This document shows positions 1 to 42,164 of a stretch of DNA of 42,164 bases, piece after piece. The translations under genes and the position numbers were made by a program. This DNA comes from a virus. Position 1 is the stretch's first letter. Each line of letters begins with the position of its first letter. Location of the stretch: the IMG/VR virus record IMGVR_UViG_3300032893_000122, positions 1 through 42,164 of that record. One strand, written 5' to 3'. Under the pieces are notes generated by a model that did not search any database, was not told where the DNA came from, and saw nothing but the letters and a program-made list of their open reading frames with translations.

Positions 1-142
1 AGTAAAGGAAGAAGACGATGGGTAGGGGTTATATCTACCTAATCCGAAACTTAGTGAATGGTAAGGGCTATGTTGGTCAGACCATTAAGAAGGTAAAGTA
101 CAGATTCAGAGCACACATATGGGATGCACAGTGTGGTAGTAA
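1..142. repeat. Terminal repeat, left copy
   Basis: This segment is repeated at 42023-42164 with a single difference, C at 16 versus T at 42038. The repeat means the contig closes on itself, as a circularly permuted or terminally redundant phage genome or an assembler overlap. The difference turns GAC into GAT (Asp) near the end of the upstream gene, so it is synonymous. The break lies inside a GIY-YIG gene and is therefore unlikely to be a physical phage end. Confidence 0.9.
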
Positions 143-596
143 TTTGGTTCTTCATAGAGCGATTCGTAAGTATGGGGAATCTAACTTTTCGATTCAAGAA
201 GTTTGCTATGCGGATGTTTTGCTGCTTGATGATTTGGAGAAACATTACATCAAGTTTTTTGGTACCTTCATTCGAGAACATGGATACAACATGACTGAAG
301 GCGGAGATGGTGGTTCTGGTCCTCGTTCCCAAGAAACCCGAGCTAAAATATCTGCTTATCAAAAGGGACGTAAGAAAGCGCCTTTAACTGCTGAACATAA
401 AGCAGCAATATCTAAGGCGACCAAAGGCAAGAAGAAACCCGCTACTGAAAAGATGCTGACTAGACTTCGTGCCTACGCTGAAACAAAAAAGGGTGTACCT
501 CGACCTAAAGAGGTTGTAACAAAAATATCAGCTTCGTTGAGGGGTAAACCATGGACAGCAGCAAGACGATTAGCTCAAGAAAGTAGGAAAAAATAA
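18..596 (+). CDS. GIY-YIG homing endonuclease with NUMOD3-type repeats
   Basis: This 192-aa protein probably cuts DNA as a freestanding homing endonuclease. The GIY motif lies in GYIYLIRN (residues 4-11) and the YIG counterpart in GYVGQT (about 18-23). Arginines follow in YRFRAH, and the likely catalytic Glu is in DLEKHYIK (about 76), before the conserved GYNMTEGG. The C-terminal half has two or three basic NUMOD3-like DNA-binding modules (SQETRAKIS, TAEHKAAIS, RPKEVVTKIS). The start overlaps the upstream gene across the contig join by 8 bp, and the stop overlaps the next ATG (TAATG). The gene sits between the terminase block and the portal, a usual place for such selfish genes. Its sequence is more AT-rich than its neighbours, which fits acquisition. 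Confidence 0.9.
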   Translation: MGRGYIYLIRNLVNGKGYVGQTIKKVKYRFRAHIWDAQCGSNLVLHRAIRKYGESNFSIQEVCYADVLLLDDLEKHYIKFFGTFIREHGYNMTEGGDGGSGPRSQETRAKISAYQKGRKKAPLTAEHKAAISKATKGKKKPATEKMLTRLRAYAETKKGVPRPKEVVTKISASLRGKPWTAARRLAQESRKK

Positions 597-874
597 TGGC
601 ATTTCGTTCAAAAGATGGACAAGAGTTCTCCAATCCTCACATGGCACGGCACAATGACTACCGCATCGACGCGGGTAAGATTCCCGGCAAACCGGCTGTT
701 GATGAACAGAAAGACATCACATCCGATCCCGAAGCTATGGAATGCGTGAACAAGCTGAAAGAGCTTGGCTACTCCGCTGATGATGTAGCTGAAGCCATGG
801 AAGGTGAACAACCCAACGCTGGTGCTGAAGCTACCAAGGCCGCTGGGATGCAGATGCCACAGATTGGTCGGTAA
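596..874 (+). CDS. Hypothetical small acidic protein
   Basis: This 92-aa protein has no signal peptide or membrane segment and I do not recognise its family. It is hydrophilic, with an N-terminal MAFRSKDGQEFSNPHMARH stretch, a helical middle (AMECVNKLKELGYSADDVAEAMEG) and a Gly/Met-rich tail. The ATG overlaps the GIY-YIG stop by one base, and an AGGAA-type ribosome site sits just upstream. The next gene begins 2 bp after its stop. Its place just before the portal suggests a head-related accessory role, but that is only inference. Confidence 0.75.
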   Translation: MAFRSKDGQEFSNPHMARHNDYRIDAGKIPGKPAVDEQKDITSDPEAMECVNKLKELGYSADDVAEAMEGEQPNAGAEATKAAGMQMPQIGR

Positions 875-875
875 T

Positions 876-1145
876 ATGGACGAACAAGTCTCAGAAGAAC
901 CAAAGGTTCCGACTGTAGAAGAACGGCTGGATGTACTCGAAGGTAACGTTCAGTATCTCCATGACTGGCTCATGTCTTTCTCTAAAGACCACGAGACTAT
1001 GGCGGAGAATTGCAATAAGATCGCCCCATTCTCCGCCTTGATGCAGAACTTTCTCGACACTTACGGTCCAATCCTGTCTCAGCTTACCGTTGAGAATCTG
1101 GAAAAAGAGAAGGACAAGTTTCCCAAAATACAAACATGGAACTAA
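876..1145 (+). CDS. Hypothetical coiled-coil protein upstream of portal
   Basis: This is an 89-aa acidic, mostly helical protein beginning MDEQVSEEPKVPTVEERLD. The heptad-like pattern VEERLDVLEGNVQYLHDWL suggests a short coiled coil. A longer reading from an upstream non-ATG codon at 804 would overlap the preceding gene by 71 bp, so I chose the ATG at 876. The following small gene begins 3 bp after the stop. No catalytic motif is visible and the function is unknown. It is probably cotranscribed with the portal. Confidence 0.7.
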   Translation: MDEQVSEEPKVPTVEERLDVLEGNVQYLHDWLMSFSKDHETMAENCNKIAPFSALMQNFLDTYGPILSQLTVENLEKEKDKFPKIQTWN

Positions 1146-1148
1146 AAC

Positions 1149-1301
1149 ATGGCTAAGGATACACTAGCTGCCGGTGGCAAAACCTATACTTCACCTACTA
1201 TAGGTGAGAACATGACGCAGAAAGCATGGGACGCTATCTTCCTCAAGGATGAAGAGTTTGTCACGAAGTATGGGCAAACCAAGAAAGAATACTATGGCTG
1301 A
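1149..1301 (+). CDS. Small hypothetical protein overlapping the portal start
   Basis: This 50-aa ORF begins MAKDTLAAGGKTYTSP and ends QTKKEYYG. It fits exactly between its neighbours: it starts 3 bp after the previous stop, and its last 8 bp overlap the portal ATG at 1294. It therefore argues against the longer portal start at 1249, which would lie inside this gene. No known domain is visible. Translational coupling to the portal is likely. Confidence 0.65.
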   Translation: MAKDTLAAGGKTYTSPTIGENMTQKAWDAIFLKDEEFVTKYGQTKKEYYG

Positions 1302-3786
1302 AGTACAAGAGAATCAAGACTATGTTCCGGGTAAGTTAGCCCCGGCGATTATTACCTCATCTCAGATATACAAGCCCGATGATTTGGATAAGCTCGATCC
1401 TACTCTCCAGCAAACCATTCAAAGCATCATTGAGTTTTGTTCTCAGGCGGACTCCGCAGCCAGACGATTCAACGTGCTTCAAGTATGGGAGAACCGTCAC
1501 ATTGATAGAGGGTATCAGTATCTCGAAGATAATCGTGGCGGCTGGGCTGTAGCCGGTACTGATGTTCCCAAAGGTCAGAACTCACTCGTATCTCAAGACA
1601 ACGCTAACTTGTATGCCACTAACTTATTCTCCGCACAAGGCGATATTATCTCCTCCGCTTTGAACCGTGGTGAAATCAAAGTCTCATTCTCCCCCGCCAA
1701 AAAGAAAGAACCATCCGATGTTGAAACCTCGGATGAAGCCAATAAGTACAAATGGATTTGGGCTGAAGCTAACTGTGCTTCGGAATTGCAACGAGACTTA
1801 GCCGGTCTTGGCTGGACTGACCCGCGTGGTATCTTCTGGACTCGTTCTATGGCGGATGAAACCCGCTTCGGTACAGTTACCAATGATATGGGAGAAGACG
1901 CGCCTAAGATCGTTGAAGTCACTACTTTGCATGGCGTGCTGGAATCCAAGCTGCCTATGATGGCGGATAGACGCGACCAGATGAGCTATGCTCAGATTTT
2001 TGAGGAAGTTGATTATGCCTTGGCTCGTGCCGCTTATCCATGGATGGGGGATAAGATTAAGCCATCATGGGGCACGTTCGGTGAGTTGGAGTTTGAACGC
2101 ATCGCCCGTATAAATACCCGTATCGGTGTTACCGGCAAATATATGACCGGAACTACCGGCATCCGTGAAGCCACCATGGGTTATACATGGATTCGCCCCG
2201 GTTTGTTCCATGACGATAAGGTCAAGGAAGAAACTCGTCAAATCCTTCTGGAGAATTTTCCCAAGGGCTTGTTCGTGGTAATGGCGGGTAAAGAAATTTG
2301 TGCTTGCTGGAACGAATCCATGGATGACCATATCTCCATTGGAGTCTTCTGCCGTGGTTTCGGGCAAAACCGCCGTTCACTAGGCTCTTCCGATGTGCCG
2401 ATTCAGAAGCGTATCAACATATGGGCTGACCTTTGGGATAAGTTCATTCGTGGCTCTATCGCCATGACTCTTCTCGATGACCAAGCGTTCAACGTGGATG
2501 CTCTATCCAAGATGGAAGCCACTACCACGCGCTTTGTTCCCGTTACAGTGGATTACGACCGTCAACAAACTCTACAGTCGGTTGTGGGTCAGACTCCAGT
2601 GCCTTCTCCGGTTGCGGGGTTCTTGGAAATCTTCCAGCAATACACCGGACCGTTGCTTCAGTCCATTGACGGTGCCACACCATCGCTCTTCGGCGGCGGT
2701 GAAGGAGAAGACAACACCGTTGGTGCGACTATGATCCGACTCCAGCAAGCTCTGGAGCGTCATGGCAACCCGTGGTCAGTGATGAACAAGATGTTCGCCG
2801 AAGCTTTGCGTCAGGCTGTACTCTCCTGTGCTGAGAATGGCAACACGGAAATCTCCGGCAAGAACGATGTTGGCGACGATATTGTGGTTAACCCGCAGAA
2901 TCTCAAGGGTAACTTCAAGGCTAAGGCCGATACTATCGGCATGATCCCACAGTCGGGTGCTCAGCGTGAAGCCAAGGTTCTAGCCGCCCTCGACATCGCT
3001 AAAGCCGATCCGCAAGCAGCGGCTATCATCACCACGCCAAGTAATTTGAGAGAAGTGGTATCCGCTTTGCATATTGACGATGTTATCACCATCGCCCCGG
3101 CTAACTGGGAAGATTGTGCCATGGAAGATATTCAGCAGTTGCTGGAATCTGAACCGATGGAGAACCCGCAATGGCATCAATTGAATGACCAACTCACTCA
3201 ATTGAGTGCATCTCATGACGAAATTAAGACGTTGGCTTCTCAAGCTGTAACTTCGGGTCAGCAACTCCCGCCTGAAGTGGTTCAACAGGGACAGCAGATG
3301 GAGGATAACGTTAATCAGCTTCAGGAACAACTGAACGATACGCCGCGCTATCTGCCTTCAGTTCCCGTGGCTCAGGACGAATCGGAAGACCATCTTACCA
3401 TGGCTGATACAGCTTACGCATGGATGGGTGAACCGCAAGGCCGTGCTCTTCGCCGCAAGGCGCGTGGAGTAACACCTGACGATCCAGACCCGACGAGACA
3501 CGAGTCTTGGGCTCATTGGACTAACATCTTCCTTTACTGGCAAGGTCACAAGCAAATGGCTGCTAAGTTGGCTGCTAACAACGCACAGGCTCAGCCGCCT
3601 AAGATCAATCTTACGGGTAAGTTGGCGTCGGATGAGATTGCCAAGCTGCTTGCTCTGGCTGGTATACCGAACAATGGCGGGGATGATAGTGGCAATGCAC
3701 CGCCTAAGCCGTTAGAAGATGAGACCGAAACAATTTCTCGCGGTCCATTCAATGAAACCAAACGCACCATCAAACGGAGGTTATAA
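1294..3786 (+). CDS. Portal protein (podovirus / P22-like)
   Basis: This 830-aa protein should form the dodecameric ring at the capsid vertex through which DNA is packaged and ejected. Support comes from its size, its position after the terminase and before the scaffold and capsid genes, and a central pattern typical of large podoviral portals: long helical stretches, then WADLWDKFIRGSIAMTLLDDQAFNVDALSKMEA and a later LFGGGEGEDNTVGATMIRLQQALERHG. The C-terminal third has a Gln-rich helical region (residues about 630-690) that could make a barrel or coiled coil, and a basic tail ending KRTIKRRL. The ATG at 1294 is preferred because an upstream 50-aa gene overlaps it by 8 bp. The assignment is by pattern, not by a search. 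Confidence 0.85.
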   Translation: MAEVQENQDYVPGKLAPAIITSSQIYKPDDLDKLDPTLQQTIQSIIEFCSQADSAARRFNVLQVWENRHIDRGYQYLEDNRGGWAVAGTDVPKGQNSLVSQDNANLYATNLFSAQGDIISSALNRGEIKVSFSPAKKKEPSDVETSDEANKYKWIWAEANCASELQRDLAGLGWTDPRGIFWTRSMADETRFGTVTNDMGEDAPKIVEVTTLHGVLESKLPMMADRRDQMSYAQIFEEVDYALARAAYPWMGDKIKPSWGTFGELEFERIARINTRIGVTGKYMTGTTGIREATMGYTWIRPGLFHDDKVKEETRQILLENFPKGLFVVMAGKEICACWNESMDDHISIGVFCRGFGQNRRSLGSSDVPIQKRINIWADLWDKFIRGSIAMTLLDDQAFNVDALSKMEATTTRFVPVTVDYDRQQTLQSVVGQTPVPSPVAGFLEIFQQYTGPLLQSIDGATPSLFGGGEGEDNTVGATMIRLQQALERHGNPWSVMNKMFAEALRQAVLSCAENGNTEISGKNDVGDDIVVNPQNLKGNFKAKADTIGMIPQSGAQREAKVLAALDIAKADPQAAAIITTPSNLREVVSALHIDDVITIAPANWEDCAMEDIQQLLESEPMENPQWHQLNDQLTQLSASHDEIKTLASQAVTSGQQLPPEVVQQGQQMEDNVNQLQEQLNDTPRYLPSVPVAQDESEDHLTMADTAYAWMGEPQGRALRRKARGVTPDDPDPTRHESWAHWTNIFLYWQGHKQMAAKLAANNAQAQPPKINLTGKLASDEIAKLLALAGIPNNGGDDSGNAPPKPLEDETETISRGPFNETKRTIKRRL

Positions 3787-3789
3787 CAT

Positions 3790-3990
3790 ATGGCTAAGTT
3801 GACATATGGAGAACGCAAGGGATTGTCCGACACCAGCTTCGCTTTGCCCAGCAAGCGGAAATTTCCGATCCCGGACGAGAGCCATGGCAGAAACGCCTTG
3901 GCTAGGGCCCACTTTGCGTCTCCCGAGGAGCAAAAGGAGATTCGCTCCAAGGTACATCGCAAATTTCCCGGTATTAAGATAGGGAGCTAA
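3790..3990 (+). CDS. Small conserved phage protein (DUF6582-like)
   Basis: This 66-aa basic protein carries the signature LSDTSFALPSKRKFPIPDES, then HGRNALARAHFAS and KVHRKFPGIKIG. That pattern (aFA-P-R-FPIPD-sHarNALAR ... kFPgI) is a small family seen often in phage head-gene clusters and in host genomes, annotated as DUF6582 or a domain at the end of larger head proteins. Its function is not established. It starts 3 bp after the portal stop and is followed within 6 bp by the phosphatase gene, so it is very likely in the same transcript. Confidence 0.75.
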   Translation: MAKLTYGERKGLSDTSFALPSKRKFPIPDESHGRNALARAHFASPEEQKEIRSKVHRKFPGIKIGS

Positions 3991-3995
3991 GAACG

Positions 3996-4616
3996 ATGCC
4001 AAAAGGGGAGAGACTCATCGGGCTCGTGGTTCGCCACGGGGAAGCCTTCAATAATCAACAGGGTATCTTCAGATCGTGTTCCGATGTCCCATTGACTAAG
4101 ACGGGGCTGTCTCAGGCTATGTCTGCGTCTAAGTTCCTGTCTAAGTATCCCGTTAAGGCTATCTCGACTTCTCCTCTGCTCAGAGCTTTCGTTACCGCCG
4201 ATCTTATCTCCAAACCGCATAACTTGTTCGTATTTCAGACTCGTGGATTGTTCCCATGGTCACTCGGCGTGTTCACTGGATTAGACCGTAAGGATAACAA
4301 GGACGCTTTAACTCTTTTCGTAAACAATCCCTCCGTGACGGTGCCTAATGGCGAATCGCTGAATGATTTCAGTGACCGTATGGAGGTTTACTGGAAGACG
4401 GCGTTAAAGATTGCCGAAAGACAGGGACTTACGGTGTGGGTTTGCCACAACTCCGTTCTGACTGAGTTAGATGCTTTGGTTAAGGGAGAAAAGGGCAACC
4501 CGGTGGGTGAGAGTGTCAAGCCCGGTGGCGTGGCGGCTGTCTACTATGATGGTCAGCATTACAGGCTCGAACCGATCTTTGGTATCGCCGAACCGGCTAC
4601 CTTAGTGGGGTCATAA
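3996..4616 (+). CDS. Histidine phosphatase superfamily protein
   Basis: This 206-aa protein belongs to the phosphoglycerate-mutase-like / histidine phosphatase superfamily. The RHGEAFNN motif (residues about 13-20) holds the phospho-accepting His. SPLLRAF (about 67) supplies the second Arg region, GESLNDFSDRM (about 121) carries the usual acidic proton donor, and CHNSVLTELD (about 150) holds the second His. All key residues appear intact, so activity is plausible; the substrate is unknown. It lies between portal and scaffold genes, an unusual site for a metabolic enzyme. The RHG motif is diagnostic, so the family call is firm and the role is not. Confidence 0.88.
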   Translation: MPKGERLIGLVVRHGEAFNNQQGIFRSCSDVPLTKTGLSQAMSASKFLSKYPVKAISTSPLLRAFVTADLISKPHNLFVFQTRGLFPWSLGVFTGLDRKDNKDALTLFVNNPSVTVPNGESLNDFSDRMEVYWKTALKIAERQGLTVWVCHNSVLTELDALVKGEKGNPVGESVKPGGVAAVYYDGQHYRLEPIFGIAEPATLVGS

Positions 4617-4790
4617 ATGGATGATGAGCCCAAGCAATATTATGTAGACGAACGGTTCTACGAAAAGTTGCGATTTTTAGATTACCGCGAAGATTTGCGG
4701 GTTTGCAAGGTGTGTGGTTGTGTGGTTCACGAATCAAAGTTGCTTCTCCACACCAAGCTTCATAACCGCGATGAGTTCAGCGAAGGATAA
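4617..4790 (+). CDS. 57-aa C2H2 zinc-finger-like protein
   Basis: This small ORF begins immediately after the phosphatase stop. It encodes a 57-aa protein with an acidic, aromatic N-terminus and the motif CKVCGCVVHESKLLLHTKLH, which matches C-X2-C-X11-H-X3-H, close to a classical C2H2 finger. A single finger suggests nucleic-acid or protein binding. Similar one-finger proteins occur in phages but remain largely uncharacterised. The placement and the intact motif argue that it is real. Confidence 0.65.
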   Translation: MDDEPKQYYVDERFYEKLRFLDYREDLRVCKVCGCVVHESKLLLHTKLHNRDEFSEG

Positions 4791-4889
4791 GTTTGTGGGT
4801 GAATAACGTCTAGGGTAATGTTAAAACTAAATCGGAATCGGACCTTCCTAGAACCGCTACCGTCTAAATGTTAACATCACCCACAAAGC
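4791..4889 (+). promoter_or_regulatory. Inverted-repeat spacer before scaffold gene
   Basis: The 140-bp gap between the zinc-finger gene and the scaffold gene contains an 11-bp perfect inverted repeat, TTTGTGGGTGA near its left end and TCACCCACAAA at about 4877-4887. They are separated by roughly 75 bp that includes a TGTTAACA palindrome. Transcribed, this would fold into a long stem-loop ahead of the scaffold/capsid genes. It could be an RNA processing or control element. There is no U-tract, so an intrinsic terminator is unlikely. Confidence 0.5.
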
Positions 4890-4930
4890 ATTCATTGGAA
4901 ACTATTGAAATCATATAACAGGAGAGACTT

Positions 4931-6184
4931 ATGCCAGATGATGTAATGGACATTGATGCCGGTTTGGAAGACCAAACTGGGGCAGAAACGCAAGAAACCG
5001 GGGGCTTCGAGGCTGGAGAGACCACACCTGAAGTCCCCGGTGACGGCGTTGAAGAACAGCAGGGACAACAGCAACAGCAAGCATCCCCTCACAAAGCCGT
5101 AAGAGACGCCATTAAAGCCGCGTCTCAGCAATTCCCCGAACAAGCCAAATACCTAAAAGCCGCTGGTGACGCTTATTTCCGCACCGAGACGGCGTATAAG
5201 GCTGCTTATGCCACGCCGGAAGAGGCGGTTGCTGCTAAGAACCTCATCGAGGGTCTCGGCGGTGTTGATGGCATCGGACAGCTACAGGAGCGCGTGGCTA
5301 ACTATGAAGCTTCGGACGCTGCTTTGGCTTCAGGCGATCCAGCCGTATTGGATTCTTTCTTCAAGGATTTCCCGGATGGCGCTATTGCTTTGGCACCGGC
5401 CTATCTGGAACATCTTTACAATGCCGATCCCGCTGCTTTAGTCGCCGCTGTTGGACCGTACACGGTCGGGCTTCTGGATAATGTCAATCTCGCCGGTTAT
5501 CTCAATGCTATCGTGAATGAGACTGACCTCGGAAAGGCTAAGGCATACGCCGGTCAGATTCTCAACTGGTATCAGAAAGTTGCCCAGCAGTTCGCCCAAT
5601 CCGGGCAGGGAGCAAGAGGCGGCGGCGGAGCCGCTCATAACGCTCTTACCAAAGAGCGTGAACAAGTTGCCAACGAGCGTGAACAGGTATTCGTAGACGC
5701 CGTACGCACTAAGGTGAATACATCGGCTACTCCGACTTTGAATGCTGAGGTTGATAAGTACAGCAAGATGTACAGCCTCAACCCCGCTCAGAAAGACCAT
5801 TACAGCAAAACTCTTGAGCAAACCATTGTAGCTGAGATGAATGCTGACGCGAATTACAAGAAACAAGTGGATTTGCGCTACTCTGCCAGAACTCGTACTC
5901 ATGATACGGTTGCCAGTTATATCTCAGCCGAGTTCAACCGCCGTGTTAAGGAGAAGGCGTTTGAGGTAGCCAAGGGTATCTATGGAGCCCCACGCACCAA
6001 GACCCCAGCCGCCGACCAACAGCAAAGAGGCGCTACAACCACGTCCGGCGGGAAAGCGGTGAGAGTCTCTACTCGTCCCCCCAATGACCAGTTGGATTTG
6101 GATCGCAAGGGAGCCGATCTTGGTCTTATCAAGGGCTATGGATGGTTGAAACGCAACGGACAGCTTATCCGTTGGAGGGACTAA
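4931..6184 (+). CDS. Scaffold-like head assembly protein
   Basis: This 417-aa protein starts at an ATG preceded by an AGGAGAG ribosome site. The first 60 residues are acidic and Gln/Glu-rich, including a polyglutamine run. A long Ala-rich helical body follows, with coiled-coil-like KEREQVANEREQVF (about 240), and the C-terminus is basic (GYGWLKRNGQLIRWRD). That architecture, and its place between portal and major capsid protein, match internal scaffolds of podoviruses, whose basic C-terminal end binds capsid protein. No protease motif is seen. The role is inferred from composition and gene order. Confidence 0.75.
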   Translation: MPDDVMDIDAGLEDQTGAETQETGGFEAGETTPEVPGDGVEEQQGQQQQQASPHKAVRDAIKAASQQFPEQAKYLKAAGDAYFRTETAYKAAYATPEEAVAAKNLIEGLGGVDGIGQLQERVANYEASDAALASGDPAVLDSFFKDFPDGAIALAPAYLEHLYNADPAALVAAVGPYTVGLLDNVNLAGYLNAIVNETDLGKAKAYAGQILNWYQKVAQQFAQSGQGARGGGGAAHNALTKEREQVANEREQVFVDAVRTKVNTSATPTLNAEVDKYSKMYSLNPAQKDHYSKTLEQTIVAEMNADANYKKQVDLRYSARTRTHDTVASYISAEFNRRVKEKAFEVAKGIYGAPRTKTPAADQQQRGATTTSGGKAVRVSTRPPNDQLDLDRKGADLGLIKGYGWLKRNGQLIRWRD

Positions 6185-6487
6185 ATGAAACTCATAAGAC
6201 TCATTTTACTAACGGCTTTGATTATGCCGGTTATGGCTCAGGATAAGGCTAAGGAACCCACTGTAGCTGAACTCAAGGTTCAATTGGCTCAGAAAGATGT
6301 TGAAATTTCTCAACTTAAGAGCCAGATCGTCCAGTTGAGACAAAGCTTGTTCGTTTCTCAAGCTTCGGTGATTCAGCAATTGGTGCAGCTTCAGAAGGAC
6401 GAAGCTGAAGCCAGTAAGGAACAAGCACAGGCTCAAACTAACTTGACGAATACCACCAAAGCTAAGGCCGAGACGGAAAAGAAATAA
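6185..6487 (+). CDS. Secreted coiled-coil protein
   Basis: This 100-aa protein begins one base after the scaffold stop. Residues 1-18 (MKLIRLILLTALIMPVMA) are a clear Sec signal peptide, with cleavage likely after VMA. The rest is a charged, Gln/Lys-rich helix with heptads from about 28 to 70 (VAELKVQLAQKDVEISQLKS). A periplasmic coiled coil could be part of a lysis function (spanin-like) or a superinfection-exclusion factor. The place between scaffold and capsid is odd for lysis, so I leave the function open. Confidence 0.75.
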   Translation: MKLIRLILLTALIMPVMAQDKAKEPTVAELKVQLAQKDVEISQLKSQIVQLRQSLFVSQASVIQQLVQLQKDEAEASKEQAQAQTNLTNTTKAKAETEKK

Positions 6488-6796
6488 CTATCATCTCCTT
6501 AGTTAGAATAGATGTGAGTGTGGGACTGCCGCTGTAGCCACTCTTGGAAAGAATGTCCCAAAAGTTTAGATTCACAAGCGTGAGCATCCCATGATACTGA
6601 TGCCGGGTCGTATCCCCGTTAATGATATGTGCAACAAACCCCCGTCGTACCCGGACAATGGTATGTACTCCGACCGCAACTGAGAGAGACCGAGAGTAGC
6701 CGCGTATGTAAGCACGTCTTCGGAGAGACCGGATGATGCTTGTGGCAACTCCAATCGAACGCTATACGTGTGTATAGCTTTACGGAGAATTTTCCT
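6488..6796 (+). promoter_or_regulatory. 309-bp structured leader upstream of major capsid gene
   Basis: No convincing ORF occupies this gap. It contains several inverted repeats in series: TGGGAC (6521-6526) with GTCCCA (6555-6560); AGCATC (6583-6588) with GATGCT (6735-6740), which encloses CCGGGT (6603-6608) with ACCCGG (6649-6654); and a tight hairpin GCTATAC-GTGT-GTATAGC at 6761-6778, just before the ribosome site GGAG at 6784. The nested layout resembles a multibranched untranslated leader. A promoter may also lie here, but I see no strong -35/-10 pair. Confidence 0.5.
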
Positions 6797-8125
6797 ATGG
6801 CAATTGGTGTAGAATCAGCAGTCGAATCCGTTGAACTTGAAGCGTTTGCGACTGAAATCCCATCTCTCATTCCTATGTCCAAGACTTTTTATAGCTTGGC
6901 ACAGGACCGCTTCACTAAGGTTCCGGTTTCGTACCAGACCCTCGGTGGAGCGACTACTCGCCCCTCCTTCCGCGTTCCTTTCCGCGTGCAGGGTGGTGCG
7001 TACGTTTCCCAAGGTACAGGTGACGGTTCCCCTCTCGGTCGTGGTAACATGTCCGTTTGGCAGGACTTTGTACTAAGCCCAGTATGGCACTATGCAGTCA
7101 ATGAGCAGAGCCACTTGGCACAGCTTGCCGTCAATGGCAAGAAACGCGGCCTTATCTCCCTCAAGGCTGAGGAACTCAAGAATTCACTTGATTCCGCCAT
7201 GGCTGGTCTCGAAGGCATCATGTATGGTGACTCTTCGGGTGCCATCACTCAGATTCCTGTTGGTGCTACAGTAAGTTCCGGCTCCGGTACTGGCAACCAG
7301 ACTTCTTACATCCAAGGCGTCCGCGCCATGGCGTTCACTGACAATCAGGTTGTGCAGTTTTTCAACTCTGAGGGCGGCTCATCGCTTGGTACTGCAACCA
7401 TTTCGGTTAACTCTCCTGAAGTAAGCACGCTGTGGTTCTCTACCGTCCTTCCGGGCGGCGTTGGCGTCGGCACTTACATCATGATCGCCGGTAGCTCGGG
7501 TGCTCTTAACCAAGGTGTATTTGGTACTACGGCTTGGCAGAACTCTTCCACGTCCGGGACTATAGCTGGTGTCAACCGTGCAACTTTCCCAAACCGCGTT
7601 TCGACTCCTTCTATCGACCTTGCGGGTGGTTCGGTAACTGCATCGCTTTCTGCTCGTATCGAGGCTTTGCTTGGCCGTGCCATGGGTGCTGACAACAAGA
7701 CCAAGGACTCGGGCGTGTACCTCATGCCTGAGGATCAGACTTACGCGATTGCTCAGACAAACTACTACAACAAGCAGATTGTCATTCAGCAATCCACGTC
7801 TGAAGGCAACAAGGGCGAAGTGCCGGATGTATCCAAGAAATACTTCCAAGGTACTTATGGCGGACGTGAAGTCAACCTGTCCTATGTGCAGCCTCAAGGT
7901 CGTATTGACCTGCTCCTGACGGATAACTGGTATATTGGTGAACTTATTCCCCTCCAGCTTTACGATTTTGGTGGTGGACAGACGTTCATTTCGGTGCCGA
8001 ATAACAACTCGCCGGGTGGCTGGTTGACTTCTAACCAGTTCGCATACGAGACATCATTTAATTTAGCCGATAGTGCTCCTCGTCATGGCTTGTACGTATA
8101 CGGAGCTTCACAGCCCACAATCTAA
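6797..8125 (+). CDS. Major capsid protein
   Basis: This 442-aa protein starts MAIGVESAVESVELEAFA. The ATG at 6797 is preceded by GGAG at a 9-nt spacing; an in-frame start at 6740 would lie in the leader and cut through its hairpin. It has the length, position after scaffold, and low-complexity Ser/Gly/Thr strand-rich middle typical of HK97-fold capsid proteins of podophages. It includes an early FRVPFRVQGG region and a late Q-rich YAIAQTNYYNKQIV stretch that fits the P-domain/spine. The 309-bp leader and strong ribosome site suit a highly expressed gene. The fold is inferred from context rather than a motif. Confidence 0.8.
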   Translation: MAIGVESAVESVELEAFATEIPSLIPMSKTFYSLAQDRFTKVPVSYQTLGGATTRPSFRVPFRVQGGAYVSQGTGDGSPLGRGNMSVWQDFVLSPVWHYAVNEQSHLAQLAVNGKKRGLISLKAEELKNSLDSAMAGLEGIMYGDSSGAITQIPVGATVSSGSGTGNQTSYIQGVRAMAFTDNQVVQFFNSEGGSSLGTATISVNSPEVSTLWFSTVLPGGVGVGTYIMIAGSSGALNQGVFGTTAWQNSSTSGTIAGVNRATFPNRVSTPSIDLAGGSVTASLSARIEALLGRAMGADNKTKDSGVYLMPEDQTYAIAQTNYYNKQIVIQQSTSEGNKGEVPDVSKKYFQGTYGGREVNLSYVQPQGRIDLLLTDNWYIGELIPLQLYDFGGGQTFISVPNNNSPGGWLTSNQFAYETSFNLADSAPRHGLYVYGASQPTI

Positions 8126-8193
8126 AGGACTTATAGACATTAGCCTATTAAGTTTAATTTAGATTGGCGAAGATCGGCGAAATTTAATCATTT

Positions 8194-8224
8194 CATGGTA
8201 TTATCTCTACGGGATAATACCATG
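8194..8224 (+). promoter_or_regulatory. 12-bp perfect hairpin enclosing the GIY-YIG start codon
   Basis: CATGGTATTATC (8194-8205) pairs perfectly with GATAATACCATG (8213-8224) around a 7-nt loop. The start codon of the following endonuclease gene (8222-8224) is the last triplet of the right arm, so folding would hide it. An in-frame ATG at 8195 is the left-arm mirror. Phage T4 intron endonuclease genes are known to be kept silent by stem-loops that hide their initiation region; a similar role is inferred here. Confidence 0.65.
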
Positions 8225-8869
8225 AACAACTTTTACGTTTATCAGTACCTGAGAGCCAATAGTAGTAAGCATGGAGTTGCAGGGTCGCCTTATTACATTG
8301 GAAAGGGTGTTGGTCGCAGGGCTTGGGCAAGGCATCGTAAAGTTCGACCGCCCAAGAATCAGGCACTTATTGAAATCCTTGCTAAAGACTTATCTGAAGC
8401 TGATGCTTATCAAGCTGAAATGCTTTTGATTCATCTTTACGGCAGGATCAACAAAGGAACAGGTTGTCTTTGGAATTTTACCGATGGTGGTGATGCTCCC
8501 CCTACACTAAGAGGTGACCATCACCCGATGAGTGGTAAGAAACACTCACCTGAATCCAAAGCCAAAATGGCCGCAGCCAAATTAGGACGTAAGACCGGTC
8601 CTCATAATGCTAAGTGGAATGCCAATATCGCAGCGAGTCTTACTGGATTGGTAAAATCCCCTGAAACTCGTTGCAACATTTCCCGAGCACGCAAAGGAAT
8701 TAAACCGATCCCCCGCTCATCAGAACATCGTGAGGCGATTCGTCAGGCTAAGTTAGGTGTAAGTCGTCCTGATATGGTGTCAGGTTCGGTATTACAGGTT
8801 AGGTCAGCACTTACTCGTACAGGGAGGAGGCGCGGACCATATAAAAGAAGAGAGAGAGAGACCAAATGA
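8222..8869 (+). CDS. GIY-YIG homing endonuclease, second subtype
   Basis: This 215-aa protein is a GIY-YIG nuclease of a subtype distinct from the one at 18-596. It opens FYVYQYLR and has the YIG motif in GSPYYIGKG (residues about 27-35). A basic WARHRKVRPPK segment follows, then the likely catalytic Glu in AYQAEMLLIHLYG and the conserved LWNFTDGG. The C-terminal half carries NUMOD3-like repeats (SPESKAKMAAAKLG, SPETRCNISRARKG, SSEHREAIRQAKLG) for DNA binding. It lies directly after the capsid gene and its stop overlaps the GroES-like start (ATGA). The start at 8222 is inside a hairpin; 8195 is a weaker alternative that adds nine residues. It is homologous to the protein at 12816. Confidence 0.88.
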   Translation: MNNFYVYQYLRANSSKHGVAGSPYYIGKGVGRRAWARHRKVRPPKNQALIEILAKDLSEADAYQAEMLLIHLYGRINKGTGCLWNFTDGGDAPPTLRGDHHPMSGKKHSPESKAKMAAAKLGRKTGPHNAKWNANIAASLTGLVKSPETRCNISRARKGIKPIPRSSEHREAIRQAKLGVSRPDMVSGSVLQVRSALTRTGRRRGPYKRRERETK

Positions 8870-9357
8870 TTGAGCAAACAATCGACCGCCGCCGATTCAA
8901 AGGCGTTCCATCTGATGAAGTGCAAGCTACACCGGGTCTGTATGGCGATTCTGAAGAGAATTACTCAGCACTTGTTGAAGCTGAGACAGCACCCGTTGAA
9001 GCTGAGTCCCTTATCCAGTCCGCAGATGTAGTCTACGACAACCCCGTACCAATCTTTGATCGTATTTTAGTCCGCCGGATGGCTAAGGAGGCTAATTGGA
9101 ATGGCACTAAGATCGTCATTCCCGAGTCAGCACAGAAATCCCCGAATCGTGGCGTAGTAATCGCCACATCGGAGTTTTATATCGTTGAAGGCAAGCAGTT
9201 TCCTATGGCTGATTTAGTTCGGCAGGGAGATTTGGTGGTTTTCGGAGCATTCAACGTGGATGATGTTGAAGTCGATGGAGAAATCTACGGACTTCTCACC
9301 ATTTTCGATGTCAGGTTGATTCAGAAGCGGCATTATGTGACGCAGGGACTTGTCTAA
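8866..9357 (+). CDS. GroES-like co-chaperonin
   Basis: This 163-aa protein has a variable N-terminus of about 60 residues, then a GroES-like beta fold. It shows NPVPIFDRILVRRMAKE, where GroES has RPLxDRVLVKR, followed by GTKIVIPESAQKSPNRGVVIATSE. A LVRQGDLVVFGAFNVDDVEVDGEIYGLLTIFDVRLI segment corresponds to the usual KVGDxVLFgkY/E-V...dG..y.i....DI end. A phage co-chaperonin would work with host GroEL to fold capsid protein, and the gene is close behind the capsid gene, only one gene away. Length exceeds standard GroES (about 95) because of the N-terminal part. Confidence 0.85.
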   Translation: MIEQTIDRRRFKGVPSDEVQATPGLYGDSEENYSALVEAETAPVEAESLIQSADVVYDNPVPIFDRILVRRMAKEANWNGTKIVIPESAQKSPNRGVVIATSEFYIVEGKQFPMADLVRQGDLVVFGAFNVDDVEVDGEIYGLLTIFDVRLIQKRHYVTQGLV

Positions 9358-10097
9358 TGCCGGGGATATTCGCAGGATCGGTCCCGCCGGAGAGGCTGAA
9401 GTGCCCGTGGTACTTTCAGCAGCGAATTACTCAGGTGGGAGGCAAAAACAGATATGGGCAACCTAACTTCAAGCTTGCATGGGCTCAAACTGAGACCGTT
9501 CGACAAGGTGGAGAATGGGAAGCCGAGGGTGAAACCTTCACCGGCTATCAGGATGTACTGAAAGGTGATGGTCACCCACACTGGATGCTGATGCAATGGG
9601 TAGATGCGGGAATGTCCGCTGAGTTACCCCATCTTAGACCAGTATGCGATGTGGCTTGGTATGACGAGAATCGGTGTCATAGGACAGGTTTGAGTCTGCT
9701 GGGTGGTTACCCGTATCAAGGAAGTTATCAGATAGTTCTTCCGTTAGTAGCCAAGGTTAAGATCGAGAATAAGCTGTACATCGAAGCTTTTCCTTTGTCT
9801 ACGGAAATCATCAATATGATGGTTCCCATCATCGTAGCCAGTATGGAAGTTTCCCTTAAGGCTAAGATGATGTTCCTGAAAGACCAAGAGGAACTGGAAG
9901 AGGATGCTCGGGCGAAGGTTTTTGAGGACATTTATCAGAATGTCAAGCGGAAGCCGACATTGGCCTCTACCGCGTGGTTAGAGGAAAAGCAACGGGCAAT
10001 CGAGAAACACTACAACGCAGCAGCGGTGGCTTTATTGGCACGCAACCGCAGGTTGCAAACGAATCGCCCACTGTCTGAGATAGTGGGACAAAAATAG
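9357..10097 (+). CDS. Conserved phage protein of unknown function
   Basis: This 246-aa protein starts in an overlap with the upstream stop (TAATG). It includes GLSLLGGYPYQGSYQIVLPL (residues about 106-125), a hydrophobic stretch EIINMMVPIIVASMEVS (about 150), and a long charged C-terminal helix with FLKDQEELEEDARAKVFEDIY. The pattern recalls a family found beside structural genes in several environmental phages, without known function. Trp- and Tyr-rich N-terminal segments suggest a compact beta domain. Virion or head-completion roles are possible. Confidence 0.7.
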   Translation: MPGIFAGSVPPERLKCPWYFQQRITQVGGKNRYGQPNFKLAWAQTETVRQGGEWEAEGETFTGYQDVLKGDGHPHWMLMQWVDAGMSAELPHLRPVCDVAWYDENRCHRTGLSLLGGYPYQGSYQIVLPLVAKVKIENKLYIEAFPLSTEIINMMVPIIVASMEVSLKAKMMFLKDQEELEEDARAKVFEDIYQNVKRKPTLASTAWLEEKQRAIEKHYNAAAVALLARNRRLQTNRPLSEIVGQK

Positions 10098-10108
10098 GAG
10101 AGACTTAA

Positions 10109-10924
10109 ATGGCTGGAACCAAAGAATGGGTTAGCCCCCAAGAGTGCTATGACAAATCGGTTGAAGTGAACGAGGCTCTATTCCCATCGGTTGTTTACGA
10201 TGTAATCAAGAGCGAGAAACCAAGAATTCCGATTTACATTTACAACACCGCGAATTTGTATCACAACGTTCAACGTCCACCCAACCACCCGCGTTTGTAT
10301 ATCAAGGCGTGCCCACCGGGTGAGCCGTGGGTTTTGGTTGGGCAGATTCAACACCCGTTCACTGAAGTCGATTATGACCAGAACGGCAACAAGATCGTCA
10401 ATGACAATCTGGATGGATTCAAGGAAGCCACCCGGATGCTCAATCCGTTGAACTGGGGCACTGACCAGAATGTGGATACGGATGTGAGCGAGTTGGGCGC
10501 TGCGAGTTATGGACAGAACCTTAACTCTTATGGCGTGTTCTGGTCGGTGAATTATCCGCCCACGGATCAGGAATTGGCTGCTGCCCGTGCTCGTGTTGAA
10601 AAGACTTTCCTCCGGGAACTGGCTACGCTTACTGAGATTGAAGCCAAGGACCCGAAGGGCGTATTTGAAAGAGTCAATCGGATTTCTCATGCTGCGGCTG
10701 AGATGTTTCCTGAAGATCGTACATGGCACCGCACCAATCTGAAGGAGAAGACTTCATTTGGAAAGCTACCATGCCCAGCTTGTGGAGAGCCCATCAACAA
10801 GGGCGCGATTATCTGCAAGTCCTGTGATGCTGTTTTCGACGAAGAGGCAGCGCGTAAATTCTTTCCCGGTAAGTTCTCCAAGGCGGGACGCCCACCCAAG
10901 AAGGAAGAAGTCACCGAGGAATAA
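10109..10924 (+). CDS. Phage protein with C-terminal zinc ribbon
   Basis: This 271-aa protein has an ATG preceded by AGGAGAG. The first 200 residues show no recognised domain; the region GEPWVLVGQIQHPF to ELGAASYGQNLNSYGVFWS looks like a mixed beta fold. Residues about 222-245 form a zinc ribbon, CPACGEPINKGAIICKSCDAVFD (two CxxC pairs spaced about 13), followed by a basic tail FSKAGRPPKK. The ribbon could bind nucleic acid or stabilise a virion protein. It lies between capsid-associated and tail genes. Confidence 0.7.
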   Translation: MAGTKEWVSPQECYDKSVEVNEALFPSVVYDVIKSEKPRIPIYIYNTANLYHNVQRPPNHPRLYIKACPPGEPWVLVGQIQHPFTEVDYDQNGNKIVNDNLDGFKEATRMLNPLNWGTDQNVDTDVSELGAASYGQNLNSYGVFWSVNYPPTDQELAAARARVEKTFLRELATLTEIEAKDPKGVFERVNRISHAAAEMFPEDRTWHRTNLKEKTSFGKLPCPACGEPINKGAIICKSCDAVFDEEAARKFFPGKFSKAGRPPKKEEVTEE

Positions 10925-10931
10925 CAAGCTT

Positions 10932-11018
10932 TTGGTGGAGCGTATAGAGTAATCCTCGATGCACGGAGGGGAAGCTAGGTCTCTCCCTTACCCCCTTTGG
11001 CTCTATACGTTCTACCAA
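10932..11018 (+). promoter_or_regulatory. 18-bp stem, large hairpin before mini GIY-YIG
   Basis: Bases 10932-10949 pair with 11001-11018 over 18 positions, including a perfect CGTATAGAG / CTCTATACG core and two G-U pairs; the G-U pairs point to an RNA stem rather than a DNA palindrome. The roughly 50-nt loop holds smaller G-rich and C-rich tracts. It ends 9 nt before the start codon of the shortened GIY-YIG gene. A control or insertion-boundary role is possible. Confidence 0.6.
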
Positions 11019-11027
11019 CTGTTGACT

Positions 11028-11177
11028 ATGGGATACATTTACTTAATCCGCAATTTGGTAAATGGAAAAGGGTATGTGGGTCAGACCACTAATCTTCTTA
11101 AGCGTTGGATTCAACATAAAGGTAAACCGTGGACTGAGGCGCGTCGGTCGGCACAAATTAAGAGGAAATCATTGTGA
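11028..11177 (+). pseudogene. Miniaturised GIY-YIG endonuclease
   Basis: This 49-aa ORF joins an N-terminus MGYIYLIRNLVNGKGYVGQT, nearly identical to the endonuclease at 18-596, directly to that family's C-terminus GKPWTEARRSAQIKRK. The middle is missing, including the catalytic Glu helix, the GYN motif and the NUMOD3 modules, so it cannot be an active nuclease. It looks like an in-frame internal deletion, though a small DNA-binding or regulatory protein is conceivable. DNA divergence from the full copy shows it is not a recent copy. No good ribosome site precedes it. Its stop overlaps the next gene's GTG start. Confidence 0.75.
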
Positions 11178-12010
11178 GTGTGACAAATCAACAAAATTAC
11201 CCTTCGTTGGAAACCATCGCTAACTTAGTTAGAACTCTTGTCAATGATGATAAGAAAGGTGCGACAGGAACTCCCGGAGAGGGGCAAATTCTAACCGATA
11301 CATCAGTTACGTTACAGAATTTGATGAATTCGGCTATTCGGGACACTTATAGAGACGTAAGAATCTCTGGTCAGCCCACTCTTATCAAGGATAACTACGT
11401 TTTATATGCTCTTCCTGAGGTGAATTCACCTCTTGGAGTTGGAGTAGCCAATCCCGCCGTTCAGACTTCGCTTCAATTCACAGGATATTTCGACGGGTTG
11501 CTGATGTGGCCTAACTTTACCCTTCCCAGCGATCTTCTCTTTCCACTGGAAATGTGGGAACGCCAGAATTTGGGAGCAACCAACCCCAATCAATTCGTTC
11601 CCATGCACCAAGCTGAAGATTCCCTCTCTCCTCGTATGCAATACAACTCATTAGGGGAGTGGGAATGGCGAACGGATGGCATCTGGTTCCATGGAGCGTT
11701 GCTTCAGACTGACATCAGGCTCCGTTACCTCTGCACATATACGGATTTGGCTTTCACTGCTCCCACCATTGACTGGAACAACACCTTTGTTCCGATTATG
11801 GACTCTCAGGAATGCATCGCGGATAAAATCGCGGTTCGTTACTCCGCCCGTCTTGGTGGCGATGCTTTGACGGAAGCCAAAGCCGCCGCTGCAACCTCTT
11901 TGCTGAAGCTGCGTCAGCAAGTATCGAGAATGCGTCAAGAGAAAGACTACGTGTTCCCGATTTTCGGCAGCAATCATAATTCCTCGCCGGGAGAAAGATT
12001 GCTCTGGTAG
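11174..12010 (+). CDS. Head-tail adaptor-like protein
   Basis: This 278-aa protein probably forms the adaptor ring below the portal, in the position of P22 gp4 / T7 gp11. It begins with helical YPSLETIANLVRTLVNDDKKG and DTSVTLQNLMNSAIRDTYRDVR, has a central beta-rich region, and ends in a helical segment with CIADKIAVRYSARLGGDALTEAKAAAATSLLKLRQQ. Adaptors of this kind have an N-terminal helical bundle built from repeat helices and a beta insertion. It directly precedes tail-nozzle genes. A GTG start is used because it overlaps the upstream stop; a second GTG lies two codons later. The role is inferred from order and secondary-structure pattern. Confidence 0.6.
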   Translation: MSVTNQQNYPSLETIANLVRTLVNDDKKGATGTPGEGQILTDTSVTLQNLMNSAIRDTYRDVRISGQPTLIKDNYVLYALPEVNSPLGVGVANPAVQTSLQFTGYFDGLLMWPNFTLPSDLLFPLEMWERQNLGATNPNQFVPMHQAEDSLSPRMQYNSLGEWEWRTDGIWFHGALLQTDIRLRYLCTYTDLAFTAPTIDWNNTFVPIMDSQECIADKIAVRYSARLGGDALTEAKAAAATSLLKLRQQVSRMRQEKDYVFPIFGSNHNSSPGERLLW

Positions 12011-12047
12011 TTTAACCTCTAACCAATCCTTATAAAGGACAATCACT

Positions 12048-12740
12048 ATGGCAACAGCAACTCTAACTCAAACTGTGTTCAACGCCCCTTATGGGCTTGA
12101 CATCACTCAAACCCGCATCTTCCTGCGTGGCTTGCTCAGCTTCGGTGCCGGTAACTACGTGGCTGGGGGCATTCTGCCCAATCTTGGCGTAGAAGCGTTC
12201 TCACCGCCAGTTCCCACTTATCTGGAGCCGCTGCAAGATGTGAGCGGGGCAAATGTGCTGATTGGCACTTACACCACGCCGACCCTGATTAACCTCACGG
12301 GTATTACGGTCTCTGGTACTACTGTAACCCTTCTTACTAACTCCAGTAAAGTTCCTTCGGTCGGTCAGTTTGTCACTCTTCAGAATTTCACCAACGCGGC
12401 TTCTTTCCCGTTGAATGGTGTTACTGCTCAAGTGACGGCTGCTACTGCGGGTACGTCGTTTGTAGTCACGGTTACGACAACCGCCACCACTGTCACTGAT
12501 AATGGTGTGGCTGCGATTGTTATCGGACCGGATGAGGAAAGTGCAGCCAGTATTTCTGGTTCTGGCTTTGTGTATGTCTACAACAAGACAAATGCAACCA
12601 TCCAGATTTTCCAGACCGGCTACGGTGCAACTTCGCCCCCAACCCCGGATGCTCTCGCCGAGTATCCCAACGGCACTGCTCTCACGTCCGCGATTTTGAA
12701 TGACATCATTCATTTCACGGCCTCGTGGGTGCGCCAGTAA
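12048..12740 (+). CDS. Beta-rich virion structural protein
   Basis: This 230-aa protein has a good ribosome site (AAAGGA) and a distinctive Thr/Val/Gly-rich composition. The central part TLINLTGITVSGTTVTLLTNSSKVPSVGQFVTLQNF resembles an Ig-like or beta-sandwich decoration fold. The N-terminus contains IFLRGLLSFGAGNYVAGGILP and the C-terminal end is LTSAILNDIIHFTASWVRQ. It could be a capsid decoration or minor structural protein, as short beta-sandwich proteins near the adaptor often are. No enzyme motif is visible. Confidence 0.65.
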   Translation: MATATLTQTVFNAPYGLDITQTRIFLRGLLSFGAGNYVAGGILPNLGVEAFSPPVPTYLEPLQDVSGANVLIGTYTTPTLINLTGITVSGTTVTLLTNSSKVPSVGQFVTLQNFTNAASFPLNGVTAQVTAATAGTSFVVTVTTTATTVTDNGVAAIVIGPDEESAASISGSGFVYVYNKTNATIQIFQTGYGATSPPTPDALAEYPNGTALTSAILNDIIHFTASWVRQ

Positions 12741-12757
12741 GCATTTTGTTGCCATAT

Positions 12758-12795
12758 TCGCCGTGCCGGGTTACGCGAGTAATCCGGTGCGGTGG
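12758..12795 (+). promoter_or_regulatory. 17-bp RNA hairpin capped by a GCGA tetraloop
   Basis: Bases 12761-12774 pair with 12779-12792 around the GNRA-type loop GCGA (12775-12778). All 14 positions pair, three of them as G-U. Three more outer pairs extend it to 17. The G-U pairs and GNRA loop suggest selection at RNA level. No U-tract follows, so it is not a typical intrinsic terminator. It lies between a structural gene and a GIY-YIG gene. Confidence 0.65.
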
Positions 12796-12815
12796 TTTGT
12801 CACTGAGGAATAAGA

Positions 12816-13310
12816 ATGGCACATAATGCTGATTTTTACATTTACGAATATCTTCGTTCTCGTGCTTCTGAGCATGGTCCGGTTGGCTCTCCTTATTATG
12901 TGGGGAAGGGTCGTCATGGGCGTGCTTTTAATAAAGCCCATCGTGTGCGTCCTCCCAAAGATAAAGCTAACATCATTTTTGTGGCTAAAAATCTAGCCGA
13001 AGATGAGGCTTTTCAAATGGAAAAAGAATTGATTGCTTTTTATGGGAGAGTAGCTATAGGTACTGGGTGTTTACAGAATTTAACTGATGGAGGAGAGGGG
13101 CACGCTGGTCATTCCCCATCAGCGGAAACCAGAATTAAGCTTAGTAAAGCGGTGAGTCTAGCAAAAAGAGGCATAAAACAATCCCCGGAACATAGAGCAG
13201 CTTTATCCAAGGTTAGAAAGGGTTGTACCCCTTGGAATAAAGGAAAGAGTATTCCTTGGACTAAGAAGGCATACGAAGCACGCGGCTTGAGGTGTCCAAG
13301 TGAGTCATAA
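12816..13310 (+). CDS. GIY-YIG homing endonuclease, second subtype
   Basis: This 164-aa protein is a close relative of the one at 8222-8869. FYIYEYLRSRASEHGPVGSPYYVGKG carries the GIY-YIG core, AFQMEKELIAFYGR holds the likely catalytic Glu, and QNLTDGGEGHAGHS follows. It has fewer C-terminal NUMOD3-like modules (SAETRIKLSKAVSLAKRG, SPEHRAALSKVRKG) and ends with a basic NKGKSIPWTKKAYEARG. The stop overlaps the GTG start of the large tail gene. A ribosome site GAGGAA sits just downstream of the hairpin at 12758-12795. The lower GC content than neighbouring tail genes suits late acquisition. Confidence 0.88.
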   Translation: MAHNADFYIYEYLRSRASEHGPVGSPYYVGKGRHGRAFNKAHRVRPPKDKANIIFVAKNLAEDEAFQMEKELIAFYGRVAIGTGCLQNLTDGGEGHAGHSPSAETRIKLSKAVSLAKRGIKQSPEHRAALSKVRKGCTPWNKGKSIPWTKKAYEARGLRCPSES

Positions 13311-16300
13311 CCTCAAAGGCAGGGCACAAGCACAATTAGAGACCTTCTCAGGCACAATCACTATCGCTCAGGCTCATGATTTACCTGAAGGCGGTTCGCC
13401 AAGAAACCAGAACATGGATTTCTCCGTCGGCTCTGTCTTTACCCGGCAGGGACTTCAGAACCCTTTCACTTATGAAAGCGGTGCAGCCGGACCGAACGGT
13501 GGTGGGGCTGCTGTCGATGTCCCTATTGGTGGATTGGTCTGGAATAATCCCGGCAATGTGTTGGTAAACACGGGCGTTTACGCCACGGTTAATCTCATTC
13601 AGGGGGCGGTGCATCCTACTTTGTCTATCACGGCTAGTGGATGGACTAACCCGTCCTATGCTACATCTACAAACCCCTCTCAATATGCCAGTGTTCCCGC
13701 CAACATCACTGGTAACCTTCTTCATATCGCCTGTTCGGGGTTGTCGATCCCTTCTAATGTCACGGTGACAGGAATCGCCGTCACATTCGACGCATGGGGA
13801 TACAATCTCAATACGCTTCCTACCTTAGTTTCAATCGTTGTGAATGATGTACTCTCGGAGCAGGAATCGACGGGTTCCATCACTGGTACGCCTACTAGCT
13901 ATCTGGCTGGTGGAGATAATGATACCTTTGGTCTGAGTAATTGCACACCGGCTAATATGAATGCCGGGTTTGAAGTTTTGATCCATGGTGGTACCCCTTC
14001 CATCATCGGCGGCACCAACCTGAACAATTTGGTGATTACGGTTTATTATTCCCAAGCCAACACTGATGCTCTCCAAGTGACTGGTTTTGGTCTATCCGTC
14101 CCGAGCGATTACACACCGCAGGGCATTGTTGTAAATGTCAAGCTACAATCCCCGGTTGATGTCTATAGTTTGAGTTGTCAAATGCTCAAGGCGGGTGTGC
14201 CTGTCGGCGTTGCCGAATCCACCAAAGTTGTCCCAGTTAATACTCGCCAAGTTTTTGGAAACATCAACTATCTCTTTGGAGAATCGTGGGTAGCTTCCGA
14301 TTTCAATAACATCGACTTTGGTTTGAGGCTTACTGCAAATGGCGGGAACAACACCGTTATTGGCGTGGGATATATCACCGTCACCGTTTACCTCAAACCC
14401 ACGAAGACCAATTTCAATTACGTCACAACGTATGAGGATGATTTTGGGAATATTAAAACCCTCGCTGAAGATGCGGACGGAGCATGGTGGTATGAGAATG
14501 TTACTACTACTCCAAATGTGCTCTATCCTCTTTTCACCGGACCACCGGCAGGAACTTTCGCTTCGTCTTTCACAGCATCTTCTCGCCAATATATTGCTTT
14601 AGCTGATGATACAGCGACAGGCAATTACCCACCCCAACAGGTGGTTGGAACCACAGGTGAACTGACGGGCTGGAACGACCGTGTGTCTCAAGTCGGACCG
14701 GGTGCTCCTCCTTCCTTCACAGGAACCCTAGCTTCGAGCAACAACATCCAAATCACGGCGTACAACTATCCGGCGTCCCCACCGGCTGGAATCTTGGTTT
14801 TAACCGCCTCTAATACACTCAGTGCGGGTGAGGTTGTTAAAATCATCGCCCCTGTTGGCGATCCGCTCCATCCTTTGAACAATATGCTGTTCAATGTGCT
14901 GGGCACGGGGCTCTCCACGAGTGAATTCGAAATCTCCACAAGCTTGGTCATAGGATCGGGATCGACTACGGCTATCGCGGCCTCTCAATACACGTATCCG
15001 ATTGAGCCATCGCCTTCCGGCATAACTCAGTTTCCATTTTGGAATGAAGCGCAGGGGTATCAAAATAATCTGAATGCTATCGTTCAGAGTGCCTCAGTGG
15101 GCTCCGTAGATGCCGGTAATGTGGTCACGATTTACTACCTGAATGCCTACGTTCATCAGACCGGCATAGACGCGAACCTTTCGAAATACGTTCAGCAGCA
15201 AAAGTTTCCCGTTTATGTGTATGTGAGCGGCACCAATCTTCCTGTAGCCAACGGAACTCAATTGGTGACCAGCATCGGTATCGCTACCCCACCCGGTGGT
15301 GGAGACGAGTGCTACTACTTCACATTCAATGTTGCGTCATCGGCTTATGTCAGACTGGGTAGCGGAACTCATGCGGGAACCCAGCCCGGTCAATACCAAT
15401 TGACTATCGCCACAGTGAATACTGTGCTGCCTCTTCCCGGAATTGAAACCGGAGACAGCATCACCATCTCAGGAGACCCGGTTCCTGAATGGGATAATAC
15501 ATGGACGGTTCTCAACTCCCTGAACTCCGGTTCCTATTCCATCTCTCAAACCTCCATGACCGCTGGTGTGGCTACGTACGGATGGTCTTTGTCCGGTGGC
15601 ACGCTTATTCCTCCGGCTGTTGGCGATCTGGTGACGGTCACGGGAACTCTGAACGGCAATGGAATCTTCAATGTTACCGATGCTGTAATTGCTTCAGTCA
15701 CTGGAACTTCCTCCGGCGTCTTCACCGTAGCTGGGTTTGGTAATCAGAACTTTGGCACAGAGTCGGAAGATGGTTTGGCTACAACTTCGGGAACCATGTT
15801 CCAGATTGATCCCGGACCGCTTGGACTTGGCAACCCATCCGTCAATCCCATTTATGGCAATTCGGGCGGTGGATATATCACTCTTGTGGGCTCTACTTCA
15901 GTTGTAGTTGCTCCCGGAACTCGCAAAGGTACAGTGTTCTTTATCTCCCGCAATGGATACTGGACTCGCTGCGCCCCAACCGTGCAATTTACCATCAATG
16001 AAAACACCAACTACATCTTGGTGTCCAACATTCCGATTGGACCGCCCAATGTTGTGGCTCGTGCTATCGTGCTTACAGAAGCGGGTCAGGAAGGTGTGCC
16101 CGGAGCCAGTTATTACACTATTCCAGAGCCAGTTAGCTTCGTTTATAACGGAGTAACTTATCTCTCGTCTTCATTTTTCATCAATGACAATGTGACTACC
16201 AACGCCAAGCTTACTTTTCAAGATGCCACGCTTCTCAATGCCACGGAAGTGGACATCGAGGGTCAAAACTTGTTCCAGCTTGGCGAACTTGGTGACTCGG

Positions 16301-18072
16301 CATGGTGTACGCAATACGCCGGTCGTTCGGTGTGGGGTAGAGTTCGTAACAAGATTCAGAACTTTGTCAATATGTCATTCTGCGGCGGGTATAATCCCAA
16401 TCCCGGTGGAAACATTCTTCCTCTTGGCTGGGGCTACGATACTAATAACCCATCCACTTCCCCGGCTACTTTGTTGCTCTCGGGGAACGTCAACACCTAT
16501 TACATAAGTAATCAAACGACATCGGCTCAGCCTCAGTTGGGTATGATAACTCAATCCGCTTATCAGGATTACAACAACCAGCCGATTCTTCAGAATAACA
16601 CCCTGTATTCGGTGCGTGTTACCTGCCGTACACCATCCGGTGCTGATGTAGGTTATCTGATTATTGATCTTACGGAAAGCCTTGCCACGGGCTATGGGCA
16701 AACTTTAGGCAGTTATCTCCTGAGTGTAGCTGAGATGACCAGTAGCTTTGTCACTTATGAAGGACAGCTACTCACCAATGCTAACCTGACCATTCCATCG
16801 AACTTGGTGTTGAGAGTTTGGGCGGAAAATCTTGCCGGTCAAACCGGGTCTCCTCCAACTGGAGGCGGAGATATTGAGATCGCCCGTATCGAAATCTTCC
16901 CCACTGAAGACCCTGTGAACCTCACCGGGCTTACTTTCTCCTATCAGGACGATTGGGAGAGCTTTGATTTGGTGACGGGCGGCAATGATACCACCACAGT
17001 GAACGCTGAACCCGCCAATGGTGCATTTGTGATGGATTCCCTGCTCTATATCGTCAAAGAAAACTCACTCGGCTATCTTTCAGATACGCCGAATCAGGAA
17101 CCGTCCAACTGGAATCCATTCAAGGAGATTTCCAAGGTAGCCGGAGCTTGTGGAGTCAACGCTTATGATGCTCAGACGGAAAAATGGGCAATCATGGCGA
17201 ATCAAAATGGGCTTTACGGCTTCACTGGCGGTCAACCAGTGCAGATGCAGTTGGAAATTCCAGATATTTGGCAAGCCATCAATTGGAAAGCTGCACAAAG
17301 TATCGTAGTTCGCAACGATGCGGCCAACAAACGCATCTTCATCGCCGCCCCGATGGTTACGCCTAATCAATGGTGCCCTGATTTCCCTGTAAACAATGGT
17401 AACTCGGGTAATAACGTCATTATTTTCCTGAATTATGACGGAATCGGCACCATCGAGGAGCTTATCAACGGTTCGGCTATCCATGTAACCATCGTGGGTA
17501 AAATCGCCGTTCATGATCTAAAGCGTAAATGGAGTTTGTGGTCGATTCCCACCCCGTACATGGCTATCTGCAAAAGAAGCGAACTGGATTCCACCATGTT
17601 GTTCTGCAACGGCATTGCATCCAGCAAAATTTACCAGCTTGGAAGTTACACGGCGGGTAATGATGATGGAGTCAGCTTCCTATCGAGCTATTGTACTTAC
17701 GGTTTTGTATCCCAAGAGAAGGCACAACAGGCTCCTCTATTCGGAAACTTCAATAAGACATACGTTTACTGGACGGGACTCATCTCTGGCAAGAATAGCA
17801 GTGCTGCGGATGCAGTTCCAGCCTCGATGACCTTTTATCAAAACGTCTTGACTGCTCCATATCCTTTTGTGGTGCCCGGTGGTCTTCCCGACCTCACCGA
17901 TCCGGCTACAAATGACTTGGAGGGCAACTTGGACGAGTATGCCACTCGTTTATTCATGGAAATCAAGACCACGGGTGGTTATTTCAATCTTTCCCGCTTC
18001 ACCTTGATTGGTAAAGCTGATAACTGGGCTCCGCTTCGCGGTATTGGCGGCGGAATCTCGGGAGGTAGCTAA
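13300..18072 (+). CDS. Large tail nozzle-like protein
   Basis: This 1590-aa protein is the largest in the genome. It starts at a GTG overlapping the GIY-YIG stop, with GAGGTG upstream. The N-terminal 1000 residues are strand-rich with repeated Ig/lectin-like stretches (SITASGWTNPSYATS, VSIVVNDVLSEQ). The C-terminal third has blades such as GAFVMDSLLYIVKENSLGYL, ACGVNAYDAQTEKWAIMANQNGLYGFTGGQPVQM and IWQAINWKAAQSIVVRN. That pattern matches beta-propeller tail nozzles (P22 gp10 / T7 gp12-like), where a ring of propeller blades closes the tail. The long N-terminal extension is unusual. Assignment is by pattern and order. Confidence 0.65.
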   Translation: MSHNLKGRAQAQLETFSGTITIAQAHDLPEGGSPRNQNMDFSVGSVFTRQGLQNPFTYESGAAGPNGGGAAVDVPIGGLVWNNPGNVLVNTGVYATVNLIQGAVHPTLSITASGWTNPSYATSTNPSQYASVPANITGNLLHIACSGLSIPSNVTVTGIAVTFDAWGYNLNTLPTLVSIVVNDVLSEQESTGSITGTPTSYLAGGDNDTFGLSNCTPANMNAGFEVLIHGGTPSIIGGTNLNNLVITVYYSQANTDALQVTGFGLSVPSDYTPQGIVVNVKLQSPVDVYSLSCQMLKAGVPVGVAESTKVVPVNTRQVFGNINYLFGESWVASDFNNIDFGLRLTANGGNNTVIGVGYITVTVYLKPTKTNFNYVTTYEDDFGNIKTLAEDADGAWWYENVTTTPNVLYPLFTGPPAGTFASSFTASSRQYIALADDTATGNYPPQQVVGTTGELTGWNDRVSQVGPGAPPSFTGTLASSNNIQITAYNYPASPPAGILVLTASNTLSAGEVVKIIAPVGDPLHPLNNMLFNVLGTGLSTSEFEISTSLVIGSGSTTAIAASQYTYPIEPSPSGITQFPFWNEAQGYQNNLNAIVQSASVGSVDAGNVVTIYYLNAYVHQTGIDANLSKYVQQQKFPVYVYVSGTNLPVANGTQLVTSIGIATPPGGGDECYYFTFNVASSAYVRLGSGTHAGTQPGQYQLTIATVNTVLPLPGIETGDSITISGDPVPEWDNTWTVLNSLNSGSYSISQTSMTAGVATYGWSLSGGTLIPPAVGDLVTVTGTLNGNGIFNVTDAVIASVTGTSSGVFTVAGFGNQNFGTESEDGLATTSGTMFQIDPGPLGLGNPSVNPIYGNSGGGYITLVGSTSVVVAPGTRKGTVFFISRNGYWTRCAPTVQFTINENTNYILVSNIPIGPPNVVARAIVLTEAGQEGVPGASYYTIPEPVSFVYNGVTYLSSSFFINDNVTTNAKLTFQDATLLNATEVDIEGQNLFQLGELGDSAWCTQYAGRSVWGRVRNKIQNFVNMSFCGGYNPNPGGNILPLGWGYDTNNPSTSPATLLLSGNVNTYYISNQTTSAQPQLGMITQSAYQDYNNQPILQNNTLYSVRVTCRTPSGADVGYLIIDLTESLATGYGQTLGSYLLSVAEMTSSFVTYEGQLLTNANLTIPSNLVLRVWAENLAGQTGSPPTGGGDIEIARIEIFPTEDPVNLTGLTFSYQDDWESFDLVTGGNDTTTVNAEPANGAFVMDSLLYIVKENSLGYLSDTPNQEPSNWNPFKEISKVAGACGVNAYDAQTEKWAIMANQNGLYGFTGGQPVQMQLEIPDIWQAINWKAAQSIVVRNDAANKRIFIAAPMVTPNQWCPDFPVNNGNSGNNVIIFLNYDGIGTIEELINGSAIHVTIVGKIAVHDLKRKWSLWSIPTPYMAICKRSELDSTMLFCNGIASSKIYQLGSYTAGNDDGVSFLSSYCTYGFVSQEKAQQAPLFGNFNKTYVYWTGLISGKNSSAADAVPASMTFYQNVLTAPYPFVVPGGLPDLTDPATNDLEGNLDEYATRLFMEIKTTGGYFNLSRFTLIGKADNWAPLRGIGGGISGGS

Positions 18073-18644
18073 TGCCTAAGAATACACAAGCCGGACAGTT
18101 GGATGCGGGTCAGTTTCTTTCAGAAATCAGAGCCAAAGACCCACATTTGGCGATTACTCTACAACAAATCATTGATGGAGTCAATCGACTGGCTACAAAT
18201 ACCGCTACAAGCCCGATTGGAGATGTATCTCCCCCGAAATCCCCTGATTCTGTGACAGTAAAGGTGTCGGGTGAGATGGCACACATAAGTATCTCTCACT
18301 CAGGGGAATTGCAAAGAGGGGTTCGTTACTTTAGTGAAGTTTCCACTAATCAGGCGTTTGGGCAACCTATAGTTATCGACCATGGAAGCAGCCGAACCGC
18401 TACTCCGATTACATTGCCCACTTATCAGGATGATGGAACAACACTGAACACATACTACGTTAGATCGTACGCTCAATACCCCGGCTCCCCTCCAAGTCCT
18501 CCCACTGTGTGCAATAACAACGGATTTCAAATGCAGGGAAGCACAAAGATGACCCCACTTCCTAGTAATGGCAGCGGCACAGCGCCAAATAATGGGCAGA
18601 GTGCAGGACAAGGATTGGGAAAGTTCCAACAGAGAGGTAAGTAA
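18072..18644 (+). CDS. FN3-like structural protein
   Basis: This 190-aa protein overlaps the preceding stop by one base (TAATG). After a helical N-terminus (LTLQQIIDGVNRLAT type), residues about 55-150 resemble a fibronectin type III domain: PPKSPDSVTVKVSGEMAHIS, strands through RYFSEVSTNQAFGQPIVIDH, and TYYVRSYAQYPGSPPSPPT. The tail is Gly/Gln-rich. FN3-like modules are common in phage tail proteins and mediate virion or cell-surface contacts. It is coupled to the next gene by the same one-base overlap. Confidence 0.6.
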   Translation: MPKNTQAGQLDAGQFLSEIRAKDPHLAITLQQIIDGVNRLATNTATSPIGDVSPPKSPDSVTVKVSGEMAHISISHSGELQRGVRYFSEVSTNQAFGQPIVIDHGSSRTATPITLPTYQDDGTTLNTYYVRSYAQYPGSPPSPPTVCNNNGFQMQGSTKMTPLPSNGSGTAPNNGQSAGQGLGKFQQRGK

Positions 18645-19075
18645 TGCCGTTAATTGTTGTCACGCCCTCAGGTATTGGAACTCAAACATATATCGTTGGT
18701 GCGGTGGATGTTGAGGCCCTGATGGCTGTTGTTGTGGGCTCTGATGGTACGGTCTCCCCCGTCTACCCAACTACGATAGACACAGATGGGAATGGAAACC
18801 CCATTTATCCGGTTGTATCCGGGGTTAGTTTGAATGCAGCTAACAGCGGAGAGGATGTGACACTGGCTGTGGGTTATGGGGCTATATATGAATATGACCA
18901 AGCGACGTGGAACCCCGGTGGATTACTGTATGTTGCCGAAGATGCAACACTAACTCAAAACTATGAGTCGGTTGTGAATTTAGGCTGGATCATGATAGTT
19001 GGACGTGCTGTTTCTACAACTCAGTTTGTATTTCAACCGCATATCCCCAACCTTATGGACATGGGTACATTTTAA
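18644..19075 (+). CDS. Beta-rich virion protein, unknown family
   Basis: This 143-aa protein starts MPLIVVTPSGIGTQTYIVGA and is rich in Val, Gly and Thr, with an acidic centre. No transmembrane segment or catalytic motif is visible. It resembles small phage tail accessory proteins with repeated strands (IYEYDQATWNPGGLLYVAED). Both borders are tight overlaps (TAATG), so it is cotranslated with the FN3-like and GNAT-like genes. Exact role unknown. Confidence 0.6.
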   Translation: MPLIVVTPSGIGTQTYIVGAVDVEALMAVVVGSDGTVSPVYPTTIDTDGNGNPIYPVVSGVSLNAANSGEDVTLAVGYGAIYEYDQATWNPGGLLYVAEDATLTQNYESVVNLGWIMIVGRAVSTTQFVFQPHIPNLMDMGTF

Positions 19076-19470
19076 TGGTTCGCGATTTGAATGAGAGAGA
19101 CCTTCCTGAAGTCGAAAAGATTCACGATTCGATGGGAATTGATTACAAGCTGCCCGATTTGATGGAGCCGTTGGCTCTGGTCAAGAAAGTGGCTACTGAT
19201 GAGACGGGCAAGGTGATGGGGGCAACCATCTGCCGATTGGAGGCGGAAGTTTATCTCTGGCTCGATCCTGAGATTGACATTCAACAAAAGGTTGAAGTCA
19301 TGGCCGAGTTGAATGGCGCTATCTGCGAAGAGGCATGGTTAAAAGGGTTGGACACATTGACATGCAGGTTACCCCCCGGCATGGAAGCTAAGTTTCAACG
19401 CCGTTTGAAGTTAATGGGCTGGGAACGGGAACGAACAGGATGGATGGGCTGGGGCAGAAGACTCCCTTGA
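19075..19470 (+). CDS. GNAT-like (acetyltransferase-fold) protein
   Basis: This 131-aa protein shows the start of an acyltransferase fold: VRDLNERDLPEVEKIHDSMG (helix alpha1), then LALVKKVATDETGKVMGATICRL (strands beta2-beta3, VxGa) and a C-terminal LKLMGWERERTGWMGWGR. The canonical acetyl-CoA loop Q/RxxGxG/A is not obvious, so it may be non-enzymatic. In T7-like podoviruses a GNAT-fold protein lies just before the internal virion proteins; the neighbours here fit that. I regard it as a virion-associated GNAT-like protein. Confidence 0.65.
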   Translation: MVRDLNERDLPEVEKIHDSMGIDYKLPDLMEPLALVKKVATDETGKVMGATICRLEAEVYLWLDPEIDIQQKVEVMAELNGAICEEAWLKGLDTLTCRLPPGMEAKFQRRLKLMGWERERTGWMGWGRRLP

Positions 19471-19526
19471 CTACGCCGTCCTTAAATAGGAGCAATGAGA
19501 TGAAGGTAATCGGGGGGATGGAATGA

Positions 19527-19658
19527 GATCATTGTCATTGTTGCAACAGAATTAGAGATTTTCTATGCAATGATTGCAATAAAGGACTCGGTTATTTTGA
19601 GGATGATCCAATCCGATTAGAAAAAGCAGCAAAATACTTACGAGGGCACCATGGCTAA
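19527..19658 (+). pseudogene. Remnant of recombination endonuclease VII
   Basis: This frame reads DHCHCCNRIRDFLCNDCNKG followed by LGYFEDDPIRLEKAAKYLRG and a stop. It matches the C-terminal half of phage recombination endonuclease VII (DHxH...RGLLCxxCNxGLGxFxDdpxxLxxAaxYL). There is no start codon in frame: a TGA stands just before it (19524-19526). The short ORF upstream in the same frame (MKVIGGME) lacks the N-terminal zinc Cys pair. The fragment runs 8 bp into the next gene. It is a decayed HNH-type nuclease lying between tail genes. Confidence 0.7.
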
Positions 19659-20313
19659 AATTATCACCAAAGCGGTTTACGACATAGAGACGGGTAAGCT
19701 CCTTGAAGAGGAGTCTTATGAATACTTTGGAGACGTTGCTCTTTGTGACCGGGCTCTCTCTTCACAGGCTCAGGATACGGCTAAAACAGCCGGAACCGCC
19801 GCTGGTCAAGGTGGCGCTGTAGCGGGTGGTATTGGAGCTAACTTAATCCCATATTACACCCAGCAAATGCAACATCCACAGGGTGAATCGCAACGAGATA
19901 TTGGTGCTCAGGTAACTGCCCGTTTGGCAGGTACAGGTGGGGCTACAGCGGGTCTGTATGGTGCAGCGAATAAGATGGGAGCAACTACTAGAAATCCGAT
20001 GGGCTTCTCATCCGCTTTGGATGCTGCTTCACGTAATGCTGCAAAGGGTAACGCTGCTGCCGGTGAAGATGTGGCTGCGGAGAATGCCAAAGTCAAGTTG
20101 GGACAACAGGCTGATGCCTCCAAGGGTCTTGCTGGATTGTATGGCGTTAACCTCGAATCGCAAGAGAAAAACCTCAGCAATCGCAATGACGCTATTGCGA
20201 ATGCTATCAAGGCTCAGACAGTTGGTTGGCTGCAAGATCAAAACCAGACTCTTGAAGCTTTTGGCGATTTGGCTTCAGGCGCTGGTAAGTTGATTAGTGG
20301 TGCCAAGGGATAA
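19651..20313 (+). CDS. Internal virion / ejection protein candidate
   Basis: This 220-aa protein is Ala/Gly-rich and helical, with GTAAGQGGAVAGGIGANLIPYYTQQ and ATAGLYGAANKMGATTRNP. The composition and repeated small-residue helices resemble ejection proteins of podoviruses, which form an envelope-crossing channel. The ATG follows the endonuclease VII remnant directly. No signal peptide is visible. The next gene starts 4 bp later, so cotranscription is likely. Role is inferred from composition and context. Confidence 0.55.
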   Translation: MAKIITKAVYDIETGKLLEEESYEYFGDVALCDRALSSQAQDTAKTAGTAAGQGGAVAGGIGANLIPYYTQQMQHPQGESQRDIGAQVTARLAGTGGATAGLYGAANKMGATTRNPMGFSSALDAASRNAAKGNAAAGEDVAAENAKVKLGQQADASKGLAGLYGVNLESQEKNLSNRNDAIANAIKAQTVGWLQDQNQTLEAFGDLASGAGKLISGAKG

Positions 20314-20316
20314 CTA

Positions 20317-21351
20317 ATGGCGACGACTTTGTACGGGCTTGACCCGCAGACTTTGGCTCAACTGGGATTAGTGCAAGTGGTAGAGCCGGTTGTTCAGGAA
20401 GAAATTCCCCTACAGCCAGTTAAGAACTTTCCGTTTGAAACGACTCTTCCTTCTCGGGCTGCTTCTCAGAACGCTTTGGTCCCCACTCCCGGTGGTTATA
20501 AGCTTCAAGTTCAAGCACCACCTGAACCACCGGTAGTTGGACAATTGACAGCTACCCCCGAGCCTGTAACAGTGTCGCCTAATTCCTTCGCAACAATGAT
20601 TGCGGGTGGAAAACGAATTCCAATCGTGGAACCCCCTGTAACCGTTGCTCCTGAAGGAGGATTTGAACTTCCAACTCCGGTGGTTCCTGAGGAAGAGGTT
20701 GAGGTTAAACGGGTACAGCCGACTATTCAGGAAGAGGCGGCAAAGAAGGTGCAGGAAACATTGGCTGTTCAAACTCTGGCTCCTGAGCAACCCAATTTTT
20801 GGGAGAACATCGGGTTGGTGACTAAGGCAGCAGAACAACCACCCTTGGTTACTCCGCAGGAATACGACCAGAGAGTTGCTGAGAATCAAGCCGAGTTAGA
20901 TCGGGAAAAGTACCAGACCGATTTGATTGTGCAACAGAGTAAGACCCCGGATGAGCAGATATTGGAATGGATTGGATTGCAAGGGACTGGAGTGGAAAAT
21001 CTGGACTCCCAGTTACAGGGGATTGAAGAGTTCCAGCAACAAGCTCCTCAAGTCCCTATAGATAAGAAGAAGCTTATCTCCAGCGGCGTATCCAAGATGA
21101 TAGAGGCTGTGGACAAGAATAACAAGCTTCCTCAATTGGCTTCTCGCATTTCCGGTCTTATTACAGGGGCGGAATCCTATGCTCGACCGAGTGATGATGG
21201 CGTAGTAAAAGCTATTGTTGCGAAAGCAAAAGTTGACCCGGAAATTATGAATCTCGTCATCGCGGATGTCTCAAAGAGAATGACACCACAGATTCCGGGT
21301 CTCAGACCGTTGGGCAGCTTGGGTCCGCTCCCGAATTTAGTGAGGATTTAA
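20317..21351 (+). CDS. Pro/Gln-rich virion protein, ejection cluster
   Basis: This 344-aa protein has a long low-complexity Pro/Val/Glu/Gln region over residues 20-150 (such as VQAPPEPPVVGQLTATPEPV), then a helical domain from about 190 with YDQRVAENQAELDREKYQ and a compact C-terminal helical part. It ends RMTPQIPGLRPLGSLGPLPN. No enzymatic motif is seen. Its place in a run of five such proteins between the GNAT-like and fibre genes suggests an internal virion protein. Its stop is followed directly by the next ATG. Confidence 0.55.
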   Translation: MATTLYGLDPQTLAQLGLVQVVEPVVQEEIPLQPVKNFPFETTLPSRAASQNALVPTPGGYKLQVQAPPEPPVVGQLTATPEPVTVSPNSFATMIAGGKRIPIVEPPVTVAPEGGFELPTPVVPEEEVEVKRVQPTIQEEAAKKVQETLAVQTLAPEQPNFWENIGLVTKAAEQPPLVTPQEYDQRVAENQAELDREKYQTDLIVQQSKTPDEQILEWIGLQGTGVENLDSQLQGIEEFQQQAPQVPIDKKKLISSGVSKMIEAVDKNNKLPQLASRISGLITGAESYARPSDDGVVKAIVAKAKVDPEIMNLVIADVSKRMTPQIPGLRPLGSLGPLPNLVRI

Positions 21352-23022
21352 ATGGCTACACCACAACAGCAGCAACAGACCGGGCTTCCTCCTATTGATC
21401 TGAATGACTATTCTCCGATGTGGGGACTGCCGCCAATCGCTCCGGCTCAGGAACAACAGGTGGTTCCTCCGGTTTCGGCGGCGATACAGGCGGCTCAGCC
21501 TAAGCCACAGATGTTTGGCAAAAACGCTATTCAGGACACCGATCCTATGCGTTCGCCGGATTTTGTTCCTCCCGTAGCACCACCAACTTTGACTTTGCCT
21601 CAGCAAACGTTGATGGATACGCTTAAGCAGCGCATGGATGCCGCCACCAGTCTGGCGAATACACCAACTGGATTGACTCATGCTCCACTTCCTTCGGGAA
21701 CTGGTTGGAAAGGAAAAGGTTTTTGGCAGCACCTTGGTCGCATCGCTGAAGGTATCGGCAACGTAGCCGGTGACATCTTTGCTCCATCTACGATGGCTTT
21801 GATTCCCGGCACGCAATTGCATCGGGTGATGGAAGCTAATCAAGGCCGTGCTCAACAGGCGGGAATTCAGAGTGCTGAAGATGCGGCTCTTAATGATTTC
21901 TCTCGTCAGAATCTGGAAGCTGCACAAGCTGCTCAGATTTCCGGTGGAGGTACATGGAAACCTCTGGAGGGATTCAGTTATACAGCGGCAGATGGTAAGA
22001 CTGTCATTCCCGCAGAAATCAACGAGCGGGGAGAAGTCCGTCCCGCTCTTAGCGCAGGAAGTGCAGGAAGCGCAACTCAACTCGCTGCTGGTCAATCCAC
22101 AGAACAGACTCCGGCTACAACTGCACCGGAGGGTGGTCTTAGTGGAATCACTCTTGGACGTACTCCTCCAGCGATTACACCGGAGAATCAGCCGCTTACT
22201 CAATCCGATATTGATCGGCTGAATGCTCTCAATGCTGCACAATGGGCAACTGACCATCCCAAGGGTGAGCCAATGCCTCCGAATACTCAACTGGTACCGG
22301 GAGATACAGGGGCTACAGCGAATCGTATAGACGCCGCTCTGAAGGGAGTTAGCACTGCTGCTGCGGGTCAGGCACAGAGACAGTCCGCTAATGCAGCCAG
22401 AGATATAGCTCATCAGGATGCAAGACAGCAACAGCTTAACAACGAGTTAGACAAGTTGCAGACTCAATACACCAAACCCATTGACACGGATAAGACTAAC
22501 TTAATCTCCGCTTTGGATAAGGTGAATGCTGTTCGTTTGGAAGTTAACCAGAAAGGTGCTGTTGGCAAAGCTCTTGGTCTTCCTGCGCTGCTTGTCGCCG
22601 TGGTAGGCGGTAAAGGAACAGGCGTCCGTATCACGATGCCGGAGCTTAATCGTCTGGCGAATGCTCGTGGAATCACGGGTTCTGTGGATGCTTTCTTTAA
22701 CAAAATCAGCGGTCAGGGCGATTTGAGCGACCAGCAGGTTAAGGAGATAAACACTATTTTGGACGCCATTGATGAAAAGGTGGGACAAAAGGTACATCTC
22801 GCAGATATGAATATCACCGACATCAGCACCGCGAGTTCAAGGGCTGAAGTTACGGCAGCTAATCTATTGGCTCAGAAGCGCATCAGCCAACTCGCTCTTA
22901 CGGGTCGCTACAGTGGGGAGCAGGATGTTCCTCCTGAGGCGGTCTCTACCTTTACCAATACAGCGGGTGAAGTGATAGGGTACAAGATGCCCGATGGTAA
23001 GGCATACAAGTTAGGTGAATAA
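21352..23022 (+). CDS. Large ejection-type virion protein
   Basis: This 556-aa protein begins MATPQQQQQTGLPPIDLNDY. The first 90 residues are Pro/Gln-rich. A possible small domain follows (WKGKGFWQHLGRIAEGIGNVAGDIF), then an Ala-rich helical body with long KL/Q helices (ARQQQLNNELDKLQTQYTKP). The composition fits a DNA-ejection or internal core protein. No lytic transglycosylase signature is obvious. It is adjacent to its neighbours with no gap, so it belongs to one translation-coupled run. Confidence 0.55.
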   Translation: MATPQQQQQTGLPPIDLNDYSPMWGLPPIAPAQEQQVVPPVSAAIQAAQPKPQMFGKNAIQDTDPMRSPDFVPPVAPPTLTLPQQTLMDTLKQRMDAATSLANTPTGLTHAPLPSGTGWKGKGFWQHLGRIAEGIGNVAGDIFAPSTMALIPGTQLHRVMEANQGRAQQAGIQSAEDAALNDFSRQNLEAAQAAQISGGGTWKPLEGFSYTAADGKTVIPAEINERGEVRPALSAGSAGSATQLAAGQSTEQTPATTAPEGGLSGITLGRTPPAITPENQPLTQSDIDRLNALNAAQWATDHPKGEPMPPNTQLVPGDTGATANRIDAALKGVSTAAAGQAQRQSANAARDIAHQDARQQQLNNELDKLQTQYTKPIDTDKTNLISALDKVNAVRLEVNQKGAVGKALGLPALLVAVVGGKGTGVRITMPELNRLANARGITGSVDAFFNKISGQGDLSDQQVKEINTILDAIDEKVGQKVHLADMNITDISTASSRAEVTAANLLAQKRISQLALTGRYSGEQDVPPEAVSTFTNTAGEVIGYKMPDGKAYKLGE

Positions 23023-24056
23023 TGGCACAGAACAATACACAACCCGATTGGACTAAGGGATTGATTGAAACTCCTACGCAATCCGCACTCCCCGCTGAGG
23101 AGCCGTCTCAGACGCTAACTTCGACTAACATTGAGATGCCAAAGGACATCGCCAATCTCCCAACTCCGGGAGAATTGGATTATCGTCCGCTCCTGAGTGC
23201 ATTCAATGAATTGGGTGGAACTTTGATGGGCGCTCCACGAGGGGTATGGAACGCTATTACTCACCCCATCAAAACACTCGTTCAACCACAAAGAGACTTG
23301 ATGGCGGCTGGAGAAGCCGGAGCAGACCCATATCGTACAAATACGCCTTCTTGGCTACCCGGTTGGCATGATCCATTGCCCATTGGAGCCAAGCGTACTC
23401 CGACAGAAATGGCTCATTATGCCGAAGGTCGCCTTCCTATGATAGGACCGATTCTCGATACCATGGGTCAGCAACTGTATGCCGACAACCCCGGTGGGGC
23501 GATGGGTTTAGGTGTCGGTACTGTAGCTCCAGCCCTCGTTGGAGATGAGGCTTTGAAAACGGGATTGAATTTTACTGGAAAAGCAATCAACCATCCATTA
23601 GCGGGTCCATTAGCGGGTATGGTTGGTGGAGAGATGATAGGAAAAACCATGGGTCATCCCTTTATGGGTGGCATGGGGGGCATGTTTGGAGAATACGCTT
23701 TGGGTCGCATGGCGGGTCGCATGGCGGCTAAACCCATCCGTGCTTTTGGTGAGAAGTTAGAGAACGTCGGAGAGACACCCATCAATGATTTCCGGCTGAG
23801 CAAAGAAGACTATATTACCCAACGAGCGAAAATCGCTAACAACTCTCGACTTACTCCAGCACAAAAGATGAAAGCGCAAAAAGCACTAACCGCGAGTCGG
23901 GAACAACCCGCTCAATGGAATCGGGCTCTAAATACCGCTATGCCTTATGCCAGAGTGGCTGGTGCTTTACCGGCGATTGGGGCTTCCTCTCAAGATCAAG
24001 TGGAGTCAAATCCACTGCGCGACTTCTTGCCTTTCCCGAAAATAGGAGCACAATAA
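23022..24056 (+). CDS. Virion protein with Gly-rich amphipathic segments
   Basis: This 344-aa protein overlaps the previous stop (TAATG). Residues about 155-235 are Gly-rich and weakly hydrophobic (NPGGAMGLGVGTVAPALVGD; HPLAGPLAGMVGGEMIGKTM; FMGGMGGMFGEYALGRMAG). Such segments can insert into membranes and occur in phage ejection proteins. The C-terminal part is basic and helical. No domain is recognised. It is likely delivered with DNA at infection, by inference from composition and position. Confidence 0.55.
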   Translation: MAQNNTQPDWTKGLIETPTQSALPAEEPSQTLTSTNIEMPKDIANLPTPGELDYRPLLSAFNELGGTLMGAPRGVWNAITHPIKTLVQPQRDLMAAGEAGADPYRTNTPSWLPGWHDPLPIGAKRTPTEMAHYAEGRLPMIGPILDTMGQQLYADNPGGAMGLGVGTVAPALVGDEALKTGLNFTGKAINHPLAGPLAGMVGGEMIGKTMGHPFMGGMGGMFGEYALGRMAGRMAAKPIRAFGEKLENVGETPINDFRLSKEDYITQRAKIANNSRLTPAQKMKAQKALTASREQPAQWNRALNTAMPYARVAGALPAIGASSQDQVESNPLRDFLPFPKIGAQ

Positions 24057-24057
24057 C

Positions 24058-26001
24058 ATGGCTAAGAGAGATGTAGGGCTCGGCCCTGATTTCGATTCCA
24101 ATCTCAACCCCGACCCAGCCAATGGTGCGCCTAATAATTTTGTCCCTTGGTCAGCACCGAGACTGCCGGAATTGAGAGTTCCTCGGCGCAGAGGTACAGC
24201 GGCTCAAGAGAAGGCGAGTCCTGATGTGTATTATCACGATCAACCACCTTCTGAGTATTTTAACAATATCTGGAATTATGCACGTCCGATGTTGGGTGCA
24301 GCCGCTCGGGAGATGGGTATTCCCACGAATCTGCGTCAGGCTGGTGAACAGTATCAGCGTGCATGGCAACAGCATCCTGTAACTCAAGCGATTCGCACCG
24401 CACTCGGTCCGGCTGAGCCATTAGTTGAGGCTGGAGGAAGAGGGTTAGTTCGCTCCGCGAAGGAACTGAAGCAAGCCGCACAAGACTTCGTTTCTCCTGA
24501 CCCATTCGGTCCGTCTCCAAATCCAGCCGGAGCGGCTGTTCACGCCCTTTCCGCCGTACCTTTCCTCGGACCCGCAATGATGCGTGCCACTGAAGAAGCG
24601 CAAAACAATGGAATGGTAGGCTCCAACTGGCTGAACGATGAACGGGCACTTTTAACTAATCCTCGGGCGGTAGGAACTGCTCTTGGTGGTGCTGTTAATA
24701 CAGGATTGATGCTTGGTGCTGGAAAGGGGGCTCTTGATAGCATTCCACCCGAGGTACCGGGTAACATCGCTTCCCGTATTTTCCTTGGCAAGCCAAGATA
24801 TGGCAATGTAACTCCAGTACGCCCTAATCCAAGGATCATCACTTCTACTCCTCCTCTTCCTCCGCCCACCCCTCGTTTTGAGGGACAGTATGGTAGCTGG
24901 AATGAGTTCCCGGCACCACGGGGCATTACGGAAGAGCCCATAGCTCCCACCATGGGTGGAGGTCAGGAACCTTTCAAGGCTCCAACCATTTCCGCTGCCG
25001 AGCGTCAAGCTGCTGAACAGGCCGCTGCTGGAAGACTACAGGATTTACAGAATCTTCCTCCGTTTGATTTGAGCCGTTTGAGACCACGTACACCGGCTGA
25101 GATTGCACGGATGCATGAACAAGCAACTCCATTGCCTGAGAATGTGATTCCGATGGGCAATGATGTTTTGGCACCCGAGACCCCACCTATTTATAAACCG
25201 GGTGAAGCTCCTCCGCCAACTCCGATTAGAAACATTTTTACGGACGAGGAAGGATCATTAGGACGTTTGAATCTGGATAAGATGCGGGAAGCTATGCGTC
25301 TGCCTTCCAACCTGATTCAGAAGTTCAACAGGATGCCCGAGGAGGATTTCCCAACCATTCTACAGCCGGGAGAGCCTCGTATGCCGAGAGAAGCACCATA
25401 TCCGGTAGCCAGTGCTGCCCAGCAGGAACAAATGCGGAATAACGTACAAGGGTTTATGACTCCGCAGCTTCGTCAGCGGTTTAACAATCCTCCAGTGTTA
25501 AAAGATGAACTTCCCTTCCTGCCACGTCCGGGAGAAACTCTGAGCCCAACGGACATCGTTGATTTGGAAATGGCTCGTCAGAACGCTCAGCGCCTTTATA
25601 CTCCTGAGCAGGTTCAGAAATTCAACAACCCCCCGGCTCCGGGTAAATTGAGAACTCTTTTTAAGGGTGAAGAGGGCGCGGTCAAGATTCCCTCTCGTGA
25701 TACATTGACTCCCGATCTTGCTGCTCGTATTGCTGCTGCTCAACAGGGAGCCAAAGCTTTTGGTCGAGGCGGCTTCTCCGCACAGACCGAAGCTTCGAGT
25801 AATGAACCTGCTCCGGTAGTCCCATTCGGAAGAACCCTCCTTCCGCAGCAAGAGGAAGAGTTAGAACGGATGAGAGAAAACTTGCAACCGTTGCTTAGTA
25901 ATGAGCAACTCTTGAGATTCAACAACCCGCCGACTTTCAAAGCGCCTCCGGTTTATGGGAAGGCATTTCAAAGGGCTTACACCCCGGAAACGGAAAAATA
26001 G
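24058..26001 (+). CDS. Ejection-type protein with four RFNNPP-like repeats
   Basis: This 647-aa protein has an N-terminal Pro-rich part, a helical middle (QAIRTALGPAEPLVEAGGRG; FLGPAMMRATEEAQNNG), and a C-terminal Pro-rich half with four copies of a roughly 22-residue motif. The copies contain SNLIQKFNRMPE (about residue 420), QLRQRFNNPP (about 474), EQVQKFNNPP (about 519) and EQLLRFNNPP (about 619). Such short repeats may bind a partner protein in the virion or the host. A hairpin (26007-26025) and a ribosome site lie before the next gene. Function is unknown. Confidence 0.55.
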   Translation: MAKRDVGLGPDFDSNLNPDPANGAPNNFVPWSAPRLPELRVPRRRGTAAQEKASPDVYYHDQPPSEYFNNIWNYARPMLGAAAREMGIPTNLRQAGEQYQRAWQQHPVTQAIRTALGPAEPLVEAGGRGLVRSAKELKQAAQDFVSPDPFGPSPNPAGAAVHALSAVPFLGPAMMRATEEAQNNGMVGSNWLNDERALLTNPRAVGTALGGAVNTGLMLGAGKGALDSIPPEVPGNIASRIFLGKPRYGNVTPVRPNPRIITSTPPLPPPTPRFEGQYGSWNEFPAPRGITEEPIAPTMGGGQEPFKAPTISAAERQAAEQAAAGRLQDLQNLPPFDLSRLRPRTPAEIARMHEQATPLPENVIPMGNDVLAPETPPIYKPGEAPPPTPIRNIFTDEEGSLGRLNLDKMREAMRLPSNLIQKFNRMPEEDFPTILQPGEPRMPREAPYPVASAAQQEQMRNNVQGFMTPQLRQRFNNPPVLKDELPFLPRPGETLSPTDIVDLEMARQNAQRLYTPEQVQKFNNPPAPGKLRTLFKGEEGAVKIPSRDTLTPDLAARIAAAQQGAKAFGRGGFSAQTEASSNEPAPVVPFGRTLLPQQEEELERMRENLQPLLSNEQLLRFNNPPTFKAPPVYGKAFQRAYTPETEK

Positions 26002-26006
26002 TTATC

Positions 26007-26025
26007 CGGCTCTTAAATAGAGCCG
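26007..26025 (+). promoter_or_regulatory. Short hairpin between ejection and tail genes
   Basis: CGGCTCT (26007-26013) and AGAGCCG (26019-26025) form a 7-bp stem with a 5-nt loop (TAAAT). It sits just before the ribosome site of the gene at 26038. Without a U-tract it is unlikely to terminate fully. It may modulate translation or stabilise transcript ends. Confidence 0.4.
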
Positions 26026-26037
26026 TGAGGAGATAGT

Positions 26038-26826
26038 ATGGCAATTTACAACAAGTCAGCGTTCGGTCCTCCCTACAAGCCGAATGTGCAATTCGTTACA
26101 GGCATCCTGCCCCAGTATTTGTTCGGAAGCTACGATACAAAGACGCAGCCATTCCTGTTCAACATTTCGCAGGTACAGCTAACCTCGGATGTGGTGACAG
26201 CCACTGTCCAGTTAGCTGCTGGTGGTGGCGGTGTCTCTGGTGGTGTGCCTAATCCTGCTCCTCAAGTTGGAGCGGTGATGGGTGTGCATGGAACGACCAC
26301 AGCCGCAGGGGCGTTCAATGTCGATCCCACGACAGTTACTGGTGTCACTTATGACCCCTCCACGGGATCGGGAACTATCTCCTATGCTGCCACGCACGCT
26401 GATGTTGGTTTGACGGCGGACTCGGGGCAGTTGGTAGTTAACCCGTACGAGACTGGCGACACGGTTTCGGCTGGTGTAGCTTCTATCCCTGTGTCTCAGG
26501 TCAACACACCGGATGCTTCGGACAACTCCCGCTGCTTCTATGCGGAAGCTGTCTGGCTTGGTACTCTACCCACTTCGGCTACCATAGTCCTGCAAGGAGC
26601 CAATGTAGACTATGACAATCGCTATGCGGTGCTTGAGAACTCTGCTGGAACTCTGGCAACAGAGACTCTTGCGGCTTCCGACGCCTTGGCGGTGGTTACT
26701 GGTGGAGCGGTAACTCAGTCTGGTGCCGAGTATCGTTTCATCACTTCTCGTTTCCTCCGTGCTCTCGTACTCGCTTATACGGGTGGTGACTCGACAACGA
26801 AGCTTATCGTAACCATATTTGGATAA
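26038..26826 (+). CDS. Virion structural protein, tail region
   Basis: This 262-aa protein begins MAIYNKSAFGPPYKPNVQFV and is rich in Val, Thr, Gly and Ala with regular strands (VTATVQLAAGGGGVSGGVPN; VTGVTYDPSTGSGTISYAA). It has a GAGGAG ribosome site. No signal peptide is present, unlike the next two genes. It may be a tail-attached or capsid-decorating protein made of beta domains. I do not recognise the family. Confidence 0.6.
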   Translation: MAIYNKSAFGPPYKPNVQFVTGILPQYLFGSYDTKTQPFLFNISQVQLTSDVVTATVQLAAGGGGVSGGVPNPAPQVGAVMGVHGTTTAAGAFNVDPTTVTGVTYDPSTGSGTISYAATHADVGLTADSGQLVVNPYETGDTVSAGVASIPVSQVNTPDASDNSRCFYAEAVWLGTLPTSATIVLQGANVDYDNRYAVLENSAGTLATETLAASDALAVVTGGAVTQSGAEYRFITSRFLRALVLAYTGGDSTTKLIVTIFG

Positions 26827-26833
26827 AGGGCTT

Positions 26834-29209
26834 ATGAACTTGATTCGCAATTTGATTTGTGCAGTTGCTGTGTGTTTGATGGGTGGGGTATCCTACGCTC
26901 AGACCACATATGGTCAATTGTCGTTTCAATTACAGACGACTTTGGGTGTAGCCGTTGCTGGAGCTACCATCAATGTATACACCCAGTCGGCTTGCGGCGT
27001 GGCAACTACAGGGACGGTAGCCACCCTCTATCCCACTGCTCAGGGTGGTACGCCGCTTACTCAACCTCTTTCCACTGATGGATATGGTTCCGGTACAGCC
27101 TATGCTGCACAAGGGTGTTATACAGTAGTCTACTCTTCTCCTCAGACTGGGACTCGCACTTTCATAGACCAGAATGCTATCGCTGCTTCGGCGATTATTT
27201 CGTCGGGTTCCGGCATCAACCAACTCACTGGTGATGTCACCGCCGGACCCGGCGTAGGGAGCCAAGTAACTACTCTAGCCACTGTTAATGGATCGCCCGG
27301 TACATGCGGAGATGCTACCCATACTTGTCAAGTTACGACTAATGGTAAAGGTCTGACAACCGGACAATCTTCCGTGGCAATTACTTTTCCTTCGGTACCA
27401 TTTCAATCTTTGACTACAACTGGATCGTCAGGCGCTGCCACACTGCTTGCGGGTGTCCTCAACATCCCTAACTACACCAGTCCATTTCAGTCTCTGACCA
27501 CCATTGGCTCTTCGGGAGCCGCGACACTATTGGACGGTGTTTTAAATATTCCCTCGTATTCAGGAGGCGGGGGCTCTTCGCCGATTCCTTCAAATGCTTC
27601 CTTCGTGTGGGTGTGTACATCCGATTGCGATGACGATGACACAGTTTTAGCTTCAGCAGTGACCCTTACTGCGTGGTCAACCTCGGCTGGAACTACCACC
27701 TTTACCAACTCGGGCAACAACCATTTCACCGCCGGTCAGTGGGTCAGCCTACGCTATGCTACGTCTTGGCCTTCTTGTTCGGGTTTTGGTGCGGGAACAA
27801 ATTGTACACTGTTTCAAGTAGAGTCGAGCGGTCTGTCTGCAACTCAATTCAAAGTTAACACATCCGCTATCTCCGCAGGAACGTGTTCTTCGAGTTGCGG
27901 TTCGGCGTACAGCGCCTCGCATTATTTGCCCTTCGCTACAGCCTCTCTTCCCGCGATGCCTTCGGGGGCTTATGCAGCCACGACCAGCTATGTGATTCTC
28001 ACCAGTCAGGCAGTAAGCGGGTACAACACACTTATCCATCCATTCTCCCCGGCAGTCACTGGCAATCCGGCTTACTTCATTATCGACACCACCAATAATG
28101 ACGCCGGATCGTGCCCCACCGTGTCAACGATTACGGGCTATTTGCAGACACTCTATGAGGATGCCCACAACGATGGTTTCACTGTTGTGCAAACCACTGG
28201 TCATGGTACGGATTGGGCTCCTCTTTGCGGTCAGTTGACTGCATATGCCGCTCAATATCATATCGACCAGTTTATGAGGGAGAGCGGCTATAACTCCGTC
28301 ACTGCTACATCTTCCTCTTCGACGGATTACTGGGACATCCTCGCTGATGTTCACTCCGCTCTCCCGGATGGAAGCAATGCGAATCTGATCGAAGATGGCG
28401 AGGTACTTACCGGCGCGGGTGTTGACAGTTTCGCTCGTGTAGTGGTTGCTGCCATGGTGAATGGTTCAGGTACTTTCGAGACTGGAAATCCTATTTGGTA
28501 CATTGGCAATGGTGCCTCGGCTCCGGGTTCGACTGGATTCACTTTCATCCCTTCGATCTCCACTGGCATTGATTTTATGTGGCAAAATTCCGCAGTCACA
28601 AGCTGGGAGATGGCAGAGTCTGGTGGCAACGTCGATATTAAGGGCTATTTGAACGTCACCGCTTCTTCTCCAATCGCTGCTTGTCCCGGTGGTCGTCCTT
28701 TCTGCGTTGATGGTGTTTTCAACGTAGATACAGACGGTACCTTGTGGGGAGTAAAGGCTATCAATATTACAACGGGTGGCTCCCACTCTAACTGCTGGGA
28801 TACAGATGGCGGAGTAATTACTAACTGTGCTCCGGGTGCTGGTGGTGGTGGTTCATCCGGGTCTGTTCTCATCAACGGGCTTAACAATGGCACTTACAAC
28901 ATTCTTGGAGTAACTGGATTCTATTGCACCGATACTTCCGGCTCAGGAACCGCCCAAGCATGTGTAACCGAGACGCCATCTAATCTGTACTTTACTCCTC
29001 AGACGGGTAACTGTATCACGTTTATAACTTCGACGACTAACTCAGGAACAGGCTTAACTTTGGATGTCAACGATACTACCGCTGCTGCGGTTTCCGTTTT
29101 CGTAGCTGGTAGTTGGACGACAACATTGTCTGCAAGCATGATCCCCACAGGTCACCCCATCCTTGCTTGCCAGAATGCAAGCTCTGGCTGGGATTTCCAC
29201 TTGAACTAA
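26834..29209 (+). CDS. Tail fibre/spike with signal peptide and SGNH-like domain
   Basis: This 791-aa protein begins at ATG 26834; a TTG at 26819 would add five residues. Residues 1-23 (LICAVAVCLMGGVSYA end) form a Sec signal peptide. Next comes a beta domain, the motif INQLTGDVTAGPGVGSQ (about 135), and two 28-residue copies of PFQSLTTxGSSGAATLLxGV (about 189 and 217). Residues about 400-550 resemble an SGNH/GDSL hydrolase: YFIIDTTNNDAG (G/NxND block) and later LIEDGEVLTGAGVD, where the family usually has DxxH. The His is missing, so activity is doubtful. The protein is probably the receptor-binding fibre. Confidence 0.65.
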   Translation: MNLIRNLICAVAVCLMGGVSYAQTTYGQLSFQLQTTLGVAVAGATINVYTQSACGVATTGTVATLYPTAQGGTPLTQPLSTDGYGSGTAYAAQGCYTVVYSSPQTGTRTFIDQNAIAASAIISSGSGINQLTGDVTAGPGVGSQVTTLATVNGSPGTCGDATHTCQVTTNGKGLTTGQSSVAITFPSVPFQSLTTTGSSGAATLLAGVLNIPNYTSPFQSLTTIGSSGAATLLDGVLNIPSYSGGGGSSPIPSNASFVWVCTSDCDDDDTVLASAVTLTAWSTSAGTTTFTNSGNNHFTAGQWVSLRYATSWPSCSGFGAGTNCTLFQVESSGLSATQFKVNTSAISAGTCSSSCGSAYSASHYLPFATASLPAMPSGAYAATTSYVILTSQAVSGYNTLIHPFSPAVTGNPAYFIIDTTNNDAGSCPTVSTITGYLQTLYEDAHNDGFTVVQTTGHGTDWAPLCGQLTAYAAQYHIDQFMRESGYNSVTATSSSSTDYWDILADVHSALPDGSNANLIEDGEVLTGAGVDSFARVVVAAMVNGSGTFETGNPIWYIGNGASAPGSTGFTFIPSISTGIDFMWQNSAVTSWEMAESGGNVDIKGYLNVTASSPIAACPGGRPFCVDGVFNVDTDGTLWGVKAINITTGGSHSNCWDTDGGVITNCAPGAGGGGSSGSVLINGLNNGTYNILGVTGFYCTDTSGSGTAQACVTETPSNLYFTPQTGNCITFITSTTNSGTGLTLDVNDTTAAAVSVFVAGSWTTTLSASMIPTGHPILACQNASSGWDFHLN

Positions 29210-29219
29210 TGGAGCACGT

Positions 29220-30734
29220 ATGAACAAGTTCCTTTCTCTCATCTTCGTTTTGGCATCCGCTCTTGGTACGGCACAAGTCGTGTCTCCTCCCGCCCCGCAA
29301 AGCCGTGTAGCTGGACGCTTCGTTGCATCCAACTATGGACAGTGGAGCTTCGCTCCTTATACGATGCCCTCTGGCACAGGGTCGCAGACTTTCACCTTGA
29401 GTAATGCTACGGCAGCACTCCCTGATGGCCGTATCGTGATGCCTTTCTCGACCAATGCTCCTATCAAGGTCGGTACAGAGGTAGTGACTCCCACCGCTGT
29501 AGGATCGGGTTGCATTGTGGGTAACATTGGAGCGGGTGCTTGCGCCATCACGGCGACTTTTGTTCATTCGCACAGCACAGCCGACTATATTAGCTCCGGC
29601 ACATTTGGATTGCAAGAGGCTCTCAACGATGCCCATCTTAGTGGCGGCGGAGCGGTTACGATTGACTCCGCATGGGTATCTCTTGGTGGAACCACAGCCA
29701 TTTACGACGCGGCTGTGGTTCCATCCTCAACCAATATCGAAGATGTACGTGCTGGTATTCCAACTCCTCCAACGGGTGGTATCACTCAACTCACTGGCGA
29801 TGTAAATGCCGGTCCGGGCTCGGGCTCTCAGGCTGCATCAGTCGTGAAGGTTAATGGTCAGCTGATCCCTCTCCTCAAGACCGTTGTGGGCACTGATAGT
29901 GCTGGGCATATCATTGACGCTGATTCAGCGACACTTAGCAATAACACCAATGGTACTGCCGCTGGTCTCTCGGGAACTCCTGCGCTGCCCAATGGTACTA
30001 CGGCTACAACTCAAAGCGTGTCAGACAATAGCACGGATGTTGCGACCGACGCATTCGTTCAGAGCGGGATTAAAGGTGTGCCATTCTGCACTGGTTACAC
30101 ACCGACTAATGGACAAGTTATAACTCTGACCACGGGAAGCTCACCCAATCCATGTTACACGGCGGCTACACCGTCTGGTGGTTCAGGCGGAGCATGGATG
30201 AACATCACCGGCAAAGTCACCGTGTCGGGCTGCACTGTGTCTAATGGCGCTTGTGCGGTTTCTGGAGGCTCCACATCAGCGGTTACGTTCTCCGATATTC
30301 CCAGCACATACAATCGTTTGCAACTTGTCATTTGGGGTCAGGATTCGACGAGCAGCACAGACCATAACCAAATCACGTTTAATAGTGACACAGGGTCGAA
30401 TTATGCATACAATGCGACCTACTCTACCGCTACGAATTCGAGCGCCGGAACACTGCCGGTCAGCACTGCCAGTTCCTGCTATGGTGGTGTCATGAATAAC
30501 GGGGTGGTATCTGAATCCATCATTGACATCCCGTTTTACGCCAACACTTCATTCAAAAAGGCCGCACACGTAGCCAGTGACAGCATTGCAACCATTGCTG
30601 CCGGTTTGGCAAACAACTACGAGTTCGATGTTTCCTGCGGATGGAACAACACCGCAGCAATCACCAGCATCACTTCAACCATCTCAGCTAACGACTATGC
30701 TTCGGGGACATCCTTCGAGTTGTTGGCTGAGTAG
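29220..30734 (+). CDS. Second tail fibre protein with signal peptide
   Basis: This 504-aa protein begins MNKFLSLIFVLASALGTAQV, a Sec signal peptide with cleavage likely near residue 18. It shares a GGITQLTGDVNAGPGSGSQ module (about 180) with the previous fibre, then KTVVGTDSAGHIIDAD. The C-terminal domain (SAVTFSDIPSTYNRLQLVIWG to GTSFELLAE) has the usual end of phage fibre lectin-like domains, so it appears complete. A partial second domain follows in another frame. It is probably a receptor-binding protein; both leaders are intriguing for virion proteins. Confidence 0.65.
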   Translation: MNKFLSLIFVLASALGTAQVVSPPAPQSRVAGRFVASNYGQWSFAPYTMPSGTGSQTFTLSNATAALPDGRIVMPFSTNAPIKVGTEVVTPTAVGSGCIVGNIGAGACAITATFVHSHSTADYISSGTFGLQEALNDAHLSGGGAVTIDSAWVSLGGTTAIYDAAVVPSSTNIEDVRAGIPTPPTGGITQLTGDVNAGPGSGSQAASVVKVNGQLIPLLKTVVGTDSAGHIIDADSATLSNNTNGTAAGLSGTPALPNGTTATTQSVSDNSTDVATDAFVQSGIKGVPFCTGYTPTNGQVITLTTGSSPNPCYTAATPSGGSGGAWMNITGKVTVSGCTVSNGACAVSGGSTSAVTFSDIPSTYNRLQLVIWGQDSTSSTDHNQITFNSDTGSNYAYNATYSTATNSSAGTLPVSTASSCYGGVMNNGVVSESIIDIPFYANTSFKKAAHVASDSIATIAAGLANNYEFDVSCGWNNTAAITSITSTISANDYASGTSFELLAE

Positions 30735-31137
30735 CAGCAGTAATACGATTCCTTGGGCGGTTTGGTTCGTTGAGTTGTCTGGTACGCGCACGCTTGACCA
30801 GTACGCAAGTAGTAACCCAACGGCGGTGGGCGACGGTTTCGGAAATTACCACTTGGCGTTTCCCTCTATCACGCCAACAGCGGGATCGTGGGTGGTGGGT
30901 TTTCAAGGATACTTAGCGGATGATAGTTCGGGCTATGATCCGATGATTCCACAATCAGACCCCGGCTGGAGAGTGCGGAGCAGCAATCGGACGGCAACCA
31001 ATGCGAAAGCTATCATTGTGGAAACTGCAACTACGGCGGCGACTGCCGCAACTACGACACCACCTATTGCGGAAATATGGGGTGGAGCTTTGTCAACAGG
31101 TGCAGCCCCTGCGGCTGTAACTTTTTCAATCAAGTAA
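30697..31137 (+). pseudogene. Frame-shifted tail-fibre C-terminal fragment
   Basis: The credible part of this ORF begins right at the preceding stop (about 30733) in the +1 frame. It encodes the second half of a fibre lectin-like domain: IPWAVWFVELSGTRTLDQYA, then SWVVGFQGYLADDSSG and a C-terminus ending AVTFSIK. Its first half is missing. The nearest ATG (30697) lies inside the previous gene with no ribosome site. It may be the remains of a replaced fibre tip, or it may be joined by frameshifting near 30720-30735. Confidence 0.55.
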
Positions 31138-31148
31138 GAAGGCAAGTT

Positions 31149-31424
31149 ATGCAAAATACGGAACAAGAAAGAGTACCCATGGACGATAGCGCCTTCAAAA
31201 TTTTTGTGGTGGATGCCCTCACAAAAACTGCCGAGACTGTTGGCGAACTAAAAGCGGATATGCATTTGTTACTAGGCAATGGCTCACCGGGTGAGATCGG
31301 TAAGCTCAAGAACAGATTGCGGCTGCTGGAATACTATGCCGCGCTTATTGCCGGGGGCTCTGTCATCGCTGGGTTTATTTTTGGTCACTCTTGGCACGCC
31401 TTAGTGTCGATCTTCGGACAGTAA
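31149..31424 (+). CDS. XhlA-like holin-associated membrane protein
   Basis: This 91-aa protein has an N-terminal amphipathic/coiled-coil region (FKIFVVDALTKTAETVGELKAD) and one C-terminal membrane segment (YYAALIAGGSVIAGFIFGH). That architecture resembles haemolysin XhlA-type proteins found beside holins. It is the last gene of the late plus-strand block. The ATG at 31149 has an AAGG ribosome site; longer reading from 31077 overlaps the fibre fragment. It may be the holin or its helper, but no endolysin lies nearby. Confidence 0.6.
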   Translation: MQNTEQERVPMDDSAFKIFVVDALTKTAETVGELKADMHLLLGNGSPGEIGKLKNRLRLLEYYAALIAGGSVIAGFIFGHSWHALVSIFGQ

Positions 31425-31431
31425 AATTCGG

Positions 31432-31608
31432 CTACAAAAACAAAATACCTATTCCTACAGCCAATAGACTGAGCACTGCGATCCGTAAAATCCAAACATC
31501 CTGTTTGGCAATCGCCCTGCGTTCCGGGGTGTTTTCTCGTGCTTCCATCTCAGCCAACATCTTGAGGTTGCGCCGTAGCCGTGCTCTCTGCCGTTCTCGC
31601 TTCGTCAT
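31432..31608 (-). CDS. Small basic membrane protein
   Basis: This 58-aa protein begins MTKRERQRARLRRNLKMLAEM, a strongly basic helix, and ends in one membrane segment (ILRIAVLSLLAVGIGILFL). The start at 31608 is preferred over 31629 because its ATG forms an ATGA overlap with the upstream gene's stop, a sign of coupled translation. Function unknown. Its stop is 7 bp from that of the convergent plus-strand gene. Confidence 0.65.
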   Translation of the reverse strand: MTKRERQRARLRRNLKMLAEMEARENTPERRAIAKQDVWILRIAVLSLLAVGIGILFL

Positions 31609-31877
31609 AACAAACCCCTTCCTTCCCATGTGGGTTCAAGAATTTTGCCGAACATCATAACTGTGCCAGTATAAGTCGGGTCATCATCCTCAAGTGCGTC
31701 CATCAACGCCTTGATGTCTCGCCGATCCCAGTGGGTTAAGATCGACGGGTTGAATTTCTTAACTACTAACTCGTGCGAGGGATGTGCCTCGTTAAAATCA
31801 GCTAACTGCTTCAGCGTAATCGCCGACCAGTCATGACCGATTGAGGTCTTCTCGCCGGTACCCAAATAGACGATCAT
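31605..31877 (-). CDS. Hypothetical protein
   Basis: This 90-aa protein begins MIVYLGTGEKTSIGHDWSAI, with a GAGGG ribosome site. It has a compact alpha/beta look with an acidic C-terminal half (DRRDIKALMDALEDDDPTY). Reading from 32012 would include the 3' end of the KTSC gene and is rejected. It sits in the middle of a tight minus-strand run (KTSC, this gene, membrane protein). No family is recognised. Confidence 0.6.
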   Translation of the reverse strand: MIVYLGTGEKTSIGHDWSAITLKQLADFNEAHPSHELVVKKFNPSILTHWDRRDIKALMDALEDDDPTYTGTVMMFGKILEPTWEGRGLL

Positions 31878-31896
31878 TTTATCCCTCACAGACGTT

Positions 31897-32130
31897 TCAA
31901 CCCTCACAGACAAACAGCACAGGCTTGGTGCGAATCCAGCGACCGAAGTGTTGACCCACAGACTCAGCCTTGAGCAACCGCTCAAATCCTTGACGACGAC
32001 CCTTGTAGCCATACGTCTTACCGGACGCCATCTTTACAACGATGACACCATCGCGGCTTTTGTACGTCTTAGCTGCGAATCCCACCGCTGCGATGAAGCT
32101 GCTGTCTACGTGCTGTAGTTCGAAGTTCAT
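31897..32130 (-). CDS. KTSC-domain protein
   Basis: This 77-aa protein has the KTSC domain pattern: VDSSFIAAVGFAAKTYKSRD (V-x-S-S...vgYd) then VVKMASGKTYGYKGRRQGFE and LLKAESVGQHFGRWIR (A-x-SxGxxfnxxIr). KTSC domains are short proteins found near phage and mobile-element genes, with unknown function, possibly nucleic-acid binding. The ATG at 32130 follows a TATACT box only 6 nt away, so its mRNA may be leaderless. Confidence 0.8.
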   Translation of the reverse strand: MNFELQHVDSSFIAAVGFAAKTYKSRDGVIVVKMASGKTYGYKGRRQGFERLLKAESVGQHFGRWIRTKPVLFVCEG

Positions 32131-32134
32131 ACTT

Positions 32135-32145
32135 ACAGTATACAC
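32135..32145 (-). promoter_or_regulatory. GTGTATACTGT motif (minus-strand promoter candidate)
   Basis: The 11-bp sequence GTGTATACTGT (minus strand) occurs here and again at 35368-35378, each time just upstream of a minus-strand gene. TATACT resembles a -10 box and GTATAC is a palindrome. The spacing to the KTSC ATG is very short. A shared operator or promoter box is inferred. Confidence 0.5.
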
Positions 32146-32187
32146 GGATCGGGCTGAAATGGGAAGCTTTACCATACAACTTTTGTG

Positions 32188-32967
32188 CTATTCTTCAGCT
32201 TTGTTCGATTTGGGGATGAAGAGAGCGGGGATGCCCTTGTCGATGGGGATGCGAAATTGTCCAAGATAGTCAGGGTCGGTGCGGTGGAGTGTACCCACCC
32301 GGCGCATAGCGGCCTTGCCCTTCCAACGCCCGGTGGGGTCTTTCCCTGAGATTAAACGGTGGAGGTAGCAACCAAACCCCAAGGACTCCCGGTCCTTATT
32401 GGACGTGGCTGTTTGTGACATGGGAGTCGTGTCAGTCTTAGCCGAGCCAATGAGTGTAGCGGCTGCTGCGGAGATTACCCGTTTAACGACCGGACGTGGC
32501 ATATCGAGCATCCGGGCTACTTCCACGAGGTTTCTATATTTCTCAAACAAAATGACGACCTCAGCGGTGATGGGTTCAAGACCGTTCTTGATTACCGATG
32601 CCCTGATTTGGTCAGCACTGGGGTAACCACCACACTGTACAAAGTAACCCAGTTTGGCGATGGCGATCCGGCAAAACTGGGAGCAAACCGTTTGAGTCCT
32701 GCCAAGAATGCCACCGATAGTGTTTTGCGTGGCGAGGAGTAGAAATACACTGAGTAAAACGATTCTTTCCTCGCCGTCCATAAATTTGAGGTAGTTAAGG
32801 AACGCAAAAAAATTGTCTTTGACGAACTCGCTGATGCTGTCGTCGGTCAGTTTATCATTGGTTTCGACAGATAAAGTCACATTGCCATGTAACGCATCTT
32901 CAAGATCGATCTGTAAAGATGCAGTAGCGGTGACGTTATCCCAGTAAGCACTGTCAGGAGCATCCAT
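32188..32967 (-). CDS. Possible HTH regulatory protein
   Basis: This 259-aa protein begins MDAPDSAYWDNVTATASL. The middle holds a hydrophobic helical segment (RIVLLSVFLLLATQNTIGGI), then a helix-turn-helix-like EKYRNLVEVARMLDMPRPVV (about residues 150-170) typical of small DNA-binding proteins. The C-terminal basic region includes GRWKGKAAMRR. An AGGAGG sits only one base from the ATG, so initiation is unusual. It follows the pentamer array directly; the open frame upstream into the array (to 33285) is spurious. Confidence 0.55.
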   Translation of the reverse strand: MDAPDSAYWDNVTATASLQIDLEDALHGNVTLSVETNDKLTDDSISEFVKDNFFAFLNYLKFMDGEERIVLLSVFLLLATQNTIGGILGRTQTVCSQFCRIAIAKLGYFVQCGGYPSADQIRASVIKNGLEPITAEVVILFEKYRNLVEVARMLDMPRPVVKRVISAAAATLIGSAKTDTTPMSQTATSNKDRESLGFGCYLHRLISGKDPTGRWKGKAAMRRVGTLHRTDPDYLGQFRIPIDKGIPALFIPKSNKAEE

Positions 32968-32995
32968 GCCTCCTAATACTAATAAATTAGTTGTC
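32968..32995 (-). promoter_or_regulatory. AT-rich dyad between array and HTH-like gene
   Basis: A short AT-rich spacer separates the pentamer array from the gene at 32967. It contains the dyad ACTAAT-AA-ATTAGT and, on the minus strand, the AGGAGG ribosome site. A promoter or operator is possible, but no clear -35 box is seen. It marks the sharp left edge of the array. Confidence 0.4.
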
Positions 32996-33707
32996 TTGAC
33001 TGACCGTGACGCGACCGCCAGACCAAACCACACCGACCAGAACATAACATGACTCAACTGGACTCGACTCGATTGCCTTGCCATACTGGACGTGACATAC
33101 CGAGACATGGCATAACGGGGCTCGACTGCCATGACCCGACAAGACTGACCGTACCGGGGCACACCGAACCCCGCCAAGACAAACCATGACCTACCGCGAC
33201 TGCCTTGACCTGACTTGACCCACCTGAACCCGACGCAACGCACCGCGACATAACTAGACGCGACAGCCATGACTAGACTCGACATGCCACGCCGTACCTA
33301 GTCTGCCTCGGCTGAACATACCGCGACTAAACGAGCCTTGACTCGACACAACAGGACAAACCCGGACGCGACTCGACTCGACTGCCAAGACTAGACCCAA
33401 CCTGACATACCGTGACCCGACTTGACTCACCGTAACTTACCGGAACATGACTGCCGTGACCCGACATAATATGACTTAACTGAACACACCGCGACTTAAC
33501 ACGACTCGACTGCCAAGCCGTGACTGAACATGGCGCGACGAAACATAACAAGCCTCGACTGCCTCGACTTGACCTGACAAACCTTGACACACCGCGACTC
33601 AACATGACAAGACGAGACACAACATGACGCGACTCGACTCAACGCGACTGCCTTATCGCGACTCAACGGAACAAGACCAGACTCGACCAGACTCACCGTG
33701 ACAAGAC
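32996..33707 (-). repeat. 712-bp pentamer array with TGCC punctuation
   Basis: Hand parsing divides this stretch without remainder into 132 pentamers and 13 tetramers. On the plus strand the units are NNRAC-like; all but two of the 132 end in C, about 95 have A at position 4, and the remainder are mostly NNACC or NNGCC. On the minus strand, along transcription of its neighbours, the unit is G-K-Y-N-N. Nine tetramers are TGCC and one AGCC. Punctuation marks start at 33071, 33124, 33198, 33262, 33301, 33380, 33449, 33508, 33557 and 33646; from 33124 on every interval is 5n+4. A 5-base period rules out coding. The array begins 28 bp from one gene and ends 4 bp from another. Confidence 0.9.
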
Positions 33708-33711
33708 TTTT

Positions 33712-34215
33712 CTATGCCGCTGCCCTTTTCGCCTTCGCTTTCAGTTTGGCTTGAAGCTGAAGCCGGAAATTCTGCGTGGCTGAAAGCAAAGAATTGTAAG
33801 CATCGCCGAGCCCGAGAGCGCAAGCATAACTTTTCGCACGGAGAATTTGATTCTCAATGCGCTTGAATTCCGCCATCAGAAAGTCAGTCTCTTTGCCTTC
33901 TTCCTTTAAGTCTTTCACTTCGACAAAGTGTGGAGCGCGGCGAGGAGCATCCGGGTGAACAACAAAGCGCGGCCTCAGGAACACGGTGTTTTCAACCGTC
34001 ACTGAAATCCGCACCGTTTTAATCAAGTGCTTTGCATGATCCAGCCAATGCCGTTCGGCGGCGGCGGCAAGGTCCCATTCAAATCCGCCCTGAGTGTGAA
34101 GGGCGCTGCGAGGATTCTTGGCTTCATCCACAACGATTTGTGGAGTCAGGAACCCATGCTTTTCTTTGAGTTTCAAGAGCACCTTTTCTACGACTTCGCG
34201 ATTCATCTTCTTCAT
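33712..34215 (-). CDS. Conserved phage protein, LTPQxVVxEA family
   Basis: This 167-aa protein starts MKKMNREVVEKVLLKLKEK with AGGAGA upstream. It has LTPQIVVDEAKNPRSALHTQ and GFEWDLAAAAERHWLDHAKH, the signature (VVeEA-p-SPLH-FeWDd-aA-xxR-xqAR-LI) of a family common in phages and often found beside the gene upstream here. Function is unknown; replication or recombination roles have been considered from neighbourhood only. The C-terminal part is basic (LQLQAKLKAKAKRAAA). The stop abuts the pentamer array. Confidence 0.7.
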   Translation of the reverse strand: MKKMNREVVEKVLLKLKEKHGFLTPQIVVDEAKNPRSALHTQGGFEWDLAAAAERHWLDHAKHLIKTVRISVTVENTVFLRPRFVVHPDAPRRAPHFVEVKDLKEEGKETDFLMAEFKRIENQILRAKSYACALGLGDAYNSLLSATQNFRLQLQAKLKAKAKRAAA

Positions 34216-34264
34216 ATTCTCTCCTGTGTTAGGGGATGGGGCTTTCACCCCACCCGGTTGTTGT

Positions 34265-35062
34265 TTACGCCGTAGCAGCAGATGCTTTCTCTGAACGGAA
34301 GTGGCGGCTACCCAGTTCCTGAGTATACCACGTTAGCATCTCTTCAGACTCTGCATCCCATGGTTGGGCTGCTTCCATAGCTGCGATCTGAGGTTCACGA
34401 CCGCCCTGTGCGGCGATGGTGTCCCACAGCTTTTCATCCTCGTCGCTGGAGAGGAGATGGAACTGACCGAATGTCAGCTTGCCTTTTTCCGGGCGACCAT
34501 CGCCACAGCCGACATAAAGACCAGCGGCCGATAAAAGATTGGCGATAGCCTGTGGGGTCAGAAAGGGACGAATGAAAGTGACATCAAACTCCGCCGCCCA
34601 GTTGGGAATAATGCAGCGAGTGCGAATGTCAGGCGTATGATTCATGTCGCTTGACCGAACCACAGCCATGTAAAGTGCAGGGATGCCAAAAATGCCAACG
34701 TGGCGTCCTTGCACGTAGCATAGCCGTCCGATCTGCGCCTTCTTTGTTCCCGGCAAATCCAAAGCCGCTGTCATCATCGCGCCCTTGAAAGCCGTCGCGT
34801 CGATCCCCAGCAGAGTCGGACCGTCAGGAAGCTGAGTGGCAGATGCACGGAACTCAGCCACCGGATCGTGCTTGAGGCTGGTCTGCTTCTGCGCGGCGTT
34901 CATCCGCCCGGTAGGCATCAGTAATTGATGCTTTGCTTTTTCGGACATCTTGTTCAGAATGATCGGCGAATCACCGAGCACCTTAATGTGGATACTTCCA
35001 GTTTGCACCGTTGCCACCTGAATTTCCGGTGACTCCACGGTCTTGCTCTTTTGTCCTGCCAT
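34265..35062 (-). CDS. Conserved phage protein, SPIILNKMSEKAK family
   Basis: This 265-aa protein starts at 35062 with AGGAGA upstream. Motifs include IKVLGDSPIILNKMSEKAKH (residues about 27-46), LLGIDATAFKGAMMTAALDL (about 85), EFDVTFIRPFLTPQAIANLL and the Gly-rich GLYVGCGDGRPEKGKLTFGQF (about 185-205). This pattern defines a family frequent in phages of Proteobacteria, Actinobacteria and others, lacking a proven role; the Gly-rich loop and pairing with the downstream gene suggest a nucleic-acid function. It is the second gene of the minus block. Confidence 0.75.
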   Translation of the reverse strand: MAGQKSKTVESPEIQVATVQTGSIHIKVLGDSPIILNKMSEKAKHQLLMPTGRMNAAQKQTSLKHDPVAEFRASATQLPDGPTLLGIDATAFKGAMMTAALDLPGTKKAQIGRLCYVQGRHVGIFGIPALYMAVVRSSDMNHTPDIRTRCIIPNWAAEFDVTFIRPFLTPQAIANLLSAAGLYVGCGDGRPEKGKLTFGQFHLLSSDEDEKLWDTIAAQGGREPQIAAMEAAQPWDAESEEMLTWYTQELGSRHFRSEKASAATA

Positions 35063-35112
35063 GACGTTTCTCCTTTTCTGGTTAAGGGGACGGTGACCGC
35101 CGTCCTGCGGTG

Positions 35113-35346
35113 TTACCACGTTGGGCGGCGATGTTTGTAAGCCGCTACGGTCATACCCGCTGCTGCTGCTTGTGCGATACGGGCATCATCGGCGAGATTA
35201 AAACGTGCAGTGTTAAGGACCATACCGTTGGCCTCATCACCCACATATTCACAAGCGATGGGCTCTTCCCAATTGATAACCGATGATCCTTTTGGCAACG
35301 ACCGGGATGCGACATGTACCTGCAATCCAGAACGTGAGTAAATCAT
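35113..35346 (-). CDS. Small hypothetical protein, first in minus block
   Basis: This 77-aa protein begins MIYSRSGLQVHVASRSLPKG with a GGAAAGGAAAGGAAG ribosome site. It has mixed beta/alpha character and ends AAYKHRRPTW. The start at 35391 would cross the candidate promoter box at 35368-35378 and is rejected. As the first gene of the divergent minus-strand block it may be early-expressed. No family is recognised. Confidence 0.6.
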   Translation of the reverse strand: MIYSRSGLQVHVASRSLPKGSSVINWEEPIACEYVGDEANGMVLNTARFNLADDARIAQAAAAGMTVAAYKHRRPTW

Positions 35347-35367
35347 ATACTTCCTTTCCTTTCCATC

Positions 35368-35505
35368 ACAGTATACACCCTCTCGTCTCAATTGTGACAG
35401 TATTATTTCGTAACTAAAGTAACCTCCTCAGGTAACCATCTCAGATTACCCATGTTTAATTTTAGAATACTAAATTTTGTAGTATTATAAATGAGGAGGA
35501 AAATT
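35368..35505. promoter_or_regulatory. Divergent control region with operator-like repeats
   Basis: This AT-rich gap separates divergent genes. It holds the minus-strand box GTGTATACTGT (35368-35378), three GTAAC direct repeats (35410, 35419, 35432), a GGTAA/TTACC dyad (35431-35450), two AGTATTAT copies (35398 and 35481), and the dyad AATACTA-n7-TAGTATT (35466-35486), which overlaps a -10-like TATTAT for the plus strand. A GAGGAGG ribosome site follows. It looks like a lysis/early control switch region bound by the adjacent HTH protein. Confidence 0.55.
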
Positions 35506-35700
35506 ATGCAAAGACCTGAGACCATCGCGGCACACAGGATCATCGCCGCGCACATCAAATCCCACCCCACTAAACCCTACGGCGAGGTCGCCGCCTTTTT
35601 CGGCGTCAGTCGCGCCACAGTCTCACTTGCCGCCAAGGAAGCCGGGATTCCCGACCATCGCCGTGTGTATGAACGAGTGATGGAGGCGGCTAGTGAGTGA
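35506..35700 (+). CDS. Small HTH DNA-binding protein
   Basis: This 64-aa protein has a helix-turn-helix: KPYGEVAAFFGVSRATVSLA (residues about 26-45), with AAKEAGIPDHRR after it. It begins at ATG 35506 with GAGGAGG upstream. It is the first gene of the rightward control block, next to an operator-like dyad, so it may autoregulate. Its stop overlaps the GTG of the next gene. Confidence 0.75.
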   Translation: MQRPETIAAHRIIAAHIKSHPTKPYGEVAAFFGVSRATVSLAAKEAGIPDHRRVYERVMEAASE

Positions 35701-36112
35701 GGTCGATATTCAAACGCCGGGACTCGCCAAGCTCTCCCTGCCTAAAGGCGGCGTGTTGATTTTTGACAAGAGCGACGTGCGCCTCATCCGTTCCATCCTT
35801 GAACATATCAGACCGAAGAGACGGCGCAAGATAGCCGATGGGGCTCTGGCTCGTAGCAGTGATCCCGACACCAGTTTTGCTGCTGCCAGTTCGGTCGATG
35901 CCGCCCGGTGGGAAAAGATCGTCAGGGACGCCATTGCAGCCTTGGGAACGGCCACGTCATGGGAAGTAGCCCAGCATCTCAGTGTTGACCAGTATGGCTC
36001 CATCAGTCCACGGTTCCAACCCCTGTACCAAAAAGGTCTCATCGAGCTTACCGGGGAGAAACGCCCCGGTCCGAACGGAAAAGCGATGCAGGTATGGCGT
36101 TGTGTTGTATAA
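35693..36112 (+). CDS. Winged-helix-like regulatory protein
   Basis: This 139-aa protein starts at a GTG in overlap with the upstream stop. The C-terminal half, KIVRDAIAALGTATSWEVAQ to YGSISPRFQPLYQKGLIELT, is a winged-helix pattern (recognition helix with SISPRFQPL, then wing GEKRPGPNGKAMQVWR). The SDPDTSFAAASSVDAARWEK linker is frequent in phage proteins of this type. A near-consensus -10 box (TATAAT, 36108-36113) overlaps its stop. A fragment of a paralogue occurs at 36748. Confidence 0.7.
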   Translation: MSEVDIQTPGLAKLSLPKGGVLIFDKSDVRLIRSILEHIRPKRRRKIADGALARSSDPDTSFAAASSVDAARWEKIVRDAIAALGTATSWEVAQHLSVDQYGSISPRFQPLYQKGLIELTGEKRPGPNGKAMQVWRCVV

Positions 36113-36113
36113 T
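36108..36113 (+). promoter_or_regulatory. Candidate -10 box before DUF1376-like gene
   Basis: TATAAT, a perfect sigma-70 -10 hexamer, overlaps the stop of the winged-helix gene, about 20 bp before the next ATG. The hexamer 17 bp upstream (GATGCA) is a poor -35. It could drive the repeat-bearing gene at 36134. Confidence 0.4.
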
Positions 36114-36133
36114 GACACTGAGGACGAAGAGTA

Positions 36134-36838
36134 ATGTCCCGTAAAATCAACCCCGATTCTTTACCATGGTTTCCATTCTATGCGGCGGAGTGGAAATACT
36201 CCGCAACTGTCATGAAGATGACCCGTGCTGTATGCCTTCAGCACGAGTGCTGTACATGTTCTGTATGCCTTCAGCACGAGTGCTGTACATGTTCTGTATG
36301 CCTTCAGTACGAGTACAGCACATATTACTTTCCCGAGCTATTGAAATTCTCATTAACATTGGGAAAAAATGGGTCTCCCGCGCCTATAGATAAGATAAGA
36401 AGAAAAGAGATAAAAAGAGAAAATAACTACGTAGTAGCTAATTCTAACTCAACGGGAGAAAATGATCCTGAAAAAGCAGAGGAAAAGGACGAATCCCAAC
36501 CGGAGAGTGCTTGGGTTAAACTCCCCGCCCCGGCGTCTGATGAGATGGAATTTCTCGACGTACCCGACAGTCATCCGTTCAGCTTGGCTCGGTCTAAACA
36601 AGAGCCTGTTGAGGAGCCCGATCCTCTGGATGATCCCTCGCCCATCAAGCCTAAGATGGTTTATAAAGCCGGAGTCGGCATGGTTCCCGCCACCACTAAG
36701 TCCCAGTCTCCCCCCGGTAGAAAGCAAACCCGCCCCTGTTCTCACCGATGTCCATCAGCCCACGAATCAAACCTCTGCGCCAGAAGGGCCTATTGCAATG
36801 GAACGGGCAGAGACGCAAAGGGCAGAGCAACCGCCTGA
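36134..36838 (+). CDS. DUF1376-like protein disrupted by tandem repeats
   Basis: This 234-aa ORF starts MSRKINPDSLPWFPFYAAEW, which matches the N-terminus of the DUF1376-like protein at 37002 (INPQQLPWFAFNVQRW). After YSATVMKMT the family core is missing; instead come copies of an 11-residue Cys-rich repeat, VCLQHECCTCS, encoded by the 33-bp repeat. An acidic, Pro-rich tail follows. From about 36750 the frame overlaps a winged-helix fragment in another frame. It is probably a degraded gene, although the frame stays open. Confidence 0.55.
   Translation: MSRKINPDSLPWFPFYAAEWKYSATVMKMTRAVCLQHECCTCSVCLQHECCTCSVCLQYEYSTYYFPELLKFSLTLGKNGSPAPIDKIRRKEIKRENNYVVANSNSTGENDPEKAEEKDESQPESAWVKLPAPASDEMEFLDVPDSHPFSLARSKQEPVEEPDPLDDPSPIKPKMVYKAGVGMVPATTKSQSPPGRKQTRPCSHRCPSAHESNLCARRAYCNGTGRDAKGRATA
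36228..36316 (+). repeat. 33-bp tandem repeat, 2.7 copies
   Basis: Two identical 33-bp units (36228-36260, 36261-36293) and a diverged partial third (36294-36316) lie in tandem. Each unit contains the hairpin CAGCAC-GA-GTGCTG; in the third copy this dyad is altered. The length is a multiple of both 3 and 11, so it keeps frame and helical phase. It may be a protein-binding array or simple expansion. Confidence 0.85.
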
Positions 36839-36936
36839 TGCGTGTATGGGAGTGTGTTCCCGGTACAGAGCATCTTGACCCAGCCGAAGTGACGGCGTAT
36901 ATTGAGGTTGAGGACGTCAAGTTGAGGCTGGTTTAG
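36748..36936 (+). pseudogene. Winged-helix fragment (paralogue of 35693 gene)
   Basis: The 62-aa frame reads SISPRIKPLRQKGLLQWNGQ and then RLMRVWECV, closely matching the C-terminal winged helix of the 35693 protein (SISPRFQPLYQKGLIELTGE; AMQVWRCVV). The N-terminal two thirds are missing. An extra tail, EVEDVKLRLV, is encoded by the start of a pentamer array. It is followed by a second DUF1376-like gene, so the two-gene cassette seems duplicated and eroded. Confidence 0.65.
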
Positions 36937-36981
36937 TCTCGTTAGGTCAAGTTATGTCACGGTGTGGTTCAGTTCGGTCAA
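36916..36981 (+). repeat. Small pentamer array (GTYNN grammar)
   Basis: Thirteen successive pentamers, interrupted by one extra base at 36966, begin with G and mostly follow G-T-C/T-N-N (such as GTCTC, GTTAG, GTCAA, GTTAT, GTCAC) or G-G-C/T (GGCTG, GGTGT). This is the grammar of the large array read on its minus strand, here on the plus strand. It runs from the 3' end of a coding frame to 20 bp before the next gene. Confidence 0.65.
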
Positions 36982-37001
36982 TATGATAAAGTGGAGGAGT
37001 A

Positions 37002-37397
37002 ATGGACAAACCAGCAAAGATTAACCCGCAACAGCTACCGTGGTTTGCGTTTAATGTACAGCGGTGGCTTTATTCTGGTGACCGGCTCTCAATGACTGCA
37101 ACTCAGCAGGGGGTTTACATTGAGATTATGGTTGCTATGTGGTTGGCAGGTTCATTGCCGACCGATCATATTAAACTGGCGAAAGTGCTCCATGGCTGTG
37201 ACCCAAGGATAGTAAAAAAGTGGTTGGATCAGTACGCCCATCTTATCGCCATCCTTGACACGCCCTGCACCAAGCATGTGTTCACCACCGATCTCAATTG
37301 CCCAAAATGCAAGGAAGCATTCGAGACTCCACGGGCACAGTTTGTGATCCCGAAGATGGCGGAAATCACCGAGTACACGCCGGAGGAGGGGGCATAA
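37002..37397 (+). CDS. DUF1376-like protein
   Basis: This 131-aa protein has a GGAGGAG ribosome site and the start INPQQLPWFAFNVQRWLYSG followed by SMTATQQGVYIEIMVAMWLAG and SLPTDHIKLAKVLHGCDPRIVKKWL. That is the DUF1376 N-terminal pattern (PWFpfy..dWl.dp.v..lt.ee.GaYi.LL...W..gslP.d...la.il), a winged-helix-like domain of phage replication/regulation proteins. It includes a possible zinc knuckle CPKC. It is shorter than the family's usual length. Confidence 0.75.
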   Translation: MDKPAKINPQQLPWFAFNVQRWLYSGDRLSMTATQQGVYIEIMVAMWLAGSLPTDHIKLAKVLHGCDPRIVKKWLDQYAHLIAILDTPCTKHVFTTDLNCPKCKEAFETPRAQFVIPKMAEITEYTPEEGA

Positions 37398-37412
37398 ATT
37401 CTCTGGAGTTTT

Positions 37413-37513
37413 CGCATCCAAATCGCATCCAAATCTCTCTGACCATGCTCTGACCATGCTCTGACCATGCTCTGACCATGCTCTGACCATGCTCTGACCA
37501 TGCTCTGACCATG
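37413..37513 (+). repeat. Nine 11-bp iterons
   Basis: Two copies of CGCATCCAAAT (37413-37434) are followed, after 2 bp, by seven perfect copies of CTCTGACCATG (37437-37513). An 11-bp period places every copy on nearly the same face of DNA. Next comes an A-rich run. Such iterons are typical of replication origins, partition sites or multi-operator arrays. Minus-strand frames through them are by-products of the repeat. Confidence 0.9.
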
Positions 37514-37561
37514 CAAAAAAATGCCCCTTAAGTCGTTTAGAATCAACACGGAATTTTACAC

Positions 37562-37601
37562 ATGACATGACATGATATGATATAACAGTACATGACATGT
37601 T
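37562..37601. repeat. Short ATGAC-type pentamer array
   Basis: Eight pentamers in strict phase (ATGAC, ATGAC, ATGAT, ATGAT, ATAAC, AGTAC, ATGAC, ATGTT) follow the same NNRAY layout as the large array's plus strand. It lies between the iterons and the bidirectional terminator. The rest of the 37398-37770 gap shows no gene; a weak TTGTAG-n17-TTTTAA promoter-like pair occurs after the array. Confidence 0.65.
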
Positions 37602-37690
37602 GTAGCGGCAGCTTCAATCAAGTTTTAAACGGGAGAGATTTTCAACTACCGAGTTCATTAGTATTGGGGACTCATCCTCGGCTTCACCAT

Positions 37691-37736
37691 AAAAAGAACC
37701 CACGATCCTGAATCTCAGGGCCGTGGGTTCTTTTTT
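37691..37736 (+). terminator. Strong bidirectional intrinsic terminator
   Basis: A perfect 14-bp stem, AAAAAGAACCCACG (37691-37704) with CGTGGGTTCTTTTT, encloses a smaller stem CCTG-AATCT-CAGG. T6 follows on the right and A5 stands on the left, so termination can occur in both directions. It isolates the control block from the late block that starts at 37771. Confidence 0.9.
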
Positions 37737-37770
37737 GCTATGCAGCGTATTAGTAGGGGGAGAGACCTCA

Positions 37771-38010
37771 ATGCTGCTGAAGTTGAAAAATGCAATCGAA
37801 GGCACATATCTGCCGCCCGGTGTGCAGATTATATACATGCTTGGACGACCGATGGTGACGGAAAAGATCGGAGCCACCGAGTCTTATGTGATGCTTGAGC
37901 TTCATATCTTCCCGCCTGAGCTTGTAGACCCGCTGGAGTATGCCTTCGAGATGGACAAAGCTCTGGCGGAGTTAGCTAAAGTAAGGGCGGCTTTGAATAC
38001 ACAGATATGA
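37771..38010 (+). CDS. Hypothetical protein before small terminase
   Basis: This 79-aa protein begins MLLKLKNAIEGTYLPPGVQI, with a GGGGGAGAGA ribosome site right behind the terminator; the longer frame from 37723 would start inside the terminator hairpin. It is a small alpha/beta protein with acidic C-terminal helix (YAFEMDKALAELAKVRAAL). It overlaps the terminase start by 4 bp. No family is recognised. Confidence 0.65.
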   Translation: MLLKLKNAIEGTYLPPGVQIIYMLGRPMVTEKIGATESYVMLELHIFPPELVDPLEYAFEMDKALAELAKVRAALNTQI

Positions 38011-38504
38011 GAGCGAAACAAAAACTATTTCTGGCTGAATACCTTAAAGACTTGGACGGACCCCGAGCGGCGATTGCTGCCGGTTACTCGGCTAAGTCCG
38101 CCGAGTCCTATGCTTGTCAGCTTTTAGCCAAACCCGAAATCGCTAAGATACTCGCCGATAAAGCTAAAAAGAAACTCGAAAAGGCTGAAATAAGTTCCGA
38201 TTGGGTGCTAAGCAAACTAAAGTTACTAGCCGAATACGATCCACGCCGTTTGTTCGATGCCAACGGGAATCCCATTCCCGTTCAACAACTCGATGAATCT
38301 ACCGCTCAAGCTATAACCGGGATTGAAACCACAGCTAAGGGTGGGCTCAAATATAGGACGAGCGACCGCATCAAGGCGCTTGAACTTCTTGGTAAATACT
38401 TCAAATTGTTTACCGACCAAGTGGAGCTAAGCCAAAAGGAACCGCTTAAGGTTGTTGTACGCCATATCGCATGGAAGAAGGATAAGGATGCCGCAAGCGA
38501 GTAA
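38007..38504 (+). CDS. terS: Terminase small subunit
   Basis: This 165-aa protein has the Terminase_2 pattern: KQKLFLAEYLKDLDGPRAAI (helix), AAGYSAKSAESYACQLLAKP (DNA-binding HTH region) and EIAKILADKAKKKLEKAEIS. The C-terminal half, WVLSKLKLLAEYDPRRLFDA and later IKALELLGKYFKLF, is standard for this family. It binds phage DNA at packaging initiation with the large subunit gene about 1.3 kb on. Length is normal. Confidence 0.88.
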   Translation: MRAKQKLFLAEYLKDLDGPRAAIAAGYSAKSAESYACQLLAKPEIAKILADKAKKKLEKAEISSDWVLSKLKLLAEYDPRRLFDANGNPIPVQQLDESTAQAITGIETTAKGGLKYRTSDRIKALELLGKYFKLFTDQVELSQKEPLKVVVRHIAWKKDKDAASE

Positions 38505-38946
38505 ACAGCTTCCCGACGCTCCTGAGCCCCAGCAACCACCCTTGTACGGGACGATCCCGTCCGAGCCCGAACAGAAGTTCATACCTCCTCAGTTTCCAGT
38601 GAATCGCCCGGACAGATTTGGTCAGGCTCTTACTTTGGGAGATATGCTAACTCGCGGCCTTGATGCTTACTCCACACGGCGTATGTTGGACAGAGGCAAC
38701 AAAGAACTGGTCTTGCCTCATGCTTTGGCTGATAGTAAGTGGGGTATGCCGCTTTACTCTGAAGGTATCGCCGGACTTACAGCATTGGGACAACATGAGT
38801 TAGTGCGGCATGGTCATCCTAAGTTGGGACATCTTTTGACTATGGGCAATATCGGATATGACTTACCGTTGGGTATTAACAACATGATGCTTCCTAATCG
38901 CAACAAGCCGGTGACTAGAATACCTAAACCACCAGTGGGGAGATAA
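38488..38946 (+). CDS. Hypothetical protein, Pro-rich N-terminus
   Basis: This 152-aa protein overlaps the terminase end and begins MPQASKQLPDAPEPQQPP. After a Pro/Gln-rich 45-residue lead it has a helical part with TLGDMLTRGLDAYSTRRMLD and GIAGLTALGQHELVRHGHPK, then LGHLLTMGNIGYDLPLGINN. I do not recognise a domain. It may be a virion component, similar in style to the ejection proteins. The ATG at 38488 follows AAGGA; a TTG at 38452 is less likely. Confidence 0.6.
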   Translation: MPQASKQLPDAPEPQQPPLYGTIPSEPEQKFIPPQFPVNRPDRFGQALTLGDMLTRGLDAYSTRRMLDRGNKELVLPHALADSKWGMPLYSEGIAGLTALGQHELVRHGHPKLGHLLTMGNIGYDLPLGINNMMLPNRNKPVTRIPKPPVGR

Positions 38947-38949
38947 GAC

Positions 38950-39138
38950 ATGCCGAGCAAATCTAAAGCGCAAAGACGTTACTTCGGATGGCTTGAACAT
39001 TCCCCGGAAGCCGCTAATGAGCGTAAGGAATCGGGTATGACCCGCAAAGAGATGTCGGACTTCGCTTCCACGCCGGATAAGGGTTTGCCTGAAACGGTTG
39101 GAGACAAGCTGACTAAGGGGCTGAGAAAGAAGAAATAG
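38950..39138 (+). CDS. DUF3008-like small protein
   Basis: This 62-aa basic protein begins MPSKSKAQRRYFGWLEHSPE and includes GMTRKEMSDFASTPDKGLPE. That matches a family of small proteins of the type MPAKSKAQQRFMG...mskkqakdFAstkhkgLPe (DUF3008), common in phages and bacteria. Its function is unknown. It starts 3 bp after the preceding stop, within the packaging block. Confidence 0.8.
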   Translation: MPSKSKAQRRYFGWLEHSPEAANERKESGMTRKEMSDFASTPDKGLPETVGDKLTKGLRKKK

Positions 39139-39142
39139 GGAA

Positions 39143-39247
39143 ATGGCAGTCGTGGTAATTGCGCTCTTTGCGCTCATTGTCGGTGTTGCATTGGGCGTTC
39201 TTATTGCGTTGGCATTGGTCTCTAATGCTGTGAGACTACCGTGGTAA
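39143..39247 (+). CDS. 34-aa single-span membrane protein
   Basis: This short ORF encodes MAVVVIALFALIVGVALGVL plus IALALVSNAVRLPW, an almost entirely hydrophobic helix. It starts 4 bp after the previous stop and is followed by a spacer with a weak CTCAAC/GTTGAG hairpin. It could be a small holin, pinholin or membrane anchor. The placement and strong hydrophobicity favour a real gene, though its size makes this uncertain. Confidence 0.5.
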   Translation: MAVVVIALFALIVGVALGVLIALALVSNAVRLPW

Positions 39248-39301
39248 CTCCACGTCTCAACTTTAAAGGTGTTGAGCCGCCTTTCTTAAGGAGTATAACA
39301 C

Positions 39302-39493
39302 ATGAGCAATAATTGGAAAACAACGACAGCCGGGGTACTGAGTGCAATTATAGCCACGACCGGTCCCGTCACGGCTTATCTAGCTACGATTCATTCCCCT
39401 AAAGCCGCCACGGTCACTGGAATCGTCACATTGGTTGGAGCCTTGGCTCGGGTTTACATCGGACTTATTCAAACCGATGCTCAGCCCGGTTAA
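39302..39493 (+). CDS. Holin-like two-span membrane protein
   Basis: This 63-aa protein has an AAGGAG ribosome site and two membrane segments: residues about 8-28 (TAGVLSAIIATTGPVTAYLA) and about 35-57 (ATVTGIVTLVGALARVYIGL). Similar short MxxWKTTxAGIL proteins near packaging genes of phages are annotated as holin-like. It may set lysis timing with a yet unidentified endolysin. Confidence 0.6.
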   Translation: MSNNWKTTTAGVLSAIIATTGPVTAYLATIHSPKAATVTGIVTLVGALARVYIGLIQTDAQPG

Positions 39494-39519
39494 GTAAGTA
39501 TTAACTTAATGGAGAGACC

Positions 39520-39828
39520 ATGATAGAAATTCCACTTGAAGTGTTCGTCGAGAATGCCAAGTTGCCTGAGGGATATAAGTTTTACGACTTCTCCAACGGG
39601 CAGCATTTTTGTCCCGTTCCTAATGGTGAATATCTCTCAACGGTTCAATTAGCCGTTGAAAGGGTTATTCCACCCACCGGGTATGTGGCGACTCTGCAAT
39701 TTAGCTACCTCACGACTTTTGAAAAGTCCCCACCTATGGTGGATGTTTGTGATTTTGCTCAAGAAATTGAGAAACTCATAGCCCATCTGGAAGAGCGCGT
39801 CAAGAAAGACGGATACTGGGTGGGATAA
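39520..39828 (+). CDS. Hypothetical protein before large terminase
   Basis: This 102-aa protein begins MIEIPLEVFVENAKLPEGYK with a GGAGAGA ribosome site. It is mixed alpha/beta, ending in a helical EIEKLIAHLEERVKKDGYWV. Its stop overlaps the terminase ATG (TAATG), so the two are translationally coupled. No family is recognised. Confidence 0.65.
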   Translation: MIEIPLEVFVENAKLPEGYKFYDFSNGQHFCPVPNGEYLSTVQLAVERVIPPTGYVATLQFSYLTTFEKSPPMVDVCDFAQEIEKLIAHLEERVKKDGYWVG

Positions 39829-41540
39829 TGCCAGAGTTCGGTCTTGACTTACTCCCCAAACAATCGGAGCTATACGACGAGCTAAAGTATGGCACCCGTC
39901 CGGTTATAGGCATCTATGGCGGCAGAGGCAGTTCCAAGTCCTCAGGAATAGATAGAGTCTTACTCAGCCTCATGTATGAGGAGCCGGGGCTCTTATGTTG
40001 CGTCGTAATGCGTAACTACGATCAAGTCAAGAAATATCACATAGATACAATCAAGCAAGAGTTTCCATGGTTGCAAGACGATATAGTCTCCACCATGCCT
40101 TCCCATCTGGACATCGGCACATCCAGAATGGATTTCTCCTACGCCGAATCCCTCGATGATGTCAAGCGCCGTTTCATGAGCGGCAACTATGCTATCATCG
40201 CCATTGACCAAGCCGAACAATTCACCGCCGAAGAGATACGCGAGATGCGTAGAGCCAACCGCATCAAAGGCGGAAAGATGGCTAGGATCGTGCTCAGCTT
40301 CAACATGCGTGGAGCCTCGATCCAAGAGCTTAAGAAATGGTTTGTTCTTCACGAAGTGAACAAGGATGAAGACCCCAACGATTATGTCGGCTATAAATGG
40401 AACCCGTGGGATAACGTTTATTGGTGTCTTGATGCTTTGCAGAAAGATGGATATTCCATCGAGGAATACTATAGCTGGACTGACCAGCAACGGATGGACT
40501 ACGCCGCGAACAACGGTCCTTATACGCATGGCTTGTCCGTAGACGATGAAGTTATCCGCCAAGCGGATTGGTATGGCTCATGGGAATCCATCGAAGGCAC
40601 ATATTTCGCTAACTCCTTTGATTTGGAATCCACACGCATTACTCCGGGCTTGGTTGAGGCTATGCGTAAACCATGGGCTACGCATTGGATAAGTGGCGAC
40701 TGGGGTAAATCCCACTGGACGGCTATTCAATGGCATTACCGTGTTACTCTGTCCCCATCCGAGATAGCTAGAACTTTAGGATGGACGGTTCAGAACCCGT
40801 TGAATGTTACCGTGACTTATCGCGAGATGTATGTATGCGATTTGGAGTCTCCTGAAGTCGCTAAGTACATCGTGGATTGTACACCCACTAAGTTATTTCC
40901 CGGAGATAAACGCTTGGACGAACGATCTCTTATCAAGGCGTTCTATTTAGGCAGAGACGCATTCGCCGACGAGGATTCACCGCTCACCACGGCCATACAG
41001 ATCGGCAAGGTGATGCGTGAATTCAAGATGCCCACACCGGAAAGAGCCGATGATGACCGTATTGGTGGTTATACCTTGATGTCATCCTTGCTCAGAGGCA
41101 CCAAAGGGCATGGCTGGGTGACGGGTGAATTCAAGGTGCCTTCTTCGGAGCGGCGTAACTTAACCGTGGAGAAGTTAGACCAGCCGTTCCAAGTGAATGA
41201 CGTTTGGTTAATATCAAACGAATGTGTAGAACTACTTAAGTCCATCCCGTTGCTGATGCGTGATCCTAAGAAGCGCGAGGATGTGCTTAAGACGGATAAA
41301 TCTCTGGCTAAGATCGAGATGGACTCCACCGATGCGGCGAGATATGGTTTGAAATCCATGTTAAACCCGCGTAAGAAGACCGACGAGATGAAGTTTCAGG
41401 AACAGATGTCGGAATTAGTGGGACAACCCGCTAAGCAAACTTTGTTGGCGTTCAAACATGCGGCGAAGACCAAGGGACCTAAATCCCGTTGGACACAATC
41501 CTTGCCGCCTTCGTGGCGATCTAATGTAAAGGAGAAATAG
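39828..41540 (+). CDS. terL: Terminase large subunit
   Basis: This 570-aa protein is the packaging motor and nuclease. The Walker A-like P-loop is GIYGGRGSSKSSG (residues about 27-39) and the Walker B region is AIIAIDQAEQF (about 122), where DQ-AEQ replaces the more usual DE. A coupling-like motif NMRG is at about 163. The nuclease domain begins at HWISGDWGKSHWTA (about 286, first acidic residue), with further acidic residues near DLESPE (about 343) and DSTDAARYGL (about 503). Length and order are typical of podoviral terminases. Confidence 0.92.
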   Translation: MPEFGLDLLPKQSELYDELKYGTRPVIGIYGGRGSSKSSGIDRVLLSLMYEEPGLLCCVVMRNYDQVKKYHIDTIKQEFPWLQDDIVSTMPSHLDIGTSRMDFSYAESLDDVKRRFMSGNYAIIAIDQAEQFTAEEIREMRRANRIKGGKMARIVLSFNMRGASIQELKKWFVLHEVNKDEDPNDYVGYKWNPWDNVYWCLDALQKDGYSIEEYYSWTDQQRMDYAANNGPYTHGLSVDDEVIRQADWYGSWESIEGTYFANSFDLESTRITPGLVEAMRKPWATHWISGDWGKSHWTAIQWHYRVTLSPSEIARTLGWTVQNPLNVTVTYREMYVCDLESPEVAKYIVDCTPTKLFPGDKRLDERSLIKAFYLGRDAFADEDSPLTTAIQIGKVMREFKMPTPERADDDRIGGYTLMSSLLRGTKGHGWVTGEFKVPSSERRNLTVEKLDQPFQVNDVWLISNECVELLKSIPLLMRDPKKREDVLKTDKSLAKIEMDSTDAARYGLKSMLNPRKKTDEMKFQEQMSELVGQPAKQTLLAFKHAAKTKGPKSRWTQSLPPSWRSNVKEK

Positions 41541-41542
41541 TG

Positions 41543-41658
41543 ATGTTTTAGCTCGTAAGGCGAATAAGATTAAGAATGATGCTACTCTCGAAGAAATAAC
41601 TAAAGTTGGAAAGTTCTATGAGAAATTCCAGTTGAGTTGGAAGGGGAATTCAAAATGA
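41543..41658 (+). pseudogene. Frame-shifted small gene after terminase
   Basis: An ATG at 41543 follows AAGGAG (8-nt spacing) but hits a stop after two codons (ATG TTT TAG). One extra T in the T4 run would open a frame of 38 codons, LARKANKIKNDATLEEITKV then GKFYEKFQLSWKGNSK, whose TGA overlaps the next ATG (ATGA). The ribosome site at one end and the coupled stop at the other strongly suggest a real gene with a one-base deletion, an assembly error, or frameshifting. Confidence 0.55.
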
Positions 41659-42047
41659 GTTGGTTTCGTAATATCTTCGGATTCGACATTCTGGAGCAGC
41701 AGATAACTCTGTTGAAGGATACTCTGGCTGTTGAACGTGCAACCTTCGGTGAGCAAACGGATTATCTCCGAGCCCAACTGGCTCAGAAGCAACGCCGCAT
41801 CGACGAACTACAGGAAGCATTGATAGGGGTCAAAACCCCACCGGCTCCTCGTGTTATTCGGAAGAAAGATTCCAATCCATGGGGCAATGTTGTTCCCTTG
41901 GGATGGGATGCATTCCGTGAGCACAGACGGTCGTTTCCCGCTCCTGAGCCAGAGCCTGAAAAGGGCATCTACGAGTTCGAACCACCTAAACCCCCACAAC
42001 CCGTCCCTGAGACGGCTGCAATAGTAAAGGAAGAAGATGATGGGTAG
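41655..42047 (+). CDS. Coiled-coil protein upstream of GIY-YIG gene
   Basis: This 130-aa protein begins MSWFRNIFGFDILEQQITLL with an AAGGGG ribosome site; a TTG at 41637 is less likely. Residues 12-60 form a clear coiled coil (LKDTLAVERATFGEQTDYLR; LRAQLAQKQRRIDELQEALI). The rest is Pro-rich and acidic. Its stop overlaps the GIY-YIG start. A virion or packaging accessory role is possible; no family is known to me. Confidence 0.65.
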   Translation: MSWFRNIFGFDILEQQITLLKDTLAVERATFGEQTDYLRAQLAQKQRRIDELQEALIGVKTPPAPRVIRKKDSNPWGNVVPLGWDAFREHRRSFPAPEPEPEKGIYEFEPPKPPQPVPETAAIVKEEDDG

Positions 42048-42164
42048 GGGTTATATCTACCTAATCCGAAACTTAGTGAATGGTAAGGGCTATGTTGGTC
42101 AGACCATTAAGAAGGTAAAGTACAGATTCAGAGCACACATATGGGATGCACAGTGTGGTAGTAA
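42023..42164. repeat. Terminal repeat, right copy
   Basis: These 142 bases repeat positions 1-142 with one synonymous change at 42038. They contain the end of the coiled-coil gene and the start of the GIY-YIG gene, which runs off the contig end. They show that the molecule is circular or permuted. Confidence 0.9.
42040..42164 (+). CDS. GIY-YIG endonuclease, 5' part (duplicate of start)
   Basis: This is the beginning of the same gene annotated at 18-596, cut by the contig end. It starts at ATG 42040 inside the upstream stop region (overlap of 8 bp) and reads MGRGYIYLIRNLVNGKGYVG in frame. It should not be counted as an extra gene. Confidence 0.85.
   Translation, partial: MGRGYIYLIRNLVNGKGYVGQTIKKVKYRFRAHIWDAQCGS

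What the first reader, a model, noticed from the sequence alone, without database searches (positions are those of the whole stretch)
32996..33707. Strictly phased pentamer array between two phage genes
Seen directly: 712 bp resolve by hand into 132 pentamers and 13 tetramers with nothing left over. All but two pentamers end in C (start with G on the minus strand), positions 2-3 are K and Y, and positions 4-5 are free. Ordinary sequence does not hold a 5-base frame for 700 bp, and a 5-base period cannot be coding. Since the two free bases vary widely, the array is not simple slippage of one unit; the frame is kept while the unit content diverges. Possible roles (inference): a filament-forming DNA-binding protein reading every half helical turn; an RNA scaffold of G-K-Y-N-N units made in the direction of the operon; or, on the opposite strand, a C-rich, G-poor Rho-loading region. 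I know no described phage element of this form.
Basis: seen in the sequence. Interest (0 to 1): 0.95.

Follow-up and report, generated by a model that had tools for sequence, protein, structure and literature searches.

The report
Phage RNA-guide array (VIPR system)
The odd five-letter rhythm is a string of about ten phage-encoded guide RNAs that, with the protein encoded just upstream, most likely bind and silence DNA of rival viruses; this kind of system (VIPR) was first described in a 2026 preprint, and this is another member of it.

Summary
Positions 32995-33707 hold 132 pentamers and 13 tetramers in strict 5-nt phase; on the minus strand, the operon's sense strand, the unit is G-K-Y-N-N. 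A second assembly carries the identical array. The feature is not isolated. Searching by array and searching by protein independently lead to the same two-gene cassette: a ~200-270 aa RAMP/Cas7-fold protein (phrog_4652; window 34265-35062) and a small partner (33712-34215). Of 160 loci fetched only by window-like or SUSP-like versions of that protein, 153 carry GKYNN arrays, on the protein's sense strand 278 times to 2. The protein matches PDB 36pp, 'SUSP1 Vipr protein' (E=1.5e-51). PMC13142463 (bioRxiv 2026) describes this as VIPR: vrRNAs of GGY/NN repeats whose NN letters pair with DNA, skipping one target base per unit, to repress competing phages. The window is therefore a VIPR locus, a new member of a known kind. 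It differs from SUSP1 in using a mainly GUC/GUU core, ~10 guides joined head to tail with GGCA|GTC tetramers between them, and an unrelated partner protein. The NN letters have the composition of codon positions 1-2 on the sense strand (bootstrap 1990/2000), which fits a skipped wobble base and DNA targets. No target was proven; one guide resembles an integrase motif.

The parts
32995..33707 (-). vrRNA array: 132 pentamers G-K-Y-N-N and 13 tetramers, in the sense of the operon
33649..33707 (-). guide module 1 (11 pentamers + GGCA)
   Evidence: module limits at tetramers are inferred
33560..33648 (-). guide module 2 (17 + GGCA)
33511..33559 (-). guide module 3 (9 + GGCA)
33452..33510 (-). guide module 4 (11 + GGCA); NN letters read as codon positions 1-2 give [DE]VKAV[QH][KN][IM][IM]G, like a tyrosine-integrase motif
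   Evidence: suggestive only
33383..33451 (-). guide module 5 (13 + GGCA)
33304..33382 (-). guide module 6 (15 + GGCA)
33265..33303 (-). guide module 7 (7 + GGCT)
33201..33264 (-). guide module 8 (12 + GGCA)
33127..33200 (-). guide module 9 (14 + GGCA)
32995..33126 (-). less regular 3' part of the array (further modules, irregular tetramers)
34265..35062 (-). vipr gene: RAMP/Cas7-fold protein, phrog_4652 (265 aa; start ATG after AAAAGGAG)
33712..34215 (-). vap-like partner gene, phrog_15946 (167 aa), same strand as vipr and directly downstream; no solved fold matches
36916..36979 (+). short extra array of about 13 GKYNN units on the opposite strand, 1.9 kb from vipr

Best explanation
This is a VIPR (Viral Interference Programmable Repeat) locus of an uncultivated tailed phage. 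The operon encodes Vipr (34265-35062), a small partner (33712-34215), and then about ten guide RNAs joined head to tail (33707-32995). Vipr subunits, with a Cas7-like RAMP fold, line up on the transcript, each gripping one G-K-Y triplet and presenting the two following bases. The NN pairs jointly base-pair with double-stranded DNA with one skipped target base per unit, so a guide reads NNxNNxNNx, where x tends to be the codon wobble base. Bound complexes would block transcription of genes of competing phages or prophages. Tetramers GGC[A/T/G], usually followed by GTC, most likely separate one guide from the next. Shown here: array, gene cassette, family membership, fold, strand bias, codon-like NN composition. 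Inferred from the SUSP1 work: RNP formation, skip rule, DNA binding and repression. Inferred only: guide borders and processing in this clade.
For: Array-first search: 32 of 43 loci with degenerate pentamer arrays carry a Vipr homologue in the held DNA, against 0 of 69 loci with simple pentamer repeats (Fisher p=5e-19). Protein-first search with the window-like and SUSP-like groups: 153 of 160 loci carry GKYNN arrays, 278 of 280 arrays on the vipr sense strand, 0 of 62 in shuffles; lag-5 peaks in 89% of loci against 1-4% at lags 4, 7 and 8. All members tested hit phrog_4652. Fold model pLDDT 94.6; best PDB matches are Csm/Cmr/type VII Cas7-like subunits at E about 1e-5. Profile hit to PDB 36pp_D 'SUSP1 Vipr protein', E=1.5e-51. 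Mechanism in PMC13142463. In window-like loci tetramers are spaced mostly 9-12 units apart, within the 9-16 repeats reported per vrRNA. NN composition fits codon positions 1-2 on the sense strand best of six phases (21.6 bits, next 4.3; bootstrap 1990/2000). In four close pairs of arrays NN positions differ more than core positions (odds ratio 3.6, p=0.0014).
Against: Vipr identity to the SUSP2 copy is low (33% over 49 aa in the aligned part), the partner is unrelated to the SUSP2 partner, and the core is mostly GUC/GUU, not GGY. No conserved 3' tail like that of SUSP1 vrRNAs was identified. No target was established: 3.2 Mb of carrier loci gave no excess for the 1-nt skip, five mycobacteriophages and the window itself gave nothing, and four collection scans gave one suggestive hit. 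32 of 65 loci of the third protein group lack a GKY array, many of them having 5-nt arrays with other cores. No expression data.
Confidence: 0.93

Rival explanations
1. The array is an RNA decoy or scaffold: Vipr coats it, but the NN letters carry no target information in this clade.
For: Core is conserved and NN variable; no target proven for the window.
Against: NN letters have the composition of codon positions 1-2 in sense, beyond their own base composition (11 of 2000 permutations); related SUSP1 guides are shown to be targeting in PMC13142463.
Confidence: 0.05
2. TRAP-like regulation: an oligomeric protein wraps the array as mRNA leader to control translation or termination of the next gene (TRAP binds 11 (G/U)AGNN repeats; my own knowledge).
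For: Same unit size (3 read + 2 free), about 11 units per module, and the array ends about 30 nt before the next start codon, ahead of AGGAGG.
Against: The cassette protein has a RAMP fold and is 'Vipr' by sequence; arrays lie both up- and downstream of vipr.
Confidence: 0.02
3. Slippage-made low-complexity DNA or an assembly artefact.
For: Simple pentamer repeats are common in the same scan (69 loci).
Against: NN entropy 3.7 of 4 bits, identical array in a second record, association with one protein family and one strand.
Confidence: 0.01

Closest known systems
VIPR of Escherichia phage SUSP1 (PMC13142463, PDB 36pp) and its relative SUSP2
   Same: RAMP-fold Vipr, small partner gene, pentamer guides with 3 fixed and 2 variable bases in the sense of the operon
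   Different: SUSP2 has four separate arrays of about 10-15 GGY units near the cassette; the window has one 713-bp run of about ten modules joined by tetramers, a mostly GUC/GUU core, an unrelated partner protein and a longer Vipr with extra C-terminal helices
VIPR-type loci of Mycobacterium phage Saal (gp51/gp52) and Gordonia phage UmaThurman (gp39)
   Same: Found with the window's Vipr as query; tetramer-separated GGCNN arrays next to the vipr gene; genes annotated as hypothetical
   Different: Core mostly GGC/GGT; array upstream of vipr in Saal
Type III / type VII CRISPR Cas7-like RAMPs (Csm3, Csm5, Cmr)
   Same: Fold; these oligomerise on guide RNA (established knowledge)
   Different: Every sixth base is flipped out of an otherwise contiguous guide there (established knowledge); here a 5-nt unit with a gapped guide; no CRISPR array or cas genes seen in the window
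TRAP (trp RNA-binding attenuation protein)
   Same: Reads triplets spaced by two free bases, about 11 per site (my own knowledge)
   Different: Unrelated protein, KAG core, free bases carry no target information

Membership tests
VIPR system | Vipr protein: RAMP homologue of the Vipr family | tested here: met
   A6 profile (window first) hits 36pp_D SUSP1 Vipr, E=1.5e-51; Cas7-like fold; phrog_4652
VIPR system | vrRNA region of tandem pentamers alternating GGY and NN, or a related consensus | tested here: met
   GKYNN, cores GTC 73, GTT 30, GGT 24, GGC 9 of 136; a related consensus rather than strict GGY
VIPR system | Minimal locus: vipr plus vap gene, long intergenic regions, no cas genes | tested here: met
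VIPR system | 9-16 repeats per vrRNA | tested here: met
   Nine full modules have 8-18 units, seven of them 10-16; spacing in relatives peaks at 10-11; limits inferred from tetramers
VIPR system | Structured invariant 3' tail on the vrRNA | tested here: inconclusive
   No clear tail seen after the window array by eye; described for the SUSP1 clade
VIPR system | vrRNA transcribed and bound by Vipr | not testable with these tools
   needs small-RNA sequencing and pull-down
VIPR system | DNA target recognised by NN letters with a 1-nt skip | tested here: inconclusive
   Codon-position 1-2 composition supports it; no target proven
VIPR type II (SUSP1 / P. fulva clades) | Vipr and vap of the type II clade | tested here: not met
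   Distant from the SUSP2 Vipr, partner unrelated to the SUSP2 partner; type number not assigned here
CRISPR-Cas class 1 | CRISPR repeats and other cas genes | tested here: not met
   No CRISPR-like repeat among the tandem repeats; no PADLOC hits for the four operon proteins; other window genes not scanned against PADLOC
TRAP | TRAP/TrpBP protein with KAG repeats | tested here: not met
   Core is GKY; no TrpBP hit among the proteins scanned

The most novel reading that the evidence does not exclude
The window's clade is a mechanistic variant of VIPR: one long transcript of about ten guides in which the tetramer GGC[A] + GTC is the punctuation that starts and stops Vipr filaments (or shifts the pairing register), so that one RNA carries a library of guides; and the sense-only, codon-phased NN letters mean guides are derived from rivals' coding strands.
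Probability: 0.25. Interest if true: 0.7.

Novelty: new member of a known kind. Interest (0 to 1): 0.55.

Why it matters
VIPR is a newly described, pre-CRISPR style of RNA-guided DNA recognition. This locus, found without knowing of it, independently confirms that arrays and Vipr proteins belong together, extends the reading to a clade with a GUY-rich core and multi-guide arrays, and shows that the guides can be read as gapped codons, a simple way to predict what phages target. Mycobacterium phage Saal and Gordonia phage UmaThurman carry the same architecture, so the clade can be tested in laboratory phages.

Tried and rejected
TRAP-like ring binding was my first idea from the 3+2 unit and ~11-unit modules; dropped when the cassette protein proved a RAMP and matched Vipr. 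A duplex-DNA binding filament was considered because arrays in the first scan lie in both orientations relative to genes; in the window-like and SUSP-like groups the orientation is 278 to 2 in sense, and in the third group the core itself differs (GAC, CGC, CAC, ARY), so a sense-strand reading remains simplest. Flanking homing-endonuclease genes were considered (similar lengths) and rejected by sequence. Reversed (not complemented) sequences were a poor control, because the reversed unit still has period 5 (65 of 160); replaced by dinucleotide shuffles. Target searches: 3.2 Mb of carriers, skip 0-3: no difference. Module 2, 8-unit core in viral contigs: 24 hits, none extends. Module 6: 3 hits, none extends. 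Module 9 in genomes: 2 hits, none convincing. Module 4: one hit, 19 of 22 letters, in frame in a phage integrase gene (L381, Pfam E=2.8e-23); about 0.2-1.5 chance hits are expected for 18 letters judging from the 16-letter scans, so this is a lead only. Felix O1 genome paper: no mention of the arrays among the passages on repeats and intergenic regions. Structure of the partner: mean pLDDT 91 but pTM 0.54, no PDB match. Rfam: nothing in the window.

Full report
The observation. Window 32995-33707 is in strict five-base phase: identity at lag 5 is 0.488 against 0.19-0.23 at lags 1-4 and 6-8. It parses into 132 pentamers and 13 tetramers. On the minus strand the unit is G, then G or T, then C or T, then two nearly free bases (NN entropy 3.7 of 4 bits). 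A second record (IMGVR_UViG_3300032897_000177) holds the same 713 bases.

It is one of many. They fall into simple pentamer repeats and degenerate arrays like this one, the latter mostly filling gaps between genes and often several per phage. Genes flanking the degenerate arrays belong again and again to two families. Family A members tested all hit phrog_4652, of unknown function; in the window it is the gene at 34265-35062. Family B is the small gene next to it (33712-34215 in the window; phrog_15946); relatives of the window's B lie on the strand of A in 95 of 95 cases, mostly directly downstream.

The association holds both ways. Array first: 32 of 43 degenerate-array loci carry family A, 0 of 69 simple-repeat loci do (p=5e-19). 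Protein first: of 160 loci fetched by window-like and SUSP-like family A proteins alone, 153 carry GKYNN arrays, 278 of 280 on the sense strand of the protein gene, with none in 62 shuffled loci. A third protein group has GKY arrays in 33 of 65 loci, on either strand but one strand per phage with one exception, and many of the rest have five-base arrays with another core, such as CGCNN, CACNN or ARYNN. The step of five is kept while the triplet changes with the protein group, as expected if the protein reads the triplet.

What the protein is. The model of family A (window copy, 141 aligned sequences) has mean pLDDT 94.6. Its best solved matches are Csm, Cmr and type VII Cas7-like RAMPs (E about 1e-5 to 1e-4, TM 0.4-0.5). 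A profile search of PDB sequences gave 36pp_D, 'SUSP1 Vipr protein', E=1.5e-51. That name led to PMC13142463 (bioRxiv 2026.04.26.720920): VIPR systems pair Vipr with vrRNAs of 9-16 GGY/NN repeats; the NN letters pair with double-stranded DNA with one skipped base per unit; the complex represses transcription; natural targets are satellites and prophages; seven types exist, some with a related consensus or with staggered arrays. The window is a VIPR locus. Escherichia phage SUSP2, Mycobacterium phage Saal and Gordonia phage UmaThurman carry it too, annotated as hypothetical proteins.

What is particular here. The core is GTC or GTT in 103 of 136 units and GGY in 33 (this count includes the short second array). 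The partner is not similar to that of SUSP2. Most tetramers are GGC plus one base, nearly all followed by GTC, and they cut the run into nine full modules of 8-18 units and an irregular end. Across window-like loci tetramers are mostly GGCG or GGCA, and the spacing peaks at 10-11 units. I infer that each module is one guide. A short array of the same kind lies at 36916-36979 on the other strand.

A test of the code. If NN letters pair with coding DNA and the skipped base is the wobble base, NN should look like codon positions 1 and 2. In the window it does: log-odds 21.6 bits for positions 1-2 in sense, against 4.3 for the next of six phases; the phase wins 1990 of 2000 bootstraps, and pairing of the two letters matters beyond their composition (11 of 2000 permutations). 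In 5871 units of window-like loci the same phase is best (r=0.75); in the SUSP-like and third groups it is the best of the six codon phases but plain dinucleotide composition fits better. The codon table is the window's own genes, a proxy for unknown targets. Sense, not antisense, letters could not pair with mRNA, so this also favours DNA as target (inference). In four close pairs of arrays, NN positions differ more than core positions (20 of 210 against 9 of 319, p=0.0014).

Targets. None is proven. Module 4 read as codons gives [DE]VKAV[QH][KN][IM][IM]G; the only exact nine-unit match in IMG/VR lies in frame in a tyrosine integrase, GVKAVQKMMGH (L381). Chance can give about one such hit. Other scans were negative.

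Verdict. A genuine, well-supported VIPR locus; new member of a known kind with an unusual guide array. I found no published account other than the 2026 preprint, whose supplement I could not read; this locus or its clade may be in it.

Noticed in passing
window 37437-37514: Seven exact copies of an 11-base unit CTCTGACCATG, next to two copies of TCGCATCCAAA, just after a DUF1376-like gene.
   Followed up: no
window 37560-37599: ACATG repeat; on the minus strand it reads GTCAT GTACT GTTAT ATCAT ATCAT GTCAT GTCAT, the array's core with nearly constant NN: a simple repeat or a young/decayed guide.
   Followed up: partly
window 36228-36314: 33-bp unit repeated 2.6 times (98%), in frame inside a predicted gene (CSVCLQHECCT repeats).
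   Followed up: no
window 18-596, 8195-8869, 12816-13310: Three homing-endonuclease-like genes (one GIY-YIG + NUMOD3, two with NUMOD3) among the structural genes.
   Followed up: partly
L012, L053, L319, L094 (IMG/VR loci): Phages with four to nine separate pentamer arrays in successive intergenic gaps around the vipr cassette.
   Followed up: partly
L298, L324-L330, L338-L341, L345; L331, L342, L347; L312, L314, L323: Vipr relatives whose arrays use other triplets on the sense strand: CGC, CAC, or A[GA][TC]; a natural set for decoding which residues choose the triplet.
   Followed up: partly
L228 4279-4350: A vrRNA-like array follows directly after what looks like the 3' end of a tRNA gene.
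   Followed up: no
L004, L013, L039, L051, L060, L065, L095, L098, L099, L110, L117: Degenerate pentamer arrays without a detectable Vipr gene in the held DNA; some loci are truncated, and some arrays lie inside long reading frames and may be unrelated.
   Followed up: no

Follow-up and report, generated by a model that had tools for sequence, protein, structure and literature searches.

A candidate detached guide array in an uncultivated phage that carries a VIPR locus

Results

A vipr gene, an accessory gene and a guide bank on the minus strand

The window, by which we mean the whole stretch of DNA analysed here, comprises 42,164 bases and forms a complete record in IMG/VR. Its end and its start (42023-42164 and 1-142) are both matched by another contig, L003, with an overlap of about 142 bases, which makes a circular or circularly permuted genome probable; compared letter for letter, the end segments 1-142 and 42023-42164 of the window are not identical.

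A gene for a 265-aa protein lies on the minus strand at 34265-35062. A profile built from 28 of its relatives matched one solved protein, PDB 36pp_D, the 'SUSP1 Vipr protein' (E 2.3e-28), and a Pfam search returned no Vipr family. Its AF2 model (pLDDT 93) was compared with a fold library that ends in April 2026 and whose rows do not contain 36pp; the best matches were the RAMP proteins Csm3, Csm5 and Cmr, with Csm3 aligning over 156 residues (VIA Z 9.3, rmsd 4.0). Judged by profile homology and modelled fold, the product of this gene, vipr, is a Vipr-family RAMP.

VIPR (Viral Interference Programmable Repeat) is an RNA-guided system used by phages, described in 2026 as a possible forerunner of CRISPR, with Escherichia phage SUSP1 as the type system (PMC13142463; bioRxiv 2026.04.26.720920). 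According to the main text of PMC13142463, it consists of the Vipr RAMP, usually one accessory gene, and guide RNAs (vrRNAs) in which YNNGG is repeated 9-16 times. DNA is recognised through the NN dinucleotides, one base being skipped per unit, and the natural targets are rival phages and satellites.

The window holds counterparts of the other two parts, both in the orientation of vipr. An accessory gene, vap (33712-34248, minus strand; 178 aa), starts at 34248 (GTG) or further in and matches phrog_15946 (E 9.5e-14). Homologs of vap occur in 89 of 92 Vipr loci, the window's own contig counted. The confident vap model had no PDB match at E <= 0.001 by Foldseek, and its sequence profile had no match below E 0.45. 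A few bases 3' of the vap stop codon begins the main guide bank (about 32985-33711, minus strand), which we parsed into 135 pentamer units of the form G[T/G]Y-NN. The triplets are GTC (70), GTT (25), GGT (21), GGC (9), GCC (5) and others (5), and all 16 dinucleotides occur at the NN positions. The main segments hold 12, 17, 9, 11, 13, 16, 12, 14, 8 and 10 units; some shorter pieces also occur, and the runs score 16.8-77.2 bits. Guides of about 8-17 units are separated mostly by the tetramer GGCA, which breaks the frame. The 130 NN dinucleotides of the bank fit positions 1 and 2 of the codons of the phage's own genes (+13.2 bits over background), better than the antisense fit by 14.4 bits and than the other codon phases by 33 or more; this is the expected trace of a code that skips the wobble base, and plain purine bias could give the same.

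CRISPR arrays are built of identical repeats, roughly 21 bp or more in length, with unique spacers between them. No CRISPR-type repeats were found at this locus: the TRF list gives period 5 with fixed triplets and no longer repeat series at the arrays. Rfam and ARAGORN returned no match on the sources tried. The next gene 3' of the bank (32188-32967, minus strand) has a weak match to sigma-70 region 4 (Pfam E 0.0011, below cutoff) and no homolog at the other Vipr loci, which places it outside the conserved locus. From the sequence, we conclude that the window carries a whole VIPR system on its minus strand, comprising Vipr, the accessory gene and the guide bank.

A second array with the grammar of the bank

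A further array of 11-13 G[T/G]YNN units, which we call array S, lies at 36916-36980 on the plus strand, opposite to vipr and 1.9 kb upstream of it. Eleven units are in frame (GTC.AA GTT.GA GGC.TG GTT.TA GTC.TC GTT.AG GTC.AA GTT.AT GTC.AC GGT.GT GGT.TC). They are followed by AGT.TC GGT.CA or, alternatively, by three units with the frame shifted by 1, and GGTTG at 36906-36910 is a possible outer unit. The original prediction, made from the letters of the window, had described 13 plus-strand units at 36916-36981 with GTC, GTT and GG classes mixed, and this description holds, with 11 units in frame and the 3' units off-consensus or shifted. There is no GGCR boundary in array S. The vrRNAs of the SUSP1 clade are described in the main text of PMC13142463 as having an invariable 3' tail after the repeat tract; by eye, we found no 3' tail common to array S and the bank, though VIPR types may not all be alike in this respect.

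We scored G[T/G]Y-NN units along the window with a log-odds model trained on the bank only, and for the null we shuffled the remainder of the window 200 times with dinucleotides preserved, keeping the top-scoring run of each shuffle. Array S (36916-36970) reached 42.8 bits, and the best runs of the shuffles had a mean of 15.0 and a maximum of 22.2 bits (n=200). This genome-wide comparison with shuffled sequence, which had been proposed along with the prediction, therefore places array S well above all 200 shuffles, and we conclude that the array is real and shares the grammar of the bank. A motif-free scan of the window for 5-nt periodicity ranked the bank, 36914-36978 and 37559-37623 among its top segments, with 36914-36978 first outside the bank. 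The next rank, 20939-20990, lies in a coding region and is absent from the 28 listed grammar runs; it was dropped as an array. Another run under the grammar, at 1788-1822, scored 16.7 bits, inside the shuffle range.

The same grammar had also been claimed for a second small array at 37562-37601, an imperfect ACATG repeat. A period-5 repeat does exist here (TRF: 8 copies, 80% matches), and that much of the claim stands. Its membership in the same element does not: 37562-37596 scored 15.1 bits, what the best run of a shuffle scores on average (15 bits are reached in 78 of 200 shuffles), and AT makes up almost all of its variable dinucleotides, against the full 16 employed in the bank. We therefore rejected it as a VIPR guide. 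It looks like an ordinary short repeat that fits the grammar by chance, and the recurrence at three sites, on which the prediction had leaned, is reduced to two. Shortly 5' of this repeat, 37437-37514 holds seven perfect copies of CTCTGACCATG, each with an ATG, and at 37699-37735 on the plus strand a sequence resembles a strong intrinsic terminator (AAGAACCCACG ... CGTGGGTTCTTTTTT), judged by eye.

Flanks of array S

Array S stops about 21 nt before a plus-strand gene at 37002-37397, in agreement with the predicted gap of some 20 bp. This gene is DUF1376 or primosomal-like (phrog_3992, E 8.3e-6; DUF1376, E 6.9e-5, below cutoff). On the other side, a sigma-70-like promoter match, TTGACC-17-TATATT (36875-36903, plus strand), agrees with the consensus at 10 of 12 bases, and transcription from it would be expected to start at about 36910, at the first unit of the array. 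The window has two plus-strand sites with 10/12 agreement and a 17-nt spacer and no such site on the minus strand, the consensus being that of E. coli.

The array also overlaps the end of a winged-helix fragment (36748-36936, plus strand) that resembles the C-terminal part of the protein encoded at 35693-36112 (53% over 36 residues by blastp, E 1e-13), and the fragment takes its last codons from the first 21 nt of array S (GTC AAG TTG AGG CTG GTT TAG). The region appears as a duplication, with the plus-strand pair 35693-36112 and 36134-36838 corresponding to the fragment 36748-36936 and the gene at 37002; both halves are similar at the protein level. Alignment of the two junctions shows that the upstream pair lacks the array, GTATAATGACACTGAGGAC lying immediately 5' of GAAGAGTAATG, and that in the downstream copy array S lies between GTATATTGAGGTTGAGGAC and GAGGAGTAATG. 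The downstream junction has 38 more extra bases, which carry TTGACC. On this alignment, array S was possibly inserted, or lost from the other paralogous copy. The idea that the array had invaded the winged-helix fragment gains some support from the paralogous junction without an array, but no empty site was found in a homologous genome. The proposed check of homologous genomes for presence or absence came down to the window's only near-identical contig, which is 100% identical over 29828-42164, array S included. Elsewhere within the 36134-36838 frame, 36228-36314 holds 2.6 copies of a 33-bp unit (98% matches), with palindromic-looking GCACGAGTGC cores.

Arrays beside Vipr homologs in other phages

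Viral contigs were searched with a pattern of eight RACNN units, which matched at least 120 stretches, and many of the matches listed are long arrays with three positions fixed and two variable. An iterated profile started from the 34265-35062 protein found 36 ORFs in 131 loci plus the window. Among the matches listed, 32 of 120 pattern-found loci carry a Vipr-family ORF (near-identical contig pairs counted separately); among the other 88 are perfect (TTAAC)n runs, and also loci whose sequence ends near the match. Near-perfect TTAAC runs occur in L016, L041, L071 and L107, related low-GC contigs in which the array has a GC of about 0.27; the letters themselves were inspected in L016 and L041. 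No Vipr-family match was found at any of these four (0/4), so they look like plain microsatellites.

Searching by protein only, with six long-form Vipr queries, gave the best 80 of 397 viral relatives and 19 in genomes. Runs of at least 20 bits are present in 70 of 79 viral loci (from the best 80 of 397, own contig out) and 13 of 19 genome loci, and in none of 66 control contigs. At 25 bits or more the counts are 52/79 (again from the best 80 of 397) and 9/19; after shuffling, 1 of the 79 viral loci reaches 20 bits and 0 reach 25. An earlier scoring with a drop-off rule had given 53/80 viral loci (own contig in), 4/12 genome loci and 0/37 controls. In the 91 loci L162-L252, arrays near vipr lie on its strand in 55 loci and on the opposite strand in 1, downstream of vipr in 52 and upstream in 9; in the roughly 8 kb examined on each side, no array was seen beyond 4 kb from vipr. 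Close junctions between runs in these loci show a frame offset of 4 in 205 of 208 cases, a count in which offset 0 is under-represented because such runs merge. The junction tetramers are GGCG (134), GTCG (26) and GGCA (19), so that GGCG or GGCA makes up 153/205.

Two named phages served as positive controls under the same scoring model as the window. Mycobacterium phage Donkeykong has five GGCNN runs of 9-12 units directly upstream of its Vipr homolog, gp49, and in Escherichia phage wV8 GGTNN runs of 29.4 and 25.8 bits flank the Vipr homolog on either side. The Donkeykong bank (L289:3531-3820) lies beneath the annotated hypothetical protein gp48 (3480-3866), and this CDS may for that reason be a misannotation.

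A different arrangement was seen in another contig (L030:928-1760, minus strand), where RACNN blocks beside a Vipr homolog are separated by six spacer copies, five of them of about 47 nt. The spacers can be folded as a tRNA-like minihelix, with a 7-bp acceptor-type stem and a T-arm GGTTCGATTCC and without an anticodon arm; three copies were folded, one of them better than all shuffles, and ARAGORN and Rfam return nothing for them. From the modelled fold, they are possibly tRNA-type processing sites between guides. The main text of PMC13142463 names hammerhead-interspersed arrays but no spacers of this tRNA-like form.

Variation and exchange of guides

Two near-identical contigs from another Vipr group, with GACNN units (L058 and L082), differ in vipr at 5 of 549 bases. 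When their two flanking arrays are aligned from the 5' end, the framework has changed at none of 103 positions and NN at 44 of 68. In a second set of contigs (L195, L196 and L197), the vipr-vap DNA is about 99% identical; some guides are common to them and others differ whole, and guides therefore seem to be exchanged as units.

Search for targets

Array S and bank guides 2, 6 and 9 (4 of 12 guides) were compared with viral contigs as 1-nt-skip, 8-unit cores with extensions, and nothing notable was found. Array S and those bank guides that have at least 8 units likewise found no target in the window or the collected loci with skips of 0-3. For 348 guides from all loci, skips of 0-2 gave no excess over shuffled guides among the collected loci; with a 1-nt skip, 18/348 guides and 17/348 shuffled guides had matches. 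For array S by itself, the codon model that fits the bank is not favoured.

Discussion

We think it very probable that array S is a detached VIPR guide gene, most likely expressed separately, in a phage with its own VIPR system. This interpretation draws on the shared grammar, the homology and fold of Vipr, the linkage of Vipr, array and vap, the punctuation of the bank, the promoter-like match, and the paralogous junction that lacks the array. Vipr (34265-35062) would coat guide RNAs built of G[U/G]Y-NN repeats and hold the conserved trinucleotides, with the NN dinucleotides jointly specifying a target in double-stranded DNA through the reading NNxNNx. The bank (32985-33711) would be a series of tandem guides, with the GGCA tetramers resetting the 5-nt frame from one guide to the next. 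Array S would be transcribed from its own candidate promoter, in the leader of the replication-type gene at 37002, and its guide would be supplied to Vipr in trans, independently of expression of the VIPR operon, and could silence a rival phage or satellite. We infer transcription, binding by Vipr, a 1-nt-skip target code for this type, and purpose; the purpose, silencing a rival, is taken over from the main text of PMC13142463, no target having been found for the guides searched. The original prediction had left the choice between a functional and a replicating element. Of these, the functional element is supported by the unit structure of VIPR guides and by the Vipr encoded in the same genome; the arrays look like guides, and nothing suggests self-copying.

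More tentatively, VIPR guides may leave the bank as cassettes, each a promoter with one guide, that insert in gene leaders and act in trans with Vipr. GGCR would then be the signal delimiting the guides of the bank, and could mark points of excision or exchange. We regard this as possible and rather doubtful.

The alternative that survives best treats array S as a relic: having been copied or moved out of the bank, the guide would have ceased to work and would now be mere leader sequence of the 37002 gene. Its overlap with the end of the broken winged-helix fragment, with no GGCR boundary, would suit such a history, as would the off-consensus AGT unit and the 1-nt frame slip at its 3' end and the lack of detached guides in the 91 related loci, within about 8 kb on each side. 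Nevertheless, 11 units in a row keep the framework unbroken (42.8 bits), and the array starts at a promoter-like site with good spacing; we consider decay unlikely.

Could the arrays instead be binding sites of another protein or RNA, such as TRAP-like (G/U)AGNN sites, iterons or a partition site, that lie near a RAMP gene by chance? TRAP sites, (G/U)AGNN, do have a 3+2 pentamer layout. Against this explanation, the arrays track Vipr homologs, with 70/79 viral loci (best 80 of 397, own contig out) against 0/66 controls, and they occur in named phages as well; moreover, guides with this layout have been demonstrated experimentally for VIPR (main text of PMC13142463). We dropped TRAP-like sites, a centromere or origin iteron, a Rho-utilisation site and a microsatellite as candidates because the arrays adjoin one protein family that matches a solved Vipr, and chance proximity to the RAMP gene seems highly improbable to us. 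Plain degenerate microsatellites produced by slippage, which would suit the 37562 repeat and the perfect (TTAAC)n runs found by pattern in L016, L041 and L054, where no Vipr link was shown, are equally improbable as an account of the arrays, since slippage would produce uniform units and here, even between near-identical phages, three of the five positions stay fixed and the other two vary freely, and since it leaves the Vipr and vap linkage and the constant 4-nt punctuation unexplained.

With array S read as a detached guide, the window adds to VIPR a complete locus from an uncultivated phage and a candidate for a guide outside the bank. Together with its relatives it gives a measured grammar of a punctuated guide bank, with offset 4 at 205/208 junctions in the relatives, and it shows that the phrog_15946 accessory family nearly always accompanies this Vipr group. 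How guides are gained, exchanged and delimited without Cas1 and Cas2 is testable through L195, L196 and L197 and the mycobacteriophages with the frame-offset layout.

Among known systems, the RAMP effectors of Class 1 CRISPR-Cas (Csm3/Cas7) provide the structural parallel, the predicted Vipr model resembling Csm3; the window locus differs in having no CRISPR-type repeats and guide units of 5 nt. Donkeykong and wV8 are closer, with guide runs of the same frame beside a Vipr homolog, and in Donkeykong the guides end in GGCAG and are joined mostly at offset 4 (3/4 joins), as in the window. Unlike the window, these two phages have GGC or GGT as the fixed triplet, and in Donkeykong an annotated CDS covers the guides, which are upstream of vipr. 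With the SUSP1 system, as given in the main text of PMC13142463, the window has in common a phage-encoded Vipr RAMP with an adjoining accessory gene and guides of about 9-16 pentamer units (8-17 in the window) in which a triplet is fixed and a dinucleotide is free. The fixed triplet is mostly GTC or GTT in the window, with some GGT and GGC, and GGY in the VIPR of that text. The window also differs from SUSP1 in having one tight bank with 4-nt punctuation and no space for a long 3' tail, and in having one guide detached, on the other strand. Seven VIPR types are distinguished in the main text, some with 'a related consensus', 'staggered arrays with overlapping vrRNAs' or hammerhead-interspersed arrays, and the 'related consensus' and 'staggered arrays' types may already cover these differences. 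Judged against that main text, the detached guide and the GGCR punctuation may be new details.

Follow-up and report, generated by a model that had tools for sequence, protein, structure and literature searches.

An array of nine tandem 11-bp units lies at positions 37412–37513 of a phage genome recovered from soil as environmental DNA. Tentatively, we interpret it as a set of helically phased direct-repeat iterons, putatively bound by a protein, that belong to the replication region of the phage; slippage without function is almost equal to this interpretation in likelihood. "The window" denotes here the whole stretch of DNA that was analyzed, the 42,164 nucleotides of IMG/VR record IMGVR_UViG_3300032893_000122. 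Its two ends share 142 bp, with a single mismatch, and a second record, IMGVR_UViG_3300032897_000177, spans their junction; we therefore conclude that the genome is circular and complete, at about 42,022 bp. A gene for a GIY-YIG-type homing endonuclease (18–596) is situated on the junction, and a second homing-endonuclease-like ORF is found at 12816–13310.

Sequence and register of the array

The array consists of two TCGCATCCAAA units followed by seven identical CTCTGACCATG units with an 11-bp period. TRF reported 2.2 copies of TCGCATCCAAA (37412–37435, 100% match) and 7.1 copies of CTCTGACCATG (37437–37514, 100% match), the latter with a score of 156, the second highest in the window. The direct repeats of the first type thus occupy 37412–37433 and those of the second 37437–37513, both on the plus strand. 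Exact copies of CTCTGACCATG start at 37437, 37448, 37459, 37470, 37481, 37492, and 37503 and nowhere else in the window. When read from 37415, a single continuous 11-bp register extends through all nine units: CATCCAAATCG, CATCCAAATCT, and then CTCTGACCATG seven times. The two unit types have no mutual similarity, 738 of 1000 shuffles scoring equally well.

The preliminary description had placed nine tandem 11-bp units in a non-coding gap and noted an A-rich run after them, and on all three points our results agree with it. The gap measures 373 bp and separates a DUF1376-like gene (37002–37397), which stops 14 bp upstream of the array, from the packaging genes, the next plausible gene beginning at 37771. 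A run of seven A residues (37515–37521, plus strand) immediately follows the array on its 3′ side. The array therefore has a feature of iteron-type origins, non-coding direct repeats whose period is one helical turn. Two minus-strand ORFs, 37152–37598 (148 aa) and 37229–37549, span the array, the former translating across it as (HGQSMVRAWSE)n; they are open because the 11-mer has no stop codon on that strand.

With up to two mismatches allowed, CTCTGACCATG had 17 matches in the window compared with 12.7 expected, and thus the unit is not dispersed; a search for TCGCATCCAAA across the window at one mismatch found no additional copy. We rejected the idea that the unit is a dispersed operator, since CTCTGACCATG copies are confined to the array. 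A relationship of the unit to the 33-bp repeat at 36228–36314 was not supported either (131 of 1000 shuffles were as good).

Searches of IMG/VR found the array in only one other record, the near-identical IMGVR_UViG_3300032897_000177, which has seven copies as well and zero differences in the region compared; the two records may represent the same population. A 22-mer of the array was absent from GTDB genomes, blastn of the gap against phages and plasmids gave no match, and no TerL relatives were found in GTDB genomes. By these searches, the array is restricted to this phage lineage. Comparison of copy number among related phages, which had been proposed as a check, therefore yielded one record, also with seven copies, and no wider conservation. 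With a single near-identical carrier, relatives give no reading of how old the array is or how its copy number has changed.

A replication-type gene adjoins the array

The plus-strand gene at 37002–37397 encodes a DUF1376-like, primosomal-protein-like product of 131 aa. It matched Pfam DUF1376 (PF07120) with an E-value of 6.9e-5 and 23.6–23.9 bits, below the gathering threshold of 30.1, and PHROG 3992 (primosomal) with an E-value of 8e-6. Its single-sequence fold was unreliable (pLDDT 52) and too poor for a structure search. The initiator candidate next to the array is thus DUF1376-like, with a primosomal PHROG match and a sub-threshold Pfam match; searches of the window for DnaA_C, DnaB_C, and Rep3_N found none. 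The earlier statement that the genome has no visible replication genes was inaccurate in that this adjoining gene, the sole such gene of the phage, is of replication type.

The genomic context of the family was examined in 26 other DUF1376 loci, and 21 of their records were included with the window in family searches. DnaA_C was present in 9 of these 21 records and DnaB_C in 4. By coordinates, 10 of the 21 have one or the other no more than about 2.1 kb from DUF1376; this count omits the ninth DnaA_C match, in G048, which is 43 kb from the DUF1376 gene. In one locus (L028) the DUF1376 gene is directly upstream of a DnaB-like gene, and in Rhizobium phage RHph_TM3_3_3 it is directly upstream of a DnaA-C gene. 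From this proximity we conclude that the DUF1376 family marks replication modules. Among the literature titles retrieved for DUF1376 with replication, none concerned DUF1376 function.

Other features of the gap

To the right of the array the order is the A7 run, an AT-rich ACATG stretch, a hairpin, a small gene (about 37771), terS (38007), and terL (39828). The AT-rich patch, at 37526–37604, contains short ACATG repeats (TRF reported an ACATG tandem repeat of eight copies in the surroundings of the array) and reaches 0.70 AT over 60 bp. It would serve as the adjoining AT-rich opening region of an iteron-type origin; the genome has 10 such patches, of which the strongest is at 35415–35527. Within it, 40 bp from the array, lies the DnaA-box-like TTTTACACA (37554–37562, plus strand), the sole match in the 42,022-bp circle to TTWTNCACA, a relaxed DnaA-box pattern. 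This pattern occurred 8 times per 252 kb in the 26 DUF1376 loci, two of the eight being one redundant pair, and the chance of a match within 150 bp on either side of the array is therefore about 1%.

The detrended cumulative GC skew has its minimum at 36,782, with a range of 356 compared with a 95% shuffle limit of 281; a further minimum and maximum appear in the curve, and changes of gene strand confound it. The skew signal anticipated at 37.4 kb was thus near the array, 0.6 kb away, rather than at it, and a rival site at 36.23–36.47 kb is about as near, at 0.3–0.55 kb. We looked at the coincidences of DnaA box, AT content, and skew post hoc, and they are not independent, being linked through non-coding DNA and gene strand.

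Folding and a consensus scan identified a strong hairpin at 37691–37736 that is flanked on either side by A and T runs; its energy is −30.4 kcal/mol (z −6.2) on the plus strand and −31.6 kcal/mol (z −5.6) on the minus strand. This hairpin is probably a bidirectional intrinsic terminator.

A duplicated segment and a possible rival origin

Upstream of the DUF1376-like gene, the plus-strand gene at 35693–36112 matched PHROG 1123, whose function is not assigned; on our own reading of it, it is probably of winged-helix type. It is followed by an ORF (36134–36838, plus strand) with a DUF1376-type N-terminus in its first 30 codons, which is then broken by a 33-bp tandem repeat. The N-terminus of this ORF aligned with the 37002 product at 52% identity over 27 aa, and the ORF had no match of its own in Pfam or PHROG. 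A further ORF, 36748–36936, repeats the C-terminus of the 35693 product (53% identity over 36 aa). These similarities indicate that a segment comprising the winged-helix end and the DUF1376 start has been duplicated. Both copies lead into a tandem array, of period 33 or 11, and then into AT-rich DNA. No other anatomical feature hints as strongly as this parallel that the 11-bp array belongs to a replication unit, and none hints as strongly that the region is simply prone to duplication.

The 33-bp repeat (2.6 copies by TRF, 36228–36314, plus strand, inside ORF 36134) could supply the iterons of a rival origin. A dyad with six-base arms, CAGCAC-GA-GTGCTG, is present in its copies 1 and 2. Beyond it, a composition scan found an AT-rich, purine-rich stretch on the plus strand (36380–36469), the sole stretch of the genome so AT-rich and purine-asymmetric. 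In the lambda-type layout, tandem iterons and AT-rich DNA lie by a replication gene, and by our comparison 36.23–36.47 kb is a candidate that resembles such an origin better than the 11-bp array does. An improbable but more elaborate arrangement would be two duplicated initiation units, each comprising a winged-helix/DUF1376 gene, phased iterons (33 = 3 × 11 in one, 11 in the other), and an AT patch. The short DUF1376 protein would then be an iteron-binding initiator, and two diverging origins would use host DnaA and helicase.

A vrRNA-like tract of about 13 pentamers (36914–36980, plus strand), one of two short tracts that flank the array, stands alone between the two ORFs of DUF1376 type, separate from the Vipr locus described below.

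Comparison with known systems

The putative origin of Francisella phage KIRK is described in the available text of PMC7924643 as four iterons that lie inside gene fhv_0043, where the DNA is AT-rich. The array resembles that lambda-type arrangement in its tandem iterons and AT-rich DNA by a replication gene but differs in lying outside the gene, on its 3′ side; the closer fit is the 33-bp repeat at 36.2 kb. The bind locus of the rolling-circle plasmid origin of pGL2 has, according to the available text of PMC3387028, four tandem 11-bp direct repeats. Its likeness to our array is in the tandem 11-bp direct repeats, whereas here there are nine units of two types, and neither the nick site nor the RepB-type initiator of the pGL2/pMV158 type was noticed in the genome. 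The parC site of plasmid R1 (ParMRC), in the portion of PMC4949242 available to us, is non-coding and comprises two sets of five direct repeats, each about 11 bp long. The array shares the non-coding location and repeat length of about 11 bp but forms one cluster, and no ParM/ParR partner was identified in this genome. Among the phage loci, a non-coding gap of L178 (1284–1400) contains direct repeats of two neighboring families, AGTTGTCCAA and TTGCAATAAAC. These two families of 10–11 bp lie side by side as those here do, but the phage and the sequences are unrelated, and the neighboring L178 gene is XRE-like by eye.

Interpretation of the array

The proposal of the preliminary description that the array is a candidate origin remains the best single reading. 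The case for it is circumstantial (the DUF1376 neighbor, the DnaA-box-like site, the AT patch, and the skew), and conservation does not extend past one record. If the array consists of iterons, its nine 11-bp units would be occupied cooperatively, on one face of the DNA, by a DNA-binding protein that most likely comes from the adjacent winged-helix/DUF1376 group. Strain from the loaded units would help to open the AT-rich patch to the right, possibly with host DnaA bound at TTTTACACA. Host helicase and polymerase would be recruited afterward, a step proposed because the DnaA-C and DnaB-C families are missing here. We infer the binding, the identity of the binder, the opening of the DNA, and the location of the origin at the array rather than at 36.2–36.45 kb.

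The explanation that best survives beside this one, possible although somewhat unlikely when taken by itself, is a recent functionless minisatellite, an 11-bp unit having multiplied through slippage or recombination in non-coding DNA that tolerates it. Its seven copies are 100% identical, which fits recent slippage as well as selection: point-mutation chance is ruled out for seven exact copies, and slippage could produce them. The restriction of the array to this lineage and the further tandem duplications within 2 kb (the 33-bp repeat, the winged-helix/DUF1376 segment, and the ACATG repeat) also favor it. None of the 26 other DUF1376 loci has a comparable array nearby, which supports a minisatellite, counts against the origin reading, and led us to reject the array as a general DUF1376 feature. 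The sole array of at least four good copies around DUF1376 in these loci is a 39-bp repeat in L200, 1.4 kb away, which may or may not be coding. Against a minisatellite, such arrays are rare: only four with a period of 7–25, at least four copies, and at least 90% match were found in 157 other phage loci (1.36 Mb), the L178 array being one of them, and none has seven perfect copies. Also against it are the single 11-bp register common to two unrelated unit types and the equal copy number in the one other record, although that record is perhaps from the same population.

That the array is a pac or cosB-like site, bound by the small terminase to begin packaging, appears unlikely. It ends 493 bp upstream of the small terminase gene (terS, 38007–38504, plus strand; Pfam Terminase_2, E-value 2.9e-30), but the terminator hairpin and a gene lie between them. 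A distant TerL relative, L064 (31% identity), has a non-coding 10-bp array of 8.9 copies (541–668) about 585 bp upstream of its TerS with one small gene between, and is thus similar in having a short-period non-coding array roughly 0.6 kb from terS. Its unit and intervening gene are, however, unlike those here, and its array is followed by a 26-bp palindrome, absent from our genome, that contains the parS consensus, TGTTTCACGTGAAACA, without mismatch. The palindrome suggests partition in that phage. The same 16-mer occurs in L068 at 4320, just 3′ of terL. Of 78 other TerL loci sampled, 49 had at least 1.5 kb before terL (contig-end arrays, in L019 and L031, were not judged), and a non-coding array was found in only 2 of the 49, L064 and L011. 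We therefore rejected the array as a feature of the TerL clade; the arrays upstream of TerL in relatives are mostly codon repeats (L028, L029). The L011 array (7902–7990) is GCGACC repeated 14.8 times (6 bp) and lies just upstream of a small gene on the minus strand; by eye, the product of that gene is ribbon-helix-helix-like.

Quite unlikely, in our estimation, is an operator array controlling transcription over the early/late junction, with repressor or activator sites ahead of the terminator and late genes. The array does lie between an early-type operon and the late genes, late transcription would need to read through the strong terminator downstream of it, and a small HTH-like gene (35491) with weak Pfam HTH matches is in the cluster. 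Nevertheless, no sigma-70-like promoter was scored from 37398 to 37770, and the unit is absent from other promoters of the genome.

An RNA-level element, either an imperfect hairpin in a transcript or AUG-CUC-UGA start-stop units for reinitiation, is very improbable. The minus-strand fold is better than that of shuffles (−39.6 kcal/mol, z −3.1) and ATGCTCTGA occurs within consecutive units, but the plus strand, the direction of the neighboring genes, is unremarkable (z −1.4), CATG in a tandem unit by itself accounts for the folding, and no ribosome-binding site was seen and no Rfam match was found. The earlier suggestion of a partition (centromere) site of the parC/ParR or parS kind was not supported and has equally little probability: no phage integrase family was found in the genome, which makes a plasmid-like prophage possible, but no ParA/AAA_31 or ParB_N family was found there either (controls matched), and no lysogeny gene was identified. 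A search for StbA (ParM) had no match in the genome and none in the controls and was therefore uninformative.

A VIPR locus in the same genome

The window also contains, at 33000–35062 on the minus strand, a locus of VIPR, a system reported in a 2026 preprint (PMC13142463, available text). It comprises a Vipr-like RAMP gene (34265–35062), assigned by profile, model, and context; a second gene (33712–34218); and a vrRNA-like guide tract of 5-bp units (33000–33708), all on the minus strand. The profile of this first gene (A2) matched PDB 36pp_D, "SUSP1 Vipr protein", with an E-value of 1.2e-9 (0.07 with the single sequence only). The AlphaFold model had a pLDDT of 86.6, and the 50 Foldseek matches listed were all of CRISPR Csm/Cmr/Cas7 type, with query TM scores of 0.29–0.43. 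The second gene, a candidate vap gene, aligned with the corresponding gene of five further loci. The guide tract has a lag-5 match of 0.486 and consists of GTY/GGY-NN pentamers in runs of about 9–17, many parted by a GGCA junction. The locus thus has a Vipr RAMP protein and a tract with the pentamers of vrRNAs (GGY/NN or a related consensus), the vrRNA transcripts themselves being predicted. A similar tract adjoins relatives of the Vipr gene in all six loci examined first (L091, L093, L095–L098), and a pentamer tract was found in 72 of 79 other IMG/VR Vipr loci compared with 3 of 78 TerL and 2 of 26 DUF1376 controls. Another vrRNA-like tract, which flanks the array (37560–37600, minus strand), is too low in complexity to count.

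Guides were decoded by the published 1-nt-skip rule and scored against permuted guides. There was no target above the control in the window, the best being a2 with 15/18 at 7847 (control maximum 15), and no clear target in 165 other loci, where guide b (skip 1) scored 16/20 compared with 15 and guide a7 (skip 2) 16/18 compared with 14; with only five permutations each, the b and a7 scores are not meaningful. Because these comparisons found no target of the guides in the array or genome, we rejected the array as a part of the VIPR system.

Implications

The VIPR locus matters separately, in that its guide array is directly readable in this genome. If slippage is the true explanation, the 11-bp array is ordinary. 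If instead the DUF1376 protein binds it, the array would provide a DNA target for a common phage family of unassigned function, and a test site for the start of replication in phages without a helicase of their own.
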